Assembly (NCBI RefSeq): GCF_001688725.2
Contig: NZ_CP015401.2
Coordinates: 1,860,001-1,924,000, forward strand
Reading direction: 5' to 3'
DNA length: 64,000 bases
Source: Bacteroides caecimuris
GTDB lineage: Bacteria > Bacteroidota > Bacteroidia > Bacteroidales > Bacteroidaceae
Program-made: the position numbers and the translations under genes
Shown here: positions 1 to 64,000 of the stretch, piece after piece
Layout of the letters: each line of letters begins with the position of its first letter
How positions within the stretch are numbered: position 1 is the stretch's first letter
Notes under the pieces: generated by a model
Seen by the model: only the letters and a program-made list of their open reading frames with translations
Told to the model about the DNA's origin: nothing
Databases searched by the model: none

Positions 1-231
1 GACTATTTTATTAGCTTCTATGTAATTCCGACTATTTCCACGAGCCAATTCTTGAAAAGAAGATAGTAAATTTAAAATAGAATACTTTTGCTCTCTTGTT
101 AAACCACTATACATTTCTGCTAAAGGATTATCTACTACATTCACATTTGGGGGATTTATTGTTTTCTCCTTGCCTTTTTTTACAACGAGAACAATAATCA
201 AGATGATAGCAATTATTATAAAGATTCCCAT
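1..231 (-). CDS. Small membrane-anchored protein, 3' part outside window
   Basis: Reading leftwards from an ATG at 229-231 there is an open frame of 77 codons that runs off the window. Residues 2-17 are almost entirely Ile, Leu, Val and Ala and form one N-terminal membrane helix, followed by a Lys-rich stretch and then a polar, probably cytoplasmic region. I do not recognise the family. It lies 27 nt downstream of the next minus-strand gene (259-540) and may share its transcript. It is AT-rich and probably belongs to DNA flanking the integrated element rather than to the element. The start is chosen because it places the hydrophobic segment at the N-terminus. Confidence 0.55.
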   Translation of the reverse strand, partial: MGIFIIIAIILIIVLVVKKGKEKTINPPNVNVVDNPLAEMYSGLTREQKYSILNLLSSFQELARGNSRNYIEANKIV

Positions 232-258
232 AATACTATTAATGTTAATGTATTGTTT

Positions 259-540
259 CTAATAAGATTTCAAATATGTATCTAACATCTTCTTACAAAT
301 GTTTTCCATTAATAGTTCATATTCAATATTTGTCAATCCGCTAGCTGAAAGTAGATTTTTATCCCGTTTTAACATGTCATAAGTTGAAGCTATTGCGGAT
401 TTTACTAACACGCCTGCTATAAGTTCATTTCCTCCACATTGTTTTATAGCTGTCATTACTGCATTTTTGTACGTTCTTTCAATCTCATCTCTAAAAATTT
501 CAAATTGAGTTTTTTTTCTGAATAAATCCAATAATCCCAT
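259..540 (-). CDS. Hypothetical 93-residue protein
   Basis: This is an intact 93-codon frame starting with ATG at 538-540. The product is charged and mainly alpha-helical in character, with no signal peptide or membrane segment. It begins with a short amphipathic Gly-Leu-Leu-Asp-Leu-Phe stretch. I cannot assign a family. It lies just upstream of the small membrane protein on the same strand, and its 5' side faces the terminator of the 6S-like RNA at about 594. AT-rich codon use matches its neighbour rather than the GC-richer element genes that start at 951. Confidence 0.55.
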   Translation of the reverse strand: MGLLDLFRKKTQFEIFRDEIERTYKNAVMTAIKQCGGNELIAGVLVKSAIASTYDMLKRDKNLLSASGLTNIEYELLMENICKKMLDTYLKSY

Positions 541-593
541 ATACTAATAATTTGTGTCTTTTTCAGTTCCTAAAAAGACATTCAAAATATAAC

Positions 594-735
594 AAAAAAG
601 CGCGGAACTGCAAATGCCACGTCTTAAGTTAGAGGTCCTGAGAAAACCTTGTAGTACAGATATGGATATAGCAGCCCACGCTATAGCGTGAGAACCACTA
701 TGCAAATCCTTGTACTACGTTTGAAATTTCTCAGA
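594..735 (-). ncRNA. Structured noncoding RNA, 6S-like
   Basis: Read on the minus strand this segment folds into a long rod. CTGAGAAA (complement of 727-734) pairs with TTTCTCAG (complement of 638-645). GTAGTACA (711-718) pairs with TGTACTAC (651-658). An ATAG/CTAT and GGAT/ATCC stem with a TTGC bulge follows, capped by a CACGC/GCGTG hairpin. The tail ends in a CGTGG/CCGCG hairpin (601-621) followed by a T-run on the minus strand (594-599), a typical intrinsic terminator. A long rod with a bulged promoter-like TTTGC segment is what 6S RNA looks like. The fold and terminator are seen; the 6S identity is an inference and it could be another abundant small RNA. Confidence 0.5.
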
Positions 736-835
736 TTTACGCATTATATGTATAGAATGAAAACAACATCCAATAAATTGATAACAAATATCCTGTAAAT
801 CAAAGTTTTATAATCTTATTTTTATTTTCGGTTGT

Positions 836-897
836 TTTCAGTACTTTCAGTAGATTGGCTCTTGTTTGGTGCAATTTTGTTTCTCATTTGTTTCTCA
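836..897. repeat. Short tandem direct repeats next to the integrase
   Basis: Two tandem repeats lie just before the recombinase gene. TTTCAGTAC/TTTCAGTAG occupies 836-853, and an exact duplicate of TTTGTTTCTCA occupies 876-886 and 887-897. Short direct repeats beside a tyrosine recombinase gene at an element end are typical of arm-type or core recombinase binding sites. That function, and the exact attachment core, cannot be settled without the other end of the element. Confidence 0.4.
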
Positions 898-914
898 AAT
901 TCGATACTTATTCG

Positions 915-922
915 TATATTTG
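915..922 (+). promoter_or_regulatory. Putative promoter (-7 box) of the integrase gene
   Basis: TATATTTG matches the Bacteroidota -7 consensus TAnnTTTG and lies 28 nt before the chosen integrase start. A TTTG at 887-890 could be the -33 element but is spaced 24 nt away, slightly long. That TTTG falls within the exact tandem repeat, so recombinase or regulator binding there could affect int expression. Confidence 0.5.
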
Positions 923-950
923 CAGTAGAAAAAATGAGAAAGGAATCCCT

Positions 951-2096
951 ATGGCACGAGTTAAGAATCATACAAAAGTCAAAGAGCCAATTCGTCTTCG
1001 GATGAAGTCGCTGAGCAATGGCAGCAAGAGCCTGTATCTGGATATATACCGCGACGGAAAGCGGACATATGAATACCTCAAGATGTATATTATCCCGGAA
1101 ACGGATAGCAACTCCCGCAGGCAGAATCAGACGACAATGGACGCCGCCAATGCCATCAAGTCGAAGCGTATTATCGAACTGACCAGTAATGAGGCCGGGA
1201 TTGTATTCCGTAAGGACAAGACTTTCCTGCTGGATTGGATGCAGGTTTATATGGAGGCTCAAGAGAGTGCCGGTAAGAAAGATGGCAGTCAAATCAAGAT
1301 TGCCATGCGCATACTGAAAGACTATGCCGGAGAAATGGTCACACTGGATCAGATTGACGGGGACTTTTGTCGTGGCTACATCACTTATCTGCTGACGGAA
1401 TATCATCCGAAAGGCAAGGACATATCGAACTACACGCTTCACAATTATTACCGTGCGTTGAACGGTGCGTTGAACTCTGCCGTCAGGAAGAAAAAGATGA
1501 AGGCCAACCCTTTCAACGAACTTGAGAAGTCGGAGAAAATCCGCAAGCCGGAGAGTATGCGGTCGTACATGACCATCGAAGAGGTACAGGCGTTGATTGA
1601 CACTCCTATGCCCCACGAGGAATACGAGATTGTAAAATGCGCATATCTGTTCTCCTGCTTTTGCGGATTACGCATCAGCGATATAATCAAGCTGAAATGG
1701 AATGACGTGTTCGTTGACAGGGGACAGTACCGTTTGGCCGTGTCCATGAAAAAGACCAAAGAGCCTATTTACCTGCCCCTCTCTCCTGAAGCGTTGAAGT
1801 GGATGCCGGAACGTGGGGGCAAATCATCAGAAGATAATGTGTTCGACCTGCCGTCCGCCAATACAATCAGAATGCAGCTCAAACCTTGGGCGAAAGCAGC
1901 CGGAATCTCCAAGCGGTTCTCCTACCACACCAGTCGCCATACGTTTGCCACCATGATGCTGACGCTCGGAGCGGACTTATATACTGTCTCGAAGCTGCTC
2001 GGCCATGCCGATGTGAAAATGACACAGGTGTATGCCAAGATTATCAATAAGAAAAAGGACGAGGCTGTGAATCTTGTAAACGGTTTGTTTCACTAA
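951..2096 (+). CDS. int: Tyrosine recombinase / ICE integrase
   Basis: This is a 381-residue phage-type integrase that would cut and rejoin DNA at the attachment sites to integrate and excise the element. An N-terminal SAM-like arm and core-binding region is followed by the catalytic domain. The catalytic set is visible: Arg in CGLRIS (about residue 241), HTSRH (His326, Arg329), LGHAD and the nucleophile Tyr361 in QVYAKI. I start at the ATG at 951, not the in-frame ATG at 855, because the promoter box at 915-922 would lie inside the longer frame and the extra 32 residues look non-coding. It lies at the left end of the element, reading inward, which is usual for Bacteroides conjugative transposons. 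Confidence 0.93.
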   Translation: MARVKNHTKVKEPIRLRMKSLSNGSKSLYLDIYRDGKRTYEYLKMYIIPETDSNSRRQNQTTMDAANAIKSKRIIELTSNEAGIVFRKDKTFLLDWMQVYMEAQESAGKKDGSQIKIAMRILKDYAGEMVTLDQIDGDFCRGYITYLLTEYHPKGKDISNYTLHNYYRALNGALNSAVRKKKMKANPFNELEKSEKIRKPESMRSYMTIEEVQALIDTPMPHEEYEIVKCAYLFSCFCGLRISDIIKLKWNDVFVDRGQYRLAVSMKKTKEPIYLPLSPEALKWMPERGGKSSEDNVFDLPSANTIRMQLKPWAKAAGISKRFSYHTSRHTFATMMLTLGADLYTVSKLLGHADVKMTQVYAKIINKKKDEAVNLVNGLFH

Positions 2097-2295
2097 TTGA
2101 AGGCATTCTGTGGTCCATGTCTAATTTACAAACATATATTTACGGCATTTCTCCGGTTGTAAATGCAACCGAAGTTAATGCTTCCATCACATATTATAAA
2201 CTCAAAAAGGTAAATCGACATGAAAAGACCTGAAGACGGCCTTCTCTCTTTTTGGAGGGAGCCAACACCTGCAGCACTTCGCTGCGGACAAGGAT

Positions 2296-3000
2296 GTGGC
2301 GAATGAACTTTTCGCCCTGCTTACCGAAGCAAAAACAGTTTATCTCCACGATGTTGTGTTGGGTGGTAAACAGTACCACCGCTATGTGGACGATTTCGTA
2401 AACGGACACCGGTACATAGACTGTGACCATGCGGCCTGCCGGAACTGCCACGAAATGAACATCCACATTGTCAAGGGGCTGCTGACCGAGTGCGCCAGTT
2501 CCGTCCAGCCCTGCTTTGCCGCACCGGATTTCACGTTTAATGAGTGCATGAAGTTGAAACGGATGTATGACACCTCGGAATCGTTGTCTTCGCTTGGTCC
2601 GCCCCGTATCAACCGACCTGCGGCTCTCTCTCTTTCTTTTGGTTGTAATTTTACCCCGGAACAGATGAAAAGTATAGTGGCTTGCGCCAATACTTATCAT
2701 CTGTTCTGTGTTTCTGTACGCATTGAAGACATGGAGGCTCTCTTCGCCTGCAAGAAGGGCTTTTCCATCCGCGTGAACAATATCCGCCGTGTGGTAATCC
2801 TGTTCGATGCGCTTCTTGAAAACTCGTTCATCCAATCTCGGTGGCAGAATGTTCTCGGCAAGGGCGCATTCCTGCAGTCCAAGGACGGGACACGCTCCGT
2901 TTCGGTGTCAACCCTGTCTTCCGCGCTGTCATCCATCAAGAACAACATGACATCGGTCGCATACAGCATCCGAAAGGTCATTGATCGGCTGAAAGAATGA
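2296..3000 (+). CDS. Uncharacterised element protein, 5' end probably frameshifted
   Basis: This is an open frame of 234 codons beginning at GTG 2296, with a long soluble product that I do not recognise. Upstream in the same frame the sequence stays protein-like (Leu-Lys-Thr-Ala-Phe-Ser-Leu-Phe-Gly-Gly) back to about 2224, where it meets a stop. An ATG at 2220 with a purine-rich AAAAAGG a few bases upstream starts a different frame that ends after 28 codons. Removing one A from the AAAA at 2223-2226 would join that ATG to the long frame, giving an N-terminus Met-Lys-Asp-Leu-Lys. The gene therefore looks like a roughly 260-residue protein damaged by a 1-nt insertion, or read from an internal GTG. 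It lies between int and the HTH gene. Confidence 0.6.
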   Translation: MANELFALLTEAKTVYLHDVVLGGKQYHRYVDDFVNGHRYIDCDHAACRNCHEMNIHIVKGLLTECASSVQPCFAAPDFTFNECMKLKRMYDTSESLSSLGPPRINRPAALSLSFGCNFTPEQMKSIVACANTYHLFCVSVRIEDMEALFACKKGFSIRVNNIRRVVILFDALLENSFIQSRWQNVLGKGAFLQSKDGTRSVSVSTLSSALSSIKNNMTSVAYSIRKVIDRLKE

Positions 3001-3106
3001 CAGAAAGTGACAAGAAGCGAAGTATGTGAAAGGTAAAAGCATGAGAGTTACAATGACACGTGCATAGTATCATTCCCCAAATCACGGCATCTTCGTTTAC
3101 AGGACA

Positions 3107-3144
3107 TACCTTTGACCTCCGTTAGCGCGCTGCATAACGGAGGT
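3107..3144 (+). promoter_or_regulatory. Promoter -7 box with a hairpin at the transcript start
   Basis: TACCTTTG at 3107-3114 is an exact TAnnTTTG box. It is followed at once by a perfect 10-bp inverted repeat, ACCTCCGTTA (3115-3124) and TAACGGAGGT (3135-3144), around a 10-nt GC-rich loop. The transcript of the HTH/ATPase/primase operon would begin at or inside this hairpin. It could be a 5' protective stem or an operator; the sequence does not decide. Confidence 0.5.
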
Positions 3145-3179
3145 TTCATCTCCATTGTCAAAAATCAAACTGTGTTATT

Positions 3180-3575
3180 ATGCCGAATAGAATGACATTC
3201 ATGGAGCGGATGAGCGGACGGCTCGCCGCCATCGAATCGGTACTGAAGAAATTGGAACCGGTCGAAAGTCTCTTGGAGCGTATTACGCTGCTGGAAAATA
3301 CCATCTTCACGACCAAGAGAGTTTTCACATTTCAGGAAGCCTGCATGTATATCGGGGTTTCTGAAAGTATGCTGTACAAGCTCACATCGAGCAAGGAGAT
3401 ACCGCACTACAAACCGCGCGGTAAAATGGTTTATTTCGCCAAGGAGGAATTGGACGAATGGCTGTTGCAGAATTATGAACCTACCATGAACGAGGCAGTG
3501 CGCAGGGTGACGGAAGCCGCCGCCACAGAACCGTTCCTTAACAAGAGACGCTATGGAAAACGAAAGAAGGATTGA
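3180..3575 (+). CDS. Helix-turn-helix DNA-binding protein (excisionase / HTH_17 type)
   Basis: This is a 131-residue protein. The N-terminal third has a coiled-coil-like run of Leu/Ile heptads (about residues 15-40). It is followed by a MerR/excisionase-like winged HTH (about 47-97) with the typical pattern FTFQEACMYIGVSESMLYKL, then HYKPRGKMVYF and EELDEWL. In Bacteroides elements such proteins act as recombination directionality factors or regulators. It is the first gene after the promoter at 3107, and its last 23 nt overlap the ATPase gene. That suggests a translationally coupled excision/replication operon. An internal Met at 3192 is an alternative start. Confidence 0.8.
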   Translation: MPNRMTFMERMSGRLAAIESVLKKLEPVESLLERITLLENTIFTTKRVFTFQEACMYIGVSESMLYKLTSSKEIPHYKPRGKMVYFAKEELDEWLLQNYEPTMNEAVRRVTEAAATEPFLNKRRYGKRKKD

Positions 3576-4653
3576 CCGCACAACCAGCATGGGGATGGAT
3601 GAACACCGCCTGTCGGACATCCTCCATGCCTCGCAAATCAAGGCGACGGACATTTATGAGACCCCTCCGCAAATCATCTGGATAGATAACTCAACGATTG
3701 CCACGCTCGGCAATTTCAGTGCATCGACTGGCAAGGCGAAATCGAAAAAGACGTTCAACGTCTCTGCGCTTGTCGCCGCATCATTGGCGGGGAAACAAGT
3801 ATTGAACTACCGTGCACATCTGCCCGAAGGCAAACAGCGTATTCTGTACGTCGATACGGAACAGAGCCGTTTCCATTGCCGCTCGGTATTGGAGCGTATA
3901 TTGCGGCTGGCCGGGTTGCCCACGACGACCGATCCGGAGAATCTCGATTTTTTCTGCCTGCGTGAATATTCGCCGTCGGTGCGTATCGAGGTCATCGACT
4001 ATGCGCTGCGCCAACAGAAAGGCTACGGACTGGTCATCATCGACGGCATTCGCGACCTGATGCTCGACATCAATAATGCCGGTGAATCGGTGGAAGTCAT
4101 CAACCGGATGATGGAATGGTCTTCGAGATACGACCTGCACATCCACTGTGTGCTTCATTTGAACAAAGGGGACAACAACGTGCGCGGACATATCGGAACG
4201 GAGATGAGCAACAAGGCGGAGACCGTGCTGGTCATCAGCAAGAGTAACGAGAATCCCGGCATCAGCGAAGTCCATGCGCTCCATATCCGGGAAAAAGAGT
4301 TCAAGCCGTTTGCATTTACCATCAATGAAACAGGACTGCCCGTCATTGCGGAAGTACACTCGTTTGGCGAGCCCCCGAAGCCCAAGGCAAGAACGGGGTT
4401 TACGGAACTGAGCATCGAACAGCACCGCGAAGCTCTCTCTGCCGCATTCGGGGAAAAGCCCATCCGGGGATTCGACAACCTGCTGCAGAGCCTGATGGTC
4501 TCCTACGAGGCAATCGGGTTCAAACGCGGCCGGAGTGTCATGATAAAACTGATGCAATACCTGATAGACAACCTCAAGCTCATCATCAAACGGGACAAGT
4601 TGTTCTATTACGACATGACGCCTACCGAGGCCATGCTTTTTGATGAAGAATGA
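3553..4653 (+). CDS. AAA ATPase, RepA-like helicase family
   Basis: This is a 366-residue P-loop ATPase. A Walker A-like SASTGKAKSKKT is seen near residues 55-66, an ILYVDTEQS strand near residue 97 and a Walker B-type GLVIIDGIRDL near residue 158. HCVLHLNKG follows. This order is that of AAA_25/RepA-like hexameric helicases of plasmids and mobile elements. The C-terminal third resembles a winged-helix tail. Its placement between an HTH protein and a Toprim primase is the pattern of mobilizable and conjugative Bacteroides elements whose excised circle can replicate. The inferred role is DNA unwinding at the element's origin. Confidence 0.75.
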   Translation: MENERRIDRTTSMGMDEHRLSDILHASQIKATDIYETPPQIIWIDNSTIATLGNFSASTGKAKSKKTFNVSALVAASLAGKQVLNYRAHLPEGKQRILYVDTEQSRFHCRSVLERILRLAGLPTTTDPENLDFFCLREYSPSVRIEVIDYALRQQKGYGLVIIDGIRDLMLDINNAGESVEVINRMMEWSSRYDLHIHCVLHLNKGDNNVRGHIGTEMSNKAETVLVISKSNENPGISEVHALHIREKEFKPFAFTINETGLPVIAEVHSFGEPPKPKARTGFTELSIEQHREALSAAFGEKPIRGFDNLLQSLMVSYEAIGFKRGRSVMIKLMQYLIDNLKLIIKRDKLFYYDMTPTEAMLFDEE

Positions 4654-4675
4654 AGTCGTGCGCGGGCTTATATCA

Positions 4676-4731
4676 TTTAGTTTACTTTAGTATTTATATA
4701 TATAGGGGAAAAACTAAACTAAACCTTTTTT
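4676..4731 (+). other. AT-rich dyad with T-run (weak terminator or operator)
   Basis: Two TTTAGT hexamers (4676-4681, 4686-4691) face two overlapping ACTAAA hexamers (4713-4723), followed by CC and seven T. The arrangement can form an A/T-rich hairpin ending in a T-run between the ATPase and primase genes. It may be a leaky terminator that lowers primase expression, or a protein binding site. Confidence 0.35.
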
Positions 4732-4755
4732 TGAAATCAAGTGAAAGAAAAATAG

Positions 4756-5643
4756 ATGACCATAGCAGAAGCAAAACAAGTACGCATCGTGGATTTTCTG
4801 GCACAGCTCGGCCACCATGCACAGCATATAAAATCGGAACAATACTGGTACTTCTCACCGTTACGGAACGAGCGTACCCCGTCGTTCAAGGTGAATGACC
4901 GAATCAATGAATGGTACGATTTCGGCGAGGCGACCGGCGGCGACCTGGTGGAACTGGCAAAATACATTTGCCGGACGGACTGCGTGAGCGAGGCACTGGC
5001 GTATATCGAGAGGCTTGTGAATGGCGCATCACTACCGAGAACCCGTATGCCGACCGCTCCACCCCGACCGGTGGAGGCTGAAATGAAAGACGTGATCGTG
5101 ATTCCACTCCGCCATCACGCCCTGTTCTCTTACCTCCAATCCCGGCTTATCGACGCGGACATCGGCCGTATGTATTGCAAGGAGGTGCATTATGAACTGC
5201 GAGGCCGTCATTATTTCGCTCTCGCATTCGGCAATACCTCCGGTGGTTACGAGGTGCGCAACGCCTATTACAAGGGATGCCTGAACAACAAGGACATCTC
5301 ATTGATAAGACATCTGACAGAAGAGACACAGGAAAATGTCTGTGTTTTCGAGGGCTTCATGGATTTCCTTTCCTATATGACACTGAAACTGGCAGGCGAC
5401 CGAACGGTCTGTCTTGCCATGCCATGCGACTACCTCGTGATGAACTCGGTAAACAACTTGAAAAAGACGCTGGCACGTTTACAGGAATATTCGGTCATCC
5501 ACTGTTATCTCGACAATGACCTTGCCGGGCAGAGAACCACAGAGACCATTGCCGGGATGTATGATGGACGTGTCAGCGATGAATCCTGCCACTATGCGGA
5601 ATACAAAGACCTGAACGATTACCTGCGCGGAAAGAAACGCTGA
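4756..5643 (+). CDS. DNA primase with CHC2-like N-terminus and Toprim domain
   Basis: This is a 295-residue primase of mobile-element type. The N-terminal part (about 1-75) has the primase zinc-domain layout, with YWYFSPLRNERTPSFKVN and DFGEATGGDLVELA, but the usual zinc cysteines are mostly missing, as in other element-borne members. The Toprim domain follows, with the catalytic Glu in VCVFEGFMDFLSY (near residue 198) and the metal-binding HCYLDNDLAGQ (near 253). It would lay primers for replication of the excised or transferred strand, working with the upstream helicase-like ATPase. A strong terminator at 5671 ends this operon. Confidence 0.85.
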   Translation: MTIAEAKQVRIVDFLAQLGHHAQHIKSEQYWYFSPLRNERTPSFKVNDRINEWYDFGEATGGDLVELAKYICRTDCVSEALAYIERLVNGASLPRTRMPTAPPRPVEAEMKDVIVIPLRHHALFSYLQSRLIDADIGRMYCKEVHYELRGRHYFALAFGNTSGGYEVRNAYYKGCLNNKDISLIRHLTEETQENVCVFEGFMDFLSYMTLKLAGDRTVCLAMPCDYLVMNSVNNLKKTLARLQEYSVIHCYLDNDLAGQRTTETIAGMYDGRVSDESCHYAEYKDLNDYLRGKKR

Positions 5644-5670
5644 TATTCAGTGTTCTCCTTTGCCACCTAA

Positions 5671-5696
5671 AGCTCTCCACCACGAGAGCTTTTTTT
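5671..5696 (+). terminator. Intrinsic terminator after the primase gene
   Basis: AGCTCTC (5671-5677) and GAGAGCT (5684-5690) form a perfect 7-bp stem around CACCAC, followed by a run of T to 5696. It separates the replication operon from the tra operon. Confidence 0.85.
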
Positions 5697-5737
5697 ATGC
5701 CCCGATTTCTCCATTTCCCTCCATAGAGACTGCAATA

Positions 5738-5761
5738 TAGTACGATTTAATAGTTCGATTT
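5738..5761 (+). promoter_or_regulatory. Direct repeats TAGTwCGATTT upstream of the tra promoter
   Basis: TAGTACGATTT at 5738-5748 and TAGTTCGATTT at 5751-5761 form a 13-nt-period direct repeat. The first copy starts 99 nt upstream of the putative tra -7 box (5837). The same 11-mer occurs at 37003-37013, 100 nt upstream of the -7 box of the second large operon. A shared activator or repressor site is inferred. Confidence 0.5.
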
Positions 5762-5813
5762 TTGGAAATTACATAAATCTCATTAACGAAATAGATGTTT
5801 AATGCTCAATTAT

Positions 5814-5844
5814 TTTATGGTTTTATATTTCGTGCGTTTCTTTG
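5814..5844 (+). promoter_or_regulatory. Putative promoter of the tra operon
   Basis: TTTA (5814-5817), 19 nt, then TTTCTTTG (5837-5844) followed by CA. The spacing is exactly that of Bacteroidota promoters but each box departs from consensus by one base (TTTG and TAnnTTTG expected). A weak promoter needing activation would fit the upstream direct repeats. Confidence 0.4.
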
Positions 5845-5886
5845 CAAAATCATACTAATACAAATTTTAATATTCATACTAAATAC

Positions 5887-6330
5887 ATGAACTCATATTT
5901 CATTTTTGCCATCGTCCTGACGGTTGCCTACATCATTTACTACGCCGTCATCATAGCGCATGACATCTACGGGAAAAAGGGGACGGACAAACCGAACGAG
6001 GAAGTTTTCGACCTCGGCGCACCGGAAGAGGAAGAGAGTGTGGCTGTCACGGAAAGCGAGACCGGCTTCAGTATCGGTAGCGAGAACTACGAGACGGAAA
6101 GTACGGCTACCTCTTCCGAAACATCCCTTGAGGATGTCAAGGACAAACCGGGAACGGCGCAGGAGAAACTGGAACGGCTGAAGGCCGAGGCGGAGGAACA
6201 GATGGAAGAGACCACGCCTTACCTGTCGGACGCACGCACGTCGGAGGAGATGTACAAGGCTATGATTTCCAAGGGACGGTTAGACAACCGACCGGAAATA
6301 AAGTGGAACCCAATTCAAGACCGGTTGTGA
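5887..6330 (+). CDS. Membrane-anchored conjugation-region protein (first gene of tra operon)
   Basis: From the ATG at 5887 this is a 147-residue protein with one N-terminal membrane helix (about residues 2-24). A very acidic, Ser/Thr/Glu-rich and probably disordered middle follows, and a short conserved-looking C-terminus (EMYKAMISKGRLDNRPEIKW). The longer frame from 5842 adds 15 residues lying in the leader, so I reject it. Position immediately before two DUF4134 proteins matches the TraC/TraD place in CTn-type tra operons. The detailed role is unknown; it may anchor or regulate the T4SS inner-membrane complex. It ends 1 nt before the next gene. Confidence 0.7.
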   Translation: MNSYFIFAIVLTVAYIIYYAVIIAHDIYGKKGTDKPNEEVFDLGAPEEEESVAVTESETGFSIGSENYETESTATSSETSLEDVKDKPGTAQEKLERLKAEAEEQMEETTPYLSDARTSEEMYKAMISKGRLDNRPEIKWNPIQDRL

Positions 6331-6331
6331 G

Positions 6332-6658
6332 ATGTCGAAAGCTAAAAAGATTCTATGTGCGCTGTGCCTCCCGTTCCCCTACACGACTTTTGCCAAAAGC
6401 GGCAGCGTGAACTATAGCTGGGGAGCGGATGCGTTGGCCACGATGCACGACTTCGTGGTGACGATGATGCTCTATGTCCAGTATATCTGTTGCGCTATCG
6501 CCGGAGTTTACGTCATCGTGTCCGTCTGTCAGATATACATCAAGATGAACACGGGCGAGGACGGCATCACCAAGTCGATAATGACGCTTGTAGGTGCGTG
6601 CCTGTTCCTGATCGGGGCATTCTATGTTTTCCCGGTTTTCTTCGGCTACCGCATATAA
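6332..6658 (+). CDS. DUF4134 membrane protein, TraE-like copy 1
   Basis: This is a 108-residue protein with a cleavable N-terminal hydrophobic segment (about 1-21) and two membrane helices (about 45-68 and 82-102). The pattern of short protein, signal-like start and paired helices separated by a charged turn is that of DUF4134/TraE, the presumed VirB2/VirB3-like small membrane subunit of Bacteroidota T4SS. It is the first of two tandem related genes; compare the IAGVYVIVSV helix here with the IAGVVAIVGA helix in the gene at 6713. The start follows the upstream stop directly, so translation is probably coupled. Confidence 0.75.
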   Translation: MSKAKKILCALCLPFPYTTFAKSGSVNYSWGADALATMHDFVVTMMLYVQYICCAIAGVYVIVSVCQIYIKMNTGEDGITKSIMTLVGACLFLIGAFYVFPVFFGYRI

Positions 6659-6712
6659 CCTTACTTGTATCAGGTCGCAGACAAATAAAGTATTCACTAA
6701 AAAAGTAAACGT

Positions 6713-7090
6713 ATGTTTCAGAAAACCAAACAACTGTGCCGCAAGGCATTCGGATTCGTCAACGGAATCCCTACCAAAGTAATGATGTTCTCCTTCATGC
6801 TGCTGTCCGGCATGGTGGCGAAAGCGCAGAACTCCGCAGGCGACTATTCCGCCGGTACGAGCGCATTATCCACTGTCGCGGAGGAGATTGCCAAGTATGT
6901 GCCTATTATGGTGAAATTGTGCTACGCCATTGCCGGCGTTGTGGCCATCGTGGGTGCAATCTCGGTATATATCGCCATGAACAACGAGGAGCAGGACGTC
7001 AAGAAGAAGATCATGATGGTCGTGGGAGCCTGTATCTTCCTCATTGCGGCGGCCAAGGCGTTGCCTCTGTTCTTCGGTATTGCCGCTTAA
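6713..7090 (+). CDS. traE: DUF4134 membrane protein, TraE-like copy 2
   Basis: This is a 125-residue protein with an N-terminal signal segment ending near residue 38 (MVAKAQNSAG) and two membrane helices (about 62-84 and 98-121). It ends with KALPLFFG, close in arrangement to the preceding paralogue's YVFPVFFG. The family is DUF4134, called TraE in CTnDOT-type elements. A signal peptide plus two helices suggests a small, possibly pilin-like or channel subunit in the inner membrane. Carrying two tandem versions may reflect heteromeric assembly. The gene is 54 nt after copy 1 and 15 nt before traF. Confidence 0.82.
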   Translation: MFQKTKQLCRKAFGFVNGIPTKVMMFSFMLLSGMVAKAQNSAGDYSAGTSALSTVAEEIAKYVPIMVKLCYAIAGVVAIVGAISVYIAMNNEEQDVKKKIMMVVGACIFLIAAAKALPLFFGIAA

Positions 7091-7105
7091 ACATCAAGGA
7101 TAAGT

Positions 7106-7402
7106 ATGAAAGGCAAGGACGAACGCTATCCGGACTACCCGCTGTTCAAGGGACTGCAACGGCCTCTTGAGTTTTTGGGCATCCAAGGCCGGTATATATA
7201 TTGGGCGGCGGTGACGACGTGCGGAGCCATTGTCGGCTTTGTCGCCGCCTACTGCCTGCTCGGTTTCATTGCCGGGCTTGTCGTGCTGGCAGCCGTCGTA
7301 TCGGCCGGTATCGTGCTCATCCTCCTCAAACAGCGGAAAGGACTGCATAGCAAGAAGGTCGTTCCGGGTGTGTATGTGTATGCCCACTCGCGCAAGATCT
7401 GA
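7106..7402 (+). CDS. traF: DUF4133 membrane protein, TraF (VirB3-like)
   Basis: This is a 98-residue protein. After a short cytoplasmic start (YPDYPLFKGLQRPLEFLGI) come two closely spaced membrane helices (about 30-50 and 52-70), then a basic tail. A YPLYKGL-type N-terminus followed by a helical hairpin is typical of TraF/DUF4133, the presumed VirB3 equivalent that works with the TraG ATPase. It lies between TraE and TraG as in other Bacteroides conjugative elements. The 111-nt gap to traG holds a strong hairpin. Confidence 0.85.
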   Translation: MKGKDERYPDYPLFKGLQRPLEFLGIQGRYIYWAAVTTCGAIVGFVAAYCLLGFIAGLVVLAAVVSAGIVLILLKQRKGLHSKKVVPGVYVYAHSRKI

Positions 7403-7454
7403 CGAAAGAAAAACCATCACGGCAATGTGCATGGCTTTATTGATTGTTGAACGC

Positions 7455-7489
7455 GGGCGGGTTTGTCTTGAAGCAAGGCGAACCTGCCC
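7455..7489 (+). other. Intra-operon RNA hairpin between traF and traG
   Basis: A 16-bp stem, with three G-U pairs in RNA, closes on an AAG loop: GGGCGGGTTTGTCTTG pairs with CAAGGCGAACCTGCCC. It lies about 25 nt before the traG start and lacks a clean T-run. It is therefore more likely a processing or attenuation element than a full terminator. Confidence 0.6.
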
Positions 7490-7513
7490 CTATTTAATTA
7501 CACGTATATCGAA

Positions 7514-10222
7514 ATGACCCTATACATCATTTTATGTTTTGTCGCTTTGTGCGCGGGTATGGCCTTGTCGGTCTATGCGTTCGGTACGGGCGGCAAGCGC
7601 AAGCGAATCTTTCAGGACATCTATTTCTCGGCGGAGGAAACGGACGGTGTGGGTGTGCTGTACACCAAGACCGGCGAATATTCCGCCGTACTTAAGATAG
7701 AGAATCCGGTACAGAAATATTCGGCGGACATTGACAGTTACTACGACTTCACACACTTGTTCACCGCCCTTGCGCAGACGTTGGGCGAAGGGTACGCCAT
7801 CCACAAGCAGGACATCTTCGTCAGGAAACAGTTTGCGAGCGAACCGACTGACGGTCAGGAGTTCCTGTCTTCATCCTATTTTCGTTATTTCAAGGGACGT
7901 CCTTACACGGACAGCCTTTGCTACCTGACCATCACGCAAGAGGCGAAGAAAAGCCGTCTGTTCTCGTTCGATAGCAAAAAGTGGCGCGACTTCCTTGTGA
8001 AAATCCGTAAAGTACACGACCAGTTACGTGACGGCGGCGTACAGGCCAGATTCCTGAACAAAGCCGAAGCGAGCGAGTACGTCGATCGTTACTTCGCCAT
8101 GAACTTCAAAGACCGCACCGTGTCGATGACGAACTTCAAGGCGGACGATGAAACCGTGTCGATGGGCGACAAACGCTGCAAGGTGTACAGCCTTGTGGAC
8201 GTGGACTGTGCCGCACTGCCCTCACAGATACGTCCGTACACGAATATCGAGGTCAACAACACGGAAATGCCCGTCGATTTGGTGTCGGTGGTGGACAGCA
8301 TCCCGAACGCCGAGACGGTGGTCTATAACCAAATCATCTTCCTGCCCAACCAGAAGCGTGAGCTGTCGCTGCTCGACAAAAAGAAGAACCGCCACGCGAG
8401 CATTCCCAATCCGAACAACCAGATGGCGGTCGAGGACATCAAGCGTGTGCAGGAAGTCATCGCCCGTGAGAGCAAGCAACTGGTATATACACACTTCAAC
8501 ATGGTGGTGGCCGTGTCTGCCGGTGCAGACCTGCAAAAGTGTACGAACCACTTGGAAAACGCTTTCGGGCGTATGGGTATCCATATCAGCAAGCGGGCAT
8601 ACAACCAACTGGAACTGTTCGTCGGTTCGTTTCCGGGCAACTGCTACACGCTCAATGAGGAATACGACCGTTTCCTGACCCTTTCCGATGCGGCGATGTG
8701 CCTGATGTACAAGGAGCGTGTGCTGCACAGCGAGGAAACGCCGCTGAAGATTTACTACACCGACCGTCAGGGCGTGCCGGTGGCTATCGACATCACGGGA
8801 AAAGAGGGAAAGAATAAACTGACTGATAATTCCAATTTTTTCTGTTTGGGGCCTTCGGGCAGCGGCAAGAGTTTTCATATGAACTCGGTCGTGCGCCAGC
8901 TCCATGAGCAGGGAACGGATGTGGTGATGGTCGATACGGGGAACTCATACGAGGGACTGTGCGAGTATCTGGGCGGCAAGTATATCTCCTATACCGAGGA
9001 ACGGCCTATTACGATGAATCCGTTTCGCATCAACCGGGAGGAATACAATATCGAGAAGATAGACTTCCTCAAGAACCTTATCCTGATGATTTGGAAAGGG
9101 TCGGACAGCCAGATTCCCGAAATCGAGTTCCGCATTGTCGAGCAGATAATCATAGACTACTATGATGCCTATTTCAACGGATTTACAAGATACACCGACG
9201 AGCAACGGGAGGTACTGCTGAAAAACCTGTTTGCGGCGGCCAGCCGAAAGAACCCAAACAAACCACCCAGAGAGGTGGATGAGATGGTGCGCAAACAGAT
9301 AGAGGTGCTTGAGGCACGGCGGGCGGCTCTCAAAGTGTCGGAACTGAACTTCAACTCATTCTTTGACTACTCATTCGACCGTCTGGAGCAGATCTGCACC
9401 GAAAATGACATCACGACAATCAGCTACTCGACCTATTCGACCATGCTGCAGCCGTTCTACAAGGGAGGCGCATATGAGAAGATTCTCAATGAGAATGTGG
9501 ATTCGGCACTGTTTGACGAGACATTCATCGTCTTTGAAGTGGATGCAATCAAGGAAAACAAGAAACTGTTTCCCATTGTCACACTGATTATCATGGACGT
9601 GTTCCTGCAGAAAATGCGCATCAAGAAGACCCGTAAAGTCCTTGTCATCGAAGAGGCGTGGAAGGCCATTGCCAGCCCGCTCATGGCGGAATACATCAAG
9701 TTCATGTACAAGACCGCCCGTAAGTTTTGGGCTTCTGTCGGCGTGGTGACGCAGGAGATACAGGACATCATCGGCAGCGAAATCGTGAAGGAGGCCATCA
9801 TCAACAACTCGGACGTGGTGATGCTGCTTGACCAGAGCAAGTTCAAGGAACGCTTTGACGAAATCCGAAAGATTCTTGGTCTGACCGAGGTGGATTGCAA
9901 GAAGATATTTACCATCAACCGCTTGGAGAACAAGGATGGGCGCAGCTTCTTCCGCGAAGTGTTTATCCGTCGGGGGACGACCAGCGGCGTGTACGGCGTG
10001 GAAGAGCCGCACGAGTGCTACATGACCTACACGACCGAACGGGCGGAAAAGGAGGCACTGAAGCTTTACAAGAAGGAACTTCGGTGCAGCCATCAGGAAG
10101 CTATCGAGGCATATTGCCGGGACTGGGATGCCAGCGGTATCGGGAAGGCCCTGCCTTTTGCACAAAAAGTAAACGAGACGGGGCGTGTGCTCAACCTCCG
10201 TCCCGTGCATGAATCCAAATAA
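7514..10222 (+). CDS. traG: Conjugation ATPase TraG (VirB4 family)
   Basis: This 902-residue protein is the largest energy-providing subunit of the T4SS. An N-terminal hydrophobic helix (about 2-20) may tether it to the membrane. The middle (about 30-430) is the VirB4 N-terminal domain. Walker A is GPSGSGKS (446-453), Walker B is VLVIEEA (709-715), and conserved ATPase elements follow (ASVGVVTQEIQD, MLLDQSK). Full family length and no interruption suggest an active protein. It would use ATP to drive pilus assembly and substrate transfer at the inner membrane. The next gene starts 11 nt later, consistent with one operon. Confidence 0.95.
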   Translation: MTLYIILCFVALCAGMALSVYAFGTGGKRKRIFQDIYFSAEETDGVGVLYTKTGEYSAVLKIENPVQKYSADIDSYYDFTHLFTALAQTLGEGYAIHKQDIFVRKQFASEPTDGQEFLSSSYFRYFKGRPYTDSLCYLTITQEAKKSRLFSFDSKKWRDFLVKIRKVHDQLRDGGVQARFLNKAEASEYVDRYFAMNFKDRTVSMTNFKADDETVSMGDKRCKVYSLVDVDCAALPSQIRPYTNIEVNNTEMPVDLVSVVDSIPNAETVVYNQIIFLPNQKRELSLLDKKKNRHASIPNPNNQMAVEDIKRVQEVIARESKQLVYTHFNMVVAVSAGADLQKCTNHLENAFGRMGIHISKRAYNQLELFVGSFPGNCYTLNEEYDRFLTLSDAAMCLMYKERVLHSEETPLKIYYTDRQGVPVAIDITGKEGKNKLTDNSNFFCLGPSGSGKSFHMNSVVRQLHEQGTDVVMVDTGNSYEGLCEYLGGKYISYTEERPITMNPFRINREEYNIEKIDFLKNLILMIWKGSDSQIPEIEFRIVEQIIIDYYDAYFNGFTRYTDEQREVLLKNLFAAASRKNPNKPPREVDEMVRKQIEVLEARRAALKVSELNFNSFFDYSFDRLEQICTENDITTISYSTYSTMLQPFYKGGAYEKILNENVDSALFDETFIVFEVDAIKENKKLFPIVTLIIMDVFLQKMRIKKTRKVLVIEEAWKAIASPLMAEYIKFMYKTARKFWASVGVVTQEIQDIIGSEIVKEAIINNSDVVMLLDQSKFKERFDEIRKILGLTEVDCKKIFTINRLENKDGRSFFREVFIRRGTTSGVYGVEEPHECYMTYTTERAEKEALKLYKKELRCSHQEAIEAYCRDWDASGIGKALPFAQKVNETGRVLNLRPVHESK

Positions 10223-10233
10223 ACATTGCAGCC

Positions 10234-12780
10234 ATGAAACGACTACTCCTTATCCTGACCATCGCCTCGGTCACACTCTGCCAGACGGTTCACGCCCAGT
10301 ATTACAGCGTGAACTACGACACCCGTACCGTTGCGGCGATGGTGGCTGCCTTCGGTACGGAAGCGGTCGCCGAAGGGTACTACCGGGAGCAGGTCGATGA
10401 CGTCCTCAAGCACTACACGGCAGCGGAGGTCGCTACCGCCGGGATATTCGCGGCCAAGTTCTTGGAGCATAAAGCCCTGAGCGACCTCGGCATCTGGAAC
10501 AGCCGTACGGAAAACTACTACTACCGGCGCATCTACCGGATGGTGGCGGAGAAAATCATGCCCAAGATATGGGTGGTGGCGAAGCAGATGCTCCATTCGC
10601 CGCAAACGGCTATCTATTGGGGCAGTTACCTGATGAAAGTCTGCGATGATACCAAAAGTCTGTGTATGCAGTTCGAGAGCGTGGTGACCAACAGCACGCT
10701 GACCTTTTCGGACATCGCCTTTCTCGAAATCAATCCGGAAATTGCCCCCTTGCTGAAACTCTCCGAAACGGGAAACATCGACTGGCAGCGGATGATGGAC
10801 AACTTCGCCCGCATACCGGGCAACTTCACCCACGAGAACCTGAAAAGCGACCTCGACAACCTTTATAACACGGGGGTCGGCCTTGCAACGGCAGGCATTG
10901 CCAATCTTGGTGACGCCCTGTTGCAAAGCAGCTCGTTCCATGACCTGCTGGGTGGAAAGGTTGAAGAAATCGGCAACCTGTATGAACACTACGGGAGTCT
11001 ATTCGAGCAGGCGGAACATGACATCAGCGGCTTGCTGATTGACATGGTGGGTGGTCCGGACAACGTGGCCGGTCTGTTCAACTTCAGCAACTACAACCTC
11101 ACGGCATGGATGACCGACTACCTGGACGAAGCGATGGGGAACTATTACACGCAGCGGTGGTACATTGCCCGGCGTGACCAAGGGAGCGTATCGCTGTGCG
11201 ACTACTATCCTCCGACGGACGACAACAGCATCCTGAACGGGGGCGCATGGGTGCGGTTCAACACGAGCGACCCGAATTTCTATCCTGATGCCTCGCAACG
11301 GGAACAGGTACTTGCCAACTCGGAAGGATATGCCGGTTGGTCAAGAAACCGCGTGCAGCAGTTGAACAACCAGAACGACGGGTTCAGCTACAGCATCAAC
11401 TATTGGATGAGTGCCTATATCATCAGCAAGAAAAACAAGCAGACCAAAAAGGCATACGCATACGAAATCCATGTGAGCAAAAACTGGAACAAAGAAGAGG
11501 TCGTCTATGAGGAAGTCTTCGATTCCTACTCGATGGACTTGAACACGTTTCGGGCGCAACTGAATGTCCGGCTTGCGGAGTTCAACGAGAACGAGGACGG
11601 CTACACCTATTATATATCTTCCGGTGCGCGGAACTATTACCAAGCAACGGACGCAGCCAAATTGAAGGGATGCGAGAGCGTGACCATCAGCGTGACCTGT
11701 TCCGACGGGGTTACGCTCGGACAAGGCTCGACACAGTACAAGTGCCGCAAGTGCGGCAGCTCGTTGAATGCCCACACCAAGGAGTGCGCCATGCAGACCT
11801 CGGTGACGGAAAACGACCTCGACCTTTCGGAACTGGACGCGCTATTGAACGAGGCGAACAGCCAAGCGGCCAATATTGAAGCGCAAATCGGGGCATTGGA
11901 AAACGAGAACGCTGTCCTGCTGAAGAAAATCAGTACGGCGAGCATTGAGGATGCGGCGAATTACCGGCAGCAGTACAACGCGAACAAGACACGGATAGAC
12001 CGTCTGAAAGGAGAACTCGCGGAATGGAAGAAGAAACAGTCCGACTATGCCCAAGCAAAGTCGGATGCCGCAGACGACAACAGCGTGGCGACGGATGACT
12101 ATTACCGCATCCCTGCCATCATGCAGGACTGCAAGGCGGCATACGGTCTTACTTGGCAGGACGGCGGAGCATGGAACGGCTACTCGTATGTACGCAAGGC
12201 GACCATGCCGAATATCAACGGTATCATCACATTCAGGGCTACGGTCTCCATTGCCCGCAAGCCGAAATATTTTCTCGGCATAAAAATACACCGTACCATT
12301 ATCCAAATCAAGTGGGAACTCACTTCGGAATATACGGACACACACGTCGCTGACGTGCTGACCCTTGATCCGGGACTTTCGGATGCGGAAAAGGCTAAAC
12401 TGGTAAACGACCGGATAGCCGAAATCGCCCGTGAACATCCGTCCTGTAAAATCACGACGGAATACGCCCGCAGCGCACCGACGGAAGAAACGCCATCAGG
12501 CGACGTGTACCATCTGCTGTGGTCAAGCGACCGCCTTGAGATAGCGCGAGAGGTGGACAGCAGAATCACCAAGATATATGCCGACTTGGTATCGCTGGAA
12601 AAGATGATGCACTACAAGCGGAGCATCCTTGACGTGATGAAGGATGTGCAGCCCGGACTGGACACGGACGAAGGCCGTAGGCTGACACTCGTGGAGGAAT
12701 GCCATGACCGCTGGGTGGAGAATGCACGGACGCTTCGGAGCGGCAACAGCAGGAATAGCAGAAAGGAGGTACGGCCATGA
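10234..12780 (+). CDS. Large secreted/periplasmic conjugation-operon protein
   Basis: This is an 848-residue protein with a clear Sec signal peptide (MKRLLLILTIASVTLCQTVHAQ, cleavage near 21). I do not recognise the family. Visible parts are an N-terminal helical region, a Tyr/Asn-rich central region, a cysteine/histidine cluster KCRKCGSSLNAHTKEC (near 495) that looks like a small zinc ribbon, and a predicted coiled coil near 535-605 (ALENENAVLLKKI, DRLKGELAEWKKKQ). It occupies the place between TraG and the TraI-like gene and overlaps the latter by 4 nt (ATGA). It may be an envelope-spanning or outer-membrane scaffold of the T4SS. It is much larger than the usual TraH/TraI proteins. Confidence 0.7.
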   Translation: MKRLLLILTIASVTLCQTVHAQYYSVNYDTRTVAAMVAAFGTEAVAEGYYREQVDDVLKHYTAAEVATAGIFAAKFLEHKALSDLGIWNSRTENYYYRRIYRMVAEKIMPKIWVVAKQMLHSPQTAIYWGSYLMKVCDDTKSLCMQFESVVTNSTLTFSDIAFLEINPEIAPLLKLSETGNIDWQRMMDNFARIPGNFTHENLKSDLDNLYNTGVGLATAGIANLGDALLQSSSFHDLLGGKVEEIGNLYEHYGSLFEQAEHDISGLLIDMVGGPDNVAGLFNFSNYNLTAWMTDYLDEAMGNYYTQRWYIARRDQGSVSLCDYYPPTDDNSILNGGAWVRFNTSDPNFYPDASQREQVLANSEGYAGWSRNRVQQLNNQNDGFSYSINYWMSAYIISKKNKQTKKAYAYEIHVSKNWNKEEVVYEEVFDSYSMDLNTFRAQLNVRLAEFNENEDGYTYYISSGARNYYQATDAAKLKGCESVTISVTCSDGVTLGQGSTQYKCRKCGSSLNAHTKECAMQTSVTENDLDLSELDALLNEANSQAANIEAQIGALENENAVLLKKISTASIEDAANYRQQYNANKTRIDRLKGELAEWKKKQSDYAQAKSDAADDNSVATDDYYRIPAIMQDCKAAYGLTWQDGGAWNGYSYVRKATMPNINGIITFRATVSIARKPKYFLGIKIHRTIIQIKWELTSEYTDTHVADVLTLDPGLSDAEKAKLVNDRIAEIAREHPSCKITTEYARSAPTEETPSGDVYHLLWSSDRLEIAREVDSRITKIYADLVSLEKMMHYKRSILDVMKDVQPGLDTDEGRRLTLVEECHDRWVENARTLRSGNSRNSRKEVRP

Positions 12781-13502
12781 AACGTACCATACAGATTGCC
12801 GTCGTGCTGTTCGCCCTGCTGCCCGGTATCGCCAAGGCGCAGTGGACTTTCGATATAGTCTCCGTCGAAGCCTACATCAACGACCACAAGAAGCAGCGCA
12901 GCCTGCTGTTGGCTCGTAGCACCTTGGAGCACAGCAACAAGCTGTTGCACGAGTACAGCTGTAAAGAAATTGGGGACTATAAAGAGTTGAATATTGACCT
13001 TGACAAATACACCCGTGCGTTCGATGCCATCGACGTCATGTACCAGTCGTTGCGCACGGTGTTGAACGTCAAGAATACCTATACATCGGTCAGCGACCGT
13101 ATCGGCGACTATAAATCGTTGTTGGAGGATTTCAATGCGAAGATCTTGAAACGTGGACGCATCGAATCCGCAGATACCCTGATTATCTCCATCAATGCGA
13201 GGGGGCTGAGGGCGATTGCCCGTGAGGGGGAACAGCTCTACAAGTCCGTGAGCGACCTCGTGCTGTATGCCACCGGAGCGGCAGCCTGCTCGACCTCCGA
13301 CCTGCTGATGGTGTTGGAGGCCATCAACCGCTCATTGGACAACATCGAGCGGCATCTGAACCGGGCCTATTTCGAGACATGGCGGTACATTCAAGTGCGC
13401 ATCGGCTATTGGAAAGCAAAGGTATATCGCTCCCGCACCATGCGGGAGATTCTCGATGACGCCTTCGGGCGTTGGCGCGGAGCCGGAAGACTGGATTATT
13501 AA
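12777..13502 (+). CDS. TraI-like secreted conjugation protein
   Basis: This is a 241-residue protein with a signal peptide (cleavage near residue 21, AKAQW) and an otherwise all-helical, polar sequence. It ends in a basic segment (AFGRWRGAGRLDY). Its size, signal and Arg/Trp-rich C-terminus recall the two proteins at 41603 and 42303 in the second operon (SRWRRAAVLAR, KRRWRQIGRNVRP). The three look like a distantly related family. In T4SS operons this position is held by TraI-type, possibly VirB5-like, periplasmic proteins. The ATGA overlap with the upstream gene implies coupled translation. Confidence 0.65.
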   Translation: MKRTIQIAVVLFALLPGIAKAQWTFDIVSVEAYINDHKKQRSLLLARSTLEHSNKLLHEYSCKEIGDYKELNIDLDKYTRAFDAIDVMYQSLRTVLNVKNTYTSVSDRIGDYKSLLEDFNAKILKRGRIESADTLIISINARGLRAIAREGEQLYKSVSDLVLYATGAAACSTSDLLMVLEAINRSLDNIERHLNRAYFETWRYIQVRIGYWKAKVYRSRTMREILDDAFGRWRGAGRLDY

Positions 13503-13520
13503 CGACAAAAAGAGAAGAAT

Positions 13521-14288
13521 ATGAACAGAAAACTATTACTCATGGCAGTGGCGGTCACCGTAACGACAGCCGTACACGCACAGTATGTAACGTACAACCA
13601 TGATTCGCCGAAGCAGAATCAGGTAACGGTCATGGAAACCGGTACGGGCGCACTCTCGCCCGACCTCTATTATTCCGTGCTGCACAACAAATACAAGAAG
13701 TCGGCGGCGGCCAAAAACAAGCTCTCGTTCCGCACACTTGCCGGTATCAATCTCTACAACCAGGTGGACGAAGCGGAAGCCATTGATTCGGCTTTGGTCA
13801 AGCGGGCGAAGGTCGAGGCGTTGAACGTTGCCGACCGGCAGGCGGACATCGCGTGGCTTGCCGAGGGCGATAAGGTCAGCAGACAGATGGACCGGTTCCG
13901 GCGCAACATCGACCGTATTCTCCTGTCCGGCGGTACTCCGGCCGACAAGGAACGGTGGACGGAATACTACCACGTCTATCAGTGCGCCATCAACGCCACG
14001 AAAGACGCCTATATGCCAAACGCCCAGCGAAAGAAGGAGTATCTGCGCATCTACGAGGATGTGGCACGGCAGAACGAGATTTTAGTGAGCTACCTCGCCA
14101 AGCGTCAGAACGCAACGGCAACAAGCACACTGCTGAACGCAACGGACAACCGTACCCTGCATAAGGGCGGCATTGTCCGCAATGCCATGAGCCGGTGGCA
14201 GGAATCACGCCTTGCGGTGCGTGGCTCGCAATCGGGCGGCAACGGAAACGGCGAAGATGACAACGAGAGTGTAAACAGAGGGAAATAA
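13521..14288 (+). CDS. Secreted conjugation-operon protein (DUF5045-like)
   Basis: This is a 255-residue protein with a signal peptide (MNRKLLLMAVAVTVTTAVHAQ). The mature part has YNHDSPKQNQVTVMETGTG near the N-terminus, then helical segments (ADRQADIAWLAEGDKV, KERWTEYYHVYQCAI), and a low-complexity Gly/Asn tail. I associate this pattern with the DUF5045 proteins that accompany TraI/TraJ in Bacteroides conjugative elements; the assignment is from memory and moderate. It is probably periplasmic. It ends 12 nt before traJ. Confidence 0.65.
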   Translation: MNRKLLLMAVAVTVTTAVHAQYVTYNHDSPKQNQVTVMETGTGALSPDLYYSVLHNKYKKSAAAKNKLSFRTLAGINLYNQVDEAEAIDSALVKRAKVEALNVADRQADIAWLAEGDKVSRQMDRFRRNIDRILLSGGTPADKERWTEYYHVYQCAINATKDAYMPNAQRKKEYLRIYEDVARQNEILVSYLAKRQNATATSTLLNATDNRTLHKGGIVRNAMSRWQESRLAVRGSQSGGNGNGEDDNESVNRGK

Positions 14289-14300
14289 AAAGACAGGGCT

Positions 14301-15434
14301 ATGGCAAACGGAGATATACTTTCGGATTTCGGCATCAACCTGTTGGAGGAGGAAATAGATGATGTCATCTTTCAGACCAACGAGTTTCTGACGGACGCGA
14401 CTTTTACCGGTGCGCAGGGTCCTTTTTGGTGGATATTGCAGATGTGCATGGCACTCGCGGCACTGTTCTCCATCGTCATGGCGGCAGGTATCGCCTACAA
14501 GATGATGGTAAAGCACGAGCCGTTGGACGTTATGAAGCTGTTTAGGCCGCTTGCCGTGTCGATTATCATCTGCTGGTGGTATCCGCCTGCGGACACGGGT
14601 ATGGCGGGGAGCCGGAACAACTGGTGTTTTCTGGACTTTCTGTCCTACATCCCGAATTGCATCGGGTCGTACACCCATGACCTGTACGAAGCTGAAGCTT
14701 CACAGATATCGGACAGGTTCGAGGAAGTTCAACAGCTCATCCATGTGCGTGACACGATGTACACGAACCTGCAGGCGCAGGCGGATGTCGCCCACACGGG
14801 CACATCCGATCCCAACCTGATAGAGGCGACAATGGAGCAGACCGGCGTGGACGAAGTGACGAGCATGGAAAAGGATGCGGCGAAGTTGTGGTTCACGTCT
14901 TTGACGGCAGGAGTCATCGTGGGGATAGACAAAATCATCATGTTGATTGCTCTCGTGGTGTTCCGAATCGGTTGGTGGGCAACGATTTACTGCCAACAAA
15001 TCCTGTTGGGAATGCTGACGATTTTCGGACCGATACAGTGGGCGTTCAGCATCCTGCCGAAATGGGAAGGTGCTTGGGCGAAGTGGCTGACACGCTATCT
15101 GACGGTGCATTTCTACGGGGCGATGCTCTACTTCGTGGGCTTCTATGTGCTGCTGCTCTTTGACATTGTATTGTGCATCCAAATCGAGAACCTGACGGCG
15201 ATAACCGCCAGCGAGCAGACGATGGCTGCCTACCTGCAAAACTCGTTCTTCTCGGCAGGCTACCTGATGGCGGCTTCGATTGTAGCCCTCAAGTGCCTGA
15301 ACCTTGTTCCGGACTTGGCGGCATGGATGATACCGGAGGGCGACACGGCATTCTCTACCCGAAACTTCGGCGAGGGCGTGGCACAGCAGGCGAAGATGAC
15401 GGCAACCGGAGGGTTGGGCGGCATCATGAGATAA
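14301..15434 (+). CDS. traJ: TraJ, polytopic T4SS channel protein (VirB6-like)
   Basis: This is a 377-residue inner-membrane protein. Membrane helices are visible near residues 45-70, 82-98, 193-250 (several, rich in Trp/Ile), 272-293 and 312-335, around a periplasmic loop at about 100-185. The conserved TraJ signature FGPIQWAFSILPKWEGAW is present near 245. The C-terminal tail is Gly/Thr-rich (TGGLGGIMR). In Bacteroides elements TraJ is the VirB6 equivalent forming the inner-membrane passage. It lies between the secreted TraI-region proteins and TraK, as expected. Confidence 0.9.
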   Translation: MANGDILSDFGINLLEEEIDDVIFQTNEFLTDATFTGAQGPFWWILQMCMALAALFSIVMAAGIAYKMMVKHEPLDVMKLFRPLAVSIIICWWYPPADTGMAGSRNNWCFLDFLSYIPNCIGSYTHDLYEAEASQISDRFEEVQQLIHVRDTMYTNLQAQADVAHTGTSDPNLIEATMEQTGVDEVTSMEKDAAKLWFTSLTAGVIVGIDKIIMLIALVVFRIGWWATIYCQQILLGMLTIFGPIQWAFSILPKWEGAWAKWLTRYLTVHFYGAMLYFVGFYVLLLFDIVLCIQIENLTAITASEQTMAAYLQNSFFSAGYLMAASIVALKCLNLVPDLAAWMIPEGDTAFSTRNFGEGVAQQAKMTATGGLGGIMR

Positions 15435-15475
15435 TCCGCAAAAGATAATATAAACCCAATAAAAATCATAACAAC

Positions 15476-15871
15476 ATGAAATTGCAAGAGAAAATCAAAA
15501 GTTGGTGCAAGGATGAGAAATTCATGTCCTTTGCACAGGAACGAGCGAGAAAAGAGGTTTGCGAGGTGACGGAAAACCACCGCATCGACCCGCAGTATGA
15601 AGAACTGGACGAAGCCTTCGAGTACGACGACCGGTACATCGCCCCCTTGGTGACGTACCTGACGTACAAGCTGCGTCTTGCCCTGCTGCAGCGGAACGCA
15701 GGTAAGCGCAAAAGAGGAATCTGGTGGGTGCTTGTCCACGTGGAGATGCAGGGCTATTACGTGGAGATATTCTCGGCGGAGTTCGAGAATCTTTTGACGG
15801 AACTTCGGGATGCGGTCATACCCATGCTGCACACGGAATATGTACAGATGTTGAACGGTAAAAGGGAATAA
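15476..15871 (+). CDS. Hypothetical 131-residue protein in tra operon
   Basis: This is a soluble, charged protein with a Cys-Lys-Asp-Glu start, an acidic middle (EELDEAFEYDDRY) and a basic KRKRGIWWVL strand. It has no signal peptide or membrane helix. I do not recognise it. It lies between traJ and traK, separated from traJ by 41 nt and from traK by 3 nt, so it is co-transcribed with the T4SS genes. It may be a cytoplasmic accessory protein; no function can be assigned. Confidence 0.7.
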   Translation: MKLQEKIKSWCKDEKFMSFAQERARKEVCEVTENHRIDPQYEELDEAFEYDDRYIAPLVTYLTYKLRLALLQRNAGKRKRGIWWVLVHVEMQGYYVEIFSAEFENLLTELRDAVIPMLHTEYVQMLNGKRE

Positions 15872-15874
15872 CCG

Positions 15875-16489
15875 ATGGTCATCAAGAATTTGGAAAACAA
15901 AATAAGACTGGTGGGCATCATCTGTACCGCTTTTCTCGTGGGATGTGTCATCATCAGCTTGTCAAGTATCTGGACAGCCCGGACGATGGTCTCGGATGCG
16001 CAGAAGAAGGTGTATGTGCTGGACGGCAACGTGCCTATCCTCGTGAACCGCACGACAATGGACGAAACGCTTGACATGGAAGCTAAAAGCCATGTGGAAA
16101 TGTTCCACCATTATTTTTTCACGTTACCGCCAGATGACAAATACATCCGCTATACGATGGAAAAAGCGATGTATCTGGTGGATGAGACGGGGTTGGCACA
16201 ATACAACACGCTCAAGGAAAAGGGTTTCTACTCCAACATTTTGGGTACGAGTTCGGTGTTCTCCATCTATTGTGACAGCGTGGCTTTCAACAAGGAGAAG
16301 ATGGAGTTCACTTACTACGGACGGCAACGCATTGAGCGGCGGAGCAACATCCTCATGCGGGAACTGGTCACGGCGGGGCAACTTAAGCGTGTGCCCCGAA
16401 CAGAAAACAACCCGCACGGATTGCTTATCGTGAACTGGCGAACCCTGCTGAACAAGGACATCGAACAGAAAACGAAGATCAACTACTAA
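15875..16489 (+). CDS. traK: TraK conjugation protein (VirB8-like)
   Basis: This is a 204-residue bitopic protein. One N-terminal membrane helix (about 12-32) is followed by a periplasmic domain of about 165 residues with SHVEMFHHYFFTLPPDDKYI and ending in VNWRTLLNKDIEQKTK. A single TM anchor plus an NTF2-like periplasmic domain after TraJ is the TraK pattern, equivalent to VirB8. It would nucleate the inner-membrane complex together with TraM and TraN. Only 12 nt separate it from the next gene. Confidence 0.88.
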   Translation: MVIKNLENKIRLVGIICTAFLVGCVIISLSSIWTARTMVSDAQKKVYVLDGNVPILVNRTTMDETLDMEAKSHVEMFHHYFFTLPPDDKYIRYTMEKAMYLVDETGLAQYNTLKEKGFYSNILGTSSVFSIYCDSVAFNKEKMEFTYYGRQRIERRSNILMRELVTAGQLKRVPRTENNPHGLLIVNWRTLLNKDIEQKTKINY

Positions 16490-16501
16490 ACAACGGAGTT
16501 T

Positions 16502-16882
16502 ATGAATATCAAGGGATTCAGGCGGATGCTCTTCGGTGAAAAGATGCCGGACAAGAACGATCCGAAATACAAAGACCGTTACGAGCGGGAGGTGTCCGCC
16601 GGACGAAAGTTCGCCCAAGCGACACGCATTGACAAGGCTGCCGCCAAGGTGCAGGGATTCGCCAACGCACACCGGATACTTTTTCTGGTCATCGTCTTTG
16701 GTTTCGCTATCGGAGGGTTCACTTGGAACATCTATCGCATTACAATGGCATACCGCAACAGCCGGCCGACACGCACGGCGACGGAAATGCAGGATTCGGT
16801 GCTACGGGAAAGACACAAGAGGCTGCAAGGGGGTGAAATAAGGGAAAATCGGAACGAGAACAAGAAATATGAACCGCAATAA
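16502..16882 (+). CDS. TraL-position small membrane protein
   Basis: This is a 126-residue protein with a basic, charged N-terminal half, one membrane helix (about 62-82) and a basic, Arg/Glu-rich tail. Size and place between TraK and TraM match TraL of CTn-type elements, but the sequence is not distinctive enough for a firm name. It would sit in the inner membrane as a small T4SS accessory subunit. Its last 14 nt overlap the longer possible frame of the downstream methyltransferase. Confidence 0.65.
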   Translation: MNIKGFRRMLFGEKMPDKNDPKYKDRYEREVSAGRKFAQATRIDKAAAKVQGFANAHRILFLVIVFGFAIGGFTWNIYRITMAYRNSRPTRTATEMQDSVLRERHKRLQGGEIRENRNENKKYEPQ

Positions 16883-16892
16883 AGGAGTGCTT

Positions 16893-17375
16893 ATGAATAC
16901 ACGATTTGAAAAATCAGTCCGCTCGTCGGACGAATGGTACACCCCGAAGGAGGTGTTGAAAGCGTTAGGCAGGTTCGACCTTGACCCTTGCGCCCCTATC
17001 CGTCCGTTGTGGCCGACCGCCGAAGTCATGTATGACCGGAACATGGACGGATTGTCCCTGAAATGGGAAGGGCGTGTATGGCTCAATCCTCCGTACTCGC
17101 GTCCCCTTATCGAACAGTTTGTCCGAAAGCTGGCGGAACACGGCAACGGCATCGCGCTGTTGTTCAACCGTTGCGATTCCAAAATGTTTCAGGACGTCAT
17201 TTTCGAGAAAGCGACGGGCATGAAATTCCTGCGCCACCGCATCCGGTTTTACCGCCCGGACGGAACACGCGGCGATTCTCCCGGTTGCGGCAGCATCCTG
17301 ATCGCATTCGGAGTGGAAAACGCAGAAGTGCTGAAAAACTGCAGCATTGAAGGCAAGTATGTACAACTCAATTAA
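16893..17375 (+). CDS. Phage-type DNA N6-adenine methyltransferase (Dam-like, PF05869 type)
   Basis: This is a 160-residue protein of the short phage N6-adenine methyltransferase family. It has SSDEWYTPKEVLKAL at the N-terminus, DLDPCAP (SAM-binding) and the catalytic motif VWLNPPYSRPL. I start at the ATG at 16893 because it has a good AAAGGAG Shine-Dalgarno 5 nt upstream, while 16869 lies inside the previous gene. It is embedded between the TraL-position gene and traM, so it is expressed with the transfer apparatus. The likely role is methylating element DNA before or after transfer so the recipient does not restrict it. No restriction endonuclease is seen beside it. Confidence 0.85.
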   Translation: MNTRFEKSVRSSDEWYTPKEVLKALGRFDLDPCAPIRPLWPTAEVMYDRNMDGLSLKWEGRVWLNPPYSRPLIEQFVRKLAEHGNGIALLFNRCDSKMFQDVIFEKATGMKFLRHRIRFYRPDGTRGDSPGCGSILIAFGVENAEVLKNCSIEGKYVQLN

Positions 17376-17382
17376 AAGATGT

Positions 17383-18534
17383 ATGATGAAGATATTTGAT
17401 AAAATCAATTTCAGGGAGCCGAAGTATATGCTTCCGGCTGTCCTGTATATCCCGCTTCTGGTTGCATCGTACTTCATCTTCGACCTGTTTCATACCGAAA
17501 CGGCGGAGATTCCGGACAAGACGCTGCAGACAACGGAGTTTTTGAACCCCGATTTGCCGGATGCCCGGCTTAAAGGCGGTGACGGCATAGGCAGCAAGTA
17601 CGAGAACATGGCCAAATCATGGGGTAAGATACAGGATTACTCCGCAGTGGATAACATAGAACGAGATGAACCCGATGACAACAAGGAAGAATATGAATCG
17701 CAATACACGGTGGACGACATCGCCTTGCTCGATGAGCAACAGCAGGAAAAGGCTGCGGCAGCGCAAATTGCCGATGCCAAGACACGCGAGCAAGAAGCTC
17801 TCGCGGAACTGGAGAAAGCCCTTGCCGAAGCAAGGTTGAGAGGACGCAATGAGGTATTACCGGCGACCGATACGGACAGTACCGCATCGGCGCAACCCCC
17901 GACGGCAACCATAGAGGTCAAGGGAAAAATAGAGGAAGAGAGCCGTTCGGTAAAAGCCCCGTCAGAGAACGAACCGCCCAGCGAAGTGGTACGCAAGGTA
18001 AAGACGGCTTCGGATTACTTCAATACGCTTGCGGTCAATGCCCGTGAACCGAAACTGATAAAGGCCATTATCGACGAGGACATCAAGGCGGTGGACGGCT
18101 CGCGTGTGCGGTTGCGTCTGCTCGACGACGTGGAGATCAACGAGTGCGTGGTCAAACGAGGGTCGTATCTGTATGCCACCATGAGCGGCTTCTCGTCGGG
18201 GCGTGTGAAGGGGAACATCACCAGCATTCTCATCGAGGACGAACTGGTGAAGGTCAGCCTGTCCCTTTACGACACGGACGGCATGGAAGGGCTTTATGTA
18301 CCGAACAGCCAGTTCCGGGAAACGAGCAAGGATGTGGCAAGCGGTGCGGTGTCGGGGAATCTGAACATGAATACCGGCAGTTACGGCAACAGTCTCTCGC
18401 AATGGGGAATGCAAGCCGCTACGAATGCCTACCAGAAAACGAGCAATGCCATCGGCAAAGCTATCAAAAAAAATAAGGTAAAGCTGAAATACGGCACTTT
18501 CGTCTATCTGGTGAACGGACGTGAGAAACAGTAA
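17383..18534 (+). CDS. traM: TraM conjugation protein (VirB10-like)
   Basis: From the ATG at 17383 this is a 383-residue protein. It has one N-terminal membrane helix (about 14-34), then a long Glu/Ala/Gln-rich coiled or extended linker (about 90-215), then a folded periplasmic domain. That domain contains VRLRLLDDVEINECVVKRG and the conserved FSSGRVKGNITSI and DGMEGLYVPNS. This layout of anchor, spacer and beta-rich C-terminal domain is that of TraM, the VirB10 equivalent bridging inner and outer membrane. An upstream Met at 17347 lies within the methyltransferase gene and would break the usual start-anchor spacing. Confidence 0.9.
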   Translation: MMKIFDKINFREPKYMLPAVLYIPLLVASYFIFDLFHTETAEIPDKTLQTTEFLNPDLPDARLKGGDGIGSKYENMAKSWGKIQDYSAVDNIERDEPDDNKEEYESQYTVDDIALLDEQQQEKAAAAQIADAKTREQEALAELEKALAEARLRGRNEVLPATDTDSTASAQPPTATIEVKGKIEEESRSVKAPSENEPPSEVVRKVKTASDYFNTLAVNAREPKLIKAIIDEDIKAVDGSRVRLRLLDDVEINECVVKRGSYLYATMSGFSSGRVKGNITSILIEDELVKVSLSLYDTDGMEGLYVPNSQFRETSKDVASGAVSGNLNMNTGSYGNSLSQWGMQAATNAYQKTSNAIGKAIKKNKVKLKYGTFVYLVNGREKQ

Positions 18535-18545
18535 AAACGGAAGCC

Positions 18546-19331
18546 ATGATAGAGATTGACAACATATATAATATGGACTGTATCGAGGGTATGAAGCTCA
18601 TGGCGAACGGCAGTGTCGATGCCGTGATAGCGGATTTGCCTTACGGCGTGTTGAACCGTAGCAACAAGGCGGCACACTGGGACAGGCAGATACCGCTCGA
18701 AGCGTTGTGGAAACAGTACCGCAGGATCACCAAGCCGGGAAGCCCCGTTATCCTCTTTGCGCAGGGCATTTTCTCGGCGCAACTCATGCTCTCGCAACCC
18801 CGGATGTGGCGGTATAACCTCGTGTGGCGGAAAGACCGGGTAACGGGTCACCTGAATGCCAACCGGATGCCGCTACGCCAGCATGAGGACATCATCGTGT
18901 TCTACGACCGTCAGCCGGTATATCATCCTCAAATGACGCCGTGTCCACCGGAACGGAGGAATCATGGACGCCGCAAGACGGACGGTTTCACGAACCGCTG
19001 TTACGGTGAAATGAAACTGGCTCCGGTGCGTGTTGCCGAAGACAAGTACCCGACCTCTGTCATTTCCATACCCAAGGAACACAAGACAGGAGCATTCTAT
19101 CATCCGACACAGAAGCCGGTAGCCTTGATAGAGTACCTGATACGTACCTATACCAACGAGGGCGATGTGGTGCTGGACAACTGCATCGGTTCGGGTACGA
19201 CCGCCATTGCCGCCATCCGCACGGGGCGGCATTACATCGGATTCGAGATTGAACCGACGTATTGCGAAATTGTCGGACGACGGATTCGGGAGGAACTGGA
19301 ACGTGGTCATGGATTAAAGAAAGCGAAATAA
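18546..19331 (+). CDS. DNA methyltransferase (beta-class, DLPYG motif)
   Basis: This is a 261-residue site-specific DNA methyltransferase. The catalytic motif IADLPYGVLN is near residue 32, and the SAM-binding LDNCIGSGTTAIAA near residue 205. The order catalytic-then-SAM marks the beta class (N6-adenine or N4-cytosine). HPTQKPVALIEYLIRTY is the usual motif before the SAM loop. It follows traM by 11 nt and precedes traN. It is the second methyltransferase embedded in this tra operon, with no partner nuclease in sight, consistent with anti-restriction use. The target site cannot be read from sequence. Confidence 0.9.
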   Translation: MIEIDNIYNMDCIEGMKLMANGSVDAVIADLPYGVLNRSNKAAHWDRQIPLEALWKQYRRITKPGSPVILFAQGIFSAQLMLSQPRMWRYNLVWRKDRVTGHLNANRMPLRQHEDIIVFYDRQPVYHPQMTPCPPERRNHGRRKTDGFTNRCYGEMKLAPVRVAEDKYPTSVISIPKEHKTGAFYHPTQKPVALIEYLIRTYTNEGDVVLDNCIGSGTTAIAAIRTGRHYIGFEIEPTYCEIVGRRIREELERGHGLKKAK

Positions 19332-19368
19332 GGGAAATAAAGAAATAAACAATATCAACAGAAACGAT

Positions 19369-20220
19369 ATGAACAAGAAAATAATTGTAACTGCATTTCT
19401 TCTGGCGGCAGGACTTTTTGCCACACGGAACGCACAGGCTCAGCGTACATACGAAGAGATGGAACGGCTGACTGTCAATGAACAGGTAACGACCGTCATC
19501 ACAGCCACGGAACCGGTCCGCTTCGTGGATATTTCCACAGACAAGGTGGCGGGCGACCAACCCATTGAGAACATCATCCGGTTGAAGCCCAAAGAGACGG
19601 GACACGAGGACGGTGAAGTGCTGGCCATCGTCACCATCGTAACGGAACGCTATCGCACGCAGTATGCACTCATCTACACCACGCGGATAAGCGAGGCGGT
19701 GGCAGACAAGGAAATTCAGCTACAGGAACGGGATGCCTACAACAATCCTACGGTCTCGATGTCCACAGCCGACATGGTGCGTTTTGCAAGACGGGTGTGG
19801 AACTCGCCCGCGAAAATCCGCAACGTGGCGACCAAGGCGCACCGAATGGTAATGCGCCTGAACAATATTTACTCGGTGGGCGACTATTTCTTCATCGACT
19901 TTTCCATCGAGAACAAAACGAACATCCGTTTCGACATCGACGAGATACGGGTGAAACTGTCGGACAAGAAACTTTCGAAGGCAACCAACGCGCAGACCAT
20001 CGAGCTGACGCCTGCCCTGGTATTGGAACACGGCAAGACGTTCAAGCACGGCTACCGGAACGTGATTGTCGTGAAAAAGATGACCTTTCCGAACGACAAG
20101 CTGCTGACCATCGAAATGACGGAACAACAAATCAGCGGGCGCAATATCAGCCTGAACATTGACTACGAGGATGTGCTGTCGGCCGATTCATTTAACACCG
20201 CTTTATTGGAGGAGGAATGA
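19369..20220 (+). CDS. traN: TraN conjugation protein (DUF4138, VirB9-like)
   Basis: This is a 283-residue periplasmic protein with a signal peptide ending near residue 25 (ATRNAQAQ) and a beta-rich mature part. It shows TVITATEPVRFVDIS near the N-terminus. A C-terminal domain contains YFIDFSIENKTNIRFDIDEIRVKLSDKK, a signature of the Bacteroidota TraN/DUF4138 family. By analogy to VirB9/TrbG it forms part of the outer-membrane core complex with TraM and TraO. The following traO start overlaps its stop (ATGA). Confidence 0.9.
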   Translation: MNKKIIVTAFLLAAGLFATRNAQAQRTYEEMERLTVNEQVTTVITATEPVRFVDISTDKVAGDQPIENIIRLKPKETGHEDGEVLAIVTIVTERYRTQYALIYTTRISEAVADKEIQLQERDAYNNPTVSMSTADMVRFARRVWNSPAKIRNVATKAHRMVMRLNNIYSVGDYFFIDFSIENKTNIRFDIDEIRVKLSDKKLSKATNAQTIELTPALVLEHGKTFKHGYRNVIVVKKMTFPNDKLLTIEMTEQQISGRNISLNIDYEDVLSADSFNTALLEEE

Positions 20221-20729
20221 CGATGAAAAAGACGATAATACTGATGCTTGCCTGCATGTGCGTCTTCATGAATGCAAGTGCGCAGCGTAACAGCGGCCGC
20301 CTCTCGCTTGGAGTGGGATTGCTGTATGAGAACGGCATGGACGTAACGCTTGCTTACGAACATGAAATGAACTACCGCCATGCGTGGGAGTTTTTCGCCA
20401 ACGGCTATCTGAAATGGACGGAATGTAAATCTTGCGGTCATATTTGTCCGGAATCCTTCTGGCGCAACTATCGCACTTACGGTTTCGGTGTGGCGTACAA
20501 ACCTTGTGTGGTGCGTGGACGCAACCATTACGGCAACTTGCGTATCGGAGCTTCGGCAGGGAGCGACACGAACAAGTTTCTTGCCGGAATCCATGTGGGT
20601 TACGAGCACAATTATGTGCTGCGGTCGGGATGCACACTGTTCTGGCAGGTAAAGAGTGACATGATGATAAAAGGGGCGGATTTGCTGCGGACAGGTATCG
20701 TGCTGGGGGTGAAACTGCCGATAAAATAA
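20217..20729 (+). CDS. traO: TraO conjugation protein (outer-membrane beta-barrel-like)
   Basis: This is a 170-residue protein with a signal peptide (cleavage near 23, NASAQR). The mature part is beta-rich with alternating aromatic/Gly strands (RLSLGVGLLYENGMDVTLAY, GNLRIGASAGSDTNKFLAGI) ending LGVKLPIK, the look of a small outer-membrane barrel. TraO is always next to TraN in these operons. A GGAGGA Shine-Dalgarno precedes the ATG, unusually strong for this genome, and the start overlaps the traN stop by 4 nt. A Met two codons later is an alternative start. Confidence 0.88.
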   Translation: MTMKKTIILMLACMCVFMNASAQRNSGRLSLGVGLLYENGMDVTLAYEHEMNYRHAWEFFANGYLKWTECKSCGHICPESFWRNYRTYGFGVAYKPCVVRGRNHYGNLRIGASAGSDTNKFLAGIHVGYEHNYVLRSGCTLFWQVKSDMMIKGADLLRTGIVLGVKLPIK

Positions 20730-20754
20730 AGGAAAAACAAAAAACGAAAATAAC

Positions 20755-21411
20755 ATGATACGAAAGATTCAATGGTTTGCAATGGCAGTGACGGCGGTAT
20801 TGTGCGCTGCCTGTGACGCCCATATCGACGTACCTGATACGGCGGTACGTCCGGGACATATTCTCTGCGAGGACGGTACGGCTTTATCCTACGTACAGTA
20901 TGAACAGTCGGGAAAACGGGCAATAGCGGTTGTCTTCGATACCGAACACCGTGAAGGTACGGAAGGGAACGGCTATGCGGTTTACCTGTGGGACATTGCT
21001 CCGGCAGCTTTTGCCGACAGCCTCGGTGTCGCACAAGGGACGTCGGCCGACATCGAGGCTTTGGACGGGAACATGAACACCTTTGCGCTGTACGACACAC
21101 GGGAGACGGCTTCGCCTATGGCGGAAGCGGTCTTTGACCTGTGGCGGTACGGACAGAGTGCCTATATCCCGTCGGTGGCACAGATGCGGCTGCTGTATGC
21201 CGTCCGGGAAACCGTCAATCCTGTCATCGAACGGTGTGGCGGCCATCCGCTGCCGTTGGATGAAAACGACTGCTGGTACTGGACATCGACGGAGGTAACC
21301 GGACAGGAAACGGCGAAAGCGTGGCTTTACTCGACAGGAAGCGGTGCGATGCAGGAGACCCCGAAGACACAGGCGCACAAGGTGCGGCCGATTATCACAC
21401 TGAACAGGTAG
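20755..21411 (+). CDS. Conjugation-operon lipoprotein with DUF1566-like domain
   Basis: This is a 218-residue protein with a lipoprotein signal (lipobox VLCAAC, Cys20). The mature part ends with a DUF1566-like segment: PSVAQMRLLYAVRETVN, then WYWTSTEVTGQETAKAWLYS, then HKVRPIITLNR. Such domains are common in Bacteroidota surface lipoproteins. It follows TraO and precedes the coupling protein, so it is probably an outer-membrane-linked accessory of the T4SS, for example in mating-pair contact or entry exclusion. That role is inferred from position only. Confidence 0.75.
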   Translation: MIRKIQWFAMAVTAVLCAACDAHIDVPDTAVRPGHILCEDGTALSYVQYEQSGKRAIAVVFDTEHREGTEGNGYAVYLWDIAPAAFADSLGVAQGTSADIEALDGNMNTFALYDTRETASPMAEAVFDLWRYGQSAYIPSVAQMRLLYAVRETVNPVIERCGGHPLPLDENDCWYWTSTEVTGQETAKAWLYSTGSGAMQETPKTQAHKVRPIITLNR

Positions 21412-21439
21412 GAACGAAAAGAGGGAAAGGACAAAGACA

Positions 21440-23626
21440 ATGGAAGAAAGCAAGGAACTACAAGGATTTTACAAAATATTCCGTGCGGTCATCTATATCT
21501 CCGTGCTGATGGAGTTCTTCGAGTATGCCATAGACCTTGCCATGCTCGACCACTGGGGCGGCATATTGATTGATATACACGGGCGCATCAAGCGATGGAT
21601 GATCTATAACGACGGCAACCTCGTGTATAGTAAGATAGCGACCTTCCTACTCATCTGCATCACTTGTATCGGCACACGCAACAAAAAACACTTGGAGTTT
21701 GACGCACGCAGGCAAGTGTTATATCCACTTATCTGCGGATTGTTCTTGATTGTGTTCTCCGTGTGGCTGTACCATCATACGATGGAAACGAGGCTCTACA
21801 CCCTGCCGCTGAACATCATCTTCTATATGGCGGCTACGCTGGTCGGTGTGATATTGGTGCATATCGCATTGGATAACATCTCGAAGTTCATCAAGGAGGG
21901 ACTGGGTAAAGACCGGTTTAACTTCGAGAATGAAAGTTTCGAGCAGAGCGAAGAGAAGGATGAGAACCAGTATAGCGTGAATATACCGATGCGGTACTAT
22001 TACAAAGGTAAATTTCGCAAGGGATGGGTGTCGATAAGCAACTGTTTCAGAGGAACATGGGTGGTTGGAACTCCAGGTAGCGGTAAGACGTTCAGTATCA
22101 TAGAACCGTTCATCCGCCAACATAGTGCCAAGGGCTTCGCGATGGTGGTCTATGACTACAAATTTCCGACACTTGCCACTAAACTTTACTATCATTACAA
22201 GAAAAACCAGAAGCTCGGCAAAGTGCCAAAAGGATGCAAGTTCAACATCATCAACTTCGTGGATGTGGAGTACAGCAAACGGGTGAACCCCATTCAGGCA
22301 AAGTACATCAATAATCTTGCGGCGGCGAGCGAAACGGCGGAAACCCTGTTGGAATCCCTGCAGAAAGGCAAGAAAGAGGGAGGCGGAGGCAGTGACCAGT
22401 TCTTTCAGACTTCTGCCGTGAACTTTCTTGCCGCCTGTATCTACTTTTTCGTGAACTACGAGCGGGAACCCTACGATGCAAACGGAAAGAAACTGTATGC
22501 GGAGAAACGGCAAGATCCGCAGACGAAGTTCTGGAAGCCGACGGGTGTCGTTCGTGACCGTGAGGGTGGCAGCATCGTGGAACCTGCCTATTGGCTTGGA
22601 AAATACTCGGATATGCCGCATATCCTTTCATTTCTCAATGAGAGCTACCAGACTATTTTTGAGGTACTTGAGACGGACAACGAGGTCGCGCCGTTGCTCG
22701 GCCCGTTCCAAACGGCCTTCAAAAACAAGGCGATGGAACAGTTGGAAGGTATGATAGGTACGCTGCGTGTCTATACCAGCCGTTTGGCTACAAAGGAATC
22801 TTACTGGATATTCCACAAGGATGGGGACGATTTCGACCTGAAAGTTAGTGACCCCAAGTCACCCAGTTATCTGCTGATAGCCAACGATCCGGAAATGGAA
22901 AGTATCATCGGAGCGTTGAACGCTCTGATATTGAACCGTCTCGTTACCCGTGTGAACACCGGGCAGGGGAAAAATATTCCGGTCAGCATCATCGTGGATG
23001 AGCTACCGACACTGTATTTCCACAAGATAGACCGACTGATAGGTACGGCGAGAAGCAACAAGGTAAGCGTAACGCTGGGTTTTCAGGAGTTGCCGCAGTT
23101 GGAGGCTGACTACGGAAAAGTGGGAATGCAAAAAATCATCACGACAGTGGGCAACGTGGTAAGCGGTTCAGCTCGCGCAAAAGAGACACTGGAATGGTTG
23201 TCGAATGACATTTTCGGCAAGGTGGTACAGGTCAAAAAGGGCGTGACGATCGACCGGGACAAAACGAGTATCAATCTCAATGAGAACATGGACAGTCTTG
23301 TACCCGCCTCGAAAATTTCGGATATGGCGACGGGATGGATTTGCGGACAGACGGCACGTGATTTCGTGAAGACGAAAACCGGTACGGGAGGCTCGATGAA
23401 CATTCAGGAGTCGGAAGAGTTCAAGACTACAAAGTTCTTCTGCAAGACGGATTTCGATATGAGGGAGATAAAAGCGGAGGAAGCGGCCTATGTACCGCTA
23501 CCGAAGTTCTACACTTTCAAGTCGAGGGAGGAACGGGAACGCATCTTGTATAAAAATTTCATACAAGTCGGACAGGATGTAAAAGACATGATAGCGGATG
23601 TACTGAACAAGCGTGGGGCGAAATAA
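21440..23626 (+). CDS. mobC: Type IV coupling protein (VirD4/TraG family, MobC-type)
   Basis: This is a 728-residue coupling protein that would hand the DNA-relaxase complex to the T4SS. N-terminal membrane helices lie near residues 15-35, 65-80, 92-110 and 115-140. The ATPase domain has Walker A GTPGSGKT (210-217), the NPIQAKYINN segment and a Walker B-like SIIVDELPTLY near 515. GFQELPQLEADYG and a TypeIV-like C-terminus follow. Length and motifs are those of MobC-type coupling proteins of Bacteroides conjugative transposons. It is the last gene of the tra operon and is followed by a strong terminator. Confidence 0.93.
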   Translation: MEESKELQGFYKIFRAVIYISVLMEFFEYAIDLAMLDHWGGILIDIHGRIKRWMIYNDGNLVYSKIATFLLICITCIGTRNKKHLEFDARRQVLYPLICGLFLIVFSVWLYHHTMETRLYTLPLNIIFYMAATLVGVILVHIALDNISKFIKEGLGKDRFNFENESFEQSEEKDENQYSVNIPMRYYYKGKFRKGWVSISNCFRGTWVVGTPGSGKTFSIIEPFIRQHSAKGFAMVVYDYKFPTLATKLYYHYKKNQKLGKVPKGCKFNIINFVDVEYSKRVNPIQAKYINNLAAASETAETLLESLQKGKKEGGGGSDQFFQTSAVNFLAACIYFFVNYEREPYDANGKKLYAEKRQDPQTKFWKPTGVVRDREGGSIVEPAYWLGKYSDMPHILSFLNESYQTIFEVLETDNEVAPLLGPFQTAFKNKAMEQLEGMIGTLRVYTSRLATKESYWIFHKDGDDFDLKVSDPKSPSYLLIANDPEMESIIGALNALILNRLVTRVNTGQGKNIPVSIIVDELPTLYFHKIDRLIGTARSNKVSVTLGFQELPQLEADYGKVGMQKIITTVGNVVSGSARAKETLEWLSNDIFGKVVQVKKGVTIDRDKTSINLNENMDSLVPASKISDMATGWICGQTARDFVKTKTGTGGSMNIQESEEFKTTKFFCKTDFDMREIKAEEAAYVPLPKFYTFKSREERERILYKNFIQVGQDVKDMIADVLNKRGAK

Positions 23627-23630
23627 ATCA

Positions 23631-23671
23631 AAATCCCTGCAATAATTTACGTGGTTATTGCAGGGATTTTT
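23631..23671. terminator. Bidirectional intrinsic terminator between convergent genes
   Basis: AAATCCCTGCAATAA (23631-23645) and TTATTGCAGGGATTT (23655-23669) form a perfect 15-bp stem with flanking A and T runs. It ends the tra operon on the plus strand and the nuclease-like gene on the minus strand. Confidence 0.9.
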
Positions 23672-23713
23672 GTATTCCATTCAGCTACCCGAAATCTTGC
23701 GGACATAAATGAA

Positions 23714-24934
23714 TCATCTGACAGTTTCCGATTTGGAATCGTTTTCCGACAGCAGATTTTGTAATTTGTCGATGTCCGGTAGAGTCTTGCGCAAATTTTC
23801 CGGCATTTCTTGGGCTGTGCGGTATGTCGCCACGCCCATAGGCTTATCATAGTCGCGCACCATGATTTCGACAAATTGGCGGTTGGCATCCTGACATAGG
23901 ACAATACCGATTGAAGGGTTCTCGTGCGGTTTCTTGTCGGTCATATCATATACAGTCAGATAACCGCTAAGCTGTCCGAGATAATTCGGGCGGAACTTGC
24001 CCCGTTTCAATTCCACGATTACGCTGGCATTCAGTTCTCTGTTGAAGAATACAAGGTCAGCAAACATTTCCTCTCCGGCAACTATCAGGCGATGCTGACT
24101 GTCGATAAAAGTGAAGTCGTTTCCAAAACGGAGAATGAACTGCTTGATATTGGTTACGATTTGGTTTTCGATGACCTTTTCGTTCCAGTCCTGTTCGCGT
24201 TCTCCCACATTCTCCAGATTAACCATTTCGAGCATATACTCATCCTTGAACGCCAATGTCGCTTTTACGGCATAAATGGCTTCGGGCAGCACTTGAAGGA
24301 AGTTGCTCGGCAAAGATCCGCGATTTGAATAGATGTCTTCTTTCAAGTAATTTTTGAGAGAGGATAGCGACCACGCATTTTGAGCGGCACAATGGATATA
24401 GAACAATCGTTCTGCGATGTCTTTTGAACGAGTCAGGATTTCAATATGATGTGAAAAGCTAATCTTGACAAAATCGTCCCAGGTAAATTCGGTATTGACC
24501 GGTTGCCCGATAAGTTGCAGCAGTAGATGCTCGTCAATATCCAATTCGCCCAACGCTGTTGGATGAATTAAAGCCGTACCCTTTTCCGACGAATGGTTTT
24601 CCAATTCGCCCAACACTGTTGGACGAATTAAAAACGTCCTCCATTCCTCATAGAATGAGCGCATCCGTTTCAACCCCGATTCAGAAAAGCCGTGCAGACC
24701 GGGCAACTCCCGTTGAAGGAGCTTTGATATGGTAGGCAATGCTTTAGTACCCCAACAGCCGATGCGGGAATTTTCAGACACGAATTTCCCCACTCCAAAA
24801 TACAACGAGAGAGTTTCTTTGTTGACCGCAGCCGCACTTCTATACCGGCAGCGTTCGATGGCATGTTTGATTATCTCTACTGCCTCTGCATATTGTGTAT
24901 AATCCGATGGGATAACTTGTTGTTCCATATACAT
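23714..24934 (-). CDS. DUF1016 / YhcG-type PD-(D/E)XK nuclease-like protein
   Basis: This is a 406-residue protein. The N-terminal DUF1016_N helical domain has LYFGVGKFVSENS, WGTKALPTISKLLQRELPG and FSESGLKRMRSFYEEW. The C-terminal nuclease-like domain has FILRFGNDFTFIDSQHRLIV, EMFADLVFFN and VIVELKRGKF, the D...ELK signature of the PD-(D/E)XK fold. Between the two, a 20-residue unit (RPTVLGELE.../HPTALGELD...) is partly duplicated. A promoter box lies at 24949-24956. It is convergent to the tra operon. YhcG relatives occur in mobile elements and defence contexts, but their function is not settled. Confidence 0.88.
   Translation of the reverse strand: MYMEQQVIPSDYTQYAEAVEIIKHAIERCRYRSAAAVNKETLSLYFGVGKFVSENSRIGCWGTKALPTISKLLQRELPGLHGFSESGLKRMRSFYEEWRTFLIRPTVLGELENHSSEKGTALIHPTALGELDIDEHLLLQLIGQPVNTEFTWDDFVKISFSHHIEILTRSKDIAERLFYIHCAAQNAWSLSSLKNYLKEDIYSNRGSLPSNFLQVLPEAIYAVKATLAFKDEYMLEMVNLENVGEREQDWNEKVIENQIVTNIKQFILRFGNDFTFIDSQHRLIVAGEEMFADLVFFNRELNASVIVELKRGKFRPNYLGQLSGYLTVYDMTDKKPHENPSIGIVLCQDANRQFVEIMVRDYDKPMGVATYRTAQEMPENLRKTLPDIDKLQNLLSENDSKSETVR
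24541..24632 (-). repeat. 60-nt-period duplication inside the DUF1016 gene
   Basis: The 32-nt segments starting at 24541 and 24601 differ at only two bases and are exactly 60 nt apart, so the reading frame is kept. Each contains an inverted CCAAC-N3-GTTGG core. It encodes the repeated I(R/H)PT(V/A)LGEL stretch between the two domains. Number of units may vary between strains. Confidence 0.8.
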
Positions 24935-24948
24935 ACGTTTTTGTGCCG

Positions 24949-24956
24949 CAAAGGTA
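24949..24956 (-). promoter_or_regulatory. Putative -7 box of the DUF1016 gene
   Basis: On the minus strand TACCTTTG is an exact TAnnTTTG box, 15 nt upstream of the first start codon at 24934. A matching -33 TTTG at the usual distance is not seen. Confidence 0.5.
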
Positions 24957-25018
24957 CGAAAAATACGGGATATACAGGGCAGAATGCCAACATATTATAG
25001 TGCCGTGTGGGTCTTATT

Positions 25019-25471
25019 CGGTATTTTTAGCGTTCCGGTTTCCTGCACTCGCTTTGCTGCCAATCTACTCACTTAGATGTTCATGTGTCTGGGGCGTGCC
25101 GAGAAAGCCGGTAGCGGTGTGGATAAGATTGTGAGCGGTTGGCAGTCTTTGGGTTGGCCGCTTCCTACTGTAGCCGAGGAAACACGTCCGGACTATGTTG
25201 TGCTGACCTTGCAGTTAGGGATGAAAACCCGACAAGAAAACCTCGCAAGCAGGATTTGAGAAAAGAGCAAATCTTGGAGTTCTGTGTTGAGCCGCAATCC
25301 CTATCTGATATTTTGCAACATTTAGGATTGAAAGATAGGGAAAATCTTATGGAGGTCTATATCAATCCGATGATTGGTGCAGGGGTATTGGAAATGACGG
25401 AGCCGGACAATCCCACAAGCCGTAACCAGATGTATGTAACGGTAAAAGTGGAACAAGAATTTCAAAAGTAA
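25019..25471 (+). pseudogene. Remnant of an AlbA_2/ATP-binding transcriptional regulator
   Basis: Only the C-terminal third of a COG2865-type regulator remains. MFMCLGRAEKAGSGVDKI (from 25077) is the typical end of the HATPase-like domain. One codon upstream a TAG stands where a Gln is likely, with the same frame (Asn-Leu-Leu-Thr) continuing before it. After about 60 codons the frame ends at 25258. A winged-helix C-terminus (EQILEFCVEPQSLSDILQHL...TSRNQMYVTV) resumes in the next frame to 25471. The 5' portion is missing. Truncation, a nonsense codon and a frameshift together show decay. It fills most of the space between the DUF1016 gene and the hairpin at 25516. Confidence 0.75.
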
Positions 25472-25515
25472 GTTTATAATAGGATATTGCGGCTTGGACG
25501 CATCCAACCTCATAC

Positions 25516-25555
25516 AAATAACACTGCCCGCGTGAAAATGGGGGCAGTGTTATTT
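25516..25555. terminator. Strong hairpin between convergent gene ends
   Basis: AAATAACACTGCCC (25516-25529) and GGGCAGTGTTATTT (25542-25555) form a perfect 14-bp stem. It sits between the decayed plus-strand regulator and the 3' end of the minus-strand small-gene operon. It probably works as a terminator in both directions although the T-run is only TTTAT. Confidence 0.7.
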
Positions 25556-25573
25556 ATATGGTAGTTCGCTTAT

Positions 25574-25954
25574 TTAAGCTCGTGTACCGCTTAAAAGTTC
25601 GGCAAGTTGCCGGTCGCAGAATTTATCGTATTCCTCCTTGTCTGTACCGCTTTCGATAGCCCGGTCGATAACATCGCCCAGTTCGTCGAAGCAGACTTCT
25701 TCATTGACACACTTTGCATTGCTATCATCTTCTTTCAGTAGATAGACCTCGTAGTAATCAGAGCCGTTGAGAGCGATAACGACATATCCGGCGTGTAACC
25801 GTCCGTTTACTTTCAGCCGCAGTGCCGGTAATTCTTGGAATACCGTAGCGACAAATTCGCTGACTCCCCACGACATAAAGACGGGTATGGGGGTAAATGA
25901 CAGTAATTGTTCTTTGATGGTCTGTGCGATGTGCATTACATACTCTTTATCCAT
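25574..25954 (-). CDS. Hypothetical 126-residue protein
   Basis: This is a soluble acidic protein. The N-terminal half resembles a small alpha/beta domain (FTPIPVFMSWGVSEFVATVF, GRLHAGYVVIALNGSDYYEVYLL) and the C-terminal half is helical and acidic. I do not recognise a family. It is the last of three small minus-strand genes (26543 to 25574) that share the leader at 26560-26780. Such clusters of small unknown genes are characteristic of the accessory part of Bacteroides elements. Confidence 0.7.
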   Translation of the reverse strand: MDKEYVMHIAQTIKEQLLSFTPIPVFMSWGVSEFVATVFQELPALRLKVNGRLHAGYVVIALNGSDYYEVYLLKEDDSNAKCVNEEVCFDELGDVIDRAIESGTDKEEYDKFCDRQLAELLSGTRA

Positions 25955-25987
25955 AACTTTGATTTTTAATATGATTATTGATTTATG

Positions 25988-26260
25988 TTAGTTGAACCAT
26001 TCGGGGTTATCCTCTTTTAATTCCGTGATGAGTTCATCGTCCGGTAATTTGAGGGTCTTCGCATCGGCGAAAAAGAAAACCTCGTCATATATTTGTTCGG
26101 CTTCCTTACTTGCAAAACCTTCGCTCTCGTCCTCGAAACTGCCCGGATGAAGTGCATCGAGCAGAGCGGTAGAGCCGATAAGTAGTTCTTCACCTTCGTT
26201 GGATTTCACGATACGGCAGATGTAGATATTGCCGTCAAATTGTAGTTCTTTCGTTTTCAT
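25988..26260 (-). CDS. Hypothetical 90-residue acidic protein
   Basis: This is a strongly acidic 90-residue protein with a beta-type N-terminus (KELQFDGNIYICRIVKS) and a helical C-terminus ending DNPEWFN. There is no signal or membrane segment and no family that I recognise. It lies 7 nt downstream of the 26268-26543 gene and 33 nt upstream of the 126-residue gene, so it is the middle gene of a three-gene operon. High acidity and small size would also fit a DNA mimic or inhibitor, but nothing specific supports that. Confidence 0.7.
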   Translation of the reverse strand: MKTKELQFDGNIYICRIVKSNEGEELLIGSTALLDALHPGSFEDESEGFASKEAEQIYDEVFFFADAKTLKLPDDELITELKEDNPEWFN

Positions 26261-26267
26261 ACGCCTG

Positions 26268-26543
26268 TTATCTTAATGGGATATGTCTCCCGTTTGCCTT
26301 GAGGTATTCCATGATACACTTCGCTTCTTCGTGCGATGCACGGTTGCGGTCATCGTAATTGCGTGTCTCGTCTGCCATGACCACGATACACTCCTTTACC
26401 AACCTGTAAAGGCTTTGCTGCAGCGTGGGGTGCATTTCGGGGATAGCGGCTGCAAACCGTTTGGGATTGAAGCCGTAATCGTTCACTGCTCTTTCCCAGT
26501 CTTTGGCGAGCTGGTACTCCTTGCTTTCCTTGATGTTGTCCAT
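26268..26543 (-). CDS. Hypothetical 91-residue helical protein
   Basis: This 91-residue, mainly helical protein is the first gene after the leader at 26560-26780. It contains KDWERAVNDYGFNPKRFAAAI and a C-terminal EEAKCIMEYLKANGRHIPLR. No family is recognised. Its start codon follows a purine-rich AGGGAATAAAAAA leader end, as in the other leader-driven genes of this region. Confidence 0.68.
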   Translation of the reverse strand: MDNIKESKEYQLAKDWERAVNDYGFNPKRFAAAIPEMHPTLQQSLYRLVKECIVVMADETRNYDDRNRASHEEAKCIMEYLKANGRHIPLR

Positions 26544-26559
26544 AATCTTGAATTTTAAT

Positions 26560-26780
26560 GATTTGTTTTTTATTCCCTCCGTTCGATTCCTTTCTGTCGG
26601 AACCGCTTTGGGATTTTATAGATGCGGTAAACGGTTGTCGGTACAGCTTCATACGGGAGGCTTTTCCTGCCAATTACTCTTTCTGAGGGAAGGAAGAATT
26701 TGCAGGAAATACATTTCAAGCCGCCGGATCAAGCGCGACGGCCGACCTTTGCATCTGATAAAACCAAACCGGGGCTGACA
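26560..26780 (-). promoter_or_regulatory. Long leader, copy 1 of a related leader family
   Basis: On the minus strand this noncoding stretch matches the ParB leader (30780-31010) along most of its length. Shared blocks include CGCGCTTGAT, ATTCTTCCTTCC, GAAAGAGTAATT, CATCTnTAAA and a terminal AGGGAAnA. The conservation of about 200 nt without an open frame suggests a structured 5' leader or a regulatory region. On the plus strand CCGACCTTTGCAT near 26735 resembles an outward promoter. Confidence 0.55.
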
Positions 26781-26958
26781 GGGAATGAAGCTGGGGAAAC
26801 GCTATAAAAGGGAAGTTGAAAATGGTAAAAAAGAGAGGAAACGAAAGCTATGAATGGAGGAAGGGTGGGTGGTGACGGGTTCGTCAGAAAGTTAAAAGAG
26901 GTACTTGGGTCCTTTGTCCGGAGCATACAAAAATGAATAGAGGGCGGATTCCCCCCCC

Positions 26959-28990
26959 AGACCGTCCGAGAACTCTGATTTTCGCTGTAGGATGGCATTC
27001 TTGCAGCGGATTTGAGGTCGTAGAGACTATCTGGTGGAATTTGTTTTTCAATTGAAAGAATAAATTCTCTCATGATAATCGGTTTTAGAAGCTTAAAATG
27101 CACTTTAAAATGTGGTTATTACCTATATTCGTAAGGATGTGCACCTCGGCAAGTCTTTTATCGGAGTGCGGCAAGCAGTGCGGGTACACCTTTGAGACTT
27201 ATAGCACGACGTAGGTTATAGGATAGACAGAGCAATCCCATCTCTGCACCTACTTTTGCAAAACCTTTTAGTAAAAAATAGTAGTATCCGAGCGTTCTTT
27301 TAATTGTCCCGAACGGATGTTCCGACAAACATTTGCGATTATCCATTTTCTTTTGGTCAAGATGTAGCACATAGCGTACCACCTTTTTCATAACGGTTAT
27401 TCTTGTTGGTTTCAGATTCGCATTGCCGTCATTTGCTGCATCTTGTTTCCTTCGGGTATCAGCAACCTTTATTAGATCATCCTTACTAAAGTCCGCTTCC
27501 TTGAACTTGGATATGGTACACTTGCATTTGCATTTCTTGCAGGCCAACTTGTTGCAGTAACGTATATTGCCGTTTCGTTTAATGGATTTCTGTCTAAGAA
27601 TCTCACCTTGCGGACAATAGACAAGGTTACGTTCGGCATCCCTAACGAAGAAGCCTTCAAGAGCTTTGGCACGCATTTGTTCGGAAGTCATGTCCAGCAC
27701 TGCTGAATCGGATGTCGGCAATGTACGCTTTTTTACCTCAACAATTTCCATATCAGTTAAGATTCCGTTGTAGACATCGGGAATTACTCCGGCTTGAAGA
27801 CATGCCTTCAAGTCCTCGGGGTTGGTACTAACTTTCTGTTCATCGGTTATGGTGTTTCCAATGTACTCAAACTCAACCTGCTCGGTGCAGCCACCGTCAC
27901 GCCGGATGACATTGGGTACAATGCCCGATGCAAGTGCGTCGGTATGGTCTTCGGGGCATTCATAGCCCTTGTCTGCTGTAGTCTCAAGGATGTCAATCCC
28001 ATAGTCTTTTTTCACATCTGTAGCTACGTTTGTTATTTGGCCATGGTCAGTAGGACTGTTAGTGACCCGGAAGCCGGCAATCATGTGGCTGTCCGCGTCA
28101 ACAGCCGTCTGCATGTTATAGCCTACGCAGAAACCTTCATTCGCTTTCATCAGTCTTGCATCCGGGTCAGTAAGCGATATCTGTTTTTCATTAGACTCCT
28201 CTAATGTAGTGCGGTATGCTTCGTAACGGGCTTTGCGTTCTTTACAGACATTCAGTTTGTGCTCAAGTTCTTCTCTGGAAAGTTTGCGACCTTCTTCCCG
28301 ATCGCATGAGTCAAGCTCTTCCATGTATAAAGTGATATGTTCATCCAAACGTTTGATACGGTCGTCAAGTTTGTTGAGCGTAAAATTGTTATCCTTGGCA
28401 TTTACAGCCTTGAACTTGCTTCCGTCAATAGATATGTATGACTTGGAGAAGAGCTTCAACCCCATGCAGAACTTATTGAACTCCTTGAATACTTTAGTTA
28501 TGCTATCCTTATTATCCTTGCGAAAATCGGAAATGGTGCGAAAATCAGGATATAATTTGCCCAGTAGCCACATCACCTCCACGTTGCATTTGCACTCACG
28601 GGCCAACTTGCGCGATGAACGCACTTGGTAAAAGTAACCATAAATATACAGTTTTAACAGGTCACGAGGGTCGTACCCGGGACTTCCCGTGGCTTTGGGA
28701 ATGTTCCGTATAAACTCTAACTTGCCCATATCCAAACTATCAACGAATGCATCAAACAAACGAACCGGAGCATCCTCCTCAACATAGTCGTCTATGCAAT
28801 CGGGGAAAAGTACTTTCTGTTGTCGTTCTTCACCTTTCTTATATGCCATAACTCTGTTTCTTAGCTTAGGTAAAGATAAGAAAAATGAATGAGAAGCATG
28901 AATATCTAATGTTAAACCATGCTACAAACAGGGGCTATTGCGGAGGGACAACGACAAACCTCTGTTTAAAGAGGAGTTCTCGGACAGTCT
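26959..28990 (-). mobile_element. IS1182-family insertion sequence
   Basis: Terminal inverted repeats are AGACCGTCCGAGAACTC at 26959-26975 and its near-exact inverse at 28974-28990 (one mismatch in 17). Both ends abut a C-run on the plus strand (CCCCCCCC before, CCCCCC after), which reads as a target duplication within a poly-C site. The only gene is a full-length transposase. The insertion sits between the ParB gene and the leader of the small-gene operon, so no recognisable gene is interrupted. Confidence 0.82.
27158..28849 (-). CDS. IS1182 family transposase
   Basis: This 563-residue DDE transposase is intact. The N-terminal part has GSPGYDPRDLLKLYIYGYF and RSSRKLAREC, typical of IS1182/IS1182-like proteins. 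Catalytic acids are likely in YISIDGSKFKA, ILETTADKGYEC and the C-terminal EHPFGTIKRTLG. A Cys cluster (CNKLACKKCKCKC near 455) is the usual zinc-binding element of this family. It is flanked by matching terminal repeats and has full length, so the copy may be active. Confidence 0.93.
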   Translation of the reverse strand: MAYKKGEERQQKVLFPDCIDDYVEEDAPVRLFDAFVDSLDMGKLEFIRNIPKATGSPGYDPRDLLKLYIYGYFYQVRSSRKLARECKCNVEVMWLLGKLYPDFRTISDFRKDNKDSITKVFKEFNKFCMGLKLFSKSYISIDGSKFKAVNAKDNNFTLNKLDDRIKRLDEHITLYMEELDSCDREEGRKLSREELEHKLNVCKERKARYEAYRTTLEESNEKQISLTDPDARLMKANEGFCVGYNMQTAVDADSHMIAGFRVTNSPTDHGQITNVATDVKKDYGIDILETTADKGYECPEDHTDALASGIVPNVIRRDGGCTEQVEFEYIGNTITDEQKVSTNPEDLKACLQAGVIPDVYNGILTDMEIVEVKKRTLPTSDSAVLDMTSEQMRAKALEGFFVRDAERNLVYCPQGEILRQKSIKRNGNIRYCNKLACKKCKCKCTISKFKEADFSKDDLIKVADTRRKQDAANDGNANLKPTRITVMKKVVRYVLHLDQKKMDNRKCLSEHPFGTIKRTLGYYYFLLKGFAKVGAEMGLLCLSYNLRRAISLKGVPALLAALR

Positions 28991-29020
28991 CCCCCCTATT
29001 CGTTATGACAACAACATTTG

Positions 29021-30754
29021 TCAGGCAGCTATTTCTTCCGTTTGCGGTTCGGTCTGTGCTTCCGCTTCGGGTTGCGGTTCATCGGGTTGTTCCGCTTCCT
29101 GCGTGGCTTGTTCCTGCAAAGCGGCTTTTTTTTCCTTAATGCGTTGGTGCCGCTTTTCGTACACTTCATTATATCCGTCTTGGATATTGGCAAGTTCTTC
29201 GGGCATATGCTTTTGGGCGAAGCCAAGCAACAGGGAGGCTGTGGCGTTGTTACCGAATGCGTCCTTGAAATTGGCAATCAGATAATCCCTGCGGATAACG
29301 GCTTTCTGCTTGGCGGTAAGGTTCTCGATGATGCGCATTTTGTCCTCGCTCGTAAGGTAGTAATAAGAACCTTTATCTTCAATTCCCACCTCATTGAAAT
29401 GCTCTTTGCGGAGTGAGGAGAGCAGGAAGAAATACACCATTTTCTCCTCGTCCTGTCCAAATTTGCGCTCTGACATATCGACCTCTAAAATCCGCTTTTT
29501 GGTGTCTTCAACGGTCTTTTCGAGGGCAATCTCCTTGTTGCGTTTGTCCTGCTTTTCCAACTTCTCGATAGGTGAAAGCGGCATTTCGGTTGCTGTACCG
29601 TTTACGGTGGTAGCGGTATTTGCAACATAGCACAGTGTAATGTCGTTGCTCTCAATACGGAGATAGAGGGAGATTTCTCCTGCTTCGCTTCGGGTGCGGA
29701 TTGCTTCGCATTTTTCGGTGTAACCGTTCAATTCCTGCCCGTAATCCTTTTCTGCATCCTCGTATTCCTCGGTGGTATCATAATCCTCTTTTTGAGGTGC
29801 TTGGGGGCTTTCGGGGTATTTCGTTGCATAGGTTTTAAGGCTTTCCACTTCGTAGCCCATAGCGGTAAGTCGGTCGATGACAGCTTCATTGTAATTGTAG
29901 CTTTCGTGGCAGAGGGGAACGGCAGGGTGCTGTTCCATGAGCCGCATAGCCTTTTCGGTAAGGTGCGATGTGTTCATTTCCACCAAGCAAGCGCGGTTGG
30001 CGCAATTTCCGCAACCACCCTCACAGAACAACATCATATTATTGGTATTGTGAGGGCATGAAAGACAAAGGGTTTTGTCGAATGAATAGCGATTGAGGTC
30101 TGCGGTGTATTGCCGTTCGATGCTTTGTGCCACCTCGGAAGCTTTCATGCCTCGCCAACTATTGTACTGCACCCCCTCTTTCAGATGTTGGTCGTACACC
30201 TCACGCTGTATCTCTTCCCCATAACGGCAGATTTCACTTGCCACGCTGATTGTGATTTCGTCCTGCTCCAACAGCAAAGCGATTTCGGGTATCAAGGAAA
30301 CGAATTTAAGTCGTGTACGGATATATGCCTCCGTCTTGCCGAACTGCACGGTCAAGGACTGTACATCGTGGCGACCGCTGTCTATGAGCTTTTGGTAGGC
30401 GTTGGCTTCCTCAATCGGGGTCACATCCTTACGCTGCAGGTTCTCGGTAATCGCCATTTCCTCGGCTGTCTCGTCTGAAATTTCCATGACGATAGCCGGA
30501 ATTTCCGCCAATTCAGCCATGAGGGAAGCACGGTATCTGCGTTCTCCGAATACAATCTCGAAACGGTTGTCCGCAATAGGGCGCACACCGATAGGCTGAA
30601 GCACTCCCTGCTGACGGATGCTCTCGGCAAGTTCCGCAAGGCTTGTCTCGTCAAAGTTCTTACGTGGGTTGTAGTTACTCGGCTGAATGTCTGCCAATGC
30701 TACCGATGTGATGTTCTTCTCTACTGCTTGAACTGCTGTTGTTGCCATAATCAT
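29021..30754 (-). CDS. parB: ParB/RepB-type partition protein
   Basis: This is a 577-residue ParB-family protein. The N-terminal nuclease-like/CTP-binding domain has IQPSNYNPRKNFDE and FGERRYRASLMA; MAITENLQRKDVTPIEEANAYQ leads into the central HTH (FGKTEAYIRTRLKFVSLIPEI). A cysteine cluster (CLSCPHNTNN..CEGGCGNCANRAC near 232-255) and a long charged C-terminus ending in a Glu/Gln/Pro-rich tail make it about twice the usual ParB length, as in other Bacteroides elements. It has its own leader and is not fused to the parA operon. Likely roles are segregation of the excised element or regulation. Confidence 0.88.
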   Translation of the reverse strand: MIMATTAVQAVEKNITSVALADIQPSNYNPRKNFDETSLAELAESIRQQGVLQPIGVRPIADNRFEIVFGERRYRASLMAELAEIPAIVMEISDETAEEMAITENLQRKDVTPIEEANAYQKLIDSGRHDVQSLTVQFGKTEAYIRTRLKFVSLIPEIALLLEQDEITISVASEICRYGEEIQREVYDQHLKEGVQYNSWRGMKASEVAQSIERQYTADLNRYSFDKTLCLSCPHNTNNMMLFCEGGCGNCANRACLVEMNTSHLTEKAMRLMEQHPAVPLCHESYNYNEAVIDRLTAMGYEVESLKTYATKYPESPQAPQKEDYDTTEEYEDAEKDYGQELNGYTEKCEAIRTRSEAGEISLYLRIESNDITLCYVANTATTVNGTATEMPLSPIEKLEKQDKRNKEIALEKTVEDTKKRILEVDMSERKFGQDEEKMVYFFLLSSLRKEHFNEVGIEDKGSYYYLTSEDKMRIIENLTAKQKAVIRRDYLIANFKDAFGNNATASLLLGFAQKHMPEELANIQDGYNEVYEKRHQRIKEKKAALQEQATQEAEQPDEPQPEAEAQTEPQTEEIAA

Positions 30755-30779
30755 AAAATTTAATTGGTTGATATTTGAT

Positions 30780-31010
30780 TTTTTTATTTTCCCTTTTTTC
30801 GGTTCTTTTCTCTGCCTGAACCGCTTGGGATTTACAGATGCTTCAAGGGACTGACGAACAAGCTATTTTCAACGCTTTTTCCGGAAAATTACTCTTTCGC
30901 AGGAAGGAAGAATTTTACGAGAAATGCACTTCAAAGCGGTGAAATCAAGCGCGGCAGTCCAAATTTGCGTCTGGAAAACCAACCGGCGATGGCAGGAACG
31001 AGGCCGGACA
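30780..31010 (-). promoter_or_regulatory. Long leader of parB, copy 2 of the leader family
   Basis: This noncoding stretch upstream of parB is homologous on the minus strand to 26560-26780 (see the blocks listed there) and partly to 33240-33424. It ends with GAAAAAAGGGAAAATA close to the start codon. The 330 nt between parB and the par terminator contain no gene. Confidence 0.55.
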
Positions 31011-31100
31011 AGCGGCAAGTGGAATAAATAAAAAAGTAATACAACCATGCGGTTATAAGAGGTAATAGAACAGGAGAACACCCAGGAGGGTATAAACAGG

Positions 31101-31137
31101 AAAAACGCTACCTTGTGGACGTGCCCATAAGATAGCG
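31101..31137 (-). terminator. Terminator of the parA operon
   Basis: On the minus strand CGCTATCTTATGG and TCCACAAGGTAGCG form a stem with one mismatch and a G-U pair around GCACG, followed by TTTTT (31101-31105). It lies 49 nt after the stop of the RHH gene. Confidence 0.75.
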
Positions 31138-31185
31138 GTATGCTATAAAAGGTATATCGGATGGGGACTACAACCGCCGTACCGG

Positions 31186-31440
31186 TTATTTCTCGTGCTT
31201 TTCCAAATACTCTTTCATCGCCTCGTTCACGATGTCCCGTAGAGACATATTCTTTTCGATGGCGAGGTACTTCATCCGGGTATGAATACTTTTGTTTATG
31301 ACAAAGTTGCAATGTACAGCAGGCTCTTTTTCCGTTTTGACCGGTGCAGGTTCTTTCTTTTGCGTGGACTTCCCGGTGGATGACAGCAAGCCGTCCAGTC
31401 CGCTTCTCATGCCGTTTTTCAATGAATCACTTTTGCCCAT
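31186..31440 (-). CDS. Ribbon-helix-helix-like partner of ParA
   Basis: This is an 84-residue protein. The first 40 residues are basic and flexible; the C-terminal half, HCNFVINKSIHTRMKYLAIE followed by MSLRDIVNEAMKEYL, has the strand-helix-helix pattern of RHH DNA-binding proteins. It lies 7 nt after parA on the same strand, the usual place of the small centromere-binding/repressor partner in type Ib or similar par systems. The palindromic sites at 32236-32251 and 32405-32420 upstream of parA are natural targets. Confidence 0.78.
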   Translation of the reverse strand: MGKSDSLKNGMRSGLDGLLSSTGKSTQKKEPAPVKTEKEPAVHCNFVINKSIHTRMKYLAIEKNMSLRDIVNEAMKEYLEKHEK

Positions 31441-31447
31441 ATCGTTT

Positions 31448-32203
31448 TTATTTTAATTTCAACACTTCTTTTGCTAACTCCATGTAGTCCTTTGCCCCGT
31501 TGCTGTTCTTGTTATACTCAAAGATATTCATGCCTTTTATCGGAGCTTCGGCCAATGATACATTGTCCCGGATGACGGTCTTGAATACCTTGTCGCAGAA
31601 CGATTCGCTGATTAGTTCCGCCACACTTTTGTTGAGCGTCTTGCGCTTGTCAAACTGGGTGATGACAATGCCGCCGATATTTAGGTTTGGGTTCAAACGT
31701 TCCTTGACAATCCCGACCACATTTGTAATCTTTGCCATTCCGCGCATGGCGAGGAACTGCGCCTGTACCGGGATAATCAGGAAATCCGCCGATGTGAGGG
31801 CGTTCAGTGTCAGCAAACCCAGCGAGGGCGGACAGTCAATCAGGATATAGTCGAATTTACGGGTTTCAAGCAATTTTGCAATCAGCCCTTTTAGTATTAA
31901 TTCCCGCCCCGGCTCGTTGATAAGCTCGGATTCTGTCGCCGACAAATCGAGGCAGGACGGTACAACGGAAAGACCGTTTTCCAACTCGAATACCGGTAAG
32001 GTATATTCGCCTTTCATCGCTCCGTACACCGTCCGTTCCTCTTCGATGGAGAGACCGCAGGATTCCGTGAGGTTTGCCTGACCGTCCATGTCGATGAGCA
32101 GTACACGCTTTTTCTTCTGCTGCAATGCGGCAGCAAGATTGATGGTGGTAGTTGTCTTTCCGACACCGCCCTTGTGGTTCAAAACTGCGATTATTTTTGT
32201 CAT
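31448..32203 (-). CDS. parA: ParA-type partition ATPase
   Basis: This is a 251-residue Walker-type ATPase. The deviant Walker A is KGGVGKTT (11-18) with the signature lysine, then VLLIDMDGQANLTE, and Walker B is YILIDCPPSLG near residue 119. No N-terminal HTH extension is present, so it is the short form (type Ib-like), which leaves autoregulation to the small partner protein encoded downstream. In CTn-type elements a ParA homologue is also called TraA. It is driven from the promoter at 32228 with a leader of only about 20 nt. Confidence 0.93.
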   Translation of the reverse strand: MTKIIAVLNHKGGVGKTTTTINLAAALQQKKKRVLLIDMDGQANLTESCGLSIEEERTVYGAMKGEYTLPVFELENGLSVVPSCLDLSATESELINEPGRELILKGLIAKLLETRKFDYILIDCPPSLGLLTLNALTSADFLIIPVQAQFLAMRGMAKITNVVGIVKERLNPNLNIGGIVITQFDKRKTLNKSVAELISESFCDKVFKTVIRDNVSLAEAPIKGMNIFEYNKNSNGAKDYMELAKEVLKLK

Positions 32204-32227
32204 AATTTCGTGTCTTTATATCTGATA

Positions 32228-32251
32228 CAAAGATAATACTATTTTTAGTAT
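32228..32251 (-). promoter_or_regulatory. parA promoter -7 box with adjoining palindromic operator
   Basis: On the minus strand TATCTTTG (32228-32235) is an exact -7 box. Directly upstream of it lies ATACTATTTTTAGTAT (32236-32251), a palindrome with two perfect 6-bp half sites and a 4-nt spacer. It covers the spacer between the promoter boxes, so bound repressor would block RNA polymerase. Further half sites lie at 32268-32273, 32295-32300 and 32317-32322. Confidence 0.65.
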
Positions 32252-32404
32252 TTACTATTATTAGTGTATACTATTTTACTACTTTTGTATATTTTAGTAT
32301 TATAGCATCTACTACTATACTAAAATACTGATTGACTAAATGTAGTGCATTCTATCATTTCTGATGGGATATTTCCTAATATCCTACTTTACTAACCTTA
32401 GTAT

Positions 32405-32420
32405 ATACTACATTTAGTAT
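32405..32420. repeat. Second ATACTA-N4-TAGTAT palindrome (centromere-like)
   Basis: ATACTACATTTAGTAT repeats the operator seen at 32236-32251, about 170 nt away. The AT-rich stretch 32221-32460 between parA and the next gene holds no gene but contains four ATACTA and three TAGTAT half sites. This is consistent with a partition centromere or multi-site operator. Confidence 0.6.
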
Positions 32421-32483
32421 TTGTTGTATAACAGCAAAATAAGCTCATTTTGGAATTAGTCTTATAAATCATCATCATGCGCA

Positions 32484-32846
32484 TTAGATAAATTCTGTCT
32501 CAAGTGCTTCCAACAAGTCGTGTATTTGTTTTTCCGCTTCCTCCATATCCGATACAATGTCCTTGATGTGGTAAGGTGCGCCATTTTTACCGTGCCCATC
32601 ATTTCCAATCCATAGATAGGCTTCGTAATCCGGGTCAAAACCCTCGAAATATTGTTCCATGTCAGCAATGAGGGTATCAATGTCCTCACATTTCATTTCG
32701 GCACTGAAATTAAAATCCTGCCCATAGTTGGTATAGCGTTGGAAGTCGAACTGAATATTTGATTTATTTTTGTCATCCACACTTATACTCCAGCCTTTGC
32801 TTTGGGATATTTCCGTTACTTTTTGTATCTTTTCTTGAGCGGTCAT
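32484..32846 (-). CDS. Hypothetical 120-residue protein
   Basis: From the ATG at 32844-32846 this is a 120-residue acidic protein with YGQDFNFSAEMKCEDIDTLI and an extended helical C-terminus. I prefer this Met over one at 32876 because the extra residues overlap the previous gene. The family is unrecognised. It forms a pair with the upstream 32857 gene and lies next to the par region. Confidence 0.68.
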   Translation of the reverse strand: MTAQEKIQKVTEISQSKGWSISVDDKNKSNIQFDFQRYTNYGQDFNFSAEMKCEDIDTLIADMEQYFEGFDPDYEAYLWIGNDGHGKNGAPYHIKDIVSDMEEAEKQIHDLLEALETEFI

Positions 32847-32856
32847 AGTTTTGAGT

Positions 32857-33198
32857 TTATAGTGGGGAGACTTCACACCGTCCTACCGATTGCTTTAATC
32901 CGTTATTTGAAAGTAATACTCCTGCAGCTCGTCTGGCCATTCGGCGGTCATAGAGCGTGGCTTTCTGGTTGTCCCGCTCGTGCCATTGCCAAATTTTGTG
33001 ATTAAGTACAAGGCACAGCTCTGTCCAATGCTTGTAGTTATCTTTCCATTCTGCCTTAACCTTTCTGTATGTGTCAGCTATGGCTTCATTCCCGAACTTG
33101 TCTGCCATAGAGAAGTCCTGCCAAAAGGTTGTCATCGGGTCATAGCCAGTAATTTCCGCTATATTCCACTTGGGAATTACTATTTTTAATATTTCCAT
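32857..33198 (-). CDS. Hypothetical 113-residue protein
   Basis: From the Met at 33196-33198 this is a 113-residue protein rich in Trp and basic residues. It has TTFWQDFSMADKFGNEAIADTY-type helices, HWTELCLVLNHKIWQWHE and a basic DRRMARRAAGVLLS segment. It has no recognised domain. It is the first gene after the leader at 33240-33424. A longer start at 33225 is possible but less natural. Confidence 0.65.
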   Translation of the reverse strand: MEILKIVIPKWNIAEITGYDPMTTFWQDFSMADKFGNEAIADTYRKVKAEWKDNYKHWTELCLVLNHKIWQWHERDNQKATLYDRRMARRAAGVLLSNNGLKQSVGRCEVSPL

Positions 33199-33239
33199 AC
33201 TTATTATTGTTTTTGTAATACTCATGAATCAAGATTACT

Positions 33240-33424
33240 ATTTCCCTTTGTTCGGTCTGTTTGCGACCGCCGGGAAGATTTTTCTGCTTTCAGAAGGTGG
33301 CGGGGAACAATCGGACAAGGCTGATCCGGAAAAATACGCTCGACAGCGGAGAGGAAGATTTTTACGTGTCATTTGCGGCAGTATGCCGGCATTGGCAGGA
33401 TTGGAGCCGCCGGTTACCTTTGCG
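33240..33424 (-). promoter_or_regulatory. Long leader, copy 3 of the leader family
   Basis: On the minus strand blocks such as GTAAAAATCTTCC, TATTTTTCCGGA and ACCGAACAAAGGGAAATA align with the parB leader. No open frame of note is present. The outward-facing plus-strand promoter at 33392-33422 lies at its far end. Confidence 0.45.
33392..33422 (+). promoter_or_regulatory. Outward promoter driving a noncoding region
   Basis: TTGG (33392-33395), exactly 19 nt, then TACCTTTG (33415-33422), close to consensus in sequence and spacing. It points away from the minus-strand gene on its left and into about 370 nt without a plausible plus-strand gene. Confidence 0.55.
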
Positions 33425-33514
33425 GAAAATTCTGTTCCGTAGGTCGCACGGCAGCGGACTTGGGTTTAATGGGAATCCGTTAGAAAAGGAAAGATTTATG
33501 AATAAAAGAGTGAG

Positions 33515-33692
33515 GCGGCCAGCCGGGACGGACTTTCCGATGGACTGTCTTGGGACTACAGAGGGCAGGATTTATCCCGCCCCCTGTAATGCCAAGTCTG
33601 TCCGTGTCCGTCCTTTTGCAAAAAGGGGCTTCACGCACTTTATGTAACGTGTTACACAAAATGCGTGAGGCTGCTTGAAGCAAACTGGCCGC
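33515..33692. ncRNA. Highly palindromic noncoding region, candidate structured RNA
   Basis: GCGGCCAG (33515) pairs with CTGGCCGC (33685-33692) as an outer frame. Inside is an imperfect hairpin of about 88 nt (33526-33613), with GGACGGAC/GTCCGTCC, CTTGG/CCAAG, TACAG/CTGTA, GGGC/GCCC and GGAT/ATCC steps. Next comes a 44-nt near-perfect palindrome (33628-33671, centre GTAACGTGTTAC). It lies 90 nt downstream of the outward promoter. A structured RNA, a protein-binding palindrome (for example a ParB site) or an origin-like element are all possible. The 570 nt between 33226 and 33799 hold no convincing coding sequence. Confidence 0.45.
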
Positions 33693-33798
33693 AGGATGTA
33701 AGGCTATATGAGGGAGAAAGGAATTTTATAAAAGGCCGTTGGTCGATCGGAACAACAAACCGTACCGAGACTTTGCCCGATACGGTCTTGCATATAAC

Positions 33799-34431
33799 TC
33801 AGTCTATGTCATAGCCTATCATGTATTCATCGTTGATAAGCAGATAATAGTAGCCGTTGCCACAATTCCTGTATTCTTTGCTGAATCCAGCCGCCATATC
33901 TCCATTTTCGCGTGGCTCACACCATAACGTACCGTCATAGCCACAAAAGTCGAAGTGTCCGGTGGAAAACTTTTCGCCTTGCTTCAGTGCCGTTCTGAAA
34001 CGAGCCATATCCCAACTGCTGCAATACTTCTCGATGGTGGCAAGTCCGATACACTTGCCGTCGATGCGTGTGCCGGTCGTGATGCGGTTCTCGTAGAGGG
34101 ATTTATCCAAATCGGCATTAGCGATTTTGCGAAGCCAATCATTCGTATGCGTGGCAAGTCGGGCAAGTTTCTGGTATTTCAAGACCTGTTTCTTTCCTAT
34201 GTCCGCTGCATCTTCGGGAGAGGATGACGGATAGTATATCTTCTCAATGCTTGCCCAATCCGTGAAGATGTACCCGCTTTTTCGTTTTCTTGGCGCAATA
34301 ATGCCGATGACGTTTTCATTGCGGTTGATGAATAATCGCCTACGTTGTCCTGCAATCCTTACATATAAAGAGGTGGAATTCTGCTCGTTTCGGAGATAGG
34401 CTTCTGCCGGATGAATAGTTGTTGTTTCCAT
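33799..34431 (-). CDS. Hypothetical 210-residue protein
   Basis: This is an intact 210-residue soluble protein. It has LYVRIAGQRRRLFINRNENV at the N-terminus and ends in an aromatic/acidic C-terminus with GYYYLLINDEYMIGYDID. I do not recognise the family. It follows the small 74-residue gene at 34479 with a 47-nt gap; both are preceded by the leader-like region at 34740-34980. Nothing links it to a function beyond its position in the accessory region. Confidence 0.7.
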   Translation of the reverse strand: METTTIHPAEAYLRNEQNSTSLYVRIAGQRRRLFINRNENVIGIIAPRKRKSGYIFTDWASIEKIYYPSSSPEDAADIGKKQVLKYQKLARLATHTNDWLRKIANADLDKSLYENRITTGTRIDGKCIGLATIEKYCSSWDMARFRTALKQGEKFSTGHFDFCGYDGTLWCEPRENGDMAAGFSKEYRNCGNGYYYLLINDEYMIGYDID

Positions 34432-34478
34432 ATTTGTATAAATTTTGATTTTTGCTGTTCCTATTTTGGTTTACCTGT

Positions 34479-34703
34479 TCAAAGTTCCGGGATTGTGCCG
34501 TTCTTATATAGAACACCGTCCCGATAATGGGACACGATGCCCGGCTTAAGTCCCATTTCCTCAAAGGCTATATGCCTGATATAGTCCTTGTATTCTTTGC
34601 CAATGAAATTCTTTCCACAAAGGTTGTTGAAAATCATAGGGACGGAAAAACCGTCTTCGCTCGATAATATCACTTTGTCGTCTTGTCTAATTTCTTCTAC
34701 CAT
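34479..34703 (-). CDS. Hypothetical 74-residue protein
   Basis: This is a small acidic protein with VPMIFNNLCGKNFIGKEY and GLKPGIVSHYRDGVLYKNG. It has no recognised domain. It is the first gene after the leader-like region at 34740-34980 and is probably co-transcribed with the 33799-34431 gene. Confidence 0.65.
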   Translation of the reverse strand: MVEEIRQDDKVILSSEDGFSVPMIFNNLCGKNFIGKEYKDYIRHIAFEEMGLKPGIVSHYRDGVLYKNGTIPEL

Positions 34704-34739
34704 ACTTGTTTACTTTTAATTGGTTGAACTATCATGCTG

Positions 34740-34980
34740 ATTTTTCTTTTTCCCTGCTTTCGTTTGCCGTGCAGGTTTGTTTTCAGCTTTTTGAGGCAGC
34801 CAGAGGATGAAGCTGTGGCATCATAAGCCAAACCCGGATAGAAAACCGACCGTGTAACAGTCTGTTTTCGTCATCCGAATGCAATGCGGCTTGGCGATTA
34901 TGCGCTTCGTCCTACATTCGCCGACGAAAAGAGTAAAGAATGACCTGCCGGTAAAAGCAAGGATTTTGTAAAAAAGAAGA
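34740..34980 (-). promoter_or_regulatory. Leader-like noncoding region upstream of small genes
   Basis: The 340 nt between 34704 and 35033 hold no gene I can support. On the minus strand the end of the stretch (CAAACGAAAGCAGGGAAAAAG before the start) resembles the purine-rich end of the other leaders. The rest is only loosely similar, so membership in the family is uncertain. Confidence 0.35.
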
Positions 34981-35032
34981 GTCGTATATGATAGAAAAAA
35001 CGGCTTGGGATGTGAGAAAATACCCTGAAAAA

Positions 35033-35063
35033 TTTGCGGTGTATCGTATTTTATGTAATTTTG
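35033..35063 (+). promoter_or_regulatory. Promoter of the DUF4143 ATPase gene
   Basis: TTTG (35033-35036), exactly 19 nt, TAATTTTG (35056-35063): a full match to the Bacteroidota consensus. It lies 30 nt before the ATG at 35093 and rules out the longer start at 34988. Confidence 0.8.
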
Positions 35064-35092
35064 CAGTTGTATTTCAAAATTGCATAAACAGT

Positions 35093-36262
35093 ATGGAGGC
35101 AAAATATATCCACAGGGAGCTATCCGCCGTGATAGAAGAGGCTTACCGCTATTTTTCAGTCATTACGGTAACAGGACCGCGCCAGTCCGGAAAGACGACG
35201 CTGCTCCGCAACTTGTTCTCATACCTACCGTATTACTCGTTGGAAAATCTTGATGTCCGGAGTTTCGCCGAAAACGACCCGGTCGCTTTTCTGAACCAGC
35301 ACACGGAGGGCATGATTCTTGACGAGGTACACAACGCTCCGAACCTGCTGTCGTATATTCAGGGTATGGTGGACAATGATGCCGACCGGCGGTTTATCCT
35401 TTCGGGCAGTTCGCAGTTTGCCATGCTGAAAAAGGTTACACAGTCTTTGGCAGGACGTACCGCCGTTTTCGAGTTGCTCCCCCTGTCATACTCCGAAATA
35501 CGGGAGCAGATCACCGATACGCCTCTTGACAACCTGCTGTTTAACGGGTTTTACCCTGCCATTTATTCGGGCCGTAACATACCCAAATTTCTTTATCCGG
35601 CGTACATGAAAACCTATCTGGACAAGGACGTGCGCGACCTGCTACAAATCAAGGACATGATGCAGTTCCACACATTCATCAGGCTTTGCGCCGGACGTAT
35701 CGGATCGCTGTTCAAAGCCTCTGAACTGGCCAACGAAATCGGTGTCAGTTCACATACCGTTACGGCATGGCTGTCCGTCTTACAGGCATCTTATATTGTT
35801 TTCCTGCTACCTCCCTATTTCGAGAACACACGCAAACGGCTGACTAAAACTCCCAAGCTCTATTTTACGGATACAGGGCTTGCCTGTCACCTGCTCGGCA
35901 TCGAATCGCCGGAACAGCTTGCACGGGACAAGATGCGTGGGGCGTTGTTCGAGAACTTCATCGTAACGGAAGCCTTGAAGCGGCGGTATAACCAAGGCAA
36001 GGAAAGCAACCTCTATTTTTACAGGGATTCGAACCAGAACGAGGTCGATTTGCTGTTGAAAAAACATTCGGGGCTATACGGTATTGAAATCAAGTCGGCG
36101 ATGACCTACCATGCGGACTTCGAGAAGGCGTTGAAACAAATGGACGGCTGGGTCAAAGAAACCATACTGGGTAAGGCGGTGGCCTATGCGGGTACACTCG
36201 AAAATACTGCTGGAGAAATCAAACTTCTGAATTACAGTCACCTGGATGAGGTGTTGGCTTAA
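35093..36262 (+). CDS. AAA ATPase with DUF4143 (AAA_14 family)
   Basis: This is a 389-residue protein of the common AAA_14/DUF4143 family. Walker A is GPRQSGKT (28-35), Walker B is GMILDEVHNAPNL near residue 80, then FILSGSSQFAMLKKVTQSLAGR (sensor region). The C-terminal DUF4143 part has LYFTDTGLACHLLG and a nuclease-like NQNEVDLLLKKHSGLYGIEIK. It has its own consensus promoter and stands alone on the plus strand among minus-strand genes, ending 5 nt from the convergent M23 gene. The cellular role of this family is not established; it is frequent in accessory DNA. Confidence 0.9.
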   Translation: MEAKYIHRELSAVIEEAYRYFSVITVTGPRQSGKTTLLRNLFSYLPYYSLENLDVRSFAENDPVAFLNQHTEGMILDEVHNAPNLLSYIQGMVDNDADRRFILSGSSQFAMLKKVTQSLAGRTAVFELLPLSYSEIREQITDTPLDNLLFNGFYPAIYSGRNIPKFLYPAYMKTYLDKDVRDLLQIKDMMQFHTFIRLCAGRIGSLFKASELANEIGVSSHTVTAWLSVLQASYIVFLLPPYFENTRKRLTKTPKLYFTDTGLACHLLGIESPEQLARDKMRGALFENFIVTEALKRRYNQGKESNLYFYRDSNQNEVDLLLKKHSGLYGIEIKSAMTYHADFEKALKQMDGWVKETILGKAVAYAGTLENTAGEIKLLNYSHLDEVLA

Positions 36263-36267
36263 CAGCC

Positions 36268-36921
36268 CTATAACAGTCCAGCTAATGCCGACACACACTC
36301 CTGCTGCATGGATTTGATGTAATCGAAGAGAACCGAGGGATTGATATTCTTGCCATTTAGCTTGCAGGTGACGTGCAAGTGCTCGCCTGTACTTCGTCCG
36401 GTCGAGCCGGTAATACCGACGGCATCGCGGGGACGGACTACCGTACCCTTGGCGGCCAGCACCCGTGAAAGGTGGCAATAGCTGACGGTGTAATTTCCGT
36501 GCCGCAGTGTCACATACTTGCCGGACGTCTTGTCTTGTCCCACTTTGACGACCACCCCCTCCATCATGGCCAATACCTGCTCGCCCCGTGCGTGCAGGTC
36601 GATACCCCCGTGAAACTTCCTCTTCCCGGTAAACGGGTCTTTCCGGTAGCCGTATGGCGATGTAATTCTGATGCGCTGCAATGGATAAGACACACTGAGA
36701 TAACGGTCAATCCACAACTTCTTACTTTCATCGGCAGGTTTTGTCGAAGTCTCCTGTGCAGGAGCCATGCTTTCGGGTGTCGGCTCCGGCTTTTTCATAC
36801 CCTCCTGCAAGGCTTCTACCTTGTATCTTTCTGGTGTCTTGGCAATCGTGTTGAACTGCGCCTGAACGGGCATCGTGCAGAATGAAATACCCGATATTGC
36901 TATCAGTAGAATTTTTCTCAT
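36268..36921 (-). CDS. Secreted M23 family metallopeptidase
   Basis: This is a 217-residue secreted endopeptidase with a signal peptide (cleavage near residue 22, PVQAQF), a Pro/Glu/Ser-rich linker and a C-terminal LytM/M23 domain. Zinc ligands are visible in KFHGGIDLHA (HxxxD) and GEHLHVTCK (HxH). It would cut peptide cross-links of peptidoglycan in the periplasm, as needed to pass a T4SS through the wall. A -7 box TAACTTTG lies at 36926-36933 directly upstream. It is the first of three M23-type proteins in the element and appears complete. Confidence 0.88.
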   Translation of the reverse strand: MRKILLIAISGISFCTMPVQAQFNTIAKTPERYKVEALQEGMKKPEPTPESMAPAQETSTKPADESKKLWIDRYLSVSYPLQRIRITSPYGYRKDPFTGKRKFHGGIDLHARGEQVLAMMEGVVVKVGQDKTSGKYVTLRHGNYTVSYCHLSRVLAAKGTVVRPRDAVGITGSTGRSTGEHLHVTCKLNGKNINPSVLFDYIKSMQQECVSALAGLL

Positions 36922-36925
36922 TCGG

Positions 36926-36933
36926 CAAAGTTA
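36926..36933 (-). promoter_or_regulatory. -7 box of the secreted M23 gene
   Basis: TAACTTTG on the minus strand matches TAnnTTTG and ends only 5 nt before the start codon at 36921. The mRNA would therefore be nearly leaderless. No good -33 element at the usual distance is seen. Confidence 0.45.
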
Positions 36934-37000
36934 TAACGGGAATTTTCATGTCGGAAACAAACTACCGTCATTTCTTGTATTGGTTTGATATTTTGCGTCT

Positions 37001-37034
37001 ATTAGTACGATTTTGATTAGATAATTGTACTAAT
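37001..37034 (+). promoter_or_regulatory. Operator-like site upstream of the second operon
   Basis: ATTAGTAC (37001-37008) and GTACTAAT (37027-37034) form an exact 8-bp inverted repeat. The left arm runs into TAGTACGATTTT (37003-37014), the same 11-mer found upstream of the tra promoter and at the same distance from the -7 box (100 versus 99 nt). A third, looser copy, TAGTACAATTTT, lies at 37113-37124 near the transcript start. Confidence 0.55.
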
Positions 37035-37077
37035 GAAGATAAAAACAGCATATTACAACCATTTATATAGCTGTATT

Positions 37078-37110
37078 TTTGTCCGTCATAATAAGATGTC
37101 TCTATCTTTG
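37078..37110 (+). promoter_or_regulatory. Promoter of the second large operon
   Basis: TTTG (37078-37081), 21 nt, TATCTTTG (37103-37110). Both boxes match consensus and the start codon follows 30 nt later at 37141. All genes from 37141 to 53070 are on the same strand with short gaps and no obvious internal terminator. Confidence 0.7.
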
Positions 37111-37140
37111 TATAGTACAATTTTATAATATGAATATAGT

Positions 37141-37899
37141 ATGAAAAAAGTTCAGATTGAATTTGATGAATTACCCTTTTCGACACTGGAACGATTCGGT
37201 CTTACAAGGGAAATGATCGAGGACTTGCCGATGCGTGTGTTGGAAGACATCTGCAACGGCCGGCATTCTCCCGTGCTTCCCGTGCGTGTCACTGACGAGC
37301 ATGGCGGGCAAATCGAGAGCCGCAGCCGCTTTGCCTTTATCCGCATGGACGACGGTCAGGTGGATGTGGTGTTCTATCCGGCACTGAAATCCTCTCCACT
37401 GGAGCGGTATGACGAAGCACAGCAGAAACAGTTGCTCGACGGCAAGGCGATTGTCGCCGATGTGGAAATGTCGGACGGACGGAGCAGCAAGGCTTTCGTA
37501 CAGATTGACGCCGAGACGAAACAGGTGATGTATGTCCCCACGCCCATCATCGCACGCAACCTGAAAGTGCTGGCCGAGGTCATGCGCCTCGGTACGGTGG
37601 AGGTAAACGGGATGCAGCACGGCGAGCCGCTGACGGTAGTCGTGGGCGGCGAGCCTGCCACAGTGGGCATCGACCTTCATGCCAAGACCGGCATCCGCAT
37701 CTGTTCGGGCGACGCGCAGCAATGGCGCAACCAACCCAAGCGAGAGTGGGACAAATACACCTTCGGGTGCTACGGCTGCTGGGTCATGGACGATGACGGT
37801 AACCTTGACTACGTTTCGGAGGAAGACTACACCGAAGAGCTGTGGAACGAACAGAAGAAGAGCGGCGAGCGCAATCGTGCGACAGCTCTCCATAAGTAA
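37141..37899 (+). CDS. DUF4099-like protein, first gene of second operon
   Basis: This is a 252-residue protein. The N-terminus (VQIEFDELPFSTLERFGLTREMIEDLP) is the DUF4099-type segment found at the start of many Bacteroides element proteins. Two beta-rich repeats follow (GRHSPVLPVRV...RSRFAFIRMDDGQVDVVFYP and ADVEMSDGRSSKAFVQIDAETKQVMYVP). No signal peptide. Function unknown; these proteins accompany topoisomerase/primase-type genes on conjugative elements, and the Toprim gene at 39740 fits that. It is the promoter-proximal gene. Confidence 0.7.
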   Translation: MKKVQIEFDELPFSTLERFGLTREMIEDLPMRVLEDICNGRHSPVLPVRVTDEHGGQIESRSRFAFIRMDDGQVDVVFYPALKSSPLERYDEAQQKQLLDGKAIVADVEMSDGRSSKAFVQIDAETKQVMYVPTPIIARNLKVLAEVMRLGTVEVNGMQHGEPLTVVVGGEPATVGIDLHAKTGIRICSGDAQQWRNQPKREWDKYTFGCYGCWVMDDDGNLDYVSEEDYTEELWNEQKKSGERNRATALHK

Positions 37900-37917
37900 A
37901 ACATCAATCCGTACATT

Positions 37918-38142
37918 ATGGCACAGAACGAATATTATCCCGAAGACGTACTTGTCGGGAAGATGCAGAGCGGCGAATACGGCTGGCTCGATTACGTCAA
38001 TCATTTCTCCGCCGACTGGCAGGAGGAATACGCCCGTTACTGCGAGGAAAAAGGGCTTGCAGTCGGCAACGAATCCGCCGCCGAGTTCGTCCGCTTCAAG
38101 GACGAACAGTTGGAGGCAGCAATGGAAAGCGGAGACGCATAA
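37918..38142 (+). CDS. Hypothetical 74-residue acidic protein
   Basis: This is a small acidic protein with Trp/Tyr-rich segments (YGWLDYVNHFSADWQEEYARY). It lies 18 nt after the first gene and 16 nt before the next in the second operon. Codon use is like its neighbours, which supports a real gene. Function unknown. Confidence 0.72.
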   Translation: MAQNEYYPEDVLVGKMQSGEYGWLDYVNHFSADWQEEYARYCEEKGLAVGNESAAEFVRFKDEQLEAAMESGDA

Positions 38143-38158
38143 CGAAAACAATCAGACT

Positions 38159-39736
38159 ATGGCGATACGAACGAATACCAATCCCCGGCAGATGGACTTG
38201 CAGCCCGAAATGCGCGATATGCTGATGCGCAACGGGCTTCAAGCCCATGTTGCACTTGACGATGCAGGGTATCGGCTGATCGTGCAGGGACATGACTCGC
38301 CCCTGCTGGTCTATCCGATCACCGAACGTCAGATGTTGGCACTCACGGACTGGGGAACGAACACTGCCAACAAGAAGGCCTACAACGTGCTGACGAGCAT
38401 CGTGGGCAAGGACTTCTATATGCCCAAGAACTTCGTCCATGCCCGCAATGCCAACGGTCGTGTGGCTATGGGGCTGCACGGCTACCGCATCGTCATCGGC
38501 GAGTACGGGCGCATGGGGCGTATGGGAATGCCCCCGCCGTTCCTTGGCTGGACACCTCGCAACCAGTTGGGCTTCCACCTTCGCAGGGTCGGCGGCCAAC
38601 TGTTCTTTCCGGGGCCGTCCATCGTACCCGAACGCCCCGACGGGCGCATGAAGCCCGGCGAACTGCAATCAGGCGGTTACGGCTTCTATTACAAGGGGCA
38701 TCAACAGGAGCAGCCCGTACAGCAACGGGATGTGCTGCAGGACTTGCAGGCGGCTATCACGCCGATGGTCAGCCGTCCACGCAGCAAGGAACCGGCACGG
38801 CCGTACAAGGAGCTTATAGCCTCTCCGGTCTATTTCTCCAACGAGAAATGGGCGGAGTGCCTTGCCTCGCACGGTCTTGTCGTGGATGCGGAAAAGCAGA
38901 CGCTGACCGTGCAGTCGGAAAGCGTCCAAGCCGATATGGTCTATGACCTGACGGAAGAGGAAGTGAGGACACTGGTTGCCGCACCCATCGAGGAGCAGCC
39001 CGTAGAGAAACGTCTGGAACTGCTGAACGGCATTATCGGGGCTGACTTTTCCGACAAAGTGACGATGGAGGCTCTCAACAGCGATCAACGCATCGCTATC
39101 GGTCTGCATCCCGAAGTACAGCAGGATTTGAAACAACGCCAACGGCAGGAGCAAGAGGCTTTTATGCCAGTGAAAACCTCGCTGCAACAGCAAGAGGAAT
39201 CCGTACAGGGAAATATCGGTGCGGTAGTGGACGGGCGTGACCTCCAGTTTTTGAATGAAAACAAGGGATGGTATCGGGAAGAGAAACACGGGCGGGAAGT
39301 CGAAGTGAGCCAGATAGCCGTTCAACCGGCACAGACCGAGGGGAAATACAGGATGACCGCCGTTATCGACGGTCAGGCTATCAGCCATGAGATAACCCAA
39401 CGGGACTACGACAAGTTCCTTGCTGTGGATGACTATCACCGGATGAAGCTCTTTTCCAAGATTTTCAGCGAAGTGGACATGAAAACACGCCCGGAAGCAC
39501 AGCGGGGTCTCGGCACGAAAATCTTTGCCGCCCTCACCGCAGGTACGGTAGTCGCGGCGGGTGTCGCACACGGCATCCACCATCACTGCCATGCCCCGGA
39601 GTTCTACGGCGAGTGTTTCGGCGGTCCGCCACGCCCGTACTTCAAGCCGGGTGTCGATACGCCGAGGGATGTGGCCATCCGTTGTTTCGAGGCAGAGATG
39701 AACCGTGAAATCAATGATATGAGAATGGGGAGGTAA
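38159..39736 (+). CDS. Uncharacterised protein with a repeated domain and C-terminal membrane segment
   Basis: From the ATG at 38159 this is a 525-residue protein of unknown family. A small domain seems to be present three times. Copy one (about residues 25-100) has YPITERQMLALTDWG...VLTSIVGKDFY...RVAMGLHGYR. Copy two (about 240-320) has YDLTEEEVRTLVA...LLNGIIGADFS...RIAIGLHPEV. A third, shorter one (about 400-445) has HEITQRDYDKFLAVD...IFSEVDM. Near the C-terminus a hydrophobic FAALTAGTVVAAGVAHGI segment could cross a membrane, followed by a His/Cys-rich tail. An upstream extension of the frame to 37679 overlaps two genes and is rejected. Confidence 0.75.
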   Translation: MAIRTNTNPRQMDLQPEMRDMLMRNGLQAHVALDDAGYRLIVQGHDSPLLVYPITERQMLALTDWGTNTANKKAYNVLTSIVGKDFYMPKNFVHARNANGRVAMGLHGYRIVIGEYGRMGRMGMPPPFLGWTPRNQLGFHLRRVGGQLFFPGPSIVPERPDGRMKPGELQSGGYGFYYKGHQQEQPVQQRDVLQDLQAAITPMVSRPRSKEPARPYKELIASPVYFSNEKWAECLASHGLVVDAEKQTLTVQSESVQADMVYDLTEEEVRTLVAAPIEEQPVEKRLELLNGIIGADFSDKVTMEALNSDQRIAIGLHPEVQQDLKQRQRQEQEAFMPVKTSLQQQEESVQGNIGAVVDGRDLQFLNENKGWYREEKHGREVEVSQIAVQPAQTEGKYRMTAVIDGQAISHEITQRDYDKFLAVDDYHRMKLFSKIFSEVDMKTRPEAQRGLGTKIFAALTAGTVVAAGVAHGIHHHCHAPEFYGECFGGPPRPYFKPGVDTPRDVAIRCFEAEMNREINDMRMGR

Positions 39737-39739
39737 ACC

Positions 39740-41128
39740 ATGAGAGAGGGCGAACTGACTTATGACGATTTTCTGCGCAGGCTGAACATTCAGGACGTGC
39801 TTATCGACGCGGGCTATCACCTGAACCGGCGTGACGGCCTGCGCTATCCCTCGTATGTCCGGTTGGACAGCGAGGGGCGGCGCATCCGCAACGACAAATT
39901 CATTGTCACGCAGCAAGGGAAATGTTGTTTCAAACCGCAACAGCAGAAGTCGTATAACATCATTTCCTTTATCAAGGAGCATCCGCATTTTTTCGCGGAA
40001 TACCATGCCGGTGTGTCTCCCGACCGACTGGTAAACCTTGTCTGCAACCGGTTGCTGAACCATCCCGTCGCTGACCGGGATACCCGGATTATCCAGCCTA
40101 AACGGGATGTGAAGCCGTTTGACATGGCGGATTACGACATTCACCAGTTCAATCCGCAGGATCGGGCGACACAAAAGAAGTTCTATCCGTTCTTCAAGCA
40201 TCGGGGCATCGACCTTTACACGCAATACGCCTTCCACCGGAACTTTTGTCTGGCGACGAAACACCGTGAGGACGGCATGAAATACACCAACCTCGCCTTT
40301 CCGCTGACCGTTCCGAAAGATACGGGACAGGTTGTCGGTCTGGAAGAGCGAGGGCGCCCTCGCATGGATGGCAGCGGCAGTTATAAAGGGAAGGCGGAAG
40401 GGAGCAATTCGAGCCAAGGGCTATGGATTGCCAGCCCAGCCAAAACTACGCTTACCGAAGCCAAGCATATCTACTGGTTCGAGAGTGCATACGACGCGAT
40501 GGCCTATTACCAGCTTCATCAGGCCAACGACAAGGATTTGCGGAAAGCGGTCTTCATATCTACCGGCGGTAACCCGACGGTGGAACAGATGCGGGGTGTC
40601 CTCACGCTCTCGCTTCCTGCCAAGCAACACATCTGTTTCGATACCGACCTTGCGGGAATCGAGTTTGCCAAGAACCTGCAACAGGAGATGTACCGGGCTG
40701 TCCGTTCCACCATCGAGGAGACACCGGAGCGGAAGCCTTATCTGGATTCCGTCGCTGACGGCAAGAACCTCGATGAAGGAGACATAGACCTGCTGCCCGA
40801 CGCTTTGCGGTCGAGCTACGGGAAATATGAATCCGCATGGGAAGAAGCCATGTCGATGCGTTCGAGCGGCCTGTGCCATCCGGACGACATACGGGAACAG
40901 ACGGATATCATGAACGGAAATTACAAGGAGTTCCGTGAAGGATTGCGGGAGTTCCTCGGTCTGGACAAGGCGAATGACGCCTCTTTTGTCCGTGAACAGC
41001 CTACCTATCCCAACAAGGACTGGAACGAACAGCTTTTGGCCGGGCAGAAACAGGAAGAGACGGTCGATGAGACACAGGCGAGAGAACAGTCACCGGAAGA
41101 GGAACAACAAACACACTTTCGCCGATGA
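39740..41128 (+). CDS. Toprim-domain primase-like protein (TraP type)
   Basis: This is a 462-residue protein. The N-terminal part (NIQDVLIDAGYHLNRRDGLRYPSYV...KFIVTQQGKCCFKP...NIISFIKEH) has the layout of a degenerate primase zinc domain. The Toprim_2 core follows: IYWFESAYDAMAYYQLH with the catalytic Glu near residue 251, and HICFDTDLAGIEFAKNL near residue 298. The C-terminal about 100 residues are acidic and Gln-rich. It is the second Toprim protein of the element; CTn elements have such a gene (TraP). It likely primes the complementary strand in the recipient. Its stop overlaps the next start (ATGA). Confidence 0.82.
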   Translation: MREGELTYDDFLRRLNIQDVLIDAGYHLNRRDGLRYPSYVRLDSEGRRIRNDKFIVTQQGKCCFKPQQQKSYNIISFIKEHPHFFAEYHAGVSPDRLVNLVCNRLLNHPVADRDTRIIQPKRDVKPFDMADYDIHQFNPQDRATQKKFYPFFKHRGIDLYTQYAFHRNFCLATKHREDGMKYTNLAFPLTVPKDTGQVVGLEERGRPRMDGSGSYKGKAEGSNSSQGLWIASPAKTTLTEAKHIYWFESAYDAMAYYQLHQANDKDLRKAVFISTGGNPTVEQMRGVLTLSLPAKQHICFDTDLAGIEFAKNLQQEMYRAVRSTIEETPERKPYLDSVADGKNLDEGDIDLLPDALRSSYGKYESAWEEAMSMRSSGLCHPDDIREQTDIMNGNYKEFREGLREFLGLDKANDASFVREQPTYPNKDWNEQLLAGQKQEETVDETQAREQSPEEEQQTHFRR

Positions 41129-41622
41129 TGACCGATGCACCCACAGGACATTTCCAAAGCATCGTGCTGCAACCGCACGCCGGACAGTTCGTCATCGACG
41201 AGCTGCCCGCAATCGTATTGTGCTGTGCAGCATGGGTGTACGGTGGCATGGAGGGACTGCCTCTGACAGCTCTTGCCGTATCGGTTGCCGCATTGCTTTC
41301 TTTGGCATTGCTGTACCGTTTCATCTATCTGCGCCGGACACGCTACCACATCGGTAGCGAGCAGCTTATCAGCAGGCATGGGGTGCTGTCCCGGAAGACG
41401 GACTACATGGAACAATATCGTATCGTGGACTTTGTGGAACACCAAAGCCTCATGCAGCAGCTTTGCGGCCTAAAGACGGTACGCATCTTCTCGATGGACA
41501 GGAATACACCCCGGCTTGATTTGGTAGGCATCAGACACAACTTCGATGTGGTAACGCTTATCCGGGAACGGGTCGAGTATAACAAACGAAAAAAGGGAAT
41601 ATATGAAATCACGAATCATTAG
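41125..41622 (+). CDS. Membrane protein with bacterial PH domain (bPH_2)
   Basis: This is a 165-residue protein with two closely spaced membrane helices (about 26-44 and 47-68). A bacterial pleckstrin-homology domain follows (RRTRYHIGSEQLISRHGVLSRKTDYMEQYRIVDFVEHQSLMQQL), with the DLVGIRHNFDVVTLIRERVE end typical of YdbS/YdbT-like bPH_2 proteins. Such proteins assist membrane processes of unknown detail. It overlaps the primase gene by 4 nt and the next gene by 20 nt, so expression is tightly coupled. Its presence in a conjugation operon is unusual in my knowledge. Confidence 0.8.
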   Translation: MMTDAPTGHFQSIVLQPHAGQFVIDELPAIVLCCAAWVYGGMEGLPLTALAVSVAALLSLALLYRFIYLRRTRYHIGSEQLISRHGVLSRKTDYMEQYRIVDFVEHQSLMQQLCGLKTVRIFSMDRNTPRLDLVGIRHNFDVVTLIRERVEYNKRKKGIYEITNH

Positions 41623-42292
41623 TCTGGTCATTTTTGCCCTCTGCCTGATGCCACACTGGGCAAAAGCCCAAATCACGGCGTCCAATCCGTTGGAATGGAT
41701 GGCGTTGGCCGAGGGCAACGAGGTTATCAATGACCAAATAGAGAAACAGATAAATGGTCAGACGAAGACAGCTATGCTGCAGAACAGCATCGCCGCCGAG
41801 TTTAACCGCATCCACAAATGGGAGAAGCAGTACAACAGTTATCTCAAGACGGTAAGCGGCTACGCTTCATCGCTGAAAGCCTGCACCCATCTCTACAACG
41901 ACGGCGTGAGAATCTTTCTCACGTTAGGGAAATTGGGCAACGCCATCCGAAACAACCCGCAGGGCATCATCGCCTCCATGAGCATGAACAATCTGTATAT
42001 CGAGACGGCAACGGAACTGGTATCGGTCTTCACGCTCCTGAATGACGCAGTGGCCAAGGGCGGCAAAGAGAATATGCTCACGGGTGCGGAACGCAGCAAG
42101 ACCTTGTGGGCGTTGAACGACAAACTTTCGGTTTTCAGCCGGAAGCTGCACCTGCTCTACCTGAGCATACGGTACTATACCCTCAATGACGTGTGGAACA
42201 ACGTGACGGCCGGGATGCTCGACCGCAACAACGGAGAGGCGGCACGGATGGCCATGTCCCGTTGGCGCAGGGCTGCCGTCCTTGCACGATAA
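41603..42292 (+). CDS. TraI-like secreted protein, copy A
   Basis: This is a 229-residue secreted protein with a signal peptide (cleavage near residue 23, AKAQI) and an all-helical mature part. It has EFNRIHKWEKQYNSYLKTVSGYA and a C-terminal ARMAMSRWRRAAVLAR. Size and helix pattern resemble the protein encoded at 42303 and, more loosely, the one at 12777. TraI-type proteins of Bacteroides T4SS and VirB5-like pilus-tip proteins share this build. It is likely periplasmic and part of an envelope complex. The start lies within the PH-domain gene. Confidence 0.72.
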   Translation: MKSRIISLVIFALCLMPHWAKAQITASNPLEWMALAEGNEVINDQIEKQINGQTKTAMLQNSIAAEFNRIHKWEKQYNSYLKTVSGYASSLKACTHLYNDGVRIFLTLGKLGNAIRNNPQGIIASMSMNNLYIETATELVSVFTLLNDAVAKGGKENMLTGAERSKTLWALNDKLSVFSRKLHLLYLSIRYYTLNDVWNNVTAGMLDRNNGEAARMAMSRWRRAAVLAR

Positions 42293-42302
42293 AATCAGGT
42301 GA

Positions 42303-42989
42303 ATGATGAAACGGACGATTTGGATAGGCATCTTATTGCTGTGCATCGGTATCGGCAAGGTTCGGGCACAGAACGACCCCGTGCTTGCCGGGATGATCCT
42401 GCTCTATACCGACAAGGCGGAAAAGGAGCTGAAGAACCAGGAGAAGGTCATGCTGATACAGACCACCGGACACCTGTGGACGAAAGAGGAAGTGAAAGCC
42501 ACGACCGACCTGCAACGGGAGTTCAACAACTATTTGGACTCTTTCCGGTCGATAATCTGCTACGCAGCGCAGATATACGGTTTTTACCACGAAATATCAA
42601 GGCTGACGGACAATATGGGAGACTTTACCAGACAGGTAAGCCGCAATAGTCCCAACGCGCTGGCCGTTGCTCTCTCCACGCAACGGAACCGCATTTACCG
42701 GGAACTGATTATGAACAGCGTGGAGATTGTGAATGACATCCGCATGGCGTGCCTGTCAGACAACAAAATGACGGAGAAGGAGCGCATGGAAATCGTATTT
42801 GGCATCCGTCCGAAGCTCAAGATGATGAACAAGAAACTGCAACGGCTGACCAAGGCGGTGAAATACACGACGATGGGCGACATCTGGCGTGAAATCGACG
42901 AGGGGGCACGCCCGGCAGCCGACAAACGGGATATCGTGGAAGCCGCCAAAAGACGCTGGCGGCAGATAGGAAGAAATGTAAGACCTTAA
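42303..42989 (+). CDS. TraI-like secreted protein, copy B
   Basis: This is a 228-residue secreted helical protein with a signal peptide (cleavage near residue 22, KVRAQN). The mature part has LRSI-like helices (EFNNYLDSFRSIICYAAQIYGFY), a charged KLQRLTKAVKYTTMGDIWREI, and a basic Trp/Arg C-terminus. It is paralogous in layout to the gene just upstream (KLSVFSRKLHLLYLSIRYYTLNDVWNNV aligns with it). The pair probably forms adjacent subunits. An ATG one codon later (42306) is an equal start. Confidence 0.72.
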   Translation: MMKRTIWIGILLLCIGIGKVRAQNDPVLAGMILLYTDKAEKELKNQEKVMLIQTTGHLWTKEEVKATTDLQREFNNYLDSFRSIICYAAQIYGFYHEISRLTDNMGDFTRQVSRNSPNALAVALSTQRNRIYRELIMNSVEIVNDIRMACLSDNKMTEKERMEIVFGIRPKLKMMNKKLQRLTKAVKYTTMGDIWREIDEGARPAADKRDIVEAAKRRWRQIGRNVRP

Positions 42990-43002
42990 AAACAGACAAC
43001 GT

Positions 43003-43668
43003 ATGGGCGTTTGGAGTACACTATTGAAATATGGCGGCAAGGCCATGAAAGGTGTCGGTACGGCTACAGCGACTACCGGCAAAAGTATGGGTAAGGCAGT
43101 GCTGCACCCTTCGCAGACCTTGCGTGGCGCGGGTCAGGCCGTCAAGACGGCGACCATCGGCGGTGCGGTCGGTTATGTGGGCTGGGAGAAGCTGACCACC
43201 GACAAAAGCGTGGTGCGTATCGTGAGCGATGCGGTCATCGGCGAACCGGCAACGAATACCCTCGCGGAGACGGCGGACGGAGTGCGTGAACTGACGGGCA
43301 AGGCCGGGGAAGCCGTCAGTTCGGTCAGCGGTGCGGTAACCGGCATCGACAACAAGCTGAACGGTGTGTCGAACTTTTTGCGCCAAGCCTCCGGTGGCGG
43401 AGGCCTTGATATGTTCGGCAACTTTTTCCGTAACCTCGGCAGCGGCAACGTGTCGGGGCTGAGTATTGCCGGGCTGGTTGCGGCGGCGTTCCTCATATTC
43501 GGACGCTTCGGCTGGCTGGGCAAGATTGCCGGCGCATTCCTCGGCATGATGCTCATCGGCAACAATGCGGGTGTCTTCCGAACGCCGGAGACAGAAAACG
43601 TGCAGCGCACCCGGACGCCCGAACTTCCGGCAGAGGAACAGACGCATGGCGGAGGGATGAGAAGATAG
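43003..43668 (+). CDS. Gly/Ala-rich membrane protein
   Basis: This 221-residue protein is unusually rich in Gly, Ala and Val. It has a basic N-terminus with GKAMKGVGTATATTGKSMGK, a moderately hydrophobic stretch near 47-60 and two clear membrane helices near 153-168 and 171-188 (LSIAGLVAAAFLIFGRF, GKIAGAFLGMMLIGN). A polar tail follows. I do not recognise the family. Low complexity and paired helices could fit a channel-associated or amphipathic membrane protein. It sits between the TraI-like pair and the M23-like gene. Confidence 0.72.
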   Translation: MGVWSTLLKYGGKAMKGVGTATATTGKSMGKAVLHPSQTLRGAGQAVKTATIGGAVGYVGWEKLTTDKSVVRIVSDAVIGEPATNTLAETADGVRELTGKAGEAVSSVSGAVTGIDNKLNGVSNFLRQASGGGGLDMFGNFFRNLGSGNVSGLSIAGLVAAAFLIFGRFGWLGKIAGAFLGMMLIGNNAGVFRTPETENVQRTRTPELPAEEQTHGGGMRR

Positions 43669-43693
43669 GGATATGAATCAATAGGTAAACAGC

Positions 43694-44524
43694 ATGAAAT
43701 ATACAGAAGAAATGATCCTGCAATCCGATAGCGGTTATTGTATGCCTTTCGAGGAACAGCAGGGCAAAGACGTGGAGCTGTCGCTCGGCTACGGCGAACA
43801 GACCGACCCGGCGACGGGCGAGAAATTCTTTCATCACGGCATTGACTTCAACGTGCGGTGCTATATGCTTTCTGCCCTCGCCAGCGGCATTGTGTCGGGC
43901 GTGGGCAACGATTCCGGACACGGCATCTGCCAGACCATCCGCTACGGGGAGTATGAGGTGACATACGGAAATCTGTCCAATGTCTTCGCTCAATTCGGAC
44001 AGCGTGTAAAGGCCGGACAGACGGTAGCTTTGAGCGGTGACAAACTGCACATGACCGTCCGCTTCAAGGGCGAGGAACTGAACCCGCTGGAGTTCCTGAC
44101 GATGCTGTACGGGAACATACAGGCAATGCGTCAGGCCGGCGGACACGAGACAGACTATTTATCCGGCTTGGAGATGGAACTGAAAACCGATTATGAACGG
44201 GACAAAAGGGAGATAGAGGAACTGATGCTGCACTTCCTGCCGCACTATATGGAGGATTTGCGGCATGGAGCATACACCTTGCCCCGGAATACGGAGCAGT
44301 CGCTACGCCACATCTTCACGGTGGGCGCGATGAAGGAGTATTTCTACGAGAATATGCCGAGCATGGCCAATCCGCTCGGACTGGGACACAAGGCCATGCC
44401 GCTGGCCTGCAAGGTGCAGAACCTCCTTATTGCGGATTTCCTGCATTACCTCGCCCTGCGGCATGATGTGTACCTCTCCACTGCGAGCAGCGACATAAAA
44501 AAAAACTCCATGACGAAGCCCTGA
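43694..44524 (+). CDS. M23-like protein, zero-frame part before an A-run frameshift
   Basis: The 276-residue zero-frame product has an M23/LytM-like fold (about residues 25-140). FFHHGIDFNVRC supplies the HxxxD motif, but the second motif reads DKLHMTV instead of the usual HxH, so one zinc ligand or catalytic His is missing and activity is doubtful. The helical part (about 155-265) continues naturally into the -1 frame after nine A at 44497-44505 (Lys-Leu-His-Asp-Glu-Ala-Leu). In the zero frame there are only a few odd codons before a stop. No signal peptide is present, which is odd for a wall hydrolase. Confidence 0.75.
   Translation: MKYTEEMILQSDSGYCMPFEEQQGKDVELSLGYGEQTDPATGEKFFHHGIDFNVRCYMLSALASGIVSGVGNDSGHGICQTIRYGEYEVTYGNLSNVFAQFGQRVKAGQTVALSGDKLHMTVRFKGEELNPLEFLTMLYGNIQAMRQAGGHETDYLSGLEMELKTDYERDKREIEELMLHFLPHYMEDLRHGAYTLPRNTEQSLRHIFTVGAMKEYFYENMPSMANPLGLGHKAMPLACKVQNLLIADFLHYLALRHDVYLSTASSDIKKNSMTKP
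44497..44506 (+). other. Slippery A-run: candidate -1 frameshift or slippage site
   Basis: Nine A followed by C. In the zero frame the codons are ATA AAA AAA AAC, so the classical heptamer A AAA AAC spans 44500-44506. A -1 shift here joins the M23-like frame to 44503-44829 and yields a 378-residue protein. RNA polymerase slippage on the A-run would do the same. A plain 1-nt deletion mutation or a sequencing error is the alternative. Confidence 0.5.
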
Positions 44525-44829
44525 CCTATGGCGGCATCATAGACCCGTTGGCGGAACTGGACATCGACATACAGAGCTTCGACATACCGAGGCTTGTCAC
44601 GGTCTATCCCGACCGGGCGGGTGTGCGCTGGTGGACCAAGGCATGGTTCAACAATCGGGAAGAGGGCGAGACATCCGTCGAAATCGAACGGGAGCAGGCG
44701 ATACGGTTCATGCAGGACAACATCGAAAAGGACGCATGGCTGGAAGAGTTCTTTCCCCGGCAGATGGAGGTTTACCACAACGCCATCGAGCAGACGAAAG
44801 AACAGCTATTGAAACAGATAAATATATAA
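44506..44829 (+). CDS. C-terminal continuation of the M23-like protein in the -1 frame
   Basis: Directly after the A-run the -1 frame reads through without a stop to 44829. It encodes about 107 residues with protein-like composition: EALTYGGIIDPLAELDIDIQ, VTVYPDRAGVRWWTKAW and an amphipathic C-terminus ending in Gln-Ile-Asn-Ile. An ATG at 44548 could start a free-standing 93-residue protein, but it has no ribosome binding site and the preceding codons are equally coding-like. I therefore read it as the C-terminal domain of the upstream gene. The next gene starts 8 nt after its stop. Confidence 0.6.
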   Translation, partial: LHDEALTYGGIIDPLAELDIDIQSFDIPRLVTVYPDRAGVRWWTKAWFNNREEGETSVEIEREQAIRFMQDNIEKDAWLEEFFPRQMEVYHNAIEQTKEQLLKQINI

Positions 44830-44837
44830 TACACAAC

Positions 44838-46637
44838 ATGGATGGAATCAGACATAGCCGGCAATTCGCGGAAATAGAACGTCTTGTGAGCGATTATTTC
44901 CATTGCCATCTCGCTCCCGTCATGTCGAAAACGCAGGCTTTCCTCACGAAGAAGCAGGGCGAGGAAATGAGGGAGTATTCCACCTCATTGGGCGGCATAC
45001 TCAGCGCAATGGCGTCTGCGGCACAGCCGATGGGCGACCCGTACCAGGTACTCAAGGTTACGGGCGAATGGAACTCGAAGACGACGGAGGACTACATCGG
45101 AATGTGCAAGGCGGAGATTACCGGCTCCAAGGAGATACAGCAAGACCTCGCATACATGGCCGGGCAATGGCGCGATACCGTCGTGCGGGAAATCGGGCGT
45201 GAACGGTACAACGAACTGTCGGAACAATTGGGCGGTGACCTTGCCTACGCCTATATGGACTACCGGGTAGAGGAACTGATGATCGACCGGCTGGTCAAGG
45301 AGCGAATGCCGAAATCGTCAGCCGACTACATCATCCGCAAAGCCGCAGAATCAAGCTTGCTCGGACTTTCGCAGACCTTGAACCGCTCGCCGCTTGCTGA
45401 GGAAATCGAGGCACGGGGCGAAGCGGCCTACCGTCCGAAAGGATGGGAAAAAGGTGCGGGTCGGGTATTGGGCGCAACGGCGGATGCCGTCATGATGGGT
45501 GGCGCAGGTTCGTGGGCGACATTGGCAAAGTTTGTCGGGGCGGACGTGGCTATCTCGGCAGTCGCCTCACGCTTCGAGCCTGAAAAGTCGCCCAAGCTCT
45601 CTGTGGAGCAATGTATCAGCAAAGGTGTGTTCGGTAGCGAACGGAACGTGTTTACGGACTTCCGTAAGGAGGCTGCAACAGTACAGACGGGTGATAGTGC
45701 GCTTATTGTGGCGGCCAACGAGCAGTTGAAGAAAAAAATACCTGTGATGAACTTTAATTTTTTGGAGTGGATGCAGACACCAAAGTTTACCCCTTTCCAA
45801 ATGTCCGAAAAGCCCGGACACCCTGAAAAGAAAAATGAACGTGCCGAACGGTACAAGGATGTGCCGCTCATCGTCGCTCCCGGACAGGAAGAAGCCTATT
45901 TGAAGCATTTGGAGAAATATAAGAATGCAACGGCTGTAAAATCCACAAAGGAATCAACACAGCCGGAAATGGAACAGAGGGAAAAAGTGGAGAAAGAGGA
46001 ACGGCAGGTGGTTATTCCACATGAGGAAGAAAAGCAAGAGAGAGAGGCTGTGCAGACCAACACGAACGGATGGAGCGGATTGCTCGGTACATTGGGATTA
46101 GAGGGATTGGGCGATATCACGGGCAACCTCGGATATGTCATGGCCATGCTGCCCGACATCCTGCTGGGAGCTTTTACCGGCAAGACGCAATCGTTGCGCT
46201 TTGGGGACAACCTGTTGCCGATAGCGAGTATTGTGGCCGGTCTGTTCGTGCGTAACCCGCTGCTGAAGATGCTCCTTGTCGGTCTGGGCGGCGCGAACTT
46301 GCTGAACAAGGCTGGACACGAGGCGTTGGGGCGTCCCATGCCGTCCGCCGACGTGCATACGGAAAACCAGTACCGCCGTTATCCCGACGAACCGCTCAAT
46401 TCCCGTATCGTAAACCCTGTACTGCAAGGCAGCACGCTCATCGCCACGATAGACCGTGTGCCTTGTACCATCCAGCTCACGCCGACCGTCGCGGAGGCTT
46501 ACCGTGCAGGGGCATTGCCGCTGAACACGCTGGCGAACGCCGTGCTTGCCAAGAGCGACCAGTTGCGCCATATTGCCTCGCAGAATTACGACGACGGACA
46601 GCGGGAGACGATTGTGCGCACACGGGGCATCCAATAA
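44838..46637 (+). CDS. Uncharacterised 599-residue protein of the second operon
   Basis: From the ATG at 44838 the product has 599 residues. The N-terminal half is helical (LVSDYFHCHLAPVMSKTQAFL, LGGILSAMASAAQPMGDPYQV), with Gly/Ala-rich hydrophobic stretches near 200-235. The middle is Lys/Glu-rich and probably disordered (about 360-410). The C-terminal third has hydrophobic helices (GNLGYVMAMLPDILLGAF, LLKMLLVGLGGANLL), then a domain with LIATIDRVPCTIQLTPTVAEAYRAGALPL. I do not recognise it. It may be a membrane-associated structural protein of the envelope apparatus. An upstream extension of the frame overlaps the previous gene and is rejected. Confidence 0.72.
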   Translation: MDGIRHSRQFAEIERLVSDYFHCHLAPVMSKTQAFLTKKQGEEMREYSTSLGGILSAMASAAQPMGDPYQVLKVTGEWNSKTTEDYIGMCKAEITGSKEIQQDLAYMAGQWRDTVVREIGRERYNELSEQLGGDLAYAYMDYRVEELMIDRLVKERMPKSSADYIIRKAAESSLLGLSQTLNRSPLAEEIEARGEAAYRPKGWEKGAGRVLGATADAVMMGGAGSWATLAKFVGADVAISAVASRFEPEKSPKLSVEQCISKGVFGSERNVFTDFRKEAATVQTGDSALIVAANEQLKKKIPVMNFNFLEWMQTPKFTPFQMSEKPGHPEKKNERAERYKDVPLIVAPGQEEAYLKHLEKYKNATAVKSTKESTQPEMEQREKVEKEERQVVIPHEEEKQEREAVQTNTNGWSGLLGTLGLEGLGDITGNLGYVMAMLPDILLGAFTGKTQSLRFGDNLLPIASIVAGLFVRNPLLKMLLVGLGGANLLNKAGHEALGRPMPSADVHTENQYRRYPDEPLNSRIVNPVLQGSTLIATIDRVPCTIQLTPTVAEAYRAGALPLNTLANAVLAKSDQLRHIASQNYDDGQRETIVRTRGIQ

Positions 46638-46664
46638 ATCCATGAACAATAAAAGCATGATGAT

Positions 46665-48926
46665 ATGAAAGAAAAGTCGCAAATCGAAAAAAAAGCCGAA
46701 GAAAAGCAGACGGAACTGCTGTCTGCCGCACTGGGCGGGGCATCGAACGCCGGCGGCCATTGGCTCAACGTATCGGGCAAGGGATTTCCCCGGCTCTATC
46801 CGCAAGGGGTCTCGGCCAGCCCGTTCAATGCCCTCTTTATGGCCTTGCATTCGGACAATAACGGATGCAAGACCAACCTGTTCACGCTTTACAGTGAAAC
46901 CAAGGCACGGGGGGCTGCGGTACGGGAGCATGAGCAGGGCGTACCGTTCCTGTTCTATAACTGGAACAAGTATGTCAACCGGAACAATCCGAATGAAACC
47001 ATCGACCGTACCGCCTATCTCCAATTGGACGAAGAGCAGAAGGCACAGTTCAAGGGTGTCCACAACCGAGAAATCCGCACGCTTTTCAATATCGACCAGA
47101 CGACGTTGCCCTACGTGGACAAGCCGGCTTACGAGGATGCGGTAAAGCAGGACGGCAGTGTTCAGGAAAGAGGATATGCCGAGGCGGACAACCGCAGGTT
47201 GCGCACTCGGTTCAACGACTTTCTATTGAAGATGCGGGACAACCTCGTTCCCGTGCGCTCGGACGGTAGCGGAGTTCCTCATTACGAGACGGACAAAGAT
47301 GCGGTCTATATGCCGCGCCAAAAGGATTTTGAGCATTACCACGATTATGTGCAGGAAGCCTTGCGGCAGATCGTGAGTGCCACAGGACATCAACAACGAC
47401 TTGCCCGTGAAGGCATGGTCATGAAGAATGGTGTGGCTCCGTCAGAGGATGCGGTAAAATATGAAAGGTTGGTTGTGGAACTGGCTTCGGGTATCAAGAT
47501 GTTGGAACTGGGACTGCCCGCGCGTTTGTCCGATGCAAGCCTGAAGACGGTGGATTACTGGTGTCGGGAGTTCAAGGAAAACCCGTGTATAATGGACGCT
47601 CTCGAAAGCGACGTGAACAATGCGCTTGATGTTATCCGAAAAGCGGAACGGGGCGAGAAAATTGAGTACGCCACCCTGCGAAACAGACGGCAGACCACGA
47701 CCATGCAGGAACAGATGCCCAAGCATTACTTTGTGGCGAATGAAATCCGCCAGCACCCGGACAAGGCGGCGAAAAGCATCGTCCTCGTCATCGACCGGGA
47801 GGCGAAATCGGCGGATGTCATTTTGCCGGCAGGAGCTTCGACCGAGGCGAACAACGAGATTCCCGGCATGAACAAGGGGCGTATCGAACGGGCATTGCAG
47901 AAAGAGGGTATCGAGCAGGTGCGTTTCTATAATACTGACGGTGCATTGGGTTACAGACCCGATGACAGCTATTTCAATGAAAAAATGGTGACACTGGCCC
48001 GGTTAAGGAACTACACGTTGGAAAAGCTCTCCACGCTGGACGTGTCGGAAGCTGTCAGACGGGCGAATGAGGTCGGGTTCGATGCCGTGCAGATGATTCA
48101 GGATGACAAGAACCGTTGGGCACTCTATATCAAGCCGGAAAACAAGGAGGGGTACAGCGTCTATCCCGACAAGGAGGATGTGAACCGTTTTTTCTCCACG
48201 CTCAAGCAGGCGATGGACAACATCGACAAGGTACGGATGGAGCTGGCGCACAAGTATTATGCACTGGCGGAGGTCAAACCCGACCTGAAAGTGGATTTGT
48301 TCGGCAGCGATACGCCGGAGATTGACCTGAACCGTATTCAGCGTGTTGCCATCTTCAAGACCAGGCAGGATGGAATCCAGTGTGTGGCAACCATCGACGG
48401 ACAAAAGCTGCAGCCCCGCAGCGTCACTCCACAGCAGTGGCAACGGATGTGGGTGGCGGAAGACCGTGACGGCTACAAGCGGCATTTGGCGGCTACGCTG
48501 TTTGCCGATGTGCTGCAAAAGGGACAATCCGTCGGGGAACAGAAAGCGGAAGAGCAGGTACGGCAACAGAATGAGGTGGTGGCGGAAAATCGGTCGGAAG
48601 AGACGAATGATGAAAATATGTCTCCGAAACGGCAGTTTTGGGACAACCTCAAGGAAAAGCATCCCGATGCCCTGTATCTGATTCGTGCAGGAGAAGTCTA
48701 TCGGCTTTATAATGAGGATGCGGCAAAGGGAGCTGATATATTGGGGATTACGATGAAGAAATATCCGGAACGTGGATTTTCGGCTTTCGCAGAGTTCCCA
48801 AGGACGCAACTGGACAGCTATCTGCCCAAACTTGTCCGTGCTGGTGAGCGTGTCGCCATCAGTGAGATAGAGCTACAGGATAAACGGCAGGACGAGCAGG
48901 AAACACATAGGGGTATTCATAGATAA
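46665..48926 (+). CDS. ArdC-N-like protein with C-terminal MutS domain I-like module
   Basis: This is a 753-residue protein with two recognisable ends. Near the N-terminus (about 25-105) GVSASPFNALFMALHSDN...KTNLFTLYSETKARGAAVREHEQGVPFLFYNWNKY resembles the ssDNA-binding N-terminal domain of ArdC antirestriction proteins. The C-terminal 85 residues (FWDNLKEKHPDALYLIRAGE, VYRLYNEDAAKGADILGITM, LDSYLPKLVRAGERVAISE) match the DNA mismatch-recognition domain I of MutS. The middle is unrecognised. No MutS ATPase is present. A DNA-binding protein acting on incoming or transferred DNA is the natural reading. It ends 12 nt before the glucosaminidase gene. Confidence 0.75.
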   Translation: MKEKSQIEKKAEEKQTELLSAALGGASNAGGHWLNVSGKGFPRLYPQGVSASPFNALFMALHSDNNGCKTNLFTLYSETKARGAAVREHEQGVPFLFYNWNKYVNRNNPNETIDRTAYLQLDEEQKAQFKGVHNREIRTLFNIDQTTLPYVDKPAYEDAVKQDGSVQERGYAEADNRRLRTRFNDFLLKMRDNLVPVRSDGSGVPHYETDKDAVYMPRQKDFEHYHDYVQEALRQIVSATGHQQRLAREGMVMKNGVAPSEDAVKYERLVVELASGIKMLELGLPARLSDASLKTVDYWCREFKENPCIMDALESDVNNALDVIRKAERGEKIEYATLRNRRQTTTMQEQMPKHYFVANEIRQHPDKAAKSIVLVIDREAKSADVILPAGASTEANNEIPGMNKGRIERALQKEGIEQVRFYNTDGALGYRPDDSYFNEKMVTLARLRNYTLEKLSTLDVSEAVRRANEVGFDAVQMIQDDKNRWALYIKPENKEGYSVYPDKEDVNRFFSTLKQAMDNIDKVRMELAHKYYALAEVKPDLKVDLFGSDTPEIDLNRIQRVAIFKTRQDGIQCVATIDGQKLQPRSVTPQQWQRMWVAEDRDGYKRHLAATLFADVLQKGQSVGEQKAEEQVRQQNEVVAENRSEETNDENMSPKRQFWDNLKEKHPDALYLIRAGEVYRLYNEDAAKGADILGITMKKYPERGFSAFAEFPRTQLDSYLPKLVRAGERVAISEIELQDKRQDEQETHRGIHR

Positions 48927-48938
48927 GGAGTGACGATT

Positions 48939-50495
48939 ATGACCAAGAATCAGGAATATGCACTGCAATACGCAGATTATGCGATGGCACAGATGCGAAG
49001 GTATGGCATCCCGGCTTCCGTCACATTGGCGCAAGGCATACTGGAAAGCAGCAACGGACAGAGCCGTCTGGCAAGGAACGAGAACAACCATTTCGGCATC
49101 AAGGCAACTTCCTCGTGGATTGCCGAAGGCGGCAAATACGGAATCTACACCGATGATAAGCCGAATGAAAAGTTCTGCAGCTATGACAGCGTGGGTGATT
49201 CATACGAGCATCATTCCCGCTTTTTGAAGGAGAACAGCCGCTATGCCGGTTGCTTCAAACTCTCCCCGGACGATTACAAGGGCTGGGCACAAAGCATTGA
49301 GAAAGCCGGTTACGCCACAGGCGGCAAGTATGCCGAGAACCTGCAGAAAATCATTGAGCAGAACGGCTTGCAGAAGTATGACAGACAGGTGATGCAGGAG
49401 ATGACGGCACAAGGCCGGCAGTTCGGGGTGGAACACAATCCGCTCCAGACTTCCGAGAGTGCGGAACATGGAACGGGGTATTCGTTCCCGGTGGAACGGG
49501 AGGAATTTCTGTTCATTACCTCTCCGTTCGGAACACGGCAAGACCCGTTGGACAGCACAAAGCAACAGATGCACAAGGGCGTGGATATCCGTTGCAAAGC
49601 CGACGCGGTACTGGCTACGGAGAGCGGCGGCAAGGTCGTGGCGGTAAACCAGAACAAGAATACACCCGGCGGCAAGTCGCTGACGGTGGAATATGCTCGG
49701 ACGGACGGCAGCAAGGTACAATGTACCTATATGCACCTCAAGGAGATTTCCGTCAAGGTCGGCGATACGGTACAGGCAGGCGGACGGCTTGGCACATCGG
49801 GCAATACGGGGACACGGACGACCGGGGAACATCTGCATTTCGGTGTGAAGAATATCTATGCCGACGGGACGAAACGGGATATAGACCCTGCGGCGTATCT
49901 GGCTGAAATCGCACAGAAAGGACATATCAAATTGCAAATGCTGCACAACGGAAATGACCTGCTCGTCAAATACAAGGCGGCGGAAGATACCGTGCCTGAA
50001 AAGAACCTTTCGCCAGACGGATGGATGAAAAAACTCCTTTCGTCGGAGGATAGCGGTGTGGGAATATCGGGATGCAACGACCCGATTGTGGAGATGGCGA
50101 TGACCGCTTTCGCCTCCCTGATGCTTTTAGCCACACAGATTGATAACCGGGAGGAAGAGGAACAGAAGACGGCGATATCCGCCGCGATGGATCTTCGTAC
50201 CATCGACCTGAAGCCGTTGTTGCCGAATATGAAGAACTGCGACCTGACTATCGGCGAGAACGGCAAGGCCATTCTGAAAGCGGACAACGGGGAACTGCAT
50301 GTCTCGCGGGAGCTGACCGCTTCCGAGCTGAACCGGTTGTCTGCCACGTTGAACAACGGTACACTCACGGAAGAGGCCAAACAGATGCGTGTAACCGGTA
50401 TGCTGAATACGGTTATCCTGTCGGAAGCGGCCTCACAGAATTTTGAGCAGGGGATGACCCGGCAACAGGGACAAACGGAAAACCTGCGAAGATAA
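48939..50495 (+). CDS. Glucosaminidase plus M23 peptidase (VirB1-like wall hydrolase)
   Basis: This is a 518-residue bifunctional peptidoglycan hydrolase. The N-terminal glucosaminidase domain (about 1-145) shows ILESSNGQSRLARNENNHFGIK with the catalytic Glu. An M23 domain (about 180-315) has SPFGTRQDP, MHKGVDIRCK and TTGEHLHFGVK with all zinc motifs intact. The C-terminal about 190 residues are unassigned, with a short hydrophobic segment (MAMTAFASLMLLATQID). I start at the ATG at 48939, 8 nt after an AAGGAG, rather than the GTG at 48930. It would open the wall locally for the transfer apparatus. No obvious signal peptide is seen, so export may go through the T4SS. Confidence 0.88.
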   Translation: MTKNQEYALQYADYAMAQMRRYGIPASVTLAQGILESSNGQSRLARNENNHFGIKATSSWIAEGGKYGIYTDDKPNEKFCSYDSVGDSYEHHSRFLKENSRYAGCFKLSPDDYKGWAQSIEKAGYATGGKYAENLQKIIEQNGLQKYDRQVMQEMTAQGRQFGVEHNPLQTSESAEHGTGYSFPVEREEFLFITSPFGTRQDPLDSTKQQMHKGVDIRCKADAVLATESGGKVVAVNQNKNTPGGKSLTVEYARTDGSKVQCTYMHLKEISVKVGDTVQAGGRLGTSGNTGTRTTGEHLHFGVKNIYADGTKRDIDPAAYLAEIAQKGHIKLQMLHNGNDLLVKYKAAEDTVPEKNLSPDGWMKKLLSSEDSGVGISGCNDPIVEMAMTAFASLMLLATQIDNREEEEQKTAISAAMDLRTIDLKPLLPNMKNCDLTIGENGKAILKADNGELHVSRELTASELNRLSATLNNGTLTEEAKQMRVTGMLNTVILSEAASQNFEQGMTRQQGQTENLRR

Positions 50496-50507
50496 AGGCA
50501 TGGCGAT

Positions 50508-50684
50508 ATGATAAAATGCGTGATGATACAGCTATGCAAGTGTCTGGCGGGAGTTTCCCTCCTTGCGTTGCACCTCCGGTTCTGCTACCTGCTGTTGGGA
50601 TGGATCGGGACGCTCGTTGTCGTGGGCGTGCAATTAGCCATCGCCGGATGGATGGTCTGGGCGATGATACGCGCACCCGACTGA
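50508..50684 (+). CDS. Small membrane protein, 58 residues
   Basis: This is a short frame between the wall hydrolase and the SSB-like gene. The product has a Cys-rich start (MIKCVMIQLCKCLAG) and two adjoining hydrophobic stretches (VSLLALHLRFCYLLLGW and LVVVGVQLAIAGWMVWAMI) forming one or two membrane helices. It starts 12 nt after the upstream stop. Its place beside a peptidoglycan hydrolase gene without a signal peptide would suit a small holin-like or anchor protein, but that is a guess. Confidence 0.55.
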   Translation: MIKCVMIQLCKCLAGVSLLALHLRFCYLLLGWIGTLVVVGVQLAIAGWMVWAMIRAPD

Positions 50685-50735
50685 CCGCACTCTACAACAG
50701 TTCAACATCAATCAACCCATGTATCACTTGTCCGG

Positions 50736-50751
50736 ATGATCCATGTATCAT
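50736..50751. promoter_or_regulatory. Imperfect palindrome upstream of the SSB-like gene
   Basis: ATGATCCATGTATCAT is palindromic except for one base pair, and the 10-mer CCATGTATCA also occurs 24 nt upstream (50717-50726). It lies 16 nt before the SSB-like start and could be an operator or an RNA element affecting initiation. Confidence 0.3.
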
Positions 50752-50767
50752 TAAAGACAAAAAACAG

Positions 50768-51376
50768 ATGATTAAATGTAATGTTACGGTATGCGGCGTT
50801 ATCGGCCGCGATGCGTCGGTTCGCAAGAATAAAGAAGAGAAAGAATTTCTGGTGTTTCCGCTCCGGGTACAGATTCCGGCGACGGGTGGCGGGCACACTA
50901 TCGAGGTGGATGTCCGCAAGGAGGGCTGTCAGGAGGAAGCCGCCGGTTATCGGAACGGCTCCCGTGTAGAAGTGAGGGGTACGATGTATCTCAAACGCCG
51001 GGGCGACAAGCTATATTTCAACCTGTTCGCCGATGAAATCTGCAATGCCGCTACGGATGATGCGGATTGCGTCAAGGGCGAGCTGGTGTTTCGTGGTAAG
51101 GTCGGCCAGAACATCGAGGAAAAAAGGGATAAGAAAGACCAGCCTTATACGGTGTTCTCGGCGTTTAGCGCAGAGAAGGTCGATGACGGCTTCGAGTACC
51201 AGTGGGTGCGCTTCTTCTGTTTCGGTAAGGAGCGCGAAGCGTGGTTGCAGCCGGGTGTAAAGGTGGATGCCAAAGGTGAAATGAACCTGTCGGCACACAA
51301 CGGGAAAATCAACCTTTCCTGCAAGATGGAGGAACTGACGCAATATGTGGCGGATTCGTCTAACTATAATCAATAA
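50768..51376 (+). CDS. ssb: Single-stranded DNA-binding (OB-fold) protein
   Basis: From the ATG at 50768 this is a 202-residue protein. It seems to contain two OB-fold units: MIKCNVTVCGVIGRDASVRKNKEEKEFLVFPLRV...RVEVRGTMYLKRRGDKLYFNLFADEI, then GELVFRGKVGQNIEEKRDKKDQPYTVFSAFSAEK...VKVDAKGEMNLSAHNGKINLSCKMEEL. Tandem OB units are unlike chromosomal SSB (one OB plus acidic tail) and typical of element-borne SSB-like proteins. It would coat transferred single strands, next to ArdC and the hydrolase in the same operon. The in-frame extension back to 50516 overlaps the small membrane gene and is rejected. Confidence 0.8.
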   Translation: MIKCNVTVCGVIGRDASVRKNKEEKEFLVFPLRVQIPATGGGHTIEVDVRKEGCQEEAAGYRNGSRVEVRGTMYLKRRGDKLYFNLFADEICNAATDDADCVKGELVFRGKVGQNIEEKRDKKDQPYTVFSAFSAEKVDDGFEYQWVRFFCFGKEREAWLQPGVKVDAKGEMNLSAHNGKINLSCKMEELTQYVADSSNYNQ

Positions 51377-51381
51377 GGGTT

Positions 51382-53070
51382 ATGGCCGGTTACAGAAAGA
51401 AGAATGCCGACGGACCGAACAGCGAGGACAAGGCTCTTGACCTGTTCGCCGAAATGATGATCGAGAAAATCGAGGGCATTCAAAAGGACTGGAAAAAGCC
51501 TTGGTTTACGGAGGGTACGCTACAGTGGCCCCGCAACCTTCACGGGCGCGAGTACAACGGGATGAATGCTTTTATGCTGCTTTTGCACTGCGAGAAAGAA
51601 GGGTACAAGATTCCCCGTTTCTGCACGTTCGATTGTGTTCAGAAGCTCAATAAGCCCGGAAAGGATGGAGAGGAACTGCCGCGTGTCTCCGTGCTTCGTG
51701 GTGAAAAATCCTTTCCGGTCATGCTCACCACGTTCACTTGTATCCATAAGGAGACTAAGGAGAAAATCAAGTATGACGATTACAAGAAACTCTCCGATGA
51801 CGAAAAGGAACAATACAATGTCTATCCGAAGATGCAGGTGTTCCGGGTCTTCAATGTCGCGCAAACTAACTTGCAGGAAGCGAGACCGGAGCTGTGGCAA
51901 AAACTGGAGCGAGAAAATTCGCGTCCGGCAATCGAGGAGGGCGAGCATTTCAGTTTTGCCCCAGTCGATACGATGATAAGGGATAACCTGTGGATTTGTC
52001 CGATTACGCCGAAATATCAGAATGACGCCTACTATTCCATCACGAAGAACGAAATCATCGTACCCGAAAAGGAGCAGTTCAAATCGGGAGAATCGTTCTA
52101 CGGGACACTGTTCCACGAGATGACGCACTCCACCGGAGCGGAAAACGTACTTGACAGGTTCAAGCCGACTACTTTCGGTTCTCCTGAATATGCCCGTGAG
52201 GAACTGGTGGCAGAGTTAGGCAGCGCACTGGTCGCACAGCGTTACGGCATGACCAAGCATATCAAGGAGGACAGTTGCGCGTATCTTAAAGGTTGGCTTG
52301 ATGAGCTGAAGGAATCGCCACAGTTCATCAAGACAACGCTTCTGGACGTGAAAAGGGCAACCTCGATGATTACCCAGAAGGTGGATAAGATAGCGCAAGA
52401 ACTGGAACAAAATGTCGGCGAGAAGCAGGAAAACGGAGCGGCAGCAAAGGAGAATACATTTTATTCTTCTGTTGCGTATCTCCAATTTTCGGATGACACG
52501 AGGCAGCTTGACGAACTTCGGGAGAAAGGCGATTACGAGGGATTGCTGACGCTTGCCAAGGAGTATTACGACGGCAATGGCATCAACGAACAGCATACTT
52601 ATTTATCGGCCACGAACAACAAGGGTGACAGCCTTATTGCCGAGGATGAGAATTTCGCTGTCGTGTACAACGGGAGTGTCGGGGGAACCTACGAGGTGAT
52701 GTTGAAATTCACGGAGCAGGAAATCCGAGACCATATCCGGCGTTACGGTGTCGATATCGCCGGAGATACAATAAAAGGGGTTGCCAGGGAGATGGCGGCG
52801 GAACAGTTCTCCGCTTTGGCGTATCAAAAGATTCCGGCCTTCGAGATGCCGAACGGTGAAGTGCTATATGTCGAATATAACAAGGAATCCGATACGCTTG
52901 ATGTCGGGCAACCCACCAATGCCGGGCTGGTCGCGCAGCATCGTTTCCCTTACGACCACAATGTCGGGCTGGATGCCAATCTGCAAGCCGTGAACGAGAA
53001 GCTGAACGAGCTGGAAGAGTATCGGGCAGAACTACAAGAGGCAGAATACGGCAGCGGTATGCGCCGGTAA
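51382..53070 (+). CDS. ardC: ArdC-type antirestriction protein with zincin motif
   Basis: This is a 562-residue protein. The N-terminal ssDNA-binding ArdC domain (about 10-150) has WFTEGTLQWPRNLHGREYNGMNAFML and LRGEKSFPVMLTTF. The metallopeptidase-like domain has HEMTHSTG (zincin motif HEMTH at 245-249) and REELVAELGSALVAQRYG, the family hallmark. The C-terminal about 200 residues are of unknown type, probably a fused accessory domain. ArdC proteins protect incoming single-stranded plasmid DNA from restriction in the recipient. It is the last gene of the operon and is followed by a clear terminator. Confidence 0.9.
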   Translation: MAGYRKKNADGPNSEDKALDLFAEMMIEKIEGIQKDWKKPWFTEGTLQWPRNLHGREYNGMNAFMLLLHCEKEGYKIPRFCTFDCVQKLNKPGKDGEELPRVSVLRGEKSFPVMLTTFTCIHKETKEKIKYDDYKKLSDDEKEQYNVYPKMQVFRVFNVAQTNLQEARPELWQKLERENSRPAIEEGEHFSFAPVDTMIRDNLWICPITPKYQNDAYYSITKNEIIVPEKEQFKSGESFYGTLFHEMTHSTGAENVLDRFKPTTFGSPEYAREELVAELGSALVAQRYGMTKHIKEDSCAYLKGWLDELKESPQFIKTTLLDVKRATSMITQKVDKIAQELEQNVGEKQENGAAAKENTFYSSVAYLQFSDDTRQLDELREKGDYEGLLTLAKEYYDGNGINEQHTYLSATNNKGDSLIAEDENFAVVYNGSVGGTYEVMLKFTEQEIRDHIRRYGVDIAGDTIKGVAREMAAEQFSALAYQKIPAFEMPNGEVLYVEYNKESDTLDVGQPTNAGLVAQHRFPYDHNVGLDANLQAVNEKLNELEEYRAELQEAEYGSGMRR

Positions 53071-53083
53071 GGATGGAAAGAAA

Positions 53084-53117
53084 AAGATGCGGAACTGGTT
53101 GGCTCCGCATCTTTTTT
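53084..53117. terminator. Bidirectional terminator after ardC
   Basis: AAGATGCGGA (53084-53093) and TCCGCATCTT (53104-53113) form a perfect 10-bp stem. T-runs lie on both strands (plus: TTTTTT to 53117; minus: TCTTTTTCTTT). It ends the second plus-strand operon and the minus-strand small-gene operon. Confidence 0.9.
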
Positions 53118-53122
53118 GCAGT

Positions 53123-53497
53123 TTATTTCCCCAACAAACCGTCTATCATAGACTGTAAATTTGCTATGTCGCAATACTGGTTACATCCCCCTCGGTAGTC
53201 CTTTCCATTTTGAGCTGTCCGTATCAGAAACGAATCGAGTTCAATTCTTACGCCGCTGCCCATTCGTGACAGACCGGAAGAGTGGCTGATGTAAACGAAC
53301 TTGCCGTTGCGCTCAATGAAGCAGGAGGTGTCATAATGCCCTTTTGAATTGGAAGCCACCTTTGCACCAACGGCTGCGGCATATTTGGAAATCTCACGCA
53401 CCAATGCTGTCTGGAAACTGCGGTACTCTTTTGAAACATAGTCTCCTGCATCTGCAAGTATAGCGTCCTGCCATTTGGTATAAAAATTCTGTGCCAT
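53123..53497 (-). CDS. Hypothetical 124-residue protein
   Basis: From the Met at 53495-53497 this is a 124-residue protein with YTKWQDAILADAGDYVSKEY, HYDTSCFIERNGKFVYISHS and a C-terminal DIANLQSMIDGLLGK. No family is recognised, though the layout resembles small conserved proteins of Bacteroides element accessory operons. It is the last of three minus-strand genes starting at 54230. Longer starts up to 53539 overlap the next gene. Confidence 0.7.
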   Translation of the reverse strand: MAQNFYTKWQDAILADAGDYVSKEYRSFQTALVREISKYAAAVGAKVASNSKGHYDTSCFIERNGKFVYISHSSGLSRMGSGVRIELDSFLIRTAQNGKDYRGGCNQYCDIANLQSMIDGLLGK

Positions 53498-53511
53498 ATT
53501 GATATTTATTA

Positions 53512-53766
53512 TTATTCGTTCCGCAAATAACTTTTCCATTTCTCGCCGTCAATGGTCAGTTTGCCCATTTCCCAATCGTATTCCACTTCCGGTATATTGG
53601 TATAAGGGAAATGAACGGTGTAGCCTATCTGTCCGTAAGAGCAATGCAGAGGGGTAACGCAAATCTCCCAACCGAAGTAAGATTGCGGCGTGCAGTATTT
53701 TCGCCAGTTGAAACGACCTGCGGCAATATTGCCGCAAAGTCGTTTGAGTATGTCGTTTGTTGTCAT
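53512..53766 (-). CDS. Hypothetical 84-residue protein
   Basis: From the Met at 53764-53766 this is an 84-residue protein with a helical start (TTNDILKRLCGNIAAGRFNW) and an aromatic middle (QSYFGWEICVTPLHCSYG). It overlaps the stop of the upstream gene by 4 nt (ATGA), so translation is coupled. It has no recognised family. Confidence 0.7.
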   Translation of the reverse strand: MTTNDILKRLCGNIAAGRFNWRKYCTPQSYFGWEICVTPLHCSYGQIGYTVHFPYTNIPEVEYDWEMGKLTIDGEKWKSYLRNE

Positions 53767-54230
53767 TCTGTACCTCCTTTGCTGAGTATGGTGAGTTGTT
53801 CGGGACGGTCTGGAAACCAATAAGCATCACTGTCGATATATACGCATCTATAGCCATTCCAAGGTTTTCTGAAAGCTAATACTTCTTTGGGGCCAAATAC
53901 CACCCCGTAGTCGTTTGTAAACGCCACCATATCGCCTACAGCCAAATCACTGTCTGTTTCCATGACTTCGGACAACCGGCTGAAAAACTCCATGCCCTCG
54001 GCTTCACGCTCTTTCTTCCAGCGCATAAACTCCTCTTTGTGGCTTCTTGATGAGCCAATAGGTAATAACTCCGATGCCAAAACCTCTGTCTCGGAAGAGC
54101 TTGTTGAGATTAAGATGATGCTGTCACTATCCACTTTTTCGGGAGTTGAGATAATTCGACATTCTATATCATTATCGGCAGTGTGCCAAAAAAGGAGGTT
54201 GCCTTGCTTGATGAAATCGTACTTGCTCAT
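53763..54230 (-). CDS. Hypothetical 155-residue protein
   Basis: This is a 155-residue soluble protein. The N-terminus (YDFIKQGNLLFWHTADNDIECRI) looks like a small beta domain, the middle is acidic and helical, and the C-terminal part (VGDMVAFTNDYGVVFGPKEVL, YRCVYIDSDAYWFPDRPEQL) again looks beta-rich. I do not recognise it. It is the first gene after the leader at 54250-54480 and heads a three-gene operon. Confidence 0.7.
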   Translation of the reverse strand: MSKYDFIKQGNLLFWHTADNDIECRIISTPEKVDSDSIILISTSSSETEVLASELLPIGSSRSHKEEFMRWKKEREAEGMEFFSRLSEVMETDSDLAVGDMVAFTNDYGVVFGPKEVLAFRKPWNGYRCVYIDSDAYWFPDRPEQLTILSKGGTE

Positions 54231-54249
54231 TGTCTTTTGATTTATTGTT

Positions 54250-54430
54250 TTTTTTATTTCCCTTTTCTTGAAGCCTTTTGACTTCGCCCAAAGGGGTTGT
54301 TTTCATGTGCGTCACAAACGGGGGGATGCAAGAACGATGAGCAAGGAACCTGCAACGAAATTTTATGAAATACCGTCATCTCCGATTACGGAAAGTTGTC
54401 GTCAAATTTTATTTCAGGTAGCGATAGCGG
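54250..54430 (-). promoter_or_regulatory. Leader of the 54230-53123 operon
   Basis: This gene-free stretch ends on the minus strand with AAAAGGCTTCAAGAAAAGGG-type sequence before the start codon. The 55150-55440 leader has a closely similar end (GAGTTTCAAGAAAAGG), and their far ends share AAGTAnCGCTnTCnCT and CAAAGGTAC. The two leaders are related to each other and, at the purine-rich end, to those of the 26-34 kb region. Confidence 0.45.
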
Positions 54431-54433
54431 TAC

Positions 54434-54462
54434 TTGGGCAATGTTCGTCCACCGTACCTTTG
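54434..54462 (+). promoter_or_regulatory. Outward promoter next to the leader
   Basis: TTG (54434-54436), 18 nt, TACCTTTG (54455-54462) on the plus strand. An identically spaced pair occurs at 55424-55452. It points away from the minus-strand operon and would produce a transcript of about 170 nt with no plausible gene before the hairpin at 54608. Confidence 0.5.
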
Positions 54463-54514
54463 CACACGAAAACAGACCTGCGGCGTATGTCGGGGCTGTG
54501 AAGGGATTATACCC

Positions 54515-55138
54515 TTAAAACAGGAATATACCGGCTGTGAAACCGGTGGCGGAAGCTCTGCAGAGCATATTTATAAAAGTAACCGGGGAGCCTGTGCAAA
54601 AAAGAGAGCAACCACCCACTTTTGAGGCGGGTGGTTGCCAATGTTTCGGACAAACATCAGAAGTGGTAATCAACAACTCCTCCGATGTAGAGTATCGTTC
54701 CCGGTTCAAGCCTACAAACAAACTCCATAAACGTAAAGGACTGTTCGGCAAAAGACTGCAGCCATCGCCATCCAAATAGAAATGATAGGCGACATCCAAC
54801 GGATTTTCCACTGCCTGTTTGAGATAATAGGTCGAACCCCATTCCAACATATTATCTGCCGTAAGAGCATTCGCTCTTTTTTTGATATTGGCGACATACT
54901 CCTCTTTCCATTGCTCTATTCCACCATTATAGCGCATGGTGTCATCGGATATAAGCTCGAACATTCCTTTGGGCAAGGCATGATTGACCAAATTGGCAAT
55001 ATCCTCTTTACGGTCTTCCTCGTCTATTTCTGAACAATAGTCATAGAAGCTCCCGTCTCCTTGCTGGAGTGTGTCCTCATTCAGATAGTTTTCTTTGTCT
55101 ATCGGCTCCGTTGAAATTTGAAAAATCCTGCTGTGCAT
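54515..55138 (-). CDS. Hypothetical protein, C-terminus probably shifted out of frame
   Basis: The open frame has 207 codons. Residues 1 to about 143 look natural: acidic start, then YHFYLDGDGCSLLPNSPLRLW. After about 54705 the frame turns into unlikely sequence that includes translation of the terminator hairpin at 54608-54638. The neighbouring frame at the same place reads LEPGTILYIGGVVDYHF and a stop at 54657-54659, just before that terminator. One missing G near 54703 would explain it. The original protein was thus probably about 160 residues. Function unknown. Confidence 0.65.
   Translation of the reverse strand: MHSRIFQISTEPIDKENYLNEDTLQQGDGSFYDYCSEIDEEDRKEDIANLVNHALPKGMFELISDDTMRYNGGIEQWKEEYVANIKKRANALTADNMLEWGSTYYLKQAVENPLDVAYHFYLDGDGCSLLPNSPLRLWSLFVGLNRERYSTSEELLITTSDVCPKHWQPPASKVGGCSLFCTGSPVTFINMLCRASATGFTAGIFLF
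54598..54638 (-). terminator. Terminator hairpin of the 55138 gene
   Basis: GCAACCACCC (54608-54617) and GGGTGGTTGC (54629-54638) form a perfect 10-bp stem. On the minus strand it is followed by TCTCTTTTTT (T-run 54598-54603), a standard intrinsic terminator. Confidence 0.75.
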
Positions 55139-55149
55139 AATTGTAAATT

Positions 55150-55440
55150 TTAGATTGTCAAATATTTTCTTTTTTTCCTTTTCTTGAAACTCTTTTGGCT
55201 TCTCGTCGGGGAATGATTTTTATGCAGGACTGACAGCGGGAAAAGGACGGATAAGGCAAGTAAACAGTGTACGGGATGAAACGGAATACCCAACCGCCCA
55301 ATGTAAGAGCACAGTCAGGCTCGTCCGACTATGCCCTGCAACGAGGTGGGGAGTGAAAGTCAATCTTCGATTTGTGGAAGGCTGCCGTGAAGAATATCCG
55401 GGAACCGTTAGTGAAAGCGATACTTGACGACCAGACGCAC
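55150..55440 (-). promoter_or_regulatory. Leader of the 55138 gene
   Basis: This gene-free stretch is related to 54250-54430, as described there. It has several GC-rich segments that can pair locally but no single dominant hairpin. Together with the promoter-like pair at 55424-55452 it fills the space up to the riboswitch region. Confidence 0.4.
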
Positions 55441-55452
55441 GCTGTACCTTTG
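55424..55452 (+). promoter_or_regulatory. Outward promoter, second copy
   Basis: TTG (55424-55426), 18 nt, TACCTTTG (55445-55452), identical in boxes and spacing to 54434-54462. Downstream to 55650 there is no convincing gene; the transcript could read into the btu leader or be a small RNA. Confidence 0.45.
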
Positions 55453-55654
55453 CATATAAAATCTCTCCGAAGAGAATTGCCGACGTGAGATGAAAAGAGA
55501 CCATAATTGAGAAACGCTATTATTCATAAGGGGAAAAGACTATTCGTGGTTGTTATAAATGCTTGATTAACATGAAAATACAATTCGCGCCATAAAATAA
55601 TCCTTTCTTGAAATAAAAATCACAGAAAAAGAAACAAGATTAAAAAATAACCAT

Positions 55655-55662
55655 TAACTTTG
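55655..55662 (+). promoter_or_regulatory. -7 box of the cobalamin-riboswitch transcript
   Basis: TAACTTTG is an exact TAnnTTTG box, about 10 nt before the start of the riboswitch aptamer. The expected -33 TTTG is not present, only A-rich sequence. Confidence 0.55.
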
Positions 55663-55671
55663 CACCAGTCA

Positions 55672-55860
55672 AGTTTCCAATCGAAGCGTCGAACGGAATT
55701 AAAAGGGAATCCCGGTGAAAATCCGGAGCTGTACTCGCAGCTGTAAGTCCTATTAAAGTTTATCGCACTCTTTGCCACTGGTGAAAGCTGGGAAGGCGCG
55801 ATAAGCGGGATGAGCCAGAAGACCTGCTTGATGAGATAGATTTAGTGACCACGGGATAAT
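55672..55860 (+). promoter_or_regulatory. Cobalamin (adenosylcobalamin-type) riboswitch
   Basis: The conserved aptamer parts are present in order: GGGAATCCCGGTGAAAATCC (55705-55724), the CTGTACTCGCAGCTGTAAG loop, and the B12 box AGCCAGAAGACCTGC (55813-55827). Intracellular B12 binding would lower expression of the downstream surface-uptake genes. It lies about 140 nt before the first gene; the rest of the leader (to 56002) probably contains the expression platform, but I cannot pick out a clear terminator. Confidence 0.9.
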
Positions 55861-56002
55861 TGGCATTAGATTAAAATGAACAGAGGCTCGTCCACAGGCA
55901 CCTATATTCTTTTTGATAACCGATTTCTCATTCGTTGCAAATCTGTCGCAATAAAAACGAATGTGTGTTTAAACTTTTTGTTTAACTTTTAATAATTAAG
56001 TT

Positions 56003-56971
56003 ATGAAAAAGAATTTTAGATTCTTGGCAATGGCTGTTGTAGCAATGGCCGCCGCAGTGTTCACGGGATGTTCATCCGACGATGACTTCCTTGCTCCGTA
56101 TGAGGAGAGTGCGATTCAAACCCGCGCGATAAGTTCTACCAATGCGCTTATCGATTTTGATAACGTACCTTCCAGCGTAATGGCTTCTGACCAGTATGGA
56201 AACAATCTCTATTCTGCCACGGCCAACGGCAAGCAGGTAACGACCGGCTACATCACTCAAATCGGGCAAACCGGTACGTACATTCAGTTCCCGATTAACT
56301 ATTTGGAACAAGAATGGGTAAGCGGACAGCCTTGGGAATATGAATTTTGGAATGGTGGTTTTGCCATCTCTAATTTCCATAATCTGACACAGGGGGATTA
56401 TCAAAACCAATGTAGCGTGTACTGGCCCAACGGCGGTCATAGCGGTAAAAATTTTGCTGTAGCTTTCGGTTATAGCGATTCATACAATGATTCACAAGCA
56501 ACCTATGACAAATGTGCGAAGATTTACCTGACCGATGCAACCGGCTACAGAGTCGTTACCACAAACACTCCTGTCAAGGGTACACCGAAATATGGTAAAT
56601 TCAACAGCGTATGGGTTTGTAATACGACTTATACCTACTTAGTCATGAAGGATGGCAACTCGTTTACACAAGGCTCTTTGTCGGCACAAAAAGGATGGTT
56701 TAAGGTGGTATTTGTTGCGTTGGATGCGACGGGTAAACCTACAGGTAAGGAAGTAGAATACTATTTGGCAAACTTCGATTCCAGTAAAGATGCAGAATCA
56801 GGTTTGACCAATAAAATCCGTACCGGATGGAATCAAGTGGATTTAAGCGGTTTAGGTGACAGCGTATGTACTGTAGCTATCAATTTCGAAGGAAGCGATT
56901 CAAGCGCATACGGATTGAACACTCCTGCTTACGTTGCTATAGACGATATTGATGTAACCGTAAACGAATAA
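56003..56971 (+). CDS. Surface lipoprotein with DUF4465 domain (btu locus)
   Basis: This is a 322-residue lipoprotein. The lipobox is FTGC (Cys23) followed by SSDDD, an acidic export signal for surface lipoproteins of Bacteroidota. The DUF4465 domain covers most of the protein: LIDFDNVPSS, WNGGFAISNF, WVCNTTYTYLVMKDGNSF, and the closing GWNQVDLSGLG and TPAYVAIDDIDV. It is the first gene under the cobalamin riboswitch, and such genes occur in Bacteroides B12 loci. A role in capturing corrinoids at the cell surface, possibly BtuH-like, is an inference from position. Confidence 0.82.
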   Translation: MKKNFRFLAMAVVAMAAAVFTGCSSDDDFLAPYEESAIQTRAISSTNALIDFDNVPSSVMASDQYGNNLYSATANGKQVTTGYITQIGQTGTYIQFPINYLEQEWVSGQPWEYEFWNGGFAISNFHNLTQGDYQNQCSVYWPNGGHSGKNFAVAFGYSDSYNDSQATYDKCAKIYLTDATGYRVVTTNTPVKGTPKYGKFNSVWVCNTTYTYLVMKDGNSFTQGSLSAQKGWFKVVFVALDATGKPTGKEVEYYLANFDSSKDAESGLTNKIRTGWNQVDLSGLGDSVCTVAINFEGSDSSAYGLNTPAYVAIDDIDVTVNE

Positions 56972-57098
56972 CATGAATTTGGGGCAAATGCTTTTTAACG
57001 GCAAGTGCAAAGTATTTGCCCCTTTTTATTATATCCCAATGGAGATTGTAATCAAATACTTTCTTCAAGGGAATTTCAGCATTAAAATTATAAATATA

Positions 57099-58874
57099 AT
57101 GAAGAAGTATTTGCTTTTATTCTCCTTGACGATATTTCTATTTGCATGCAACAAAGACGAAGAAATATCGCAGGACGTGATATTGCCTCCTGTCATTGAG
57201 TTGGATAGCGAGGACGGAATCTACGTTGTAAAGATAGGAAAAGAGGTCGTTATTGAGCCGACCTATCAGAATGTCGATTACGCCGTTTATTCATGGAAAT
57301 GCAACGGTCGTATCATTTCCGACGAGCCTCAATTGAAATACATTTTCAACGAATGCGGTTCGTATTACGTTACCCTGCGTGTGGATACGAGGGATGCCAG
57401 CACAGAGGAAGAAATTCGTGTGGATGTCAATGAATTGGCTCCGCCCGTTATTTCATTGGTAACCCCCTCTATAGGGCTTAAAGTTGTCGCAGGACGCGAG
57501 TATATCCTTACACCCGACATTCAAAATGCAGAAGGAGCTACTTATTTGTGGACTCTTAACGGAAACGAAGTCGGAACGGAAAATACTTATACATTCAAGC
57601 AAGATGAGTTGGGAACTTATGAACTGACCTTAACCGTAACAAATGAAGACGGACAATCAAAGAAGACAGTTTCTATTGAGGTTGTCGATAAACTTCCGAT
57701 TGAAATCGTAGTTCCGTCATCTTTATATTTTACCGAGAATAATACCAAATACGTAGAATTAGGACGTACTTTGTTTGTCCGCCCCTTTGTATCAATAAGT
57801 GCCGAGCCTTCTTATCAATGGAGTTTGGACGGGCAACCGATTGAGGGAGCCAATTCTTTGGTTTACGGTTTCAAACCCGCTAAAACCGGAGAACACACGC
57901 TTACCTTTACTGTGAAATACGACAATCAAGATACAAAAGCAGTGCTCACCCGTAATATTTCGGTCTCCGGTGTCGATGAAGTCAGTGTCAATATTCCGGT
58001 GAAATGTTGTGAAGCGGCCGGAAAAAGACCTTTTGCTGCCGGAAATTCCATTTACAGCAATAAAGTATATGAATTTGTTCCGGCTCCGGGACAATTTGTA
58101 AACGAAACGAATACAGCAGGTTTCAATGGGGAAAGCACGCACGAAGCAGCCTGTGCTTACGCACAAAAACGTCTTGATAATGAACAATATGTTTCTCTTG
58201 GAGGTTGGGGAGGATATATCGTAGTAGGATTCGACCACAGTATCGAAAACAAAGGCGGTTATGATTTTTCCATCAAAGGAAATGCCTTTGATTCGTCAAA
58301 TGAACCGGGCATTGTATGGGTAATGCAAGATGTCAATGGAGACGGCTTGCCCAACGATGAATGGTATGAACTGAAGGGTTCTGAATATGGAAAACCCGAA
58401 ACCATTCAGGACTATGCCGTAACTTATTTCCGTCCCGGTCCCAACATGGATACTCAATGGCAGGACAACAAGGGAAATAAAGGAGCGATTGACCGTCTCG
58501 GCAACTATCACCCGCAAGAGTTTTATTATCCTTTGTGGATTGAAGCGGATTCCTATACGTTATACGGCACATGCCTGAAAGCACGTACCGAACAAAGCCC
58601 GTCGACAGGCATGTGGTCCAATAATCCGTTCGGATGGGGATATGCCGATAATATTGGTGATGATATGCCCAATAAAGACAATCCTAACGCGGGAGCACTT
58701 GGAAACTATTTTAAGATTTCCGATGCAGTCAATATCGACGGTACACCTGCAAACCTTTCCCATATCGACTTTATCAAGGTGCAGACCGGAGTCAATGTAA
58801 AAGCCGGATGGTTAGGGGAAAATTCCACGGAAGTTTTCAAGTTCTGTGATGAAAACAACAATAACGACAAATAA
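57099..58874 (+). CDS. Surface lipoprotein with PKD-like domains (btu locus)
   Basis: From the ATG at 57099 this is a 591-residue lipoprotein; the lipobox is LFAC (near residue 19), then NKDEEIS. Three PKD/Ig-like repeats are visible (YAVYSWKCNG, ATYLWTLNGNEVG and PSYQWSLDGQPIEG, each followed by a GTYELTLTV-type strand). The C-terminal half (about 330-590) is a separate domain with GGYDFSIKGNAFDSSNEPGI and LPNDEWYELKGSEYG. I start here, not at 56973, because only this start gives a lipoprotein signal. It lies between the DUF4465 and the repeat lipoprotein genes. Surface binding of B12 or partner proteins is inferred. Confidence 0.78.
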   Translation: MKKYLLLFSLTIFLFACNKDEEISQDVILPPVIELDSEDGIYVVKIGKEVVIEPTYQNVDYAVYSWKCNGRIISDEPQLKYIFNECGSYYVTLRVDTRDASTEEEIRVDVNELAPPVISLVTPSIGLKVVAGREYILTPDIQNAEGATYLWTLNGNEVGTENTYTFKQDELGTYELTLTVTNEDGQSKKTVSIEVVDKLPIEIVVPSSLYFTENNTKYVELGRTLFVRPFVSISAEPSYQWSLDGQPIEGANSLVYGFKPAKTGEHTLTFTVKYDNQDTKAVLTRNISVSGVDEVSVNIPVKCCEAAGKRPFAAGNSIYSNKVYEFVPAPGQFVNETNTAGFNGESTHEAACAYAQKRLDNEQYVSLGGWGGYIVVGFDHSIENKGGYDFSIKGNAFDSSNEPGIVWVMQDVNGDGLPNDEWYELKGSEYGKPETIQDYAVTYFRPGPNMDTQWQDNKGNKGAIDRLGNYHPQEFYYPLWIEADSYTLYGTCLKARTEQSPSTGMWSNNPFGWGYADNIGDDMPNKDNPNAGALGNYFKISDAVNIDGTPANLSHIDFIKVQTGVNVKAGWLGENSTEVFKFCDENNNNDK

Positions 58875-58882
58875 AATTCATT

Positions 58883-60937
58883 ATGAACAAAATATATCAT
58901 TTCATCCTATTCTGTTTCGCTACGCTCTGCCTTGCTGCATGTAGTGATGACGACCCTGAAGTAAGCGGAATAGACGGCAAGGATCACTTCATCTCCGAGT
59001 TTGCTCTAACTGTAGATGGCATTACCTATCAAGCCATGATAGTCGGGGACAAGATTACAGTTGAGATACCTTATAATACCAGTCTGAAAGGGGCTACCGT
59101 AGAGTATGCCCTTTGCGAGGGAGCCTCTATTAACCCGAATCCATCAACCATAGAGGATTGGGAAAATGAATGGAAATTCGTAGTCACCTCCAGAATGCAG
59201 GAGAGCAAAGTATATTCCTATACTTATCAATATGCAGACATCGAACAGAGCGGCAGCGTGGTACTTGCCACGCAATCCGAGGTGGATAATTTTGCCAAGA
59301 CAGGAATAAACAAAATCGAAGGCAGCCTGACCATCGGAACGGCAGACGGAGAAGAAATCACCAATCTGGACGGACTTGCCAACCTGAAACAAATCAGTAA
59401 CTCTCTTGTTATCAATCCGTCTTACAAAGGAGCGGATTTGACGGGGTTGGATAATCTGGAACAACTCGGAAGTTTCAAATTAGGATCGACAACTTCTACC
59501 AGTAAAAACATAACGCTCAAAACGGTTAATCTGCCCTCTTTGCTTGGAGTGACCGGCGATTTTGTCGTTAACAGTTCTGTCATTGAAAAAATATCCATAC
59601 CCAAAGTCGAGTTCATTGGTGAGGATATGTATATAACCTCCGATGCTTTGCTTGATTTGGATGCAAATGCCGTTGAATCTGTCGGAGCTTCCTTAATTGT
59701 CAAAGGTTCGGTAGCACAAAAAGAATCAGCGACAACCGAAGCCATTGTTTTCTCAGCGCTCAAACGGGTCGGGAATGAACTTACAGTCCAATATTTTCCC
59801 AAACTGCAAGGAATTTATCTACCGGCATTGGAAAGTGTGGCCGGTACTGCCTCATTCTCCGATATGTCCTCCATCGGAAGTCTTGCAATGACCGAATTAC
59901 ATTCGGTTGGAGGACTGACTATAAAAAATTGCAAAGAGATTTCCATTGTTGAACTTCCCGGTCTTATTTCCTGCGGAGAGACCAGTGTGGATGCGAATAA
60001 AGTCAATAAGTTTAATATATCTTCTTTGAAAGATGTACTCGGTGATATGACTTTAAGTAATCTGCTCATAGAAGAACTGGATTTGTCCCAGATAAATTTT
60101 AACGGGAATACACTTACCCTACAATGTAAGCAACTAAATAAAATCGTAGGTTCGGAAACATTTAACGGTAGCCTTCTTCTGCTTCCTAAAAATTGTCGAT
60201 TGACCGAATTGACTCTTGAGGGAATCTCAAATATAGAGGGCGACTTCCAATGCAAAGATTATTTTTATGTAAAAGAATTTGTTATGCCATTTATTCGTGT
60301 GGCAGGAAATATGACTATTGCATTGAATTCGGGAAGTGTTGATACGGGTGCGGAAATTGAATTTCCTAAATTGCAGGAAATAGGAGGTACTTTAACATTA
60401 GAAAATAATACGAATGCAAATAATATTACCTTCCCGTCATTGAAAAAAATTCTCGGTTCATGTTCGGTTACGACTGATTTTCTTAAGAATGATATTGAGT
60501 TTACCAGTTTGGAAAGCATTGGGACGGATGGAGCAAATACACAAATTGAGTTTAAGATTGATGTTACTAATATTTTATGTCCCAAATTAAAAACGATAAA
60601 CGGACTGTTTAATATTGTAACATCTACTGTTGTATGGGGTATGACGGCTGATGAGGTGTCTTATCCTACCGTTGAATCAATATCCGAAAATCTTTCAATA
60701 ACATGCCCGTATTCTGATTTTGGTTCTAATGGTATTTTGTCCATTGATTTTTCAGGTCTCAAATCAGTAAAAGGGATTAGTATAAGCGGGCAAGGAGATG
60801 TTAGCGATTTCAGTTCTTTCAAATACCTGTTTGAAAACAATGTTCTAACAGGAGAATCTCAATGGTCTGTCAGAGAATGTGCTTATAACCCCACATACCA
60901 AGATATGAAAGACGGGAAGTACAAGCCTGCCGAATAG
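58883..60937 (+). CDS. Leucine-rich / L-domain-like surface lipoprotein
   Basis: This is a 684-residue lipoprotein with lipobox LAAC (near residue 20) followed by SDDDPE. After a short beta domain (about 30-135) come many solenoid-type repeats of about 22-24 residues with an LxxIxGsLxI rhythm (ITNLDGLANLKQISNSLVI, GVTGDFVVNSSVIEKISIP, EIGGTLTLENNTNANNITF), like receptor L-domains or BspA-type LRRs. The 3' half is notably AT-rich compared with the btuG gene that follows. It is the third lipoprotein under the riboswitch. A binding or adhesion role is likely; a link to corrinoids is by location only. Confidence 0.78.
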   Translation: MNKIYHFILFCFATLCLAACSDDDPEVSGIDGKDHFISEFALTVDGITYQAMIVGDKITVEIPYNTSLKGATVEYALCEGASINPNPSTIEDWENEWKFVVTSRMQESKVYSYTYQYADIEQSGSVVLATQSEVDNFAKTGINKIEGSLTIGTADGEEITNLDGLANLKQISNSLVINPSYKGADLTGLDNLEQLGSFKLGSTTSTSKNITLKTVNLPSLLGVTGDFVVNSSVIEKISIPKVEFIGEDMYITSDALLDLDANAVESVGASLIVKGSVAQKESATTEAIVFSALKRVGNELTVQYFPKLQGIYLPALESVAGTASFSDMSSIGSLAMTELHSVGGLTIKNCKEISIVELPGLISCGETSVDANKVNKFNISSLKDVLGDMTLSNLLIEELDLSQINFNGNTLTLQCKQLNKIVGSETFNGSLLLLPKNCRLTELTLEGISNIEGDFQCKDYFYVKEFVMPFIRVAGNMTIALNSGSVDTGAEIEFPKLQEIGGTLTLENNTNANNITFPSLKKILGSCSVTTDFLKNDIEFTSLESIGTDGANTQIEFKIDVTNILCPKLKTINGLFNIVTSTVVWGMTADEVSYPTVESISENLSITCPYSDFGSNGILSIDFSGLKSVKGISISGQGDVSDFSSFKYLFENNVLTGESQWSVRECAYNPTYQDMKDGKYKPAE

Positions 60938-60962
60938 ATAACCAAACAATAAGTTTTCTGCC

Positions 60963-61004
60963 AATCCTCGGTATGCTTACCGTAAGGTAAGACTACCGGG
61001 GATT
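60963..61004. repeat. REP-like two-step hairpin upstream of btuG
   Basis: AATCCTCGGTA (60963) pairs with TACCGGGGATT (ending 61004), one G-U step, and the inner part GCTTACC pairs with GGTAAG around GTAA. No T-run follows, so it is not a standard terminator. Imperfect palindromes of this size with a bulge are what REP elements look like, and a REP-transposase-like gene lies 1.1 kb downstream. Confidence 0.5.
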
Positions 61005-61022
61005 AACTATAAAAATAACGGT

Positions 61023-62102
61023 ATGACCTATCACCAATTGAAATATCTGCTATGGAGCGTAGTTGTCGGAGTGACACTATCCTTGACATCCTGCATGAAG
61101 TGGGACTACGGCGATGCCGTAGAAGACTTCAATGCCACGGGAGCCGGACTGTTCATCACCAACGAGGGCAACTTCCAGTACGGCAATGCTACCTTGTCCT
61201 ATTACGACCCTGCGACCAAACAGGTACAGAACGAAATCTTCTTCCGTGCCAACGGCATGAAACTCGGCGACGTGGCGCAGTCGATGACCATCTACGACAA
61301 CAAGGGCTGGGTCGTGGTGAACAACTCCCACGTGATTTTCGCCATCGACCTGAACACCTTCAAGGAGGTGGGACGCATCGAGAACCTGACCTCGCCGCGC
61401 TACATTCATTTCCTAAGCGACGAAAAAGCCTACGTCACCCAACTGTGGGACAACCGCATCTTCATCATCAACCCGAAGAAATATGAAATTACCGGCTACA
61501 TTCAAGTGCCGGACATGACGATGGAAAGCGGCTCGACGGAGCAGATGGTGCAGTACGGCAAATACGTCTATTGCAACTGCTGGTCGTATCAGAACCGCAT
61601 CATCAAAATCGACACCGAAACCGACCAAGTGGTCGATGAACTGAAGGTCGGCATACAACCGACATCGCTGGTCATGGACAAGTACAACAAGATGTGGACG
61701 GTGACCGACGGCGGTTACGAAGGCAGCCCCTACGGTTACGAAGCCCCGTCGCTCTACCGCATCGACGCCGAGACATTCACGGTGGAGAAGCAGTTCAAGT
61801 TCAAGTTGGGCGACTGGCCCTCGGAGGTACAGCTCAATGGCGACAGGGACAAACTCTACTGGATCAACAAGGCCATTTGGAGCATGGACGTGACAGCCAG
61901 CCATGTGCCGGTGCGTCCGTTCCTCGAATACAGCGGCACGATTTATTACGGACTGACGGTAAACCCCGCCAACGGGGAAGTATACATCGCCGATGCCATC
62001 GACTACCAGCAGCAGGGCATGATTTACCGCTACTCGCCCGAAGGGAAATTGATAGATGAATTTTATGTCGGGATTATCCCCGGTGCATTTTGTTGGAAAT
62101 GA
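61023..62102 (+). CDS. btuG: BtuG-like B12-binding surface lipoprotein (beta-propeller)
   Basis: This is a 359-residue lipoprotein with lipobox LTSC (near residue 24) and a mature part formed by repeated propeller blades. Examples are GLFITNEGNFQYGNATLSYYD, YVTQLWDNRIFIINPKKYE, YVYCNCWSYQNRIIKIDTETDQVV and GEVYIADAIDYQQQG (YncE/DUF5074-like). In Bacteroides, BtuG proteins of this build cap the BtuB channel and bind B12 very tightly. It lies two reading frames upstream of a BtuB-like receptor and under a cobalamin riboswitch. GC-rich codon use contrasts with the preceding AT-rich lipoproteins. Its stop codon overlaps the next start (ATGA at 62099-62102). Confidence 0.88.
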   Translation: MTYHQLKYLLWSVVVGVTLSLTSCMKWDYGDAVEDFNATGAGLFITNEGNFQYGNATLSYYDPATKQVQNEIFFRANGMKLGDVAQSMTIYDNKGWVVVNNSHVIFAIDLNTFKEVGRIENLTSPRYIHFLSDEKAYVTQLWDNRIFIINPKKYEITGYIQVPDMTMESGSTEQMVQYGKYVYCNCWSYQNRIIKIDTETDQVVDELKVGIQPTSLVMDKYNKMWTVTDGGYEGSPYGYEAPSLYRIDAETFTVEKQFKFKLGDWPSEVQLNGDRDKLYWINKAIWSMDVTASHVPVRPFLEYSGTIYYGLTVNPANGEVYIADAIDYQQQGMIYRYSPEGKLIDEFYVGIIPGAFCWK

Positions 62103-62599
62103 AGAATAAATTGCGGCATATATACCATATTATTTTCATCACGAAAAGACAGGAGATGACGATTCCAATGACAACCAAAGGAATGATTCTCGATCAGATG
62201 GTACAAATTTTCACAAGGAAAGGCTGTCATGTCTATGCCTGCAATGCTTTTCTCAATCATGTTCATATACTTGTAGAGATACCATCTCCCACGGACTTCG
62301 CAAAGATTATCAATAAAGTAAAAAGTTCTACAGGCGTTGTCTATCGAAAATATCCGGAATATGCGGATTTTTCAGGATGGGCAGCCGGATTTGATTCGTT
62401 TAGCGTGTCATTCAATGATCTGAATCGGGTAAAACACCACATTGAGAAACAAGAGACGGTTCATCAGGAACTTTCATTCGAGGACGAATACGACCAACTG
62501 CTTGAAGAAAACGGATTCAATGCCTATCAAGATTTTATGCGGGCATCATTCTCTGCATATGCTGCGGTAAATAACCATATTAAAAACAAAAGGAAATGA
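62099..62599 (+). CDS. RAYT / IS200-like HUH protein lacking the catalytic tyrosine
   Basis: This is a 166-residue protein of the Y1 transposase (TnpA_REP) family. The fold signatures HIIFITKRQE and the HUH motif NHVHILVEIP (HVH) are intact, as is the helix FNDLNRVKHHIEKQE. In related proteins the last motif normally reads YIxNQ with the nucleophilic tyrosine; here that place is His (codon CAC, 62438-62440). The start overlaps the btuG stop, and the stop overlaps the btuB start, both as ATGA, so all three are translationally coupled. It has AT-rich codon use between two GC-rich neighbours. It looks like a captured and possibly domesticated HUH protein. Confidence 0.82.
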   Translation: MKNKLRHIYHIIFITKRQEMTIPMTTKGMILDQMVQIFTRKGCHVYACNAFLNHVHILVEIPSPTDFAKIINKVKSSTGVVYRKYPEYADFSGWAAGFDSFSVSFNDLNRVKHHIEKQETVHQELSFEDEYDQLLEENGFNAYQDFMRASFSAYAAVNNHIKNKRK

Positions 62600-64000
62600 C
62601 ATATACAAAATATTTACTTTTCTCAATATTGGTTGTCTGTCCATCCGTGCTGTCTGCGCAGGGAATCACCCGGCGTATTCACCAGATAGACGAGGTGACC
62701 GTATGGGGCAAACGGCCGATGAAGGAAATCGGCGTGCAGAAGACGAAGTTCGATTCACTCGCACTGAAAGAAAATATCGCCCTCTCGATGGCGGACATCC
62801 TGACGTTCAACTCGTCCGTGTTTGTCAAGAGCTACGGCCGCGCCACGCTCTCGACCGTCGCCTTCCGAGGCACGTCGCCCAGCCATACGCAGGTGACGTG
62901 GAACGGGATGCGCATCAACAACCCCATGCTCGGCATGACCGACTTCTCCACCATTCCGTCCTACTTCATCGACCAGGCATCGCTGCTGCACGGTACTTCA
63001 TCGGTGAACGAAACGGGCGGTGGACTGGGCGGTCTGGTCAAACTCGGCACGGCTCCTGAAGTCGCTGAAGGGTTCAACGCCCAGTACGTGCAGGGCATCG
63101 GCTCGTTCAAGACCTTCGATGAGTTCGCCCGCTTCACCTACGGAAGTGAGCGGTGGCACGTCTCCACCCGTGCGGTCTATTCTTCCTCGCCTAACGATTA
63201 CAAGTACACCAACCACGACAAAAAGATAAACATCTACGACGAGGATAAGAACATCGTCGGACAGTATCACCCGAAAGAGCGCAACCGCTCCGGGGCGTTC
63301 AAGGACCTGCATTTGCTTCAGGAAGTGTATTACAATACCGGGAAAGGCGACCGTTTCGGGCTGAACGCCTGGTATATCAACTCCAACCGGGAACTTCCGA
63401 TGTTGACGACCGACTATGGAGATGCAACCGACTTCGAGAACCGCCAGCGAGAACAGACGTTCCGCAGCGTCTTGTCCTGGGATCACATGAAAAGCAACTG
63501 GAAACTCGGCGTGAAAGGCGGTTACATACACACATGGATGGCCTACGACTACAAGCGTGAGGTCGCACCTGACAACTGGGCGTCGATGACCCGCTCCCGC
63601 AGCAAGGTAAACACGTTTTACGGTCAGGCGGAGGGAGAGTATTCTTTGGATAAAAAATGGTTTTTCACCGCCAATGTATCGGCACACCAGCATTTGGTAC
63701 GGAGCGAGGACAAGAACATCATCTTGCAGGACGGTGGCAAGGCCATCGTGGGCTATGACAAGGGGCGCGTGGAACTCTCCGGCTCCGTATCCGCCAAGTG
63801 GCAGCCGATAGACCGCTTGGGTATGTCGGTGGTACTGCGGGAAGAGATGTATGGTTCCGATTGGATTCCACTCATTCCGGCTTTCTTCATTGACGGTATC
63901 ATTTCCCCGAAAGGAAATGTGATGCTGAAAGCATCCATATCGCGTAACTACCGTTTCCCAACTCTGAACGACCTATACTTTTTGCCGGGAGGTAATCCCA
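62596..64000 (+). CDS. btuB: BtuB-like TonB-dependent receptor, 3' end outside window
   Basis: The frame is open from the ATG at 62596 to the window end (468 codons). A signal peptide (cleavage near residue 22, LSAQG) is followed by a TonB-box-like IHQIDEVTVWG segment. The plug domain comes next (KEIGVQKTKFDSLALKEN, SSVFVKSYGRATLSTVAFRG, GTSPSHTQVTWNGMRINNP, GGGLGGLVKLGTA), then the beginning of the barrel. Plug sequence and gene context (cobalamin riboswitch, BtuG) point to corrinoid import across the outer membrane with TonB. It is GC-rich like btuG. No separate promoter is seen; it is read with btuG. Confidence 0.9.
   Translation, partial: MTYTKYLLFSILVVCPSVLSAQGITRRIHQIDEVTVWGKRPMKEIGVQKTKFDSLALKENIALSMADILTFNSSVFVKSYGRATLSTVAFRGTSPSHTQVTWNGMRINNPMLGMTDFSTIPSYFIDQASLLHGTSSVNETGGGLGGLVKLGTAPEVAEGFNAQYVQGIGSFKTFDEFARFTYGSERWHVSTRAVYSSSPNDYKYTNHDKKINIYDEDKNIVGQYHPKERNRSGAFKDLHLLQEVYYNTGKGDRFGLNAWYINSNRELPMLTTDYGDATDFENRQREQTFRSVLSWDHMKSNWKLGVKGGYIHTWMAYDYKREVAPDNWASMTRSRSKVNTFYGQAEGEYSLDKKWFFTANVSAHQHLVRSEDKNIILQDGGKAIVGYDKGRVELSGSVSAKWQPIDRLGMSVVLREEMYGSDWIPLIPAFFIDGIISPKGNVMLKASISRNYRFPTLNDLYFLPGGNP

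Follow-up and report, generated by a model that had tools for sequence, protein, structure and literature searches.

A tyrosine-less protein, probably of TnpA-Y1 descent, encoded under purifying selection between btuG and btuB of mobile vitamin B12 operons

Introduction

HUH proteins are defined by tyrosine-metal chemistry. Between btuG and btuB of a vitamin B12 uptake operon in Bacteroides caecimuris lies a gene, here called X, for a protein of this fold with histidine at the place of the catalytic tyrosine. The locus raises the question of what such a protein is and why it is kept there. The window was the whole stretch of DNA analysed, 64,000 nucleotides (contig NZ_CP015401.2, positions 1,860,001 to 1,924,000). 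An earlier note, made from its letters alone, had read X as a RAYT-like protein retained as a non-cleaving binding factor.

Results

The B12 operon and its mobile element

The window was identified as ICE sequence by genes for an integrase, TraG, TraM, DUF4138, a coupling protein, ParA and ParB; the B12 operon is followed downstream by a Mob_Pre gene. The operon runs in the order riboswitch, DUF4465, PKD, leucine-rich, btuG, X and btuB, followed past the window by btuF-, btuC- and btuD-like genes. The main features of the ICE and the operon are:

933..2096, + strand, tyrosine integrase of the ICE
7514..23626, + strand, conjugation module (TraG, TraM, DUF4138, coupling protein)
55654..55845, + strand, cobalamin riboswitch (RF00174) preceding the operon, 100.6 bits (version B, below, also has one)
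56003..56971, + strand, DUF4465 (BtuH-like) gene, first in the operon; DUF4465 is B12-binding according to an abstract
56973..58874, + strand, PKD-domain gene, given as the longest ORF, so that the true start may be later
58883..60937, + strand, Receptor-L/leucine-rich domain gene
61023..62102, + strand, btuG, surface B12-binding lipoprotein, DUF5074
62596..63999, + strand, btuB, TonB-dependent receptor, continuing beyond the window to about 64674

BtuB2 and BtuG2 are described as forming a complex (PMC10404256). X is single-copy in its own genome and is not adjacent to the transfer or integration genes of the ICE. Two more btuG/btuB loci are present in this genome; both are distant and lack X. 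An IS1182-type transposase-like ORF was seen by eye inside the ICE (window 27158-28849, - strand). The ICE copy of genome G149 (L077) has one more ORF, of about 371 aa, at 3545-4660 between the DUF4465 and PKD genes; by eye it resembles a transposase.

Gene X and its class

The ORF of X was confirmed, with ATGA overlaps towards both btuG and btuB. The HVH motif is intact (residues 54-56) and, by alignment, histidine stands at the catalytic tyrosine position, as the earlier note had it.

62099..62599, + strand, gene X (ORF), Tyr-less TnpA-Y1 (IS200-like, probably subclass 1.2-derived), 166 aa
62099..62102, + strand, ATGA, overlap of btuG stop and X start (1-nt overlap in version B)
62258..62266, + strand, HVH, His54 and His56, two HUH metal ligands (both in 77/77 aligned rows)
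62438..62440, + strand, His114 codon (CAC), catalytic Tyr position (non-Tyr in 15/16 grouped rows, Tyr in 61/61 others)
62450..62452, + strand, Gln118 codon, corresponding to Q131 of IS608 TnpA, the third metal ligand (77/77 rows; role as described in PMC6006769)
62596..62599, + strand, ATGA, overlap of X stop and btuB start (4 nt in version B too)

An alternative TTG start lies 9 nt upstream; the alignment of relatives begins at the ATG. X matched Pfam Y1_Tnp (PF01797, E=4e-15). Two NCBIfam models fell short of their cut-offs, transpos_IS200 (IS200/IS605 transposase) with 42.4 bits against 55 and REP_Tyr_transpos with 24.4 bits against 80. PDB sequence matches were IS200-type transposases, and alignment with 2f4f put His114 in the catalytic-Tyr column. 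With the Y1_Tnp domain, the HUH motif and the third-ligand residue all present (H54, H56, Q118), X belongs to the TnpA-Y1 fold family and has a putative metal site. No export signal was seen by eye, and X is therefore expected to be cytoplasmic. Of what marks an active IS200-type transposase, X lacks the catalytic tyrosine, element ends and near-identical copies; no IS ends were found at X, which fills the btuG-btuB gap.

Class was assigned by the motifs described in PMC6006769, where class 1 has Y---Q, the RAYT classes have Y---NP, and the residue four after the tyrosine is the third metal ligand (Q131 in IS608). X keeps the Y---Q register without NP, with Q118 at Y+4 in 77/77 rows, which places it in class 1 and not, as first proposed, among the RAYTs. 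Subclass 1.2 is described there by Y---Q--HH, low copy number, occurrence in Bacteroidetes and Cyanobacteria and absence of IS properties, its signature further including DH[IV]H, WQ and a C-terminal domain. X agrees with this signature in Q118, H122 and the presence of a tail, and departs from it at the tyrosine, the first H, the D (NHVH) and WQ (WA). The phylogeny of that paper took only sequences with both motifs, so that Tyr-less ones fall outside it. By these motifs X is probably a class 1 TnpA-Y1, most likely derived from subclass 1.2.

Loss of the tyrosine across the X clade

An alignment of 77 rows was used, comprising 16 grouped rows (14 of the X clade and the sisters P0039 and P0045) and 61 other homologues. 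H54, H56, W94, Q118 and H122 occur in all 77. The catalytic column holds Y in all 61 outside rows; in the grouped rows it holds H (8), L (3), F (2), R (1), D (1) and Y (1), the last being P0025, which bears the tyrosine though inside the X clade. Close relatives thus mostly lack the tyrosine (15/16), as the earlier reading needed, and the histidine itself, whose conservation had been suggested, is not conserved. By variability, column 114 ranks 17th of 142, as counted on 15 rows without P0023. At column 121, where the HH of the relatives begins, H stands in 59/61 outside rows and in 0/16 grouped rows. N precedes the HUH motif in 16/16 grouped rows; the relatives have D (43), N (16) or E (2).

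On a 53-row tree, the X clade had support of 99/98 and was adjoined by P0039, P0045 and the long-branched, Tyr-bearing P0043; the tyrosine state requires a minimum of three changes. Full-length family members at 57-64% identity exist (alignment without fragments). Full-length type A is represented by 676 (P0002) and 44 (P0003) member sequences, and a shortened form ending at residue 114 (P0007) by 64. P0007 ends at the Tyr column itself, apparently through a frameshift; another shortened form, P0008, has 30 member sequences.

Domestication and Tyr loss of X are supported. Since the nucleophile is gone, DNA cleavage and rejoining have in all likelihood been lost in X. The strict metal ligands also allow a Tyr-independent metal enzyme, in which H54, H56 and Q118 would activate water or use another residue and X would be a metal-dependent ssDNA/RNA nuclease or phosphodiesterase acting with no covalent intermediate. 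The three ligands are kept in 16/16 grouped rows while the tyrosine position varies freely, mere binding is not obviously in need of metal ligands, and Y131 is invariant in the grouped rows (38/61 in the others). Y131, however, stands 17 residues away from the catalytic register and is frequent among Tyr-bearing relatives as well, and no Tyr-less Y1 enzyme appeared in the titles and abstract beginnings of the papers listed. An enzymatic X is judged fairly unlikely. A moved nucleophile at Y131 was not supported.

Two versions, on an ICE and an apparent prophage

The gene order btuG-X-btuB was found in two versions. Version A, that of the window, is on the ICE; an identical X protein, with zero nucleotide differences between the copies of the gene, is present in Bacteroides ndongoniae, Phocaeicola massiliensis and Bacteroides sp. 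GM023. Version B, of the same gene order, is a second copy in G149 and was also found in G245, G309, G750 and record MT835494.1. Identity between A and B is 88.7% for btuG, 63.8% for X and 90.2% for btuB (first 468 residues). The copies inside each version are almost identical, so that A and B amount to just two independent samples. btuG and X of version B overlap by a single nucleotide (TGATG, assuming an ATG start). From btuG stop to btuB start there are about 493 nt in both versions, occupied by X and leaving no space for IS ends. The earlier argument that the placement is beyond chance is borne out by version B, 64% identical, which recurs at btuG-btuB with stop/start overlaps.

Genes for a tape measure, a baseplate hub and tail proteins adjoin version B. 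The MT835494.1 scaffold also has a portal, head maturation protease, tail sheath, DNA polymerase and integrase (head genes were sought there only). Given these phage genes, version B seems to be carried as cargo by a prophage of myovirus-like type. At L072, L073-L076, L114 and L115 a full B12 uptake operon headed by a riboswitch stands amid prophage tail genes; these loci come from one faecal scaffold (MT835494.1) and four assemblies sharing flanking tail genes. Genome G149 has both versions, A on the ICE (L077) and B beside tail genes (L073).

Window positions 58000-62024, from the leucine-rich gene to btuG, are about 4% divergent from the three other ICE copies (up to 14% per 250 nt). The 32 btuG changes in this tract are all synonymous, and the divergence ends 75 nt before X. 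The tract is a sign of allelic exchange. In version A, GC3 is 40% in X against 73-76% in btuG and btuB, and 38-44% in the three upstream operon genes; in version B, GC3 of X is 63.5%. At 4-fold sites, A and B differ in X at 24/40, against 38-47% in the neighbours (p 0.02-0.16, uncorrected). GC3 and 4-fold sites together hint weakly at an exchange or acquisition of X apart from its neighbours.

X might serve the mobile element and not B12 uptake, for example by promoting ssDNA annealing or allelic exchange of the cassette between elements. The presence of the cassette on both an ICE and a prophage, the divergent tract ending close to X and the possibly separate histories of X and its neighbours speak for such a role. 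The single breakpoint may, however, be chance, the low GC3 is shared by the upstream operon genes, and X does not adjoin the transfer or integration genes; this role is considered decidedly unlikely.

Selection on X

Versions A and B of X differ by 156 nucleotides and 61 amino acids in 165 codons, with 40, 31 and 85 differences at codon positions 1, 2 and 3. The ratio w (dN/dS) was 0.10 by NG86 (dS 2.3, saturated) or 0.17 by YN00, and the constraint on which the earlier reading depended was thus found. Neutral evolution was simulated in 2000 runs at matching A-B nucleotide divergence, giving a mean of 94.5 amino-acid changes and 4.7 stops; 0/2000 runs had 61 changes or fewer. dN is higher in X (0.24) than in btuG (0.08) and btuB (0.05), and X is nonetheless constrained. 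As in a domesticated transposase, X is fixed in a setting other than a transposon and is under purifying selection; the independent contexts number just two.

These results bear on two further explanations. If X were a transposase remnant in neutral decay after insertion, the lost tyrosine and the shortened and broken forms among database proteins would be accounted for. The simulations contradict neutral decay for the A-B pair, in each version X fills a gap of about 493 nt that leaves no space for IS ends, and full-length family members persist at 57-64% identity, so that decay is very improbable. Alternatively, X could be a passenger whose frame stays open only for translational coupling of btuB, the protein itself being inert. 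The overlaps on both sides, the shortened form among database proteins and the X-less junctions described below, where btuB directly follows, would fit. The amino-acid constraint, though, far exceeds what an open frame needs, and the metal-ligand positions are among the invariant residues; an inert passenger is quite unlikely.

Distribution of X

Close homologues of X were found in 5/399 genomes of the family and 2/393 of the order, own genome included. A search with P0001 at E 1e-15 found it in 4/158 genomes of the genus, with an identity of at least 63%; P0001 also found 1/9 genomes in the family of G750, and a profile search in the genus of G080 found X in 2/61. The profile gave 0/6 and 0/173 genomes in other groups, sets without a known positive, so that the empty result shows nothing. 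Among phages, X matched MT835494.1 (63%) and one distant sequence; among plasmids there was one distant match only (26% identical), and in viral_contigs no matched stretch encoded a relative.

With btuG as query, 399 genomes of the family and 384 of the order were surveyed for junctions, btuB being required directly downstream. At least 27 distinct btuG-btuB junctions were readable among the matches listed, 7 with X and 20 without. Absence from most such loci, which the earlier note had named as a point against its reading, therefore holds among the matches listed. In the X-less loci listed, no more than about 30 nt separate the btuG stop from the btuB start, as judged by eye and by alignment. 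One of them, L087, has a btuG 90% identical to that of the window and groups with both X versions in the btuG tree (98/98), where the best tree implies two changes. X is an optional part of a sub-lineage, and its history may be one gain followed by loss, or two gains.

The hairpin before btuG

60963..61004, + strand, intercistronic hairpin before btuG, not X-specific

The earlier note had proposed this REP-like hairpin as a binding target of X. The hairpin exists, but a homologous one precedes btuG in X-less L087, and the stretch has no second copy in its own genome; it is therefore not specific to X. Hairpins of other sequence precede btuG in X-less L090, L098 and L099, and an unrelated one does so in version B. 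In L095-L097 and L100 no comparable long hairpin was found in the folded stretch; for L091-L094 the script placed the btuG start further upstream than the hairpin position. Across the window, L087, L090, L098, L099 and L076, a hairpin before btuG is kept in position and not in sequence, with or without X.

Discussion

The best explanation of these data, held tentatively, is that X is a domesticated, cleavage-dead TnpA, kept in mobile B12 operons as a factor that binds nucleic acid in the cytoplasm. A TnpA-Y1 (IS200-like) ancestor would have lost its nucleophilic tyrosine while retaining the fold, the HUH histidines and the Gln ligand. X is encoded together with btuG and btuB after the cobalamin riboswitch; it would stay in the cytoplasm and would bind single-stranded or hairpin nucleic acid, most simply the mRNA or DNA of its own operon, thereby tuning B12 gene expression. 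Non-cleaving DNA or RNA binding by X is plausible; for the regulatory role, which we infer, no nucleic-acid target or partner was found in this analysis. In favour stand the computed clade-wide loss of tyrosine, the kept metal-ligand residues, the purifying selection and the finding of btuG-X-btuB on mobile elements of two different kinds. Against it stand the 20/27 listed junctions without X, shortened P0007, the tyrosine of P0025 and the fact that the versions number only two. Of the earlier reading, a selected, Tyr-less HUH protein fixed between btuG and btuB has stood; the RAYT assignment, the hairpin target and the conserved histidine have not.

Among the papers searched, none had btuG, btuB, Bacteroides and transposase together. 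Titles and abstract beginnings of the papers listed reported neither such a gene nor a prophage-borne btuG operon, and excerpts of PMC10404256 and PMC8941943 mention no such gene. A selected Tyr-less clade with metal-ligand residues offers a natural test of the role of the metal site without cleavage. X also suggests that TnpA, like TnpB, is convertible into a non-cleaving factor. B12 competition matters among gut Bacteroidales, and here a complete riboswitch-led B12 uptake operon is cargo of an ICE and of an apparent prophage.

The window resembles the B12 conjugative transposons of the BoCTn type, which carry a B12 transport locus on a conjugative element (PMC11005914, citing Frye et al. 2021); the X between btuG and btuB sets it apart from BoCTn as described in that source. 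X resembles TnpA-Y1 subclass 1.2, as described in PMC6006769, in its Y---Q--xH register, short core and C-terminal tail, and in low copy number, absence of IS ends and occurrence in Bacteroidetes; Q--HH is present in 59/61 of its Tyr-bearing relatives. Unlike subclass 1.2, X has no catalytic tyrosine, lacks the first H of HH (0/16), has N and not D before the HUH motif (16/16), and is fixed within a B12 operon. IS608 and ISDra2 TnpA, transposases of IS200/IS605, differ from X, which has no nucleophile and no element ends and is single-copy. RAYT (TnpAREP) proteins have Y---NP and REP repeats, whereas X lacks Y---NP and the proposed hairpin stretch is single-copy in its own genome.

Another parallel is TldR, described as nuclease-dead, RNA-guided TnpB repressors (PMC13418256). 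Like X, TldR is IS200/IS605-related, has lost catalysis and lies beside a non-transposon gene, with one clade on phage; TldR, however, derives from TnpB and is RNA-guided, whereas X derives from TnpA and is not known to have a guide or target. It is possible, if doubtful, that X stands to TnpA as TldR does to TnpB. It would then be a Y1 transposase without cleavage that has become a sequence- or structure-specific nucleic-acid-binding regulator of a nutrient operon borne by both a conjugative element and a temperate phage, and its metal site would be kept for binding.
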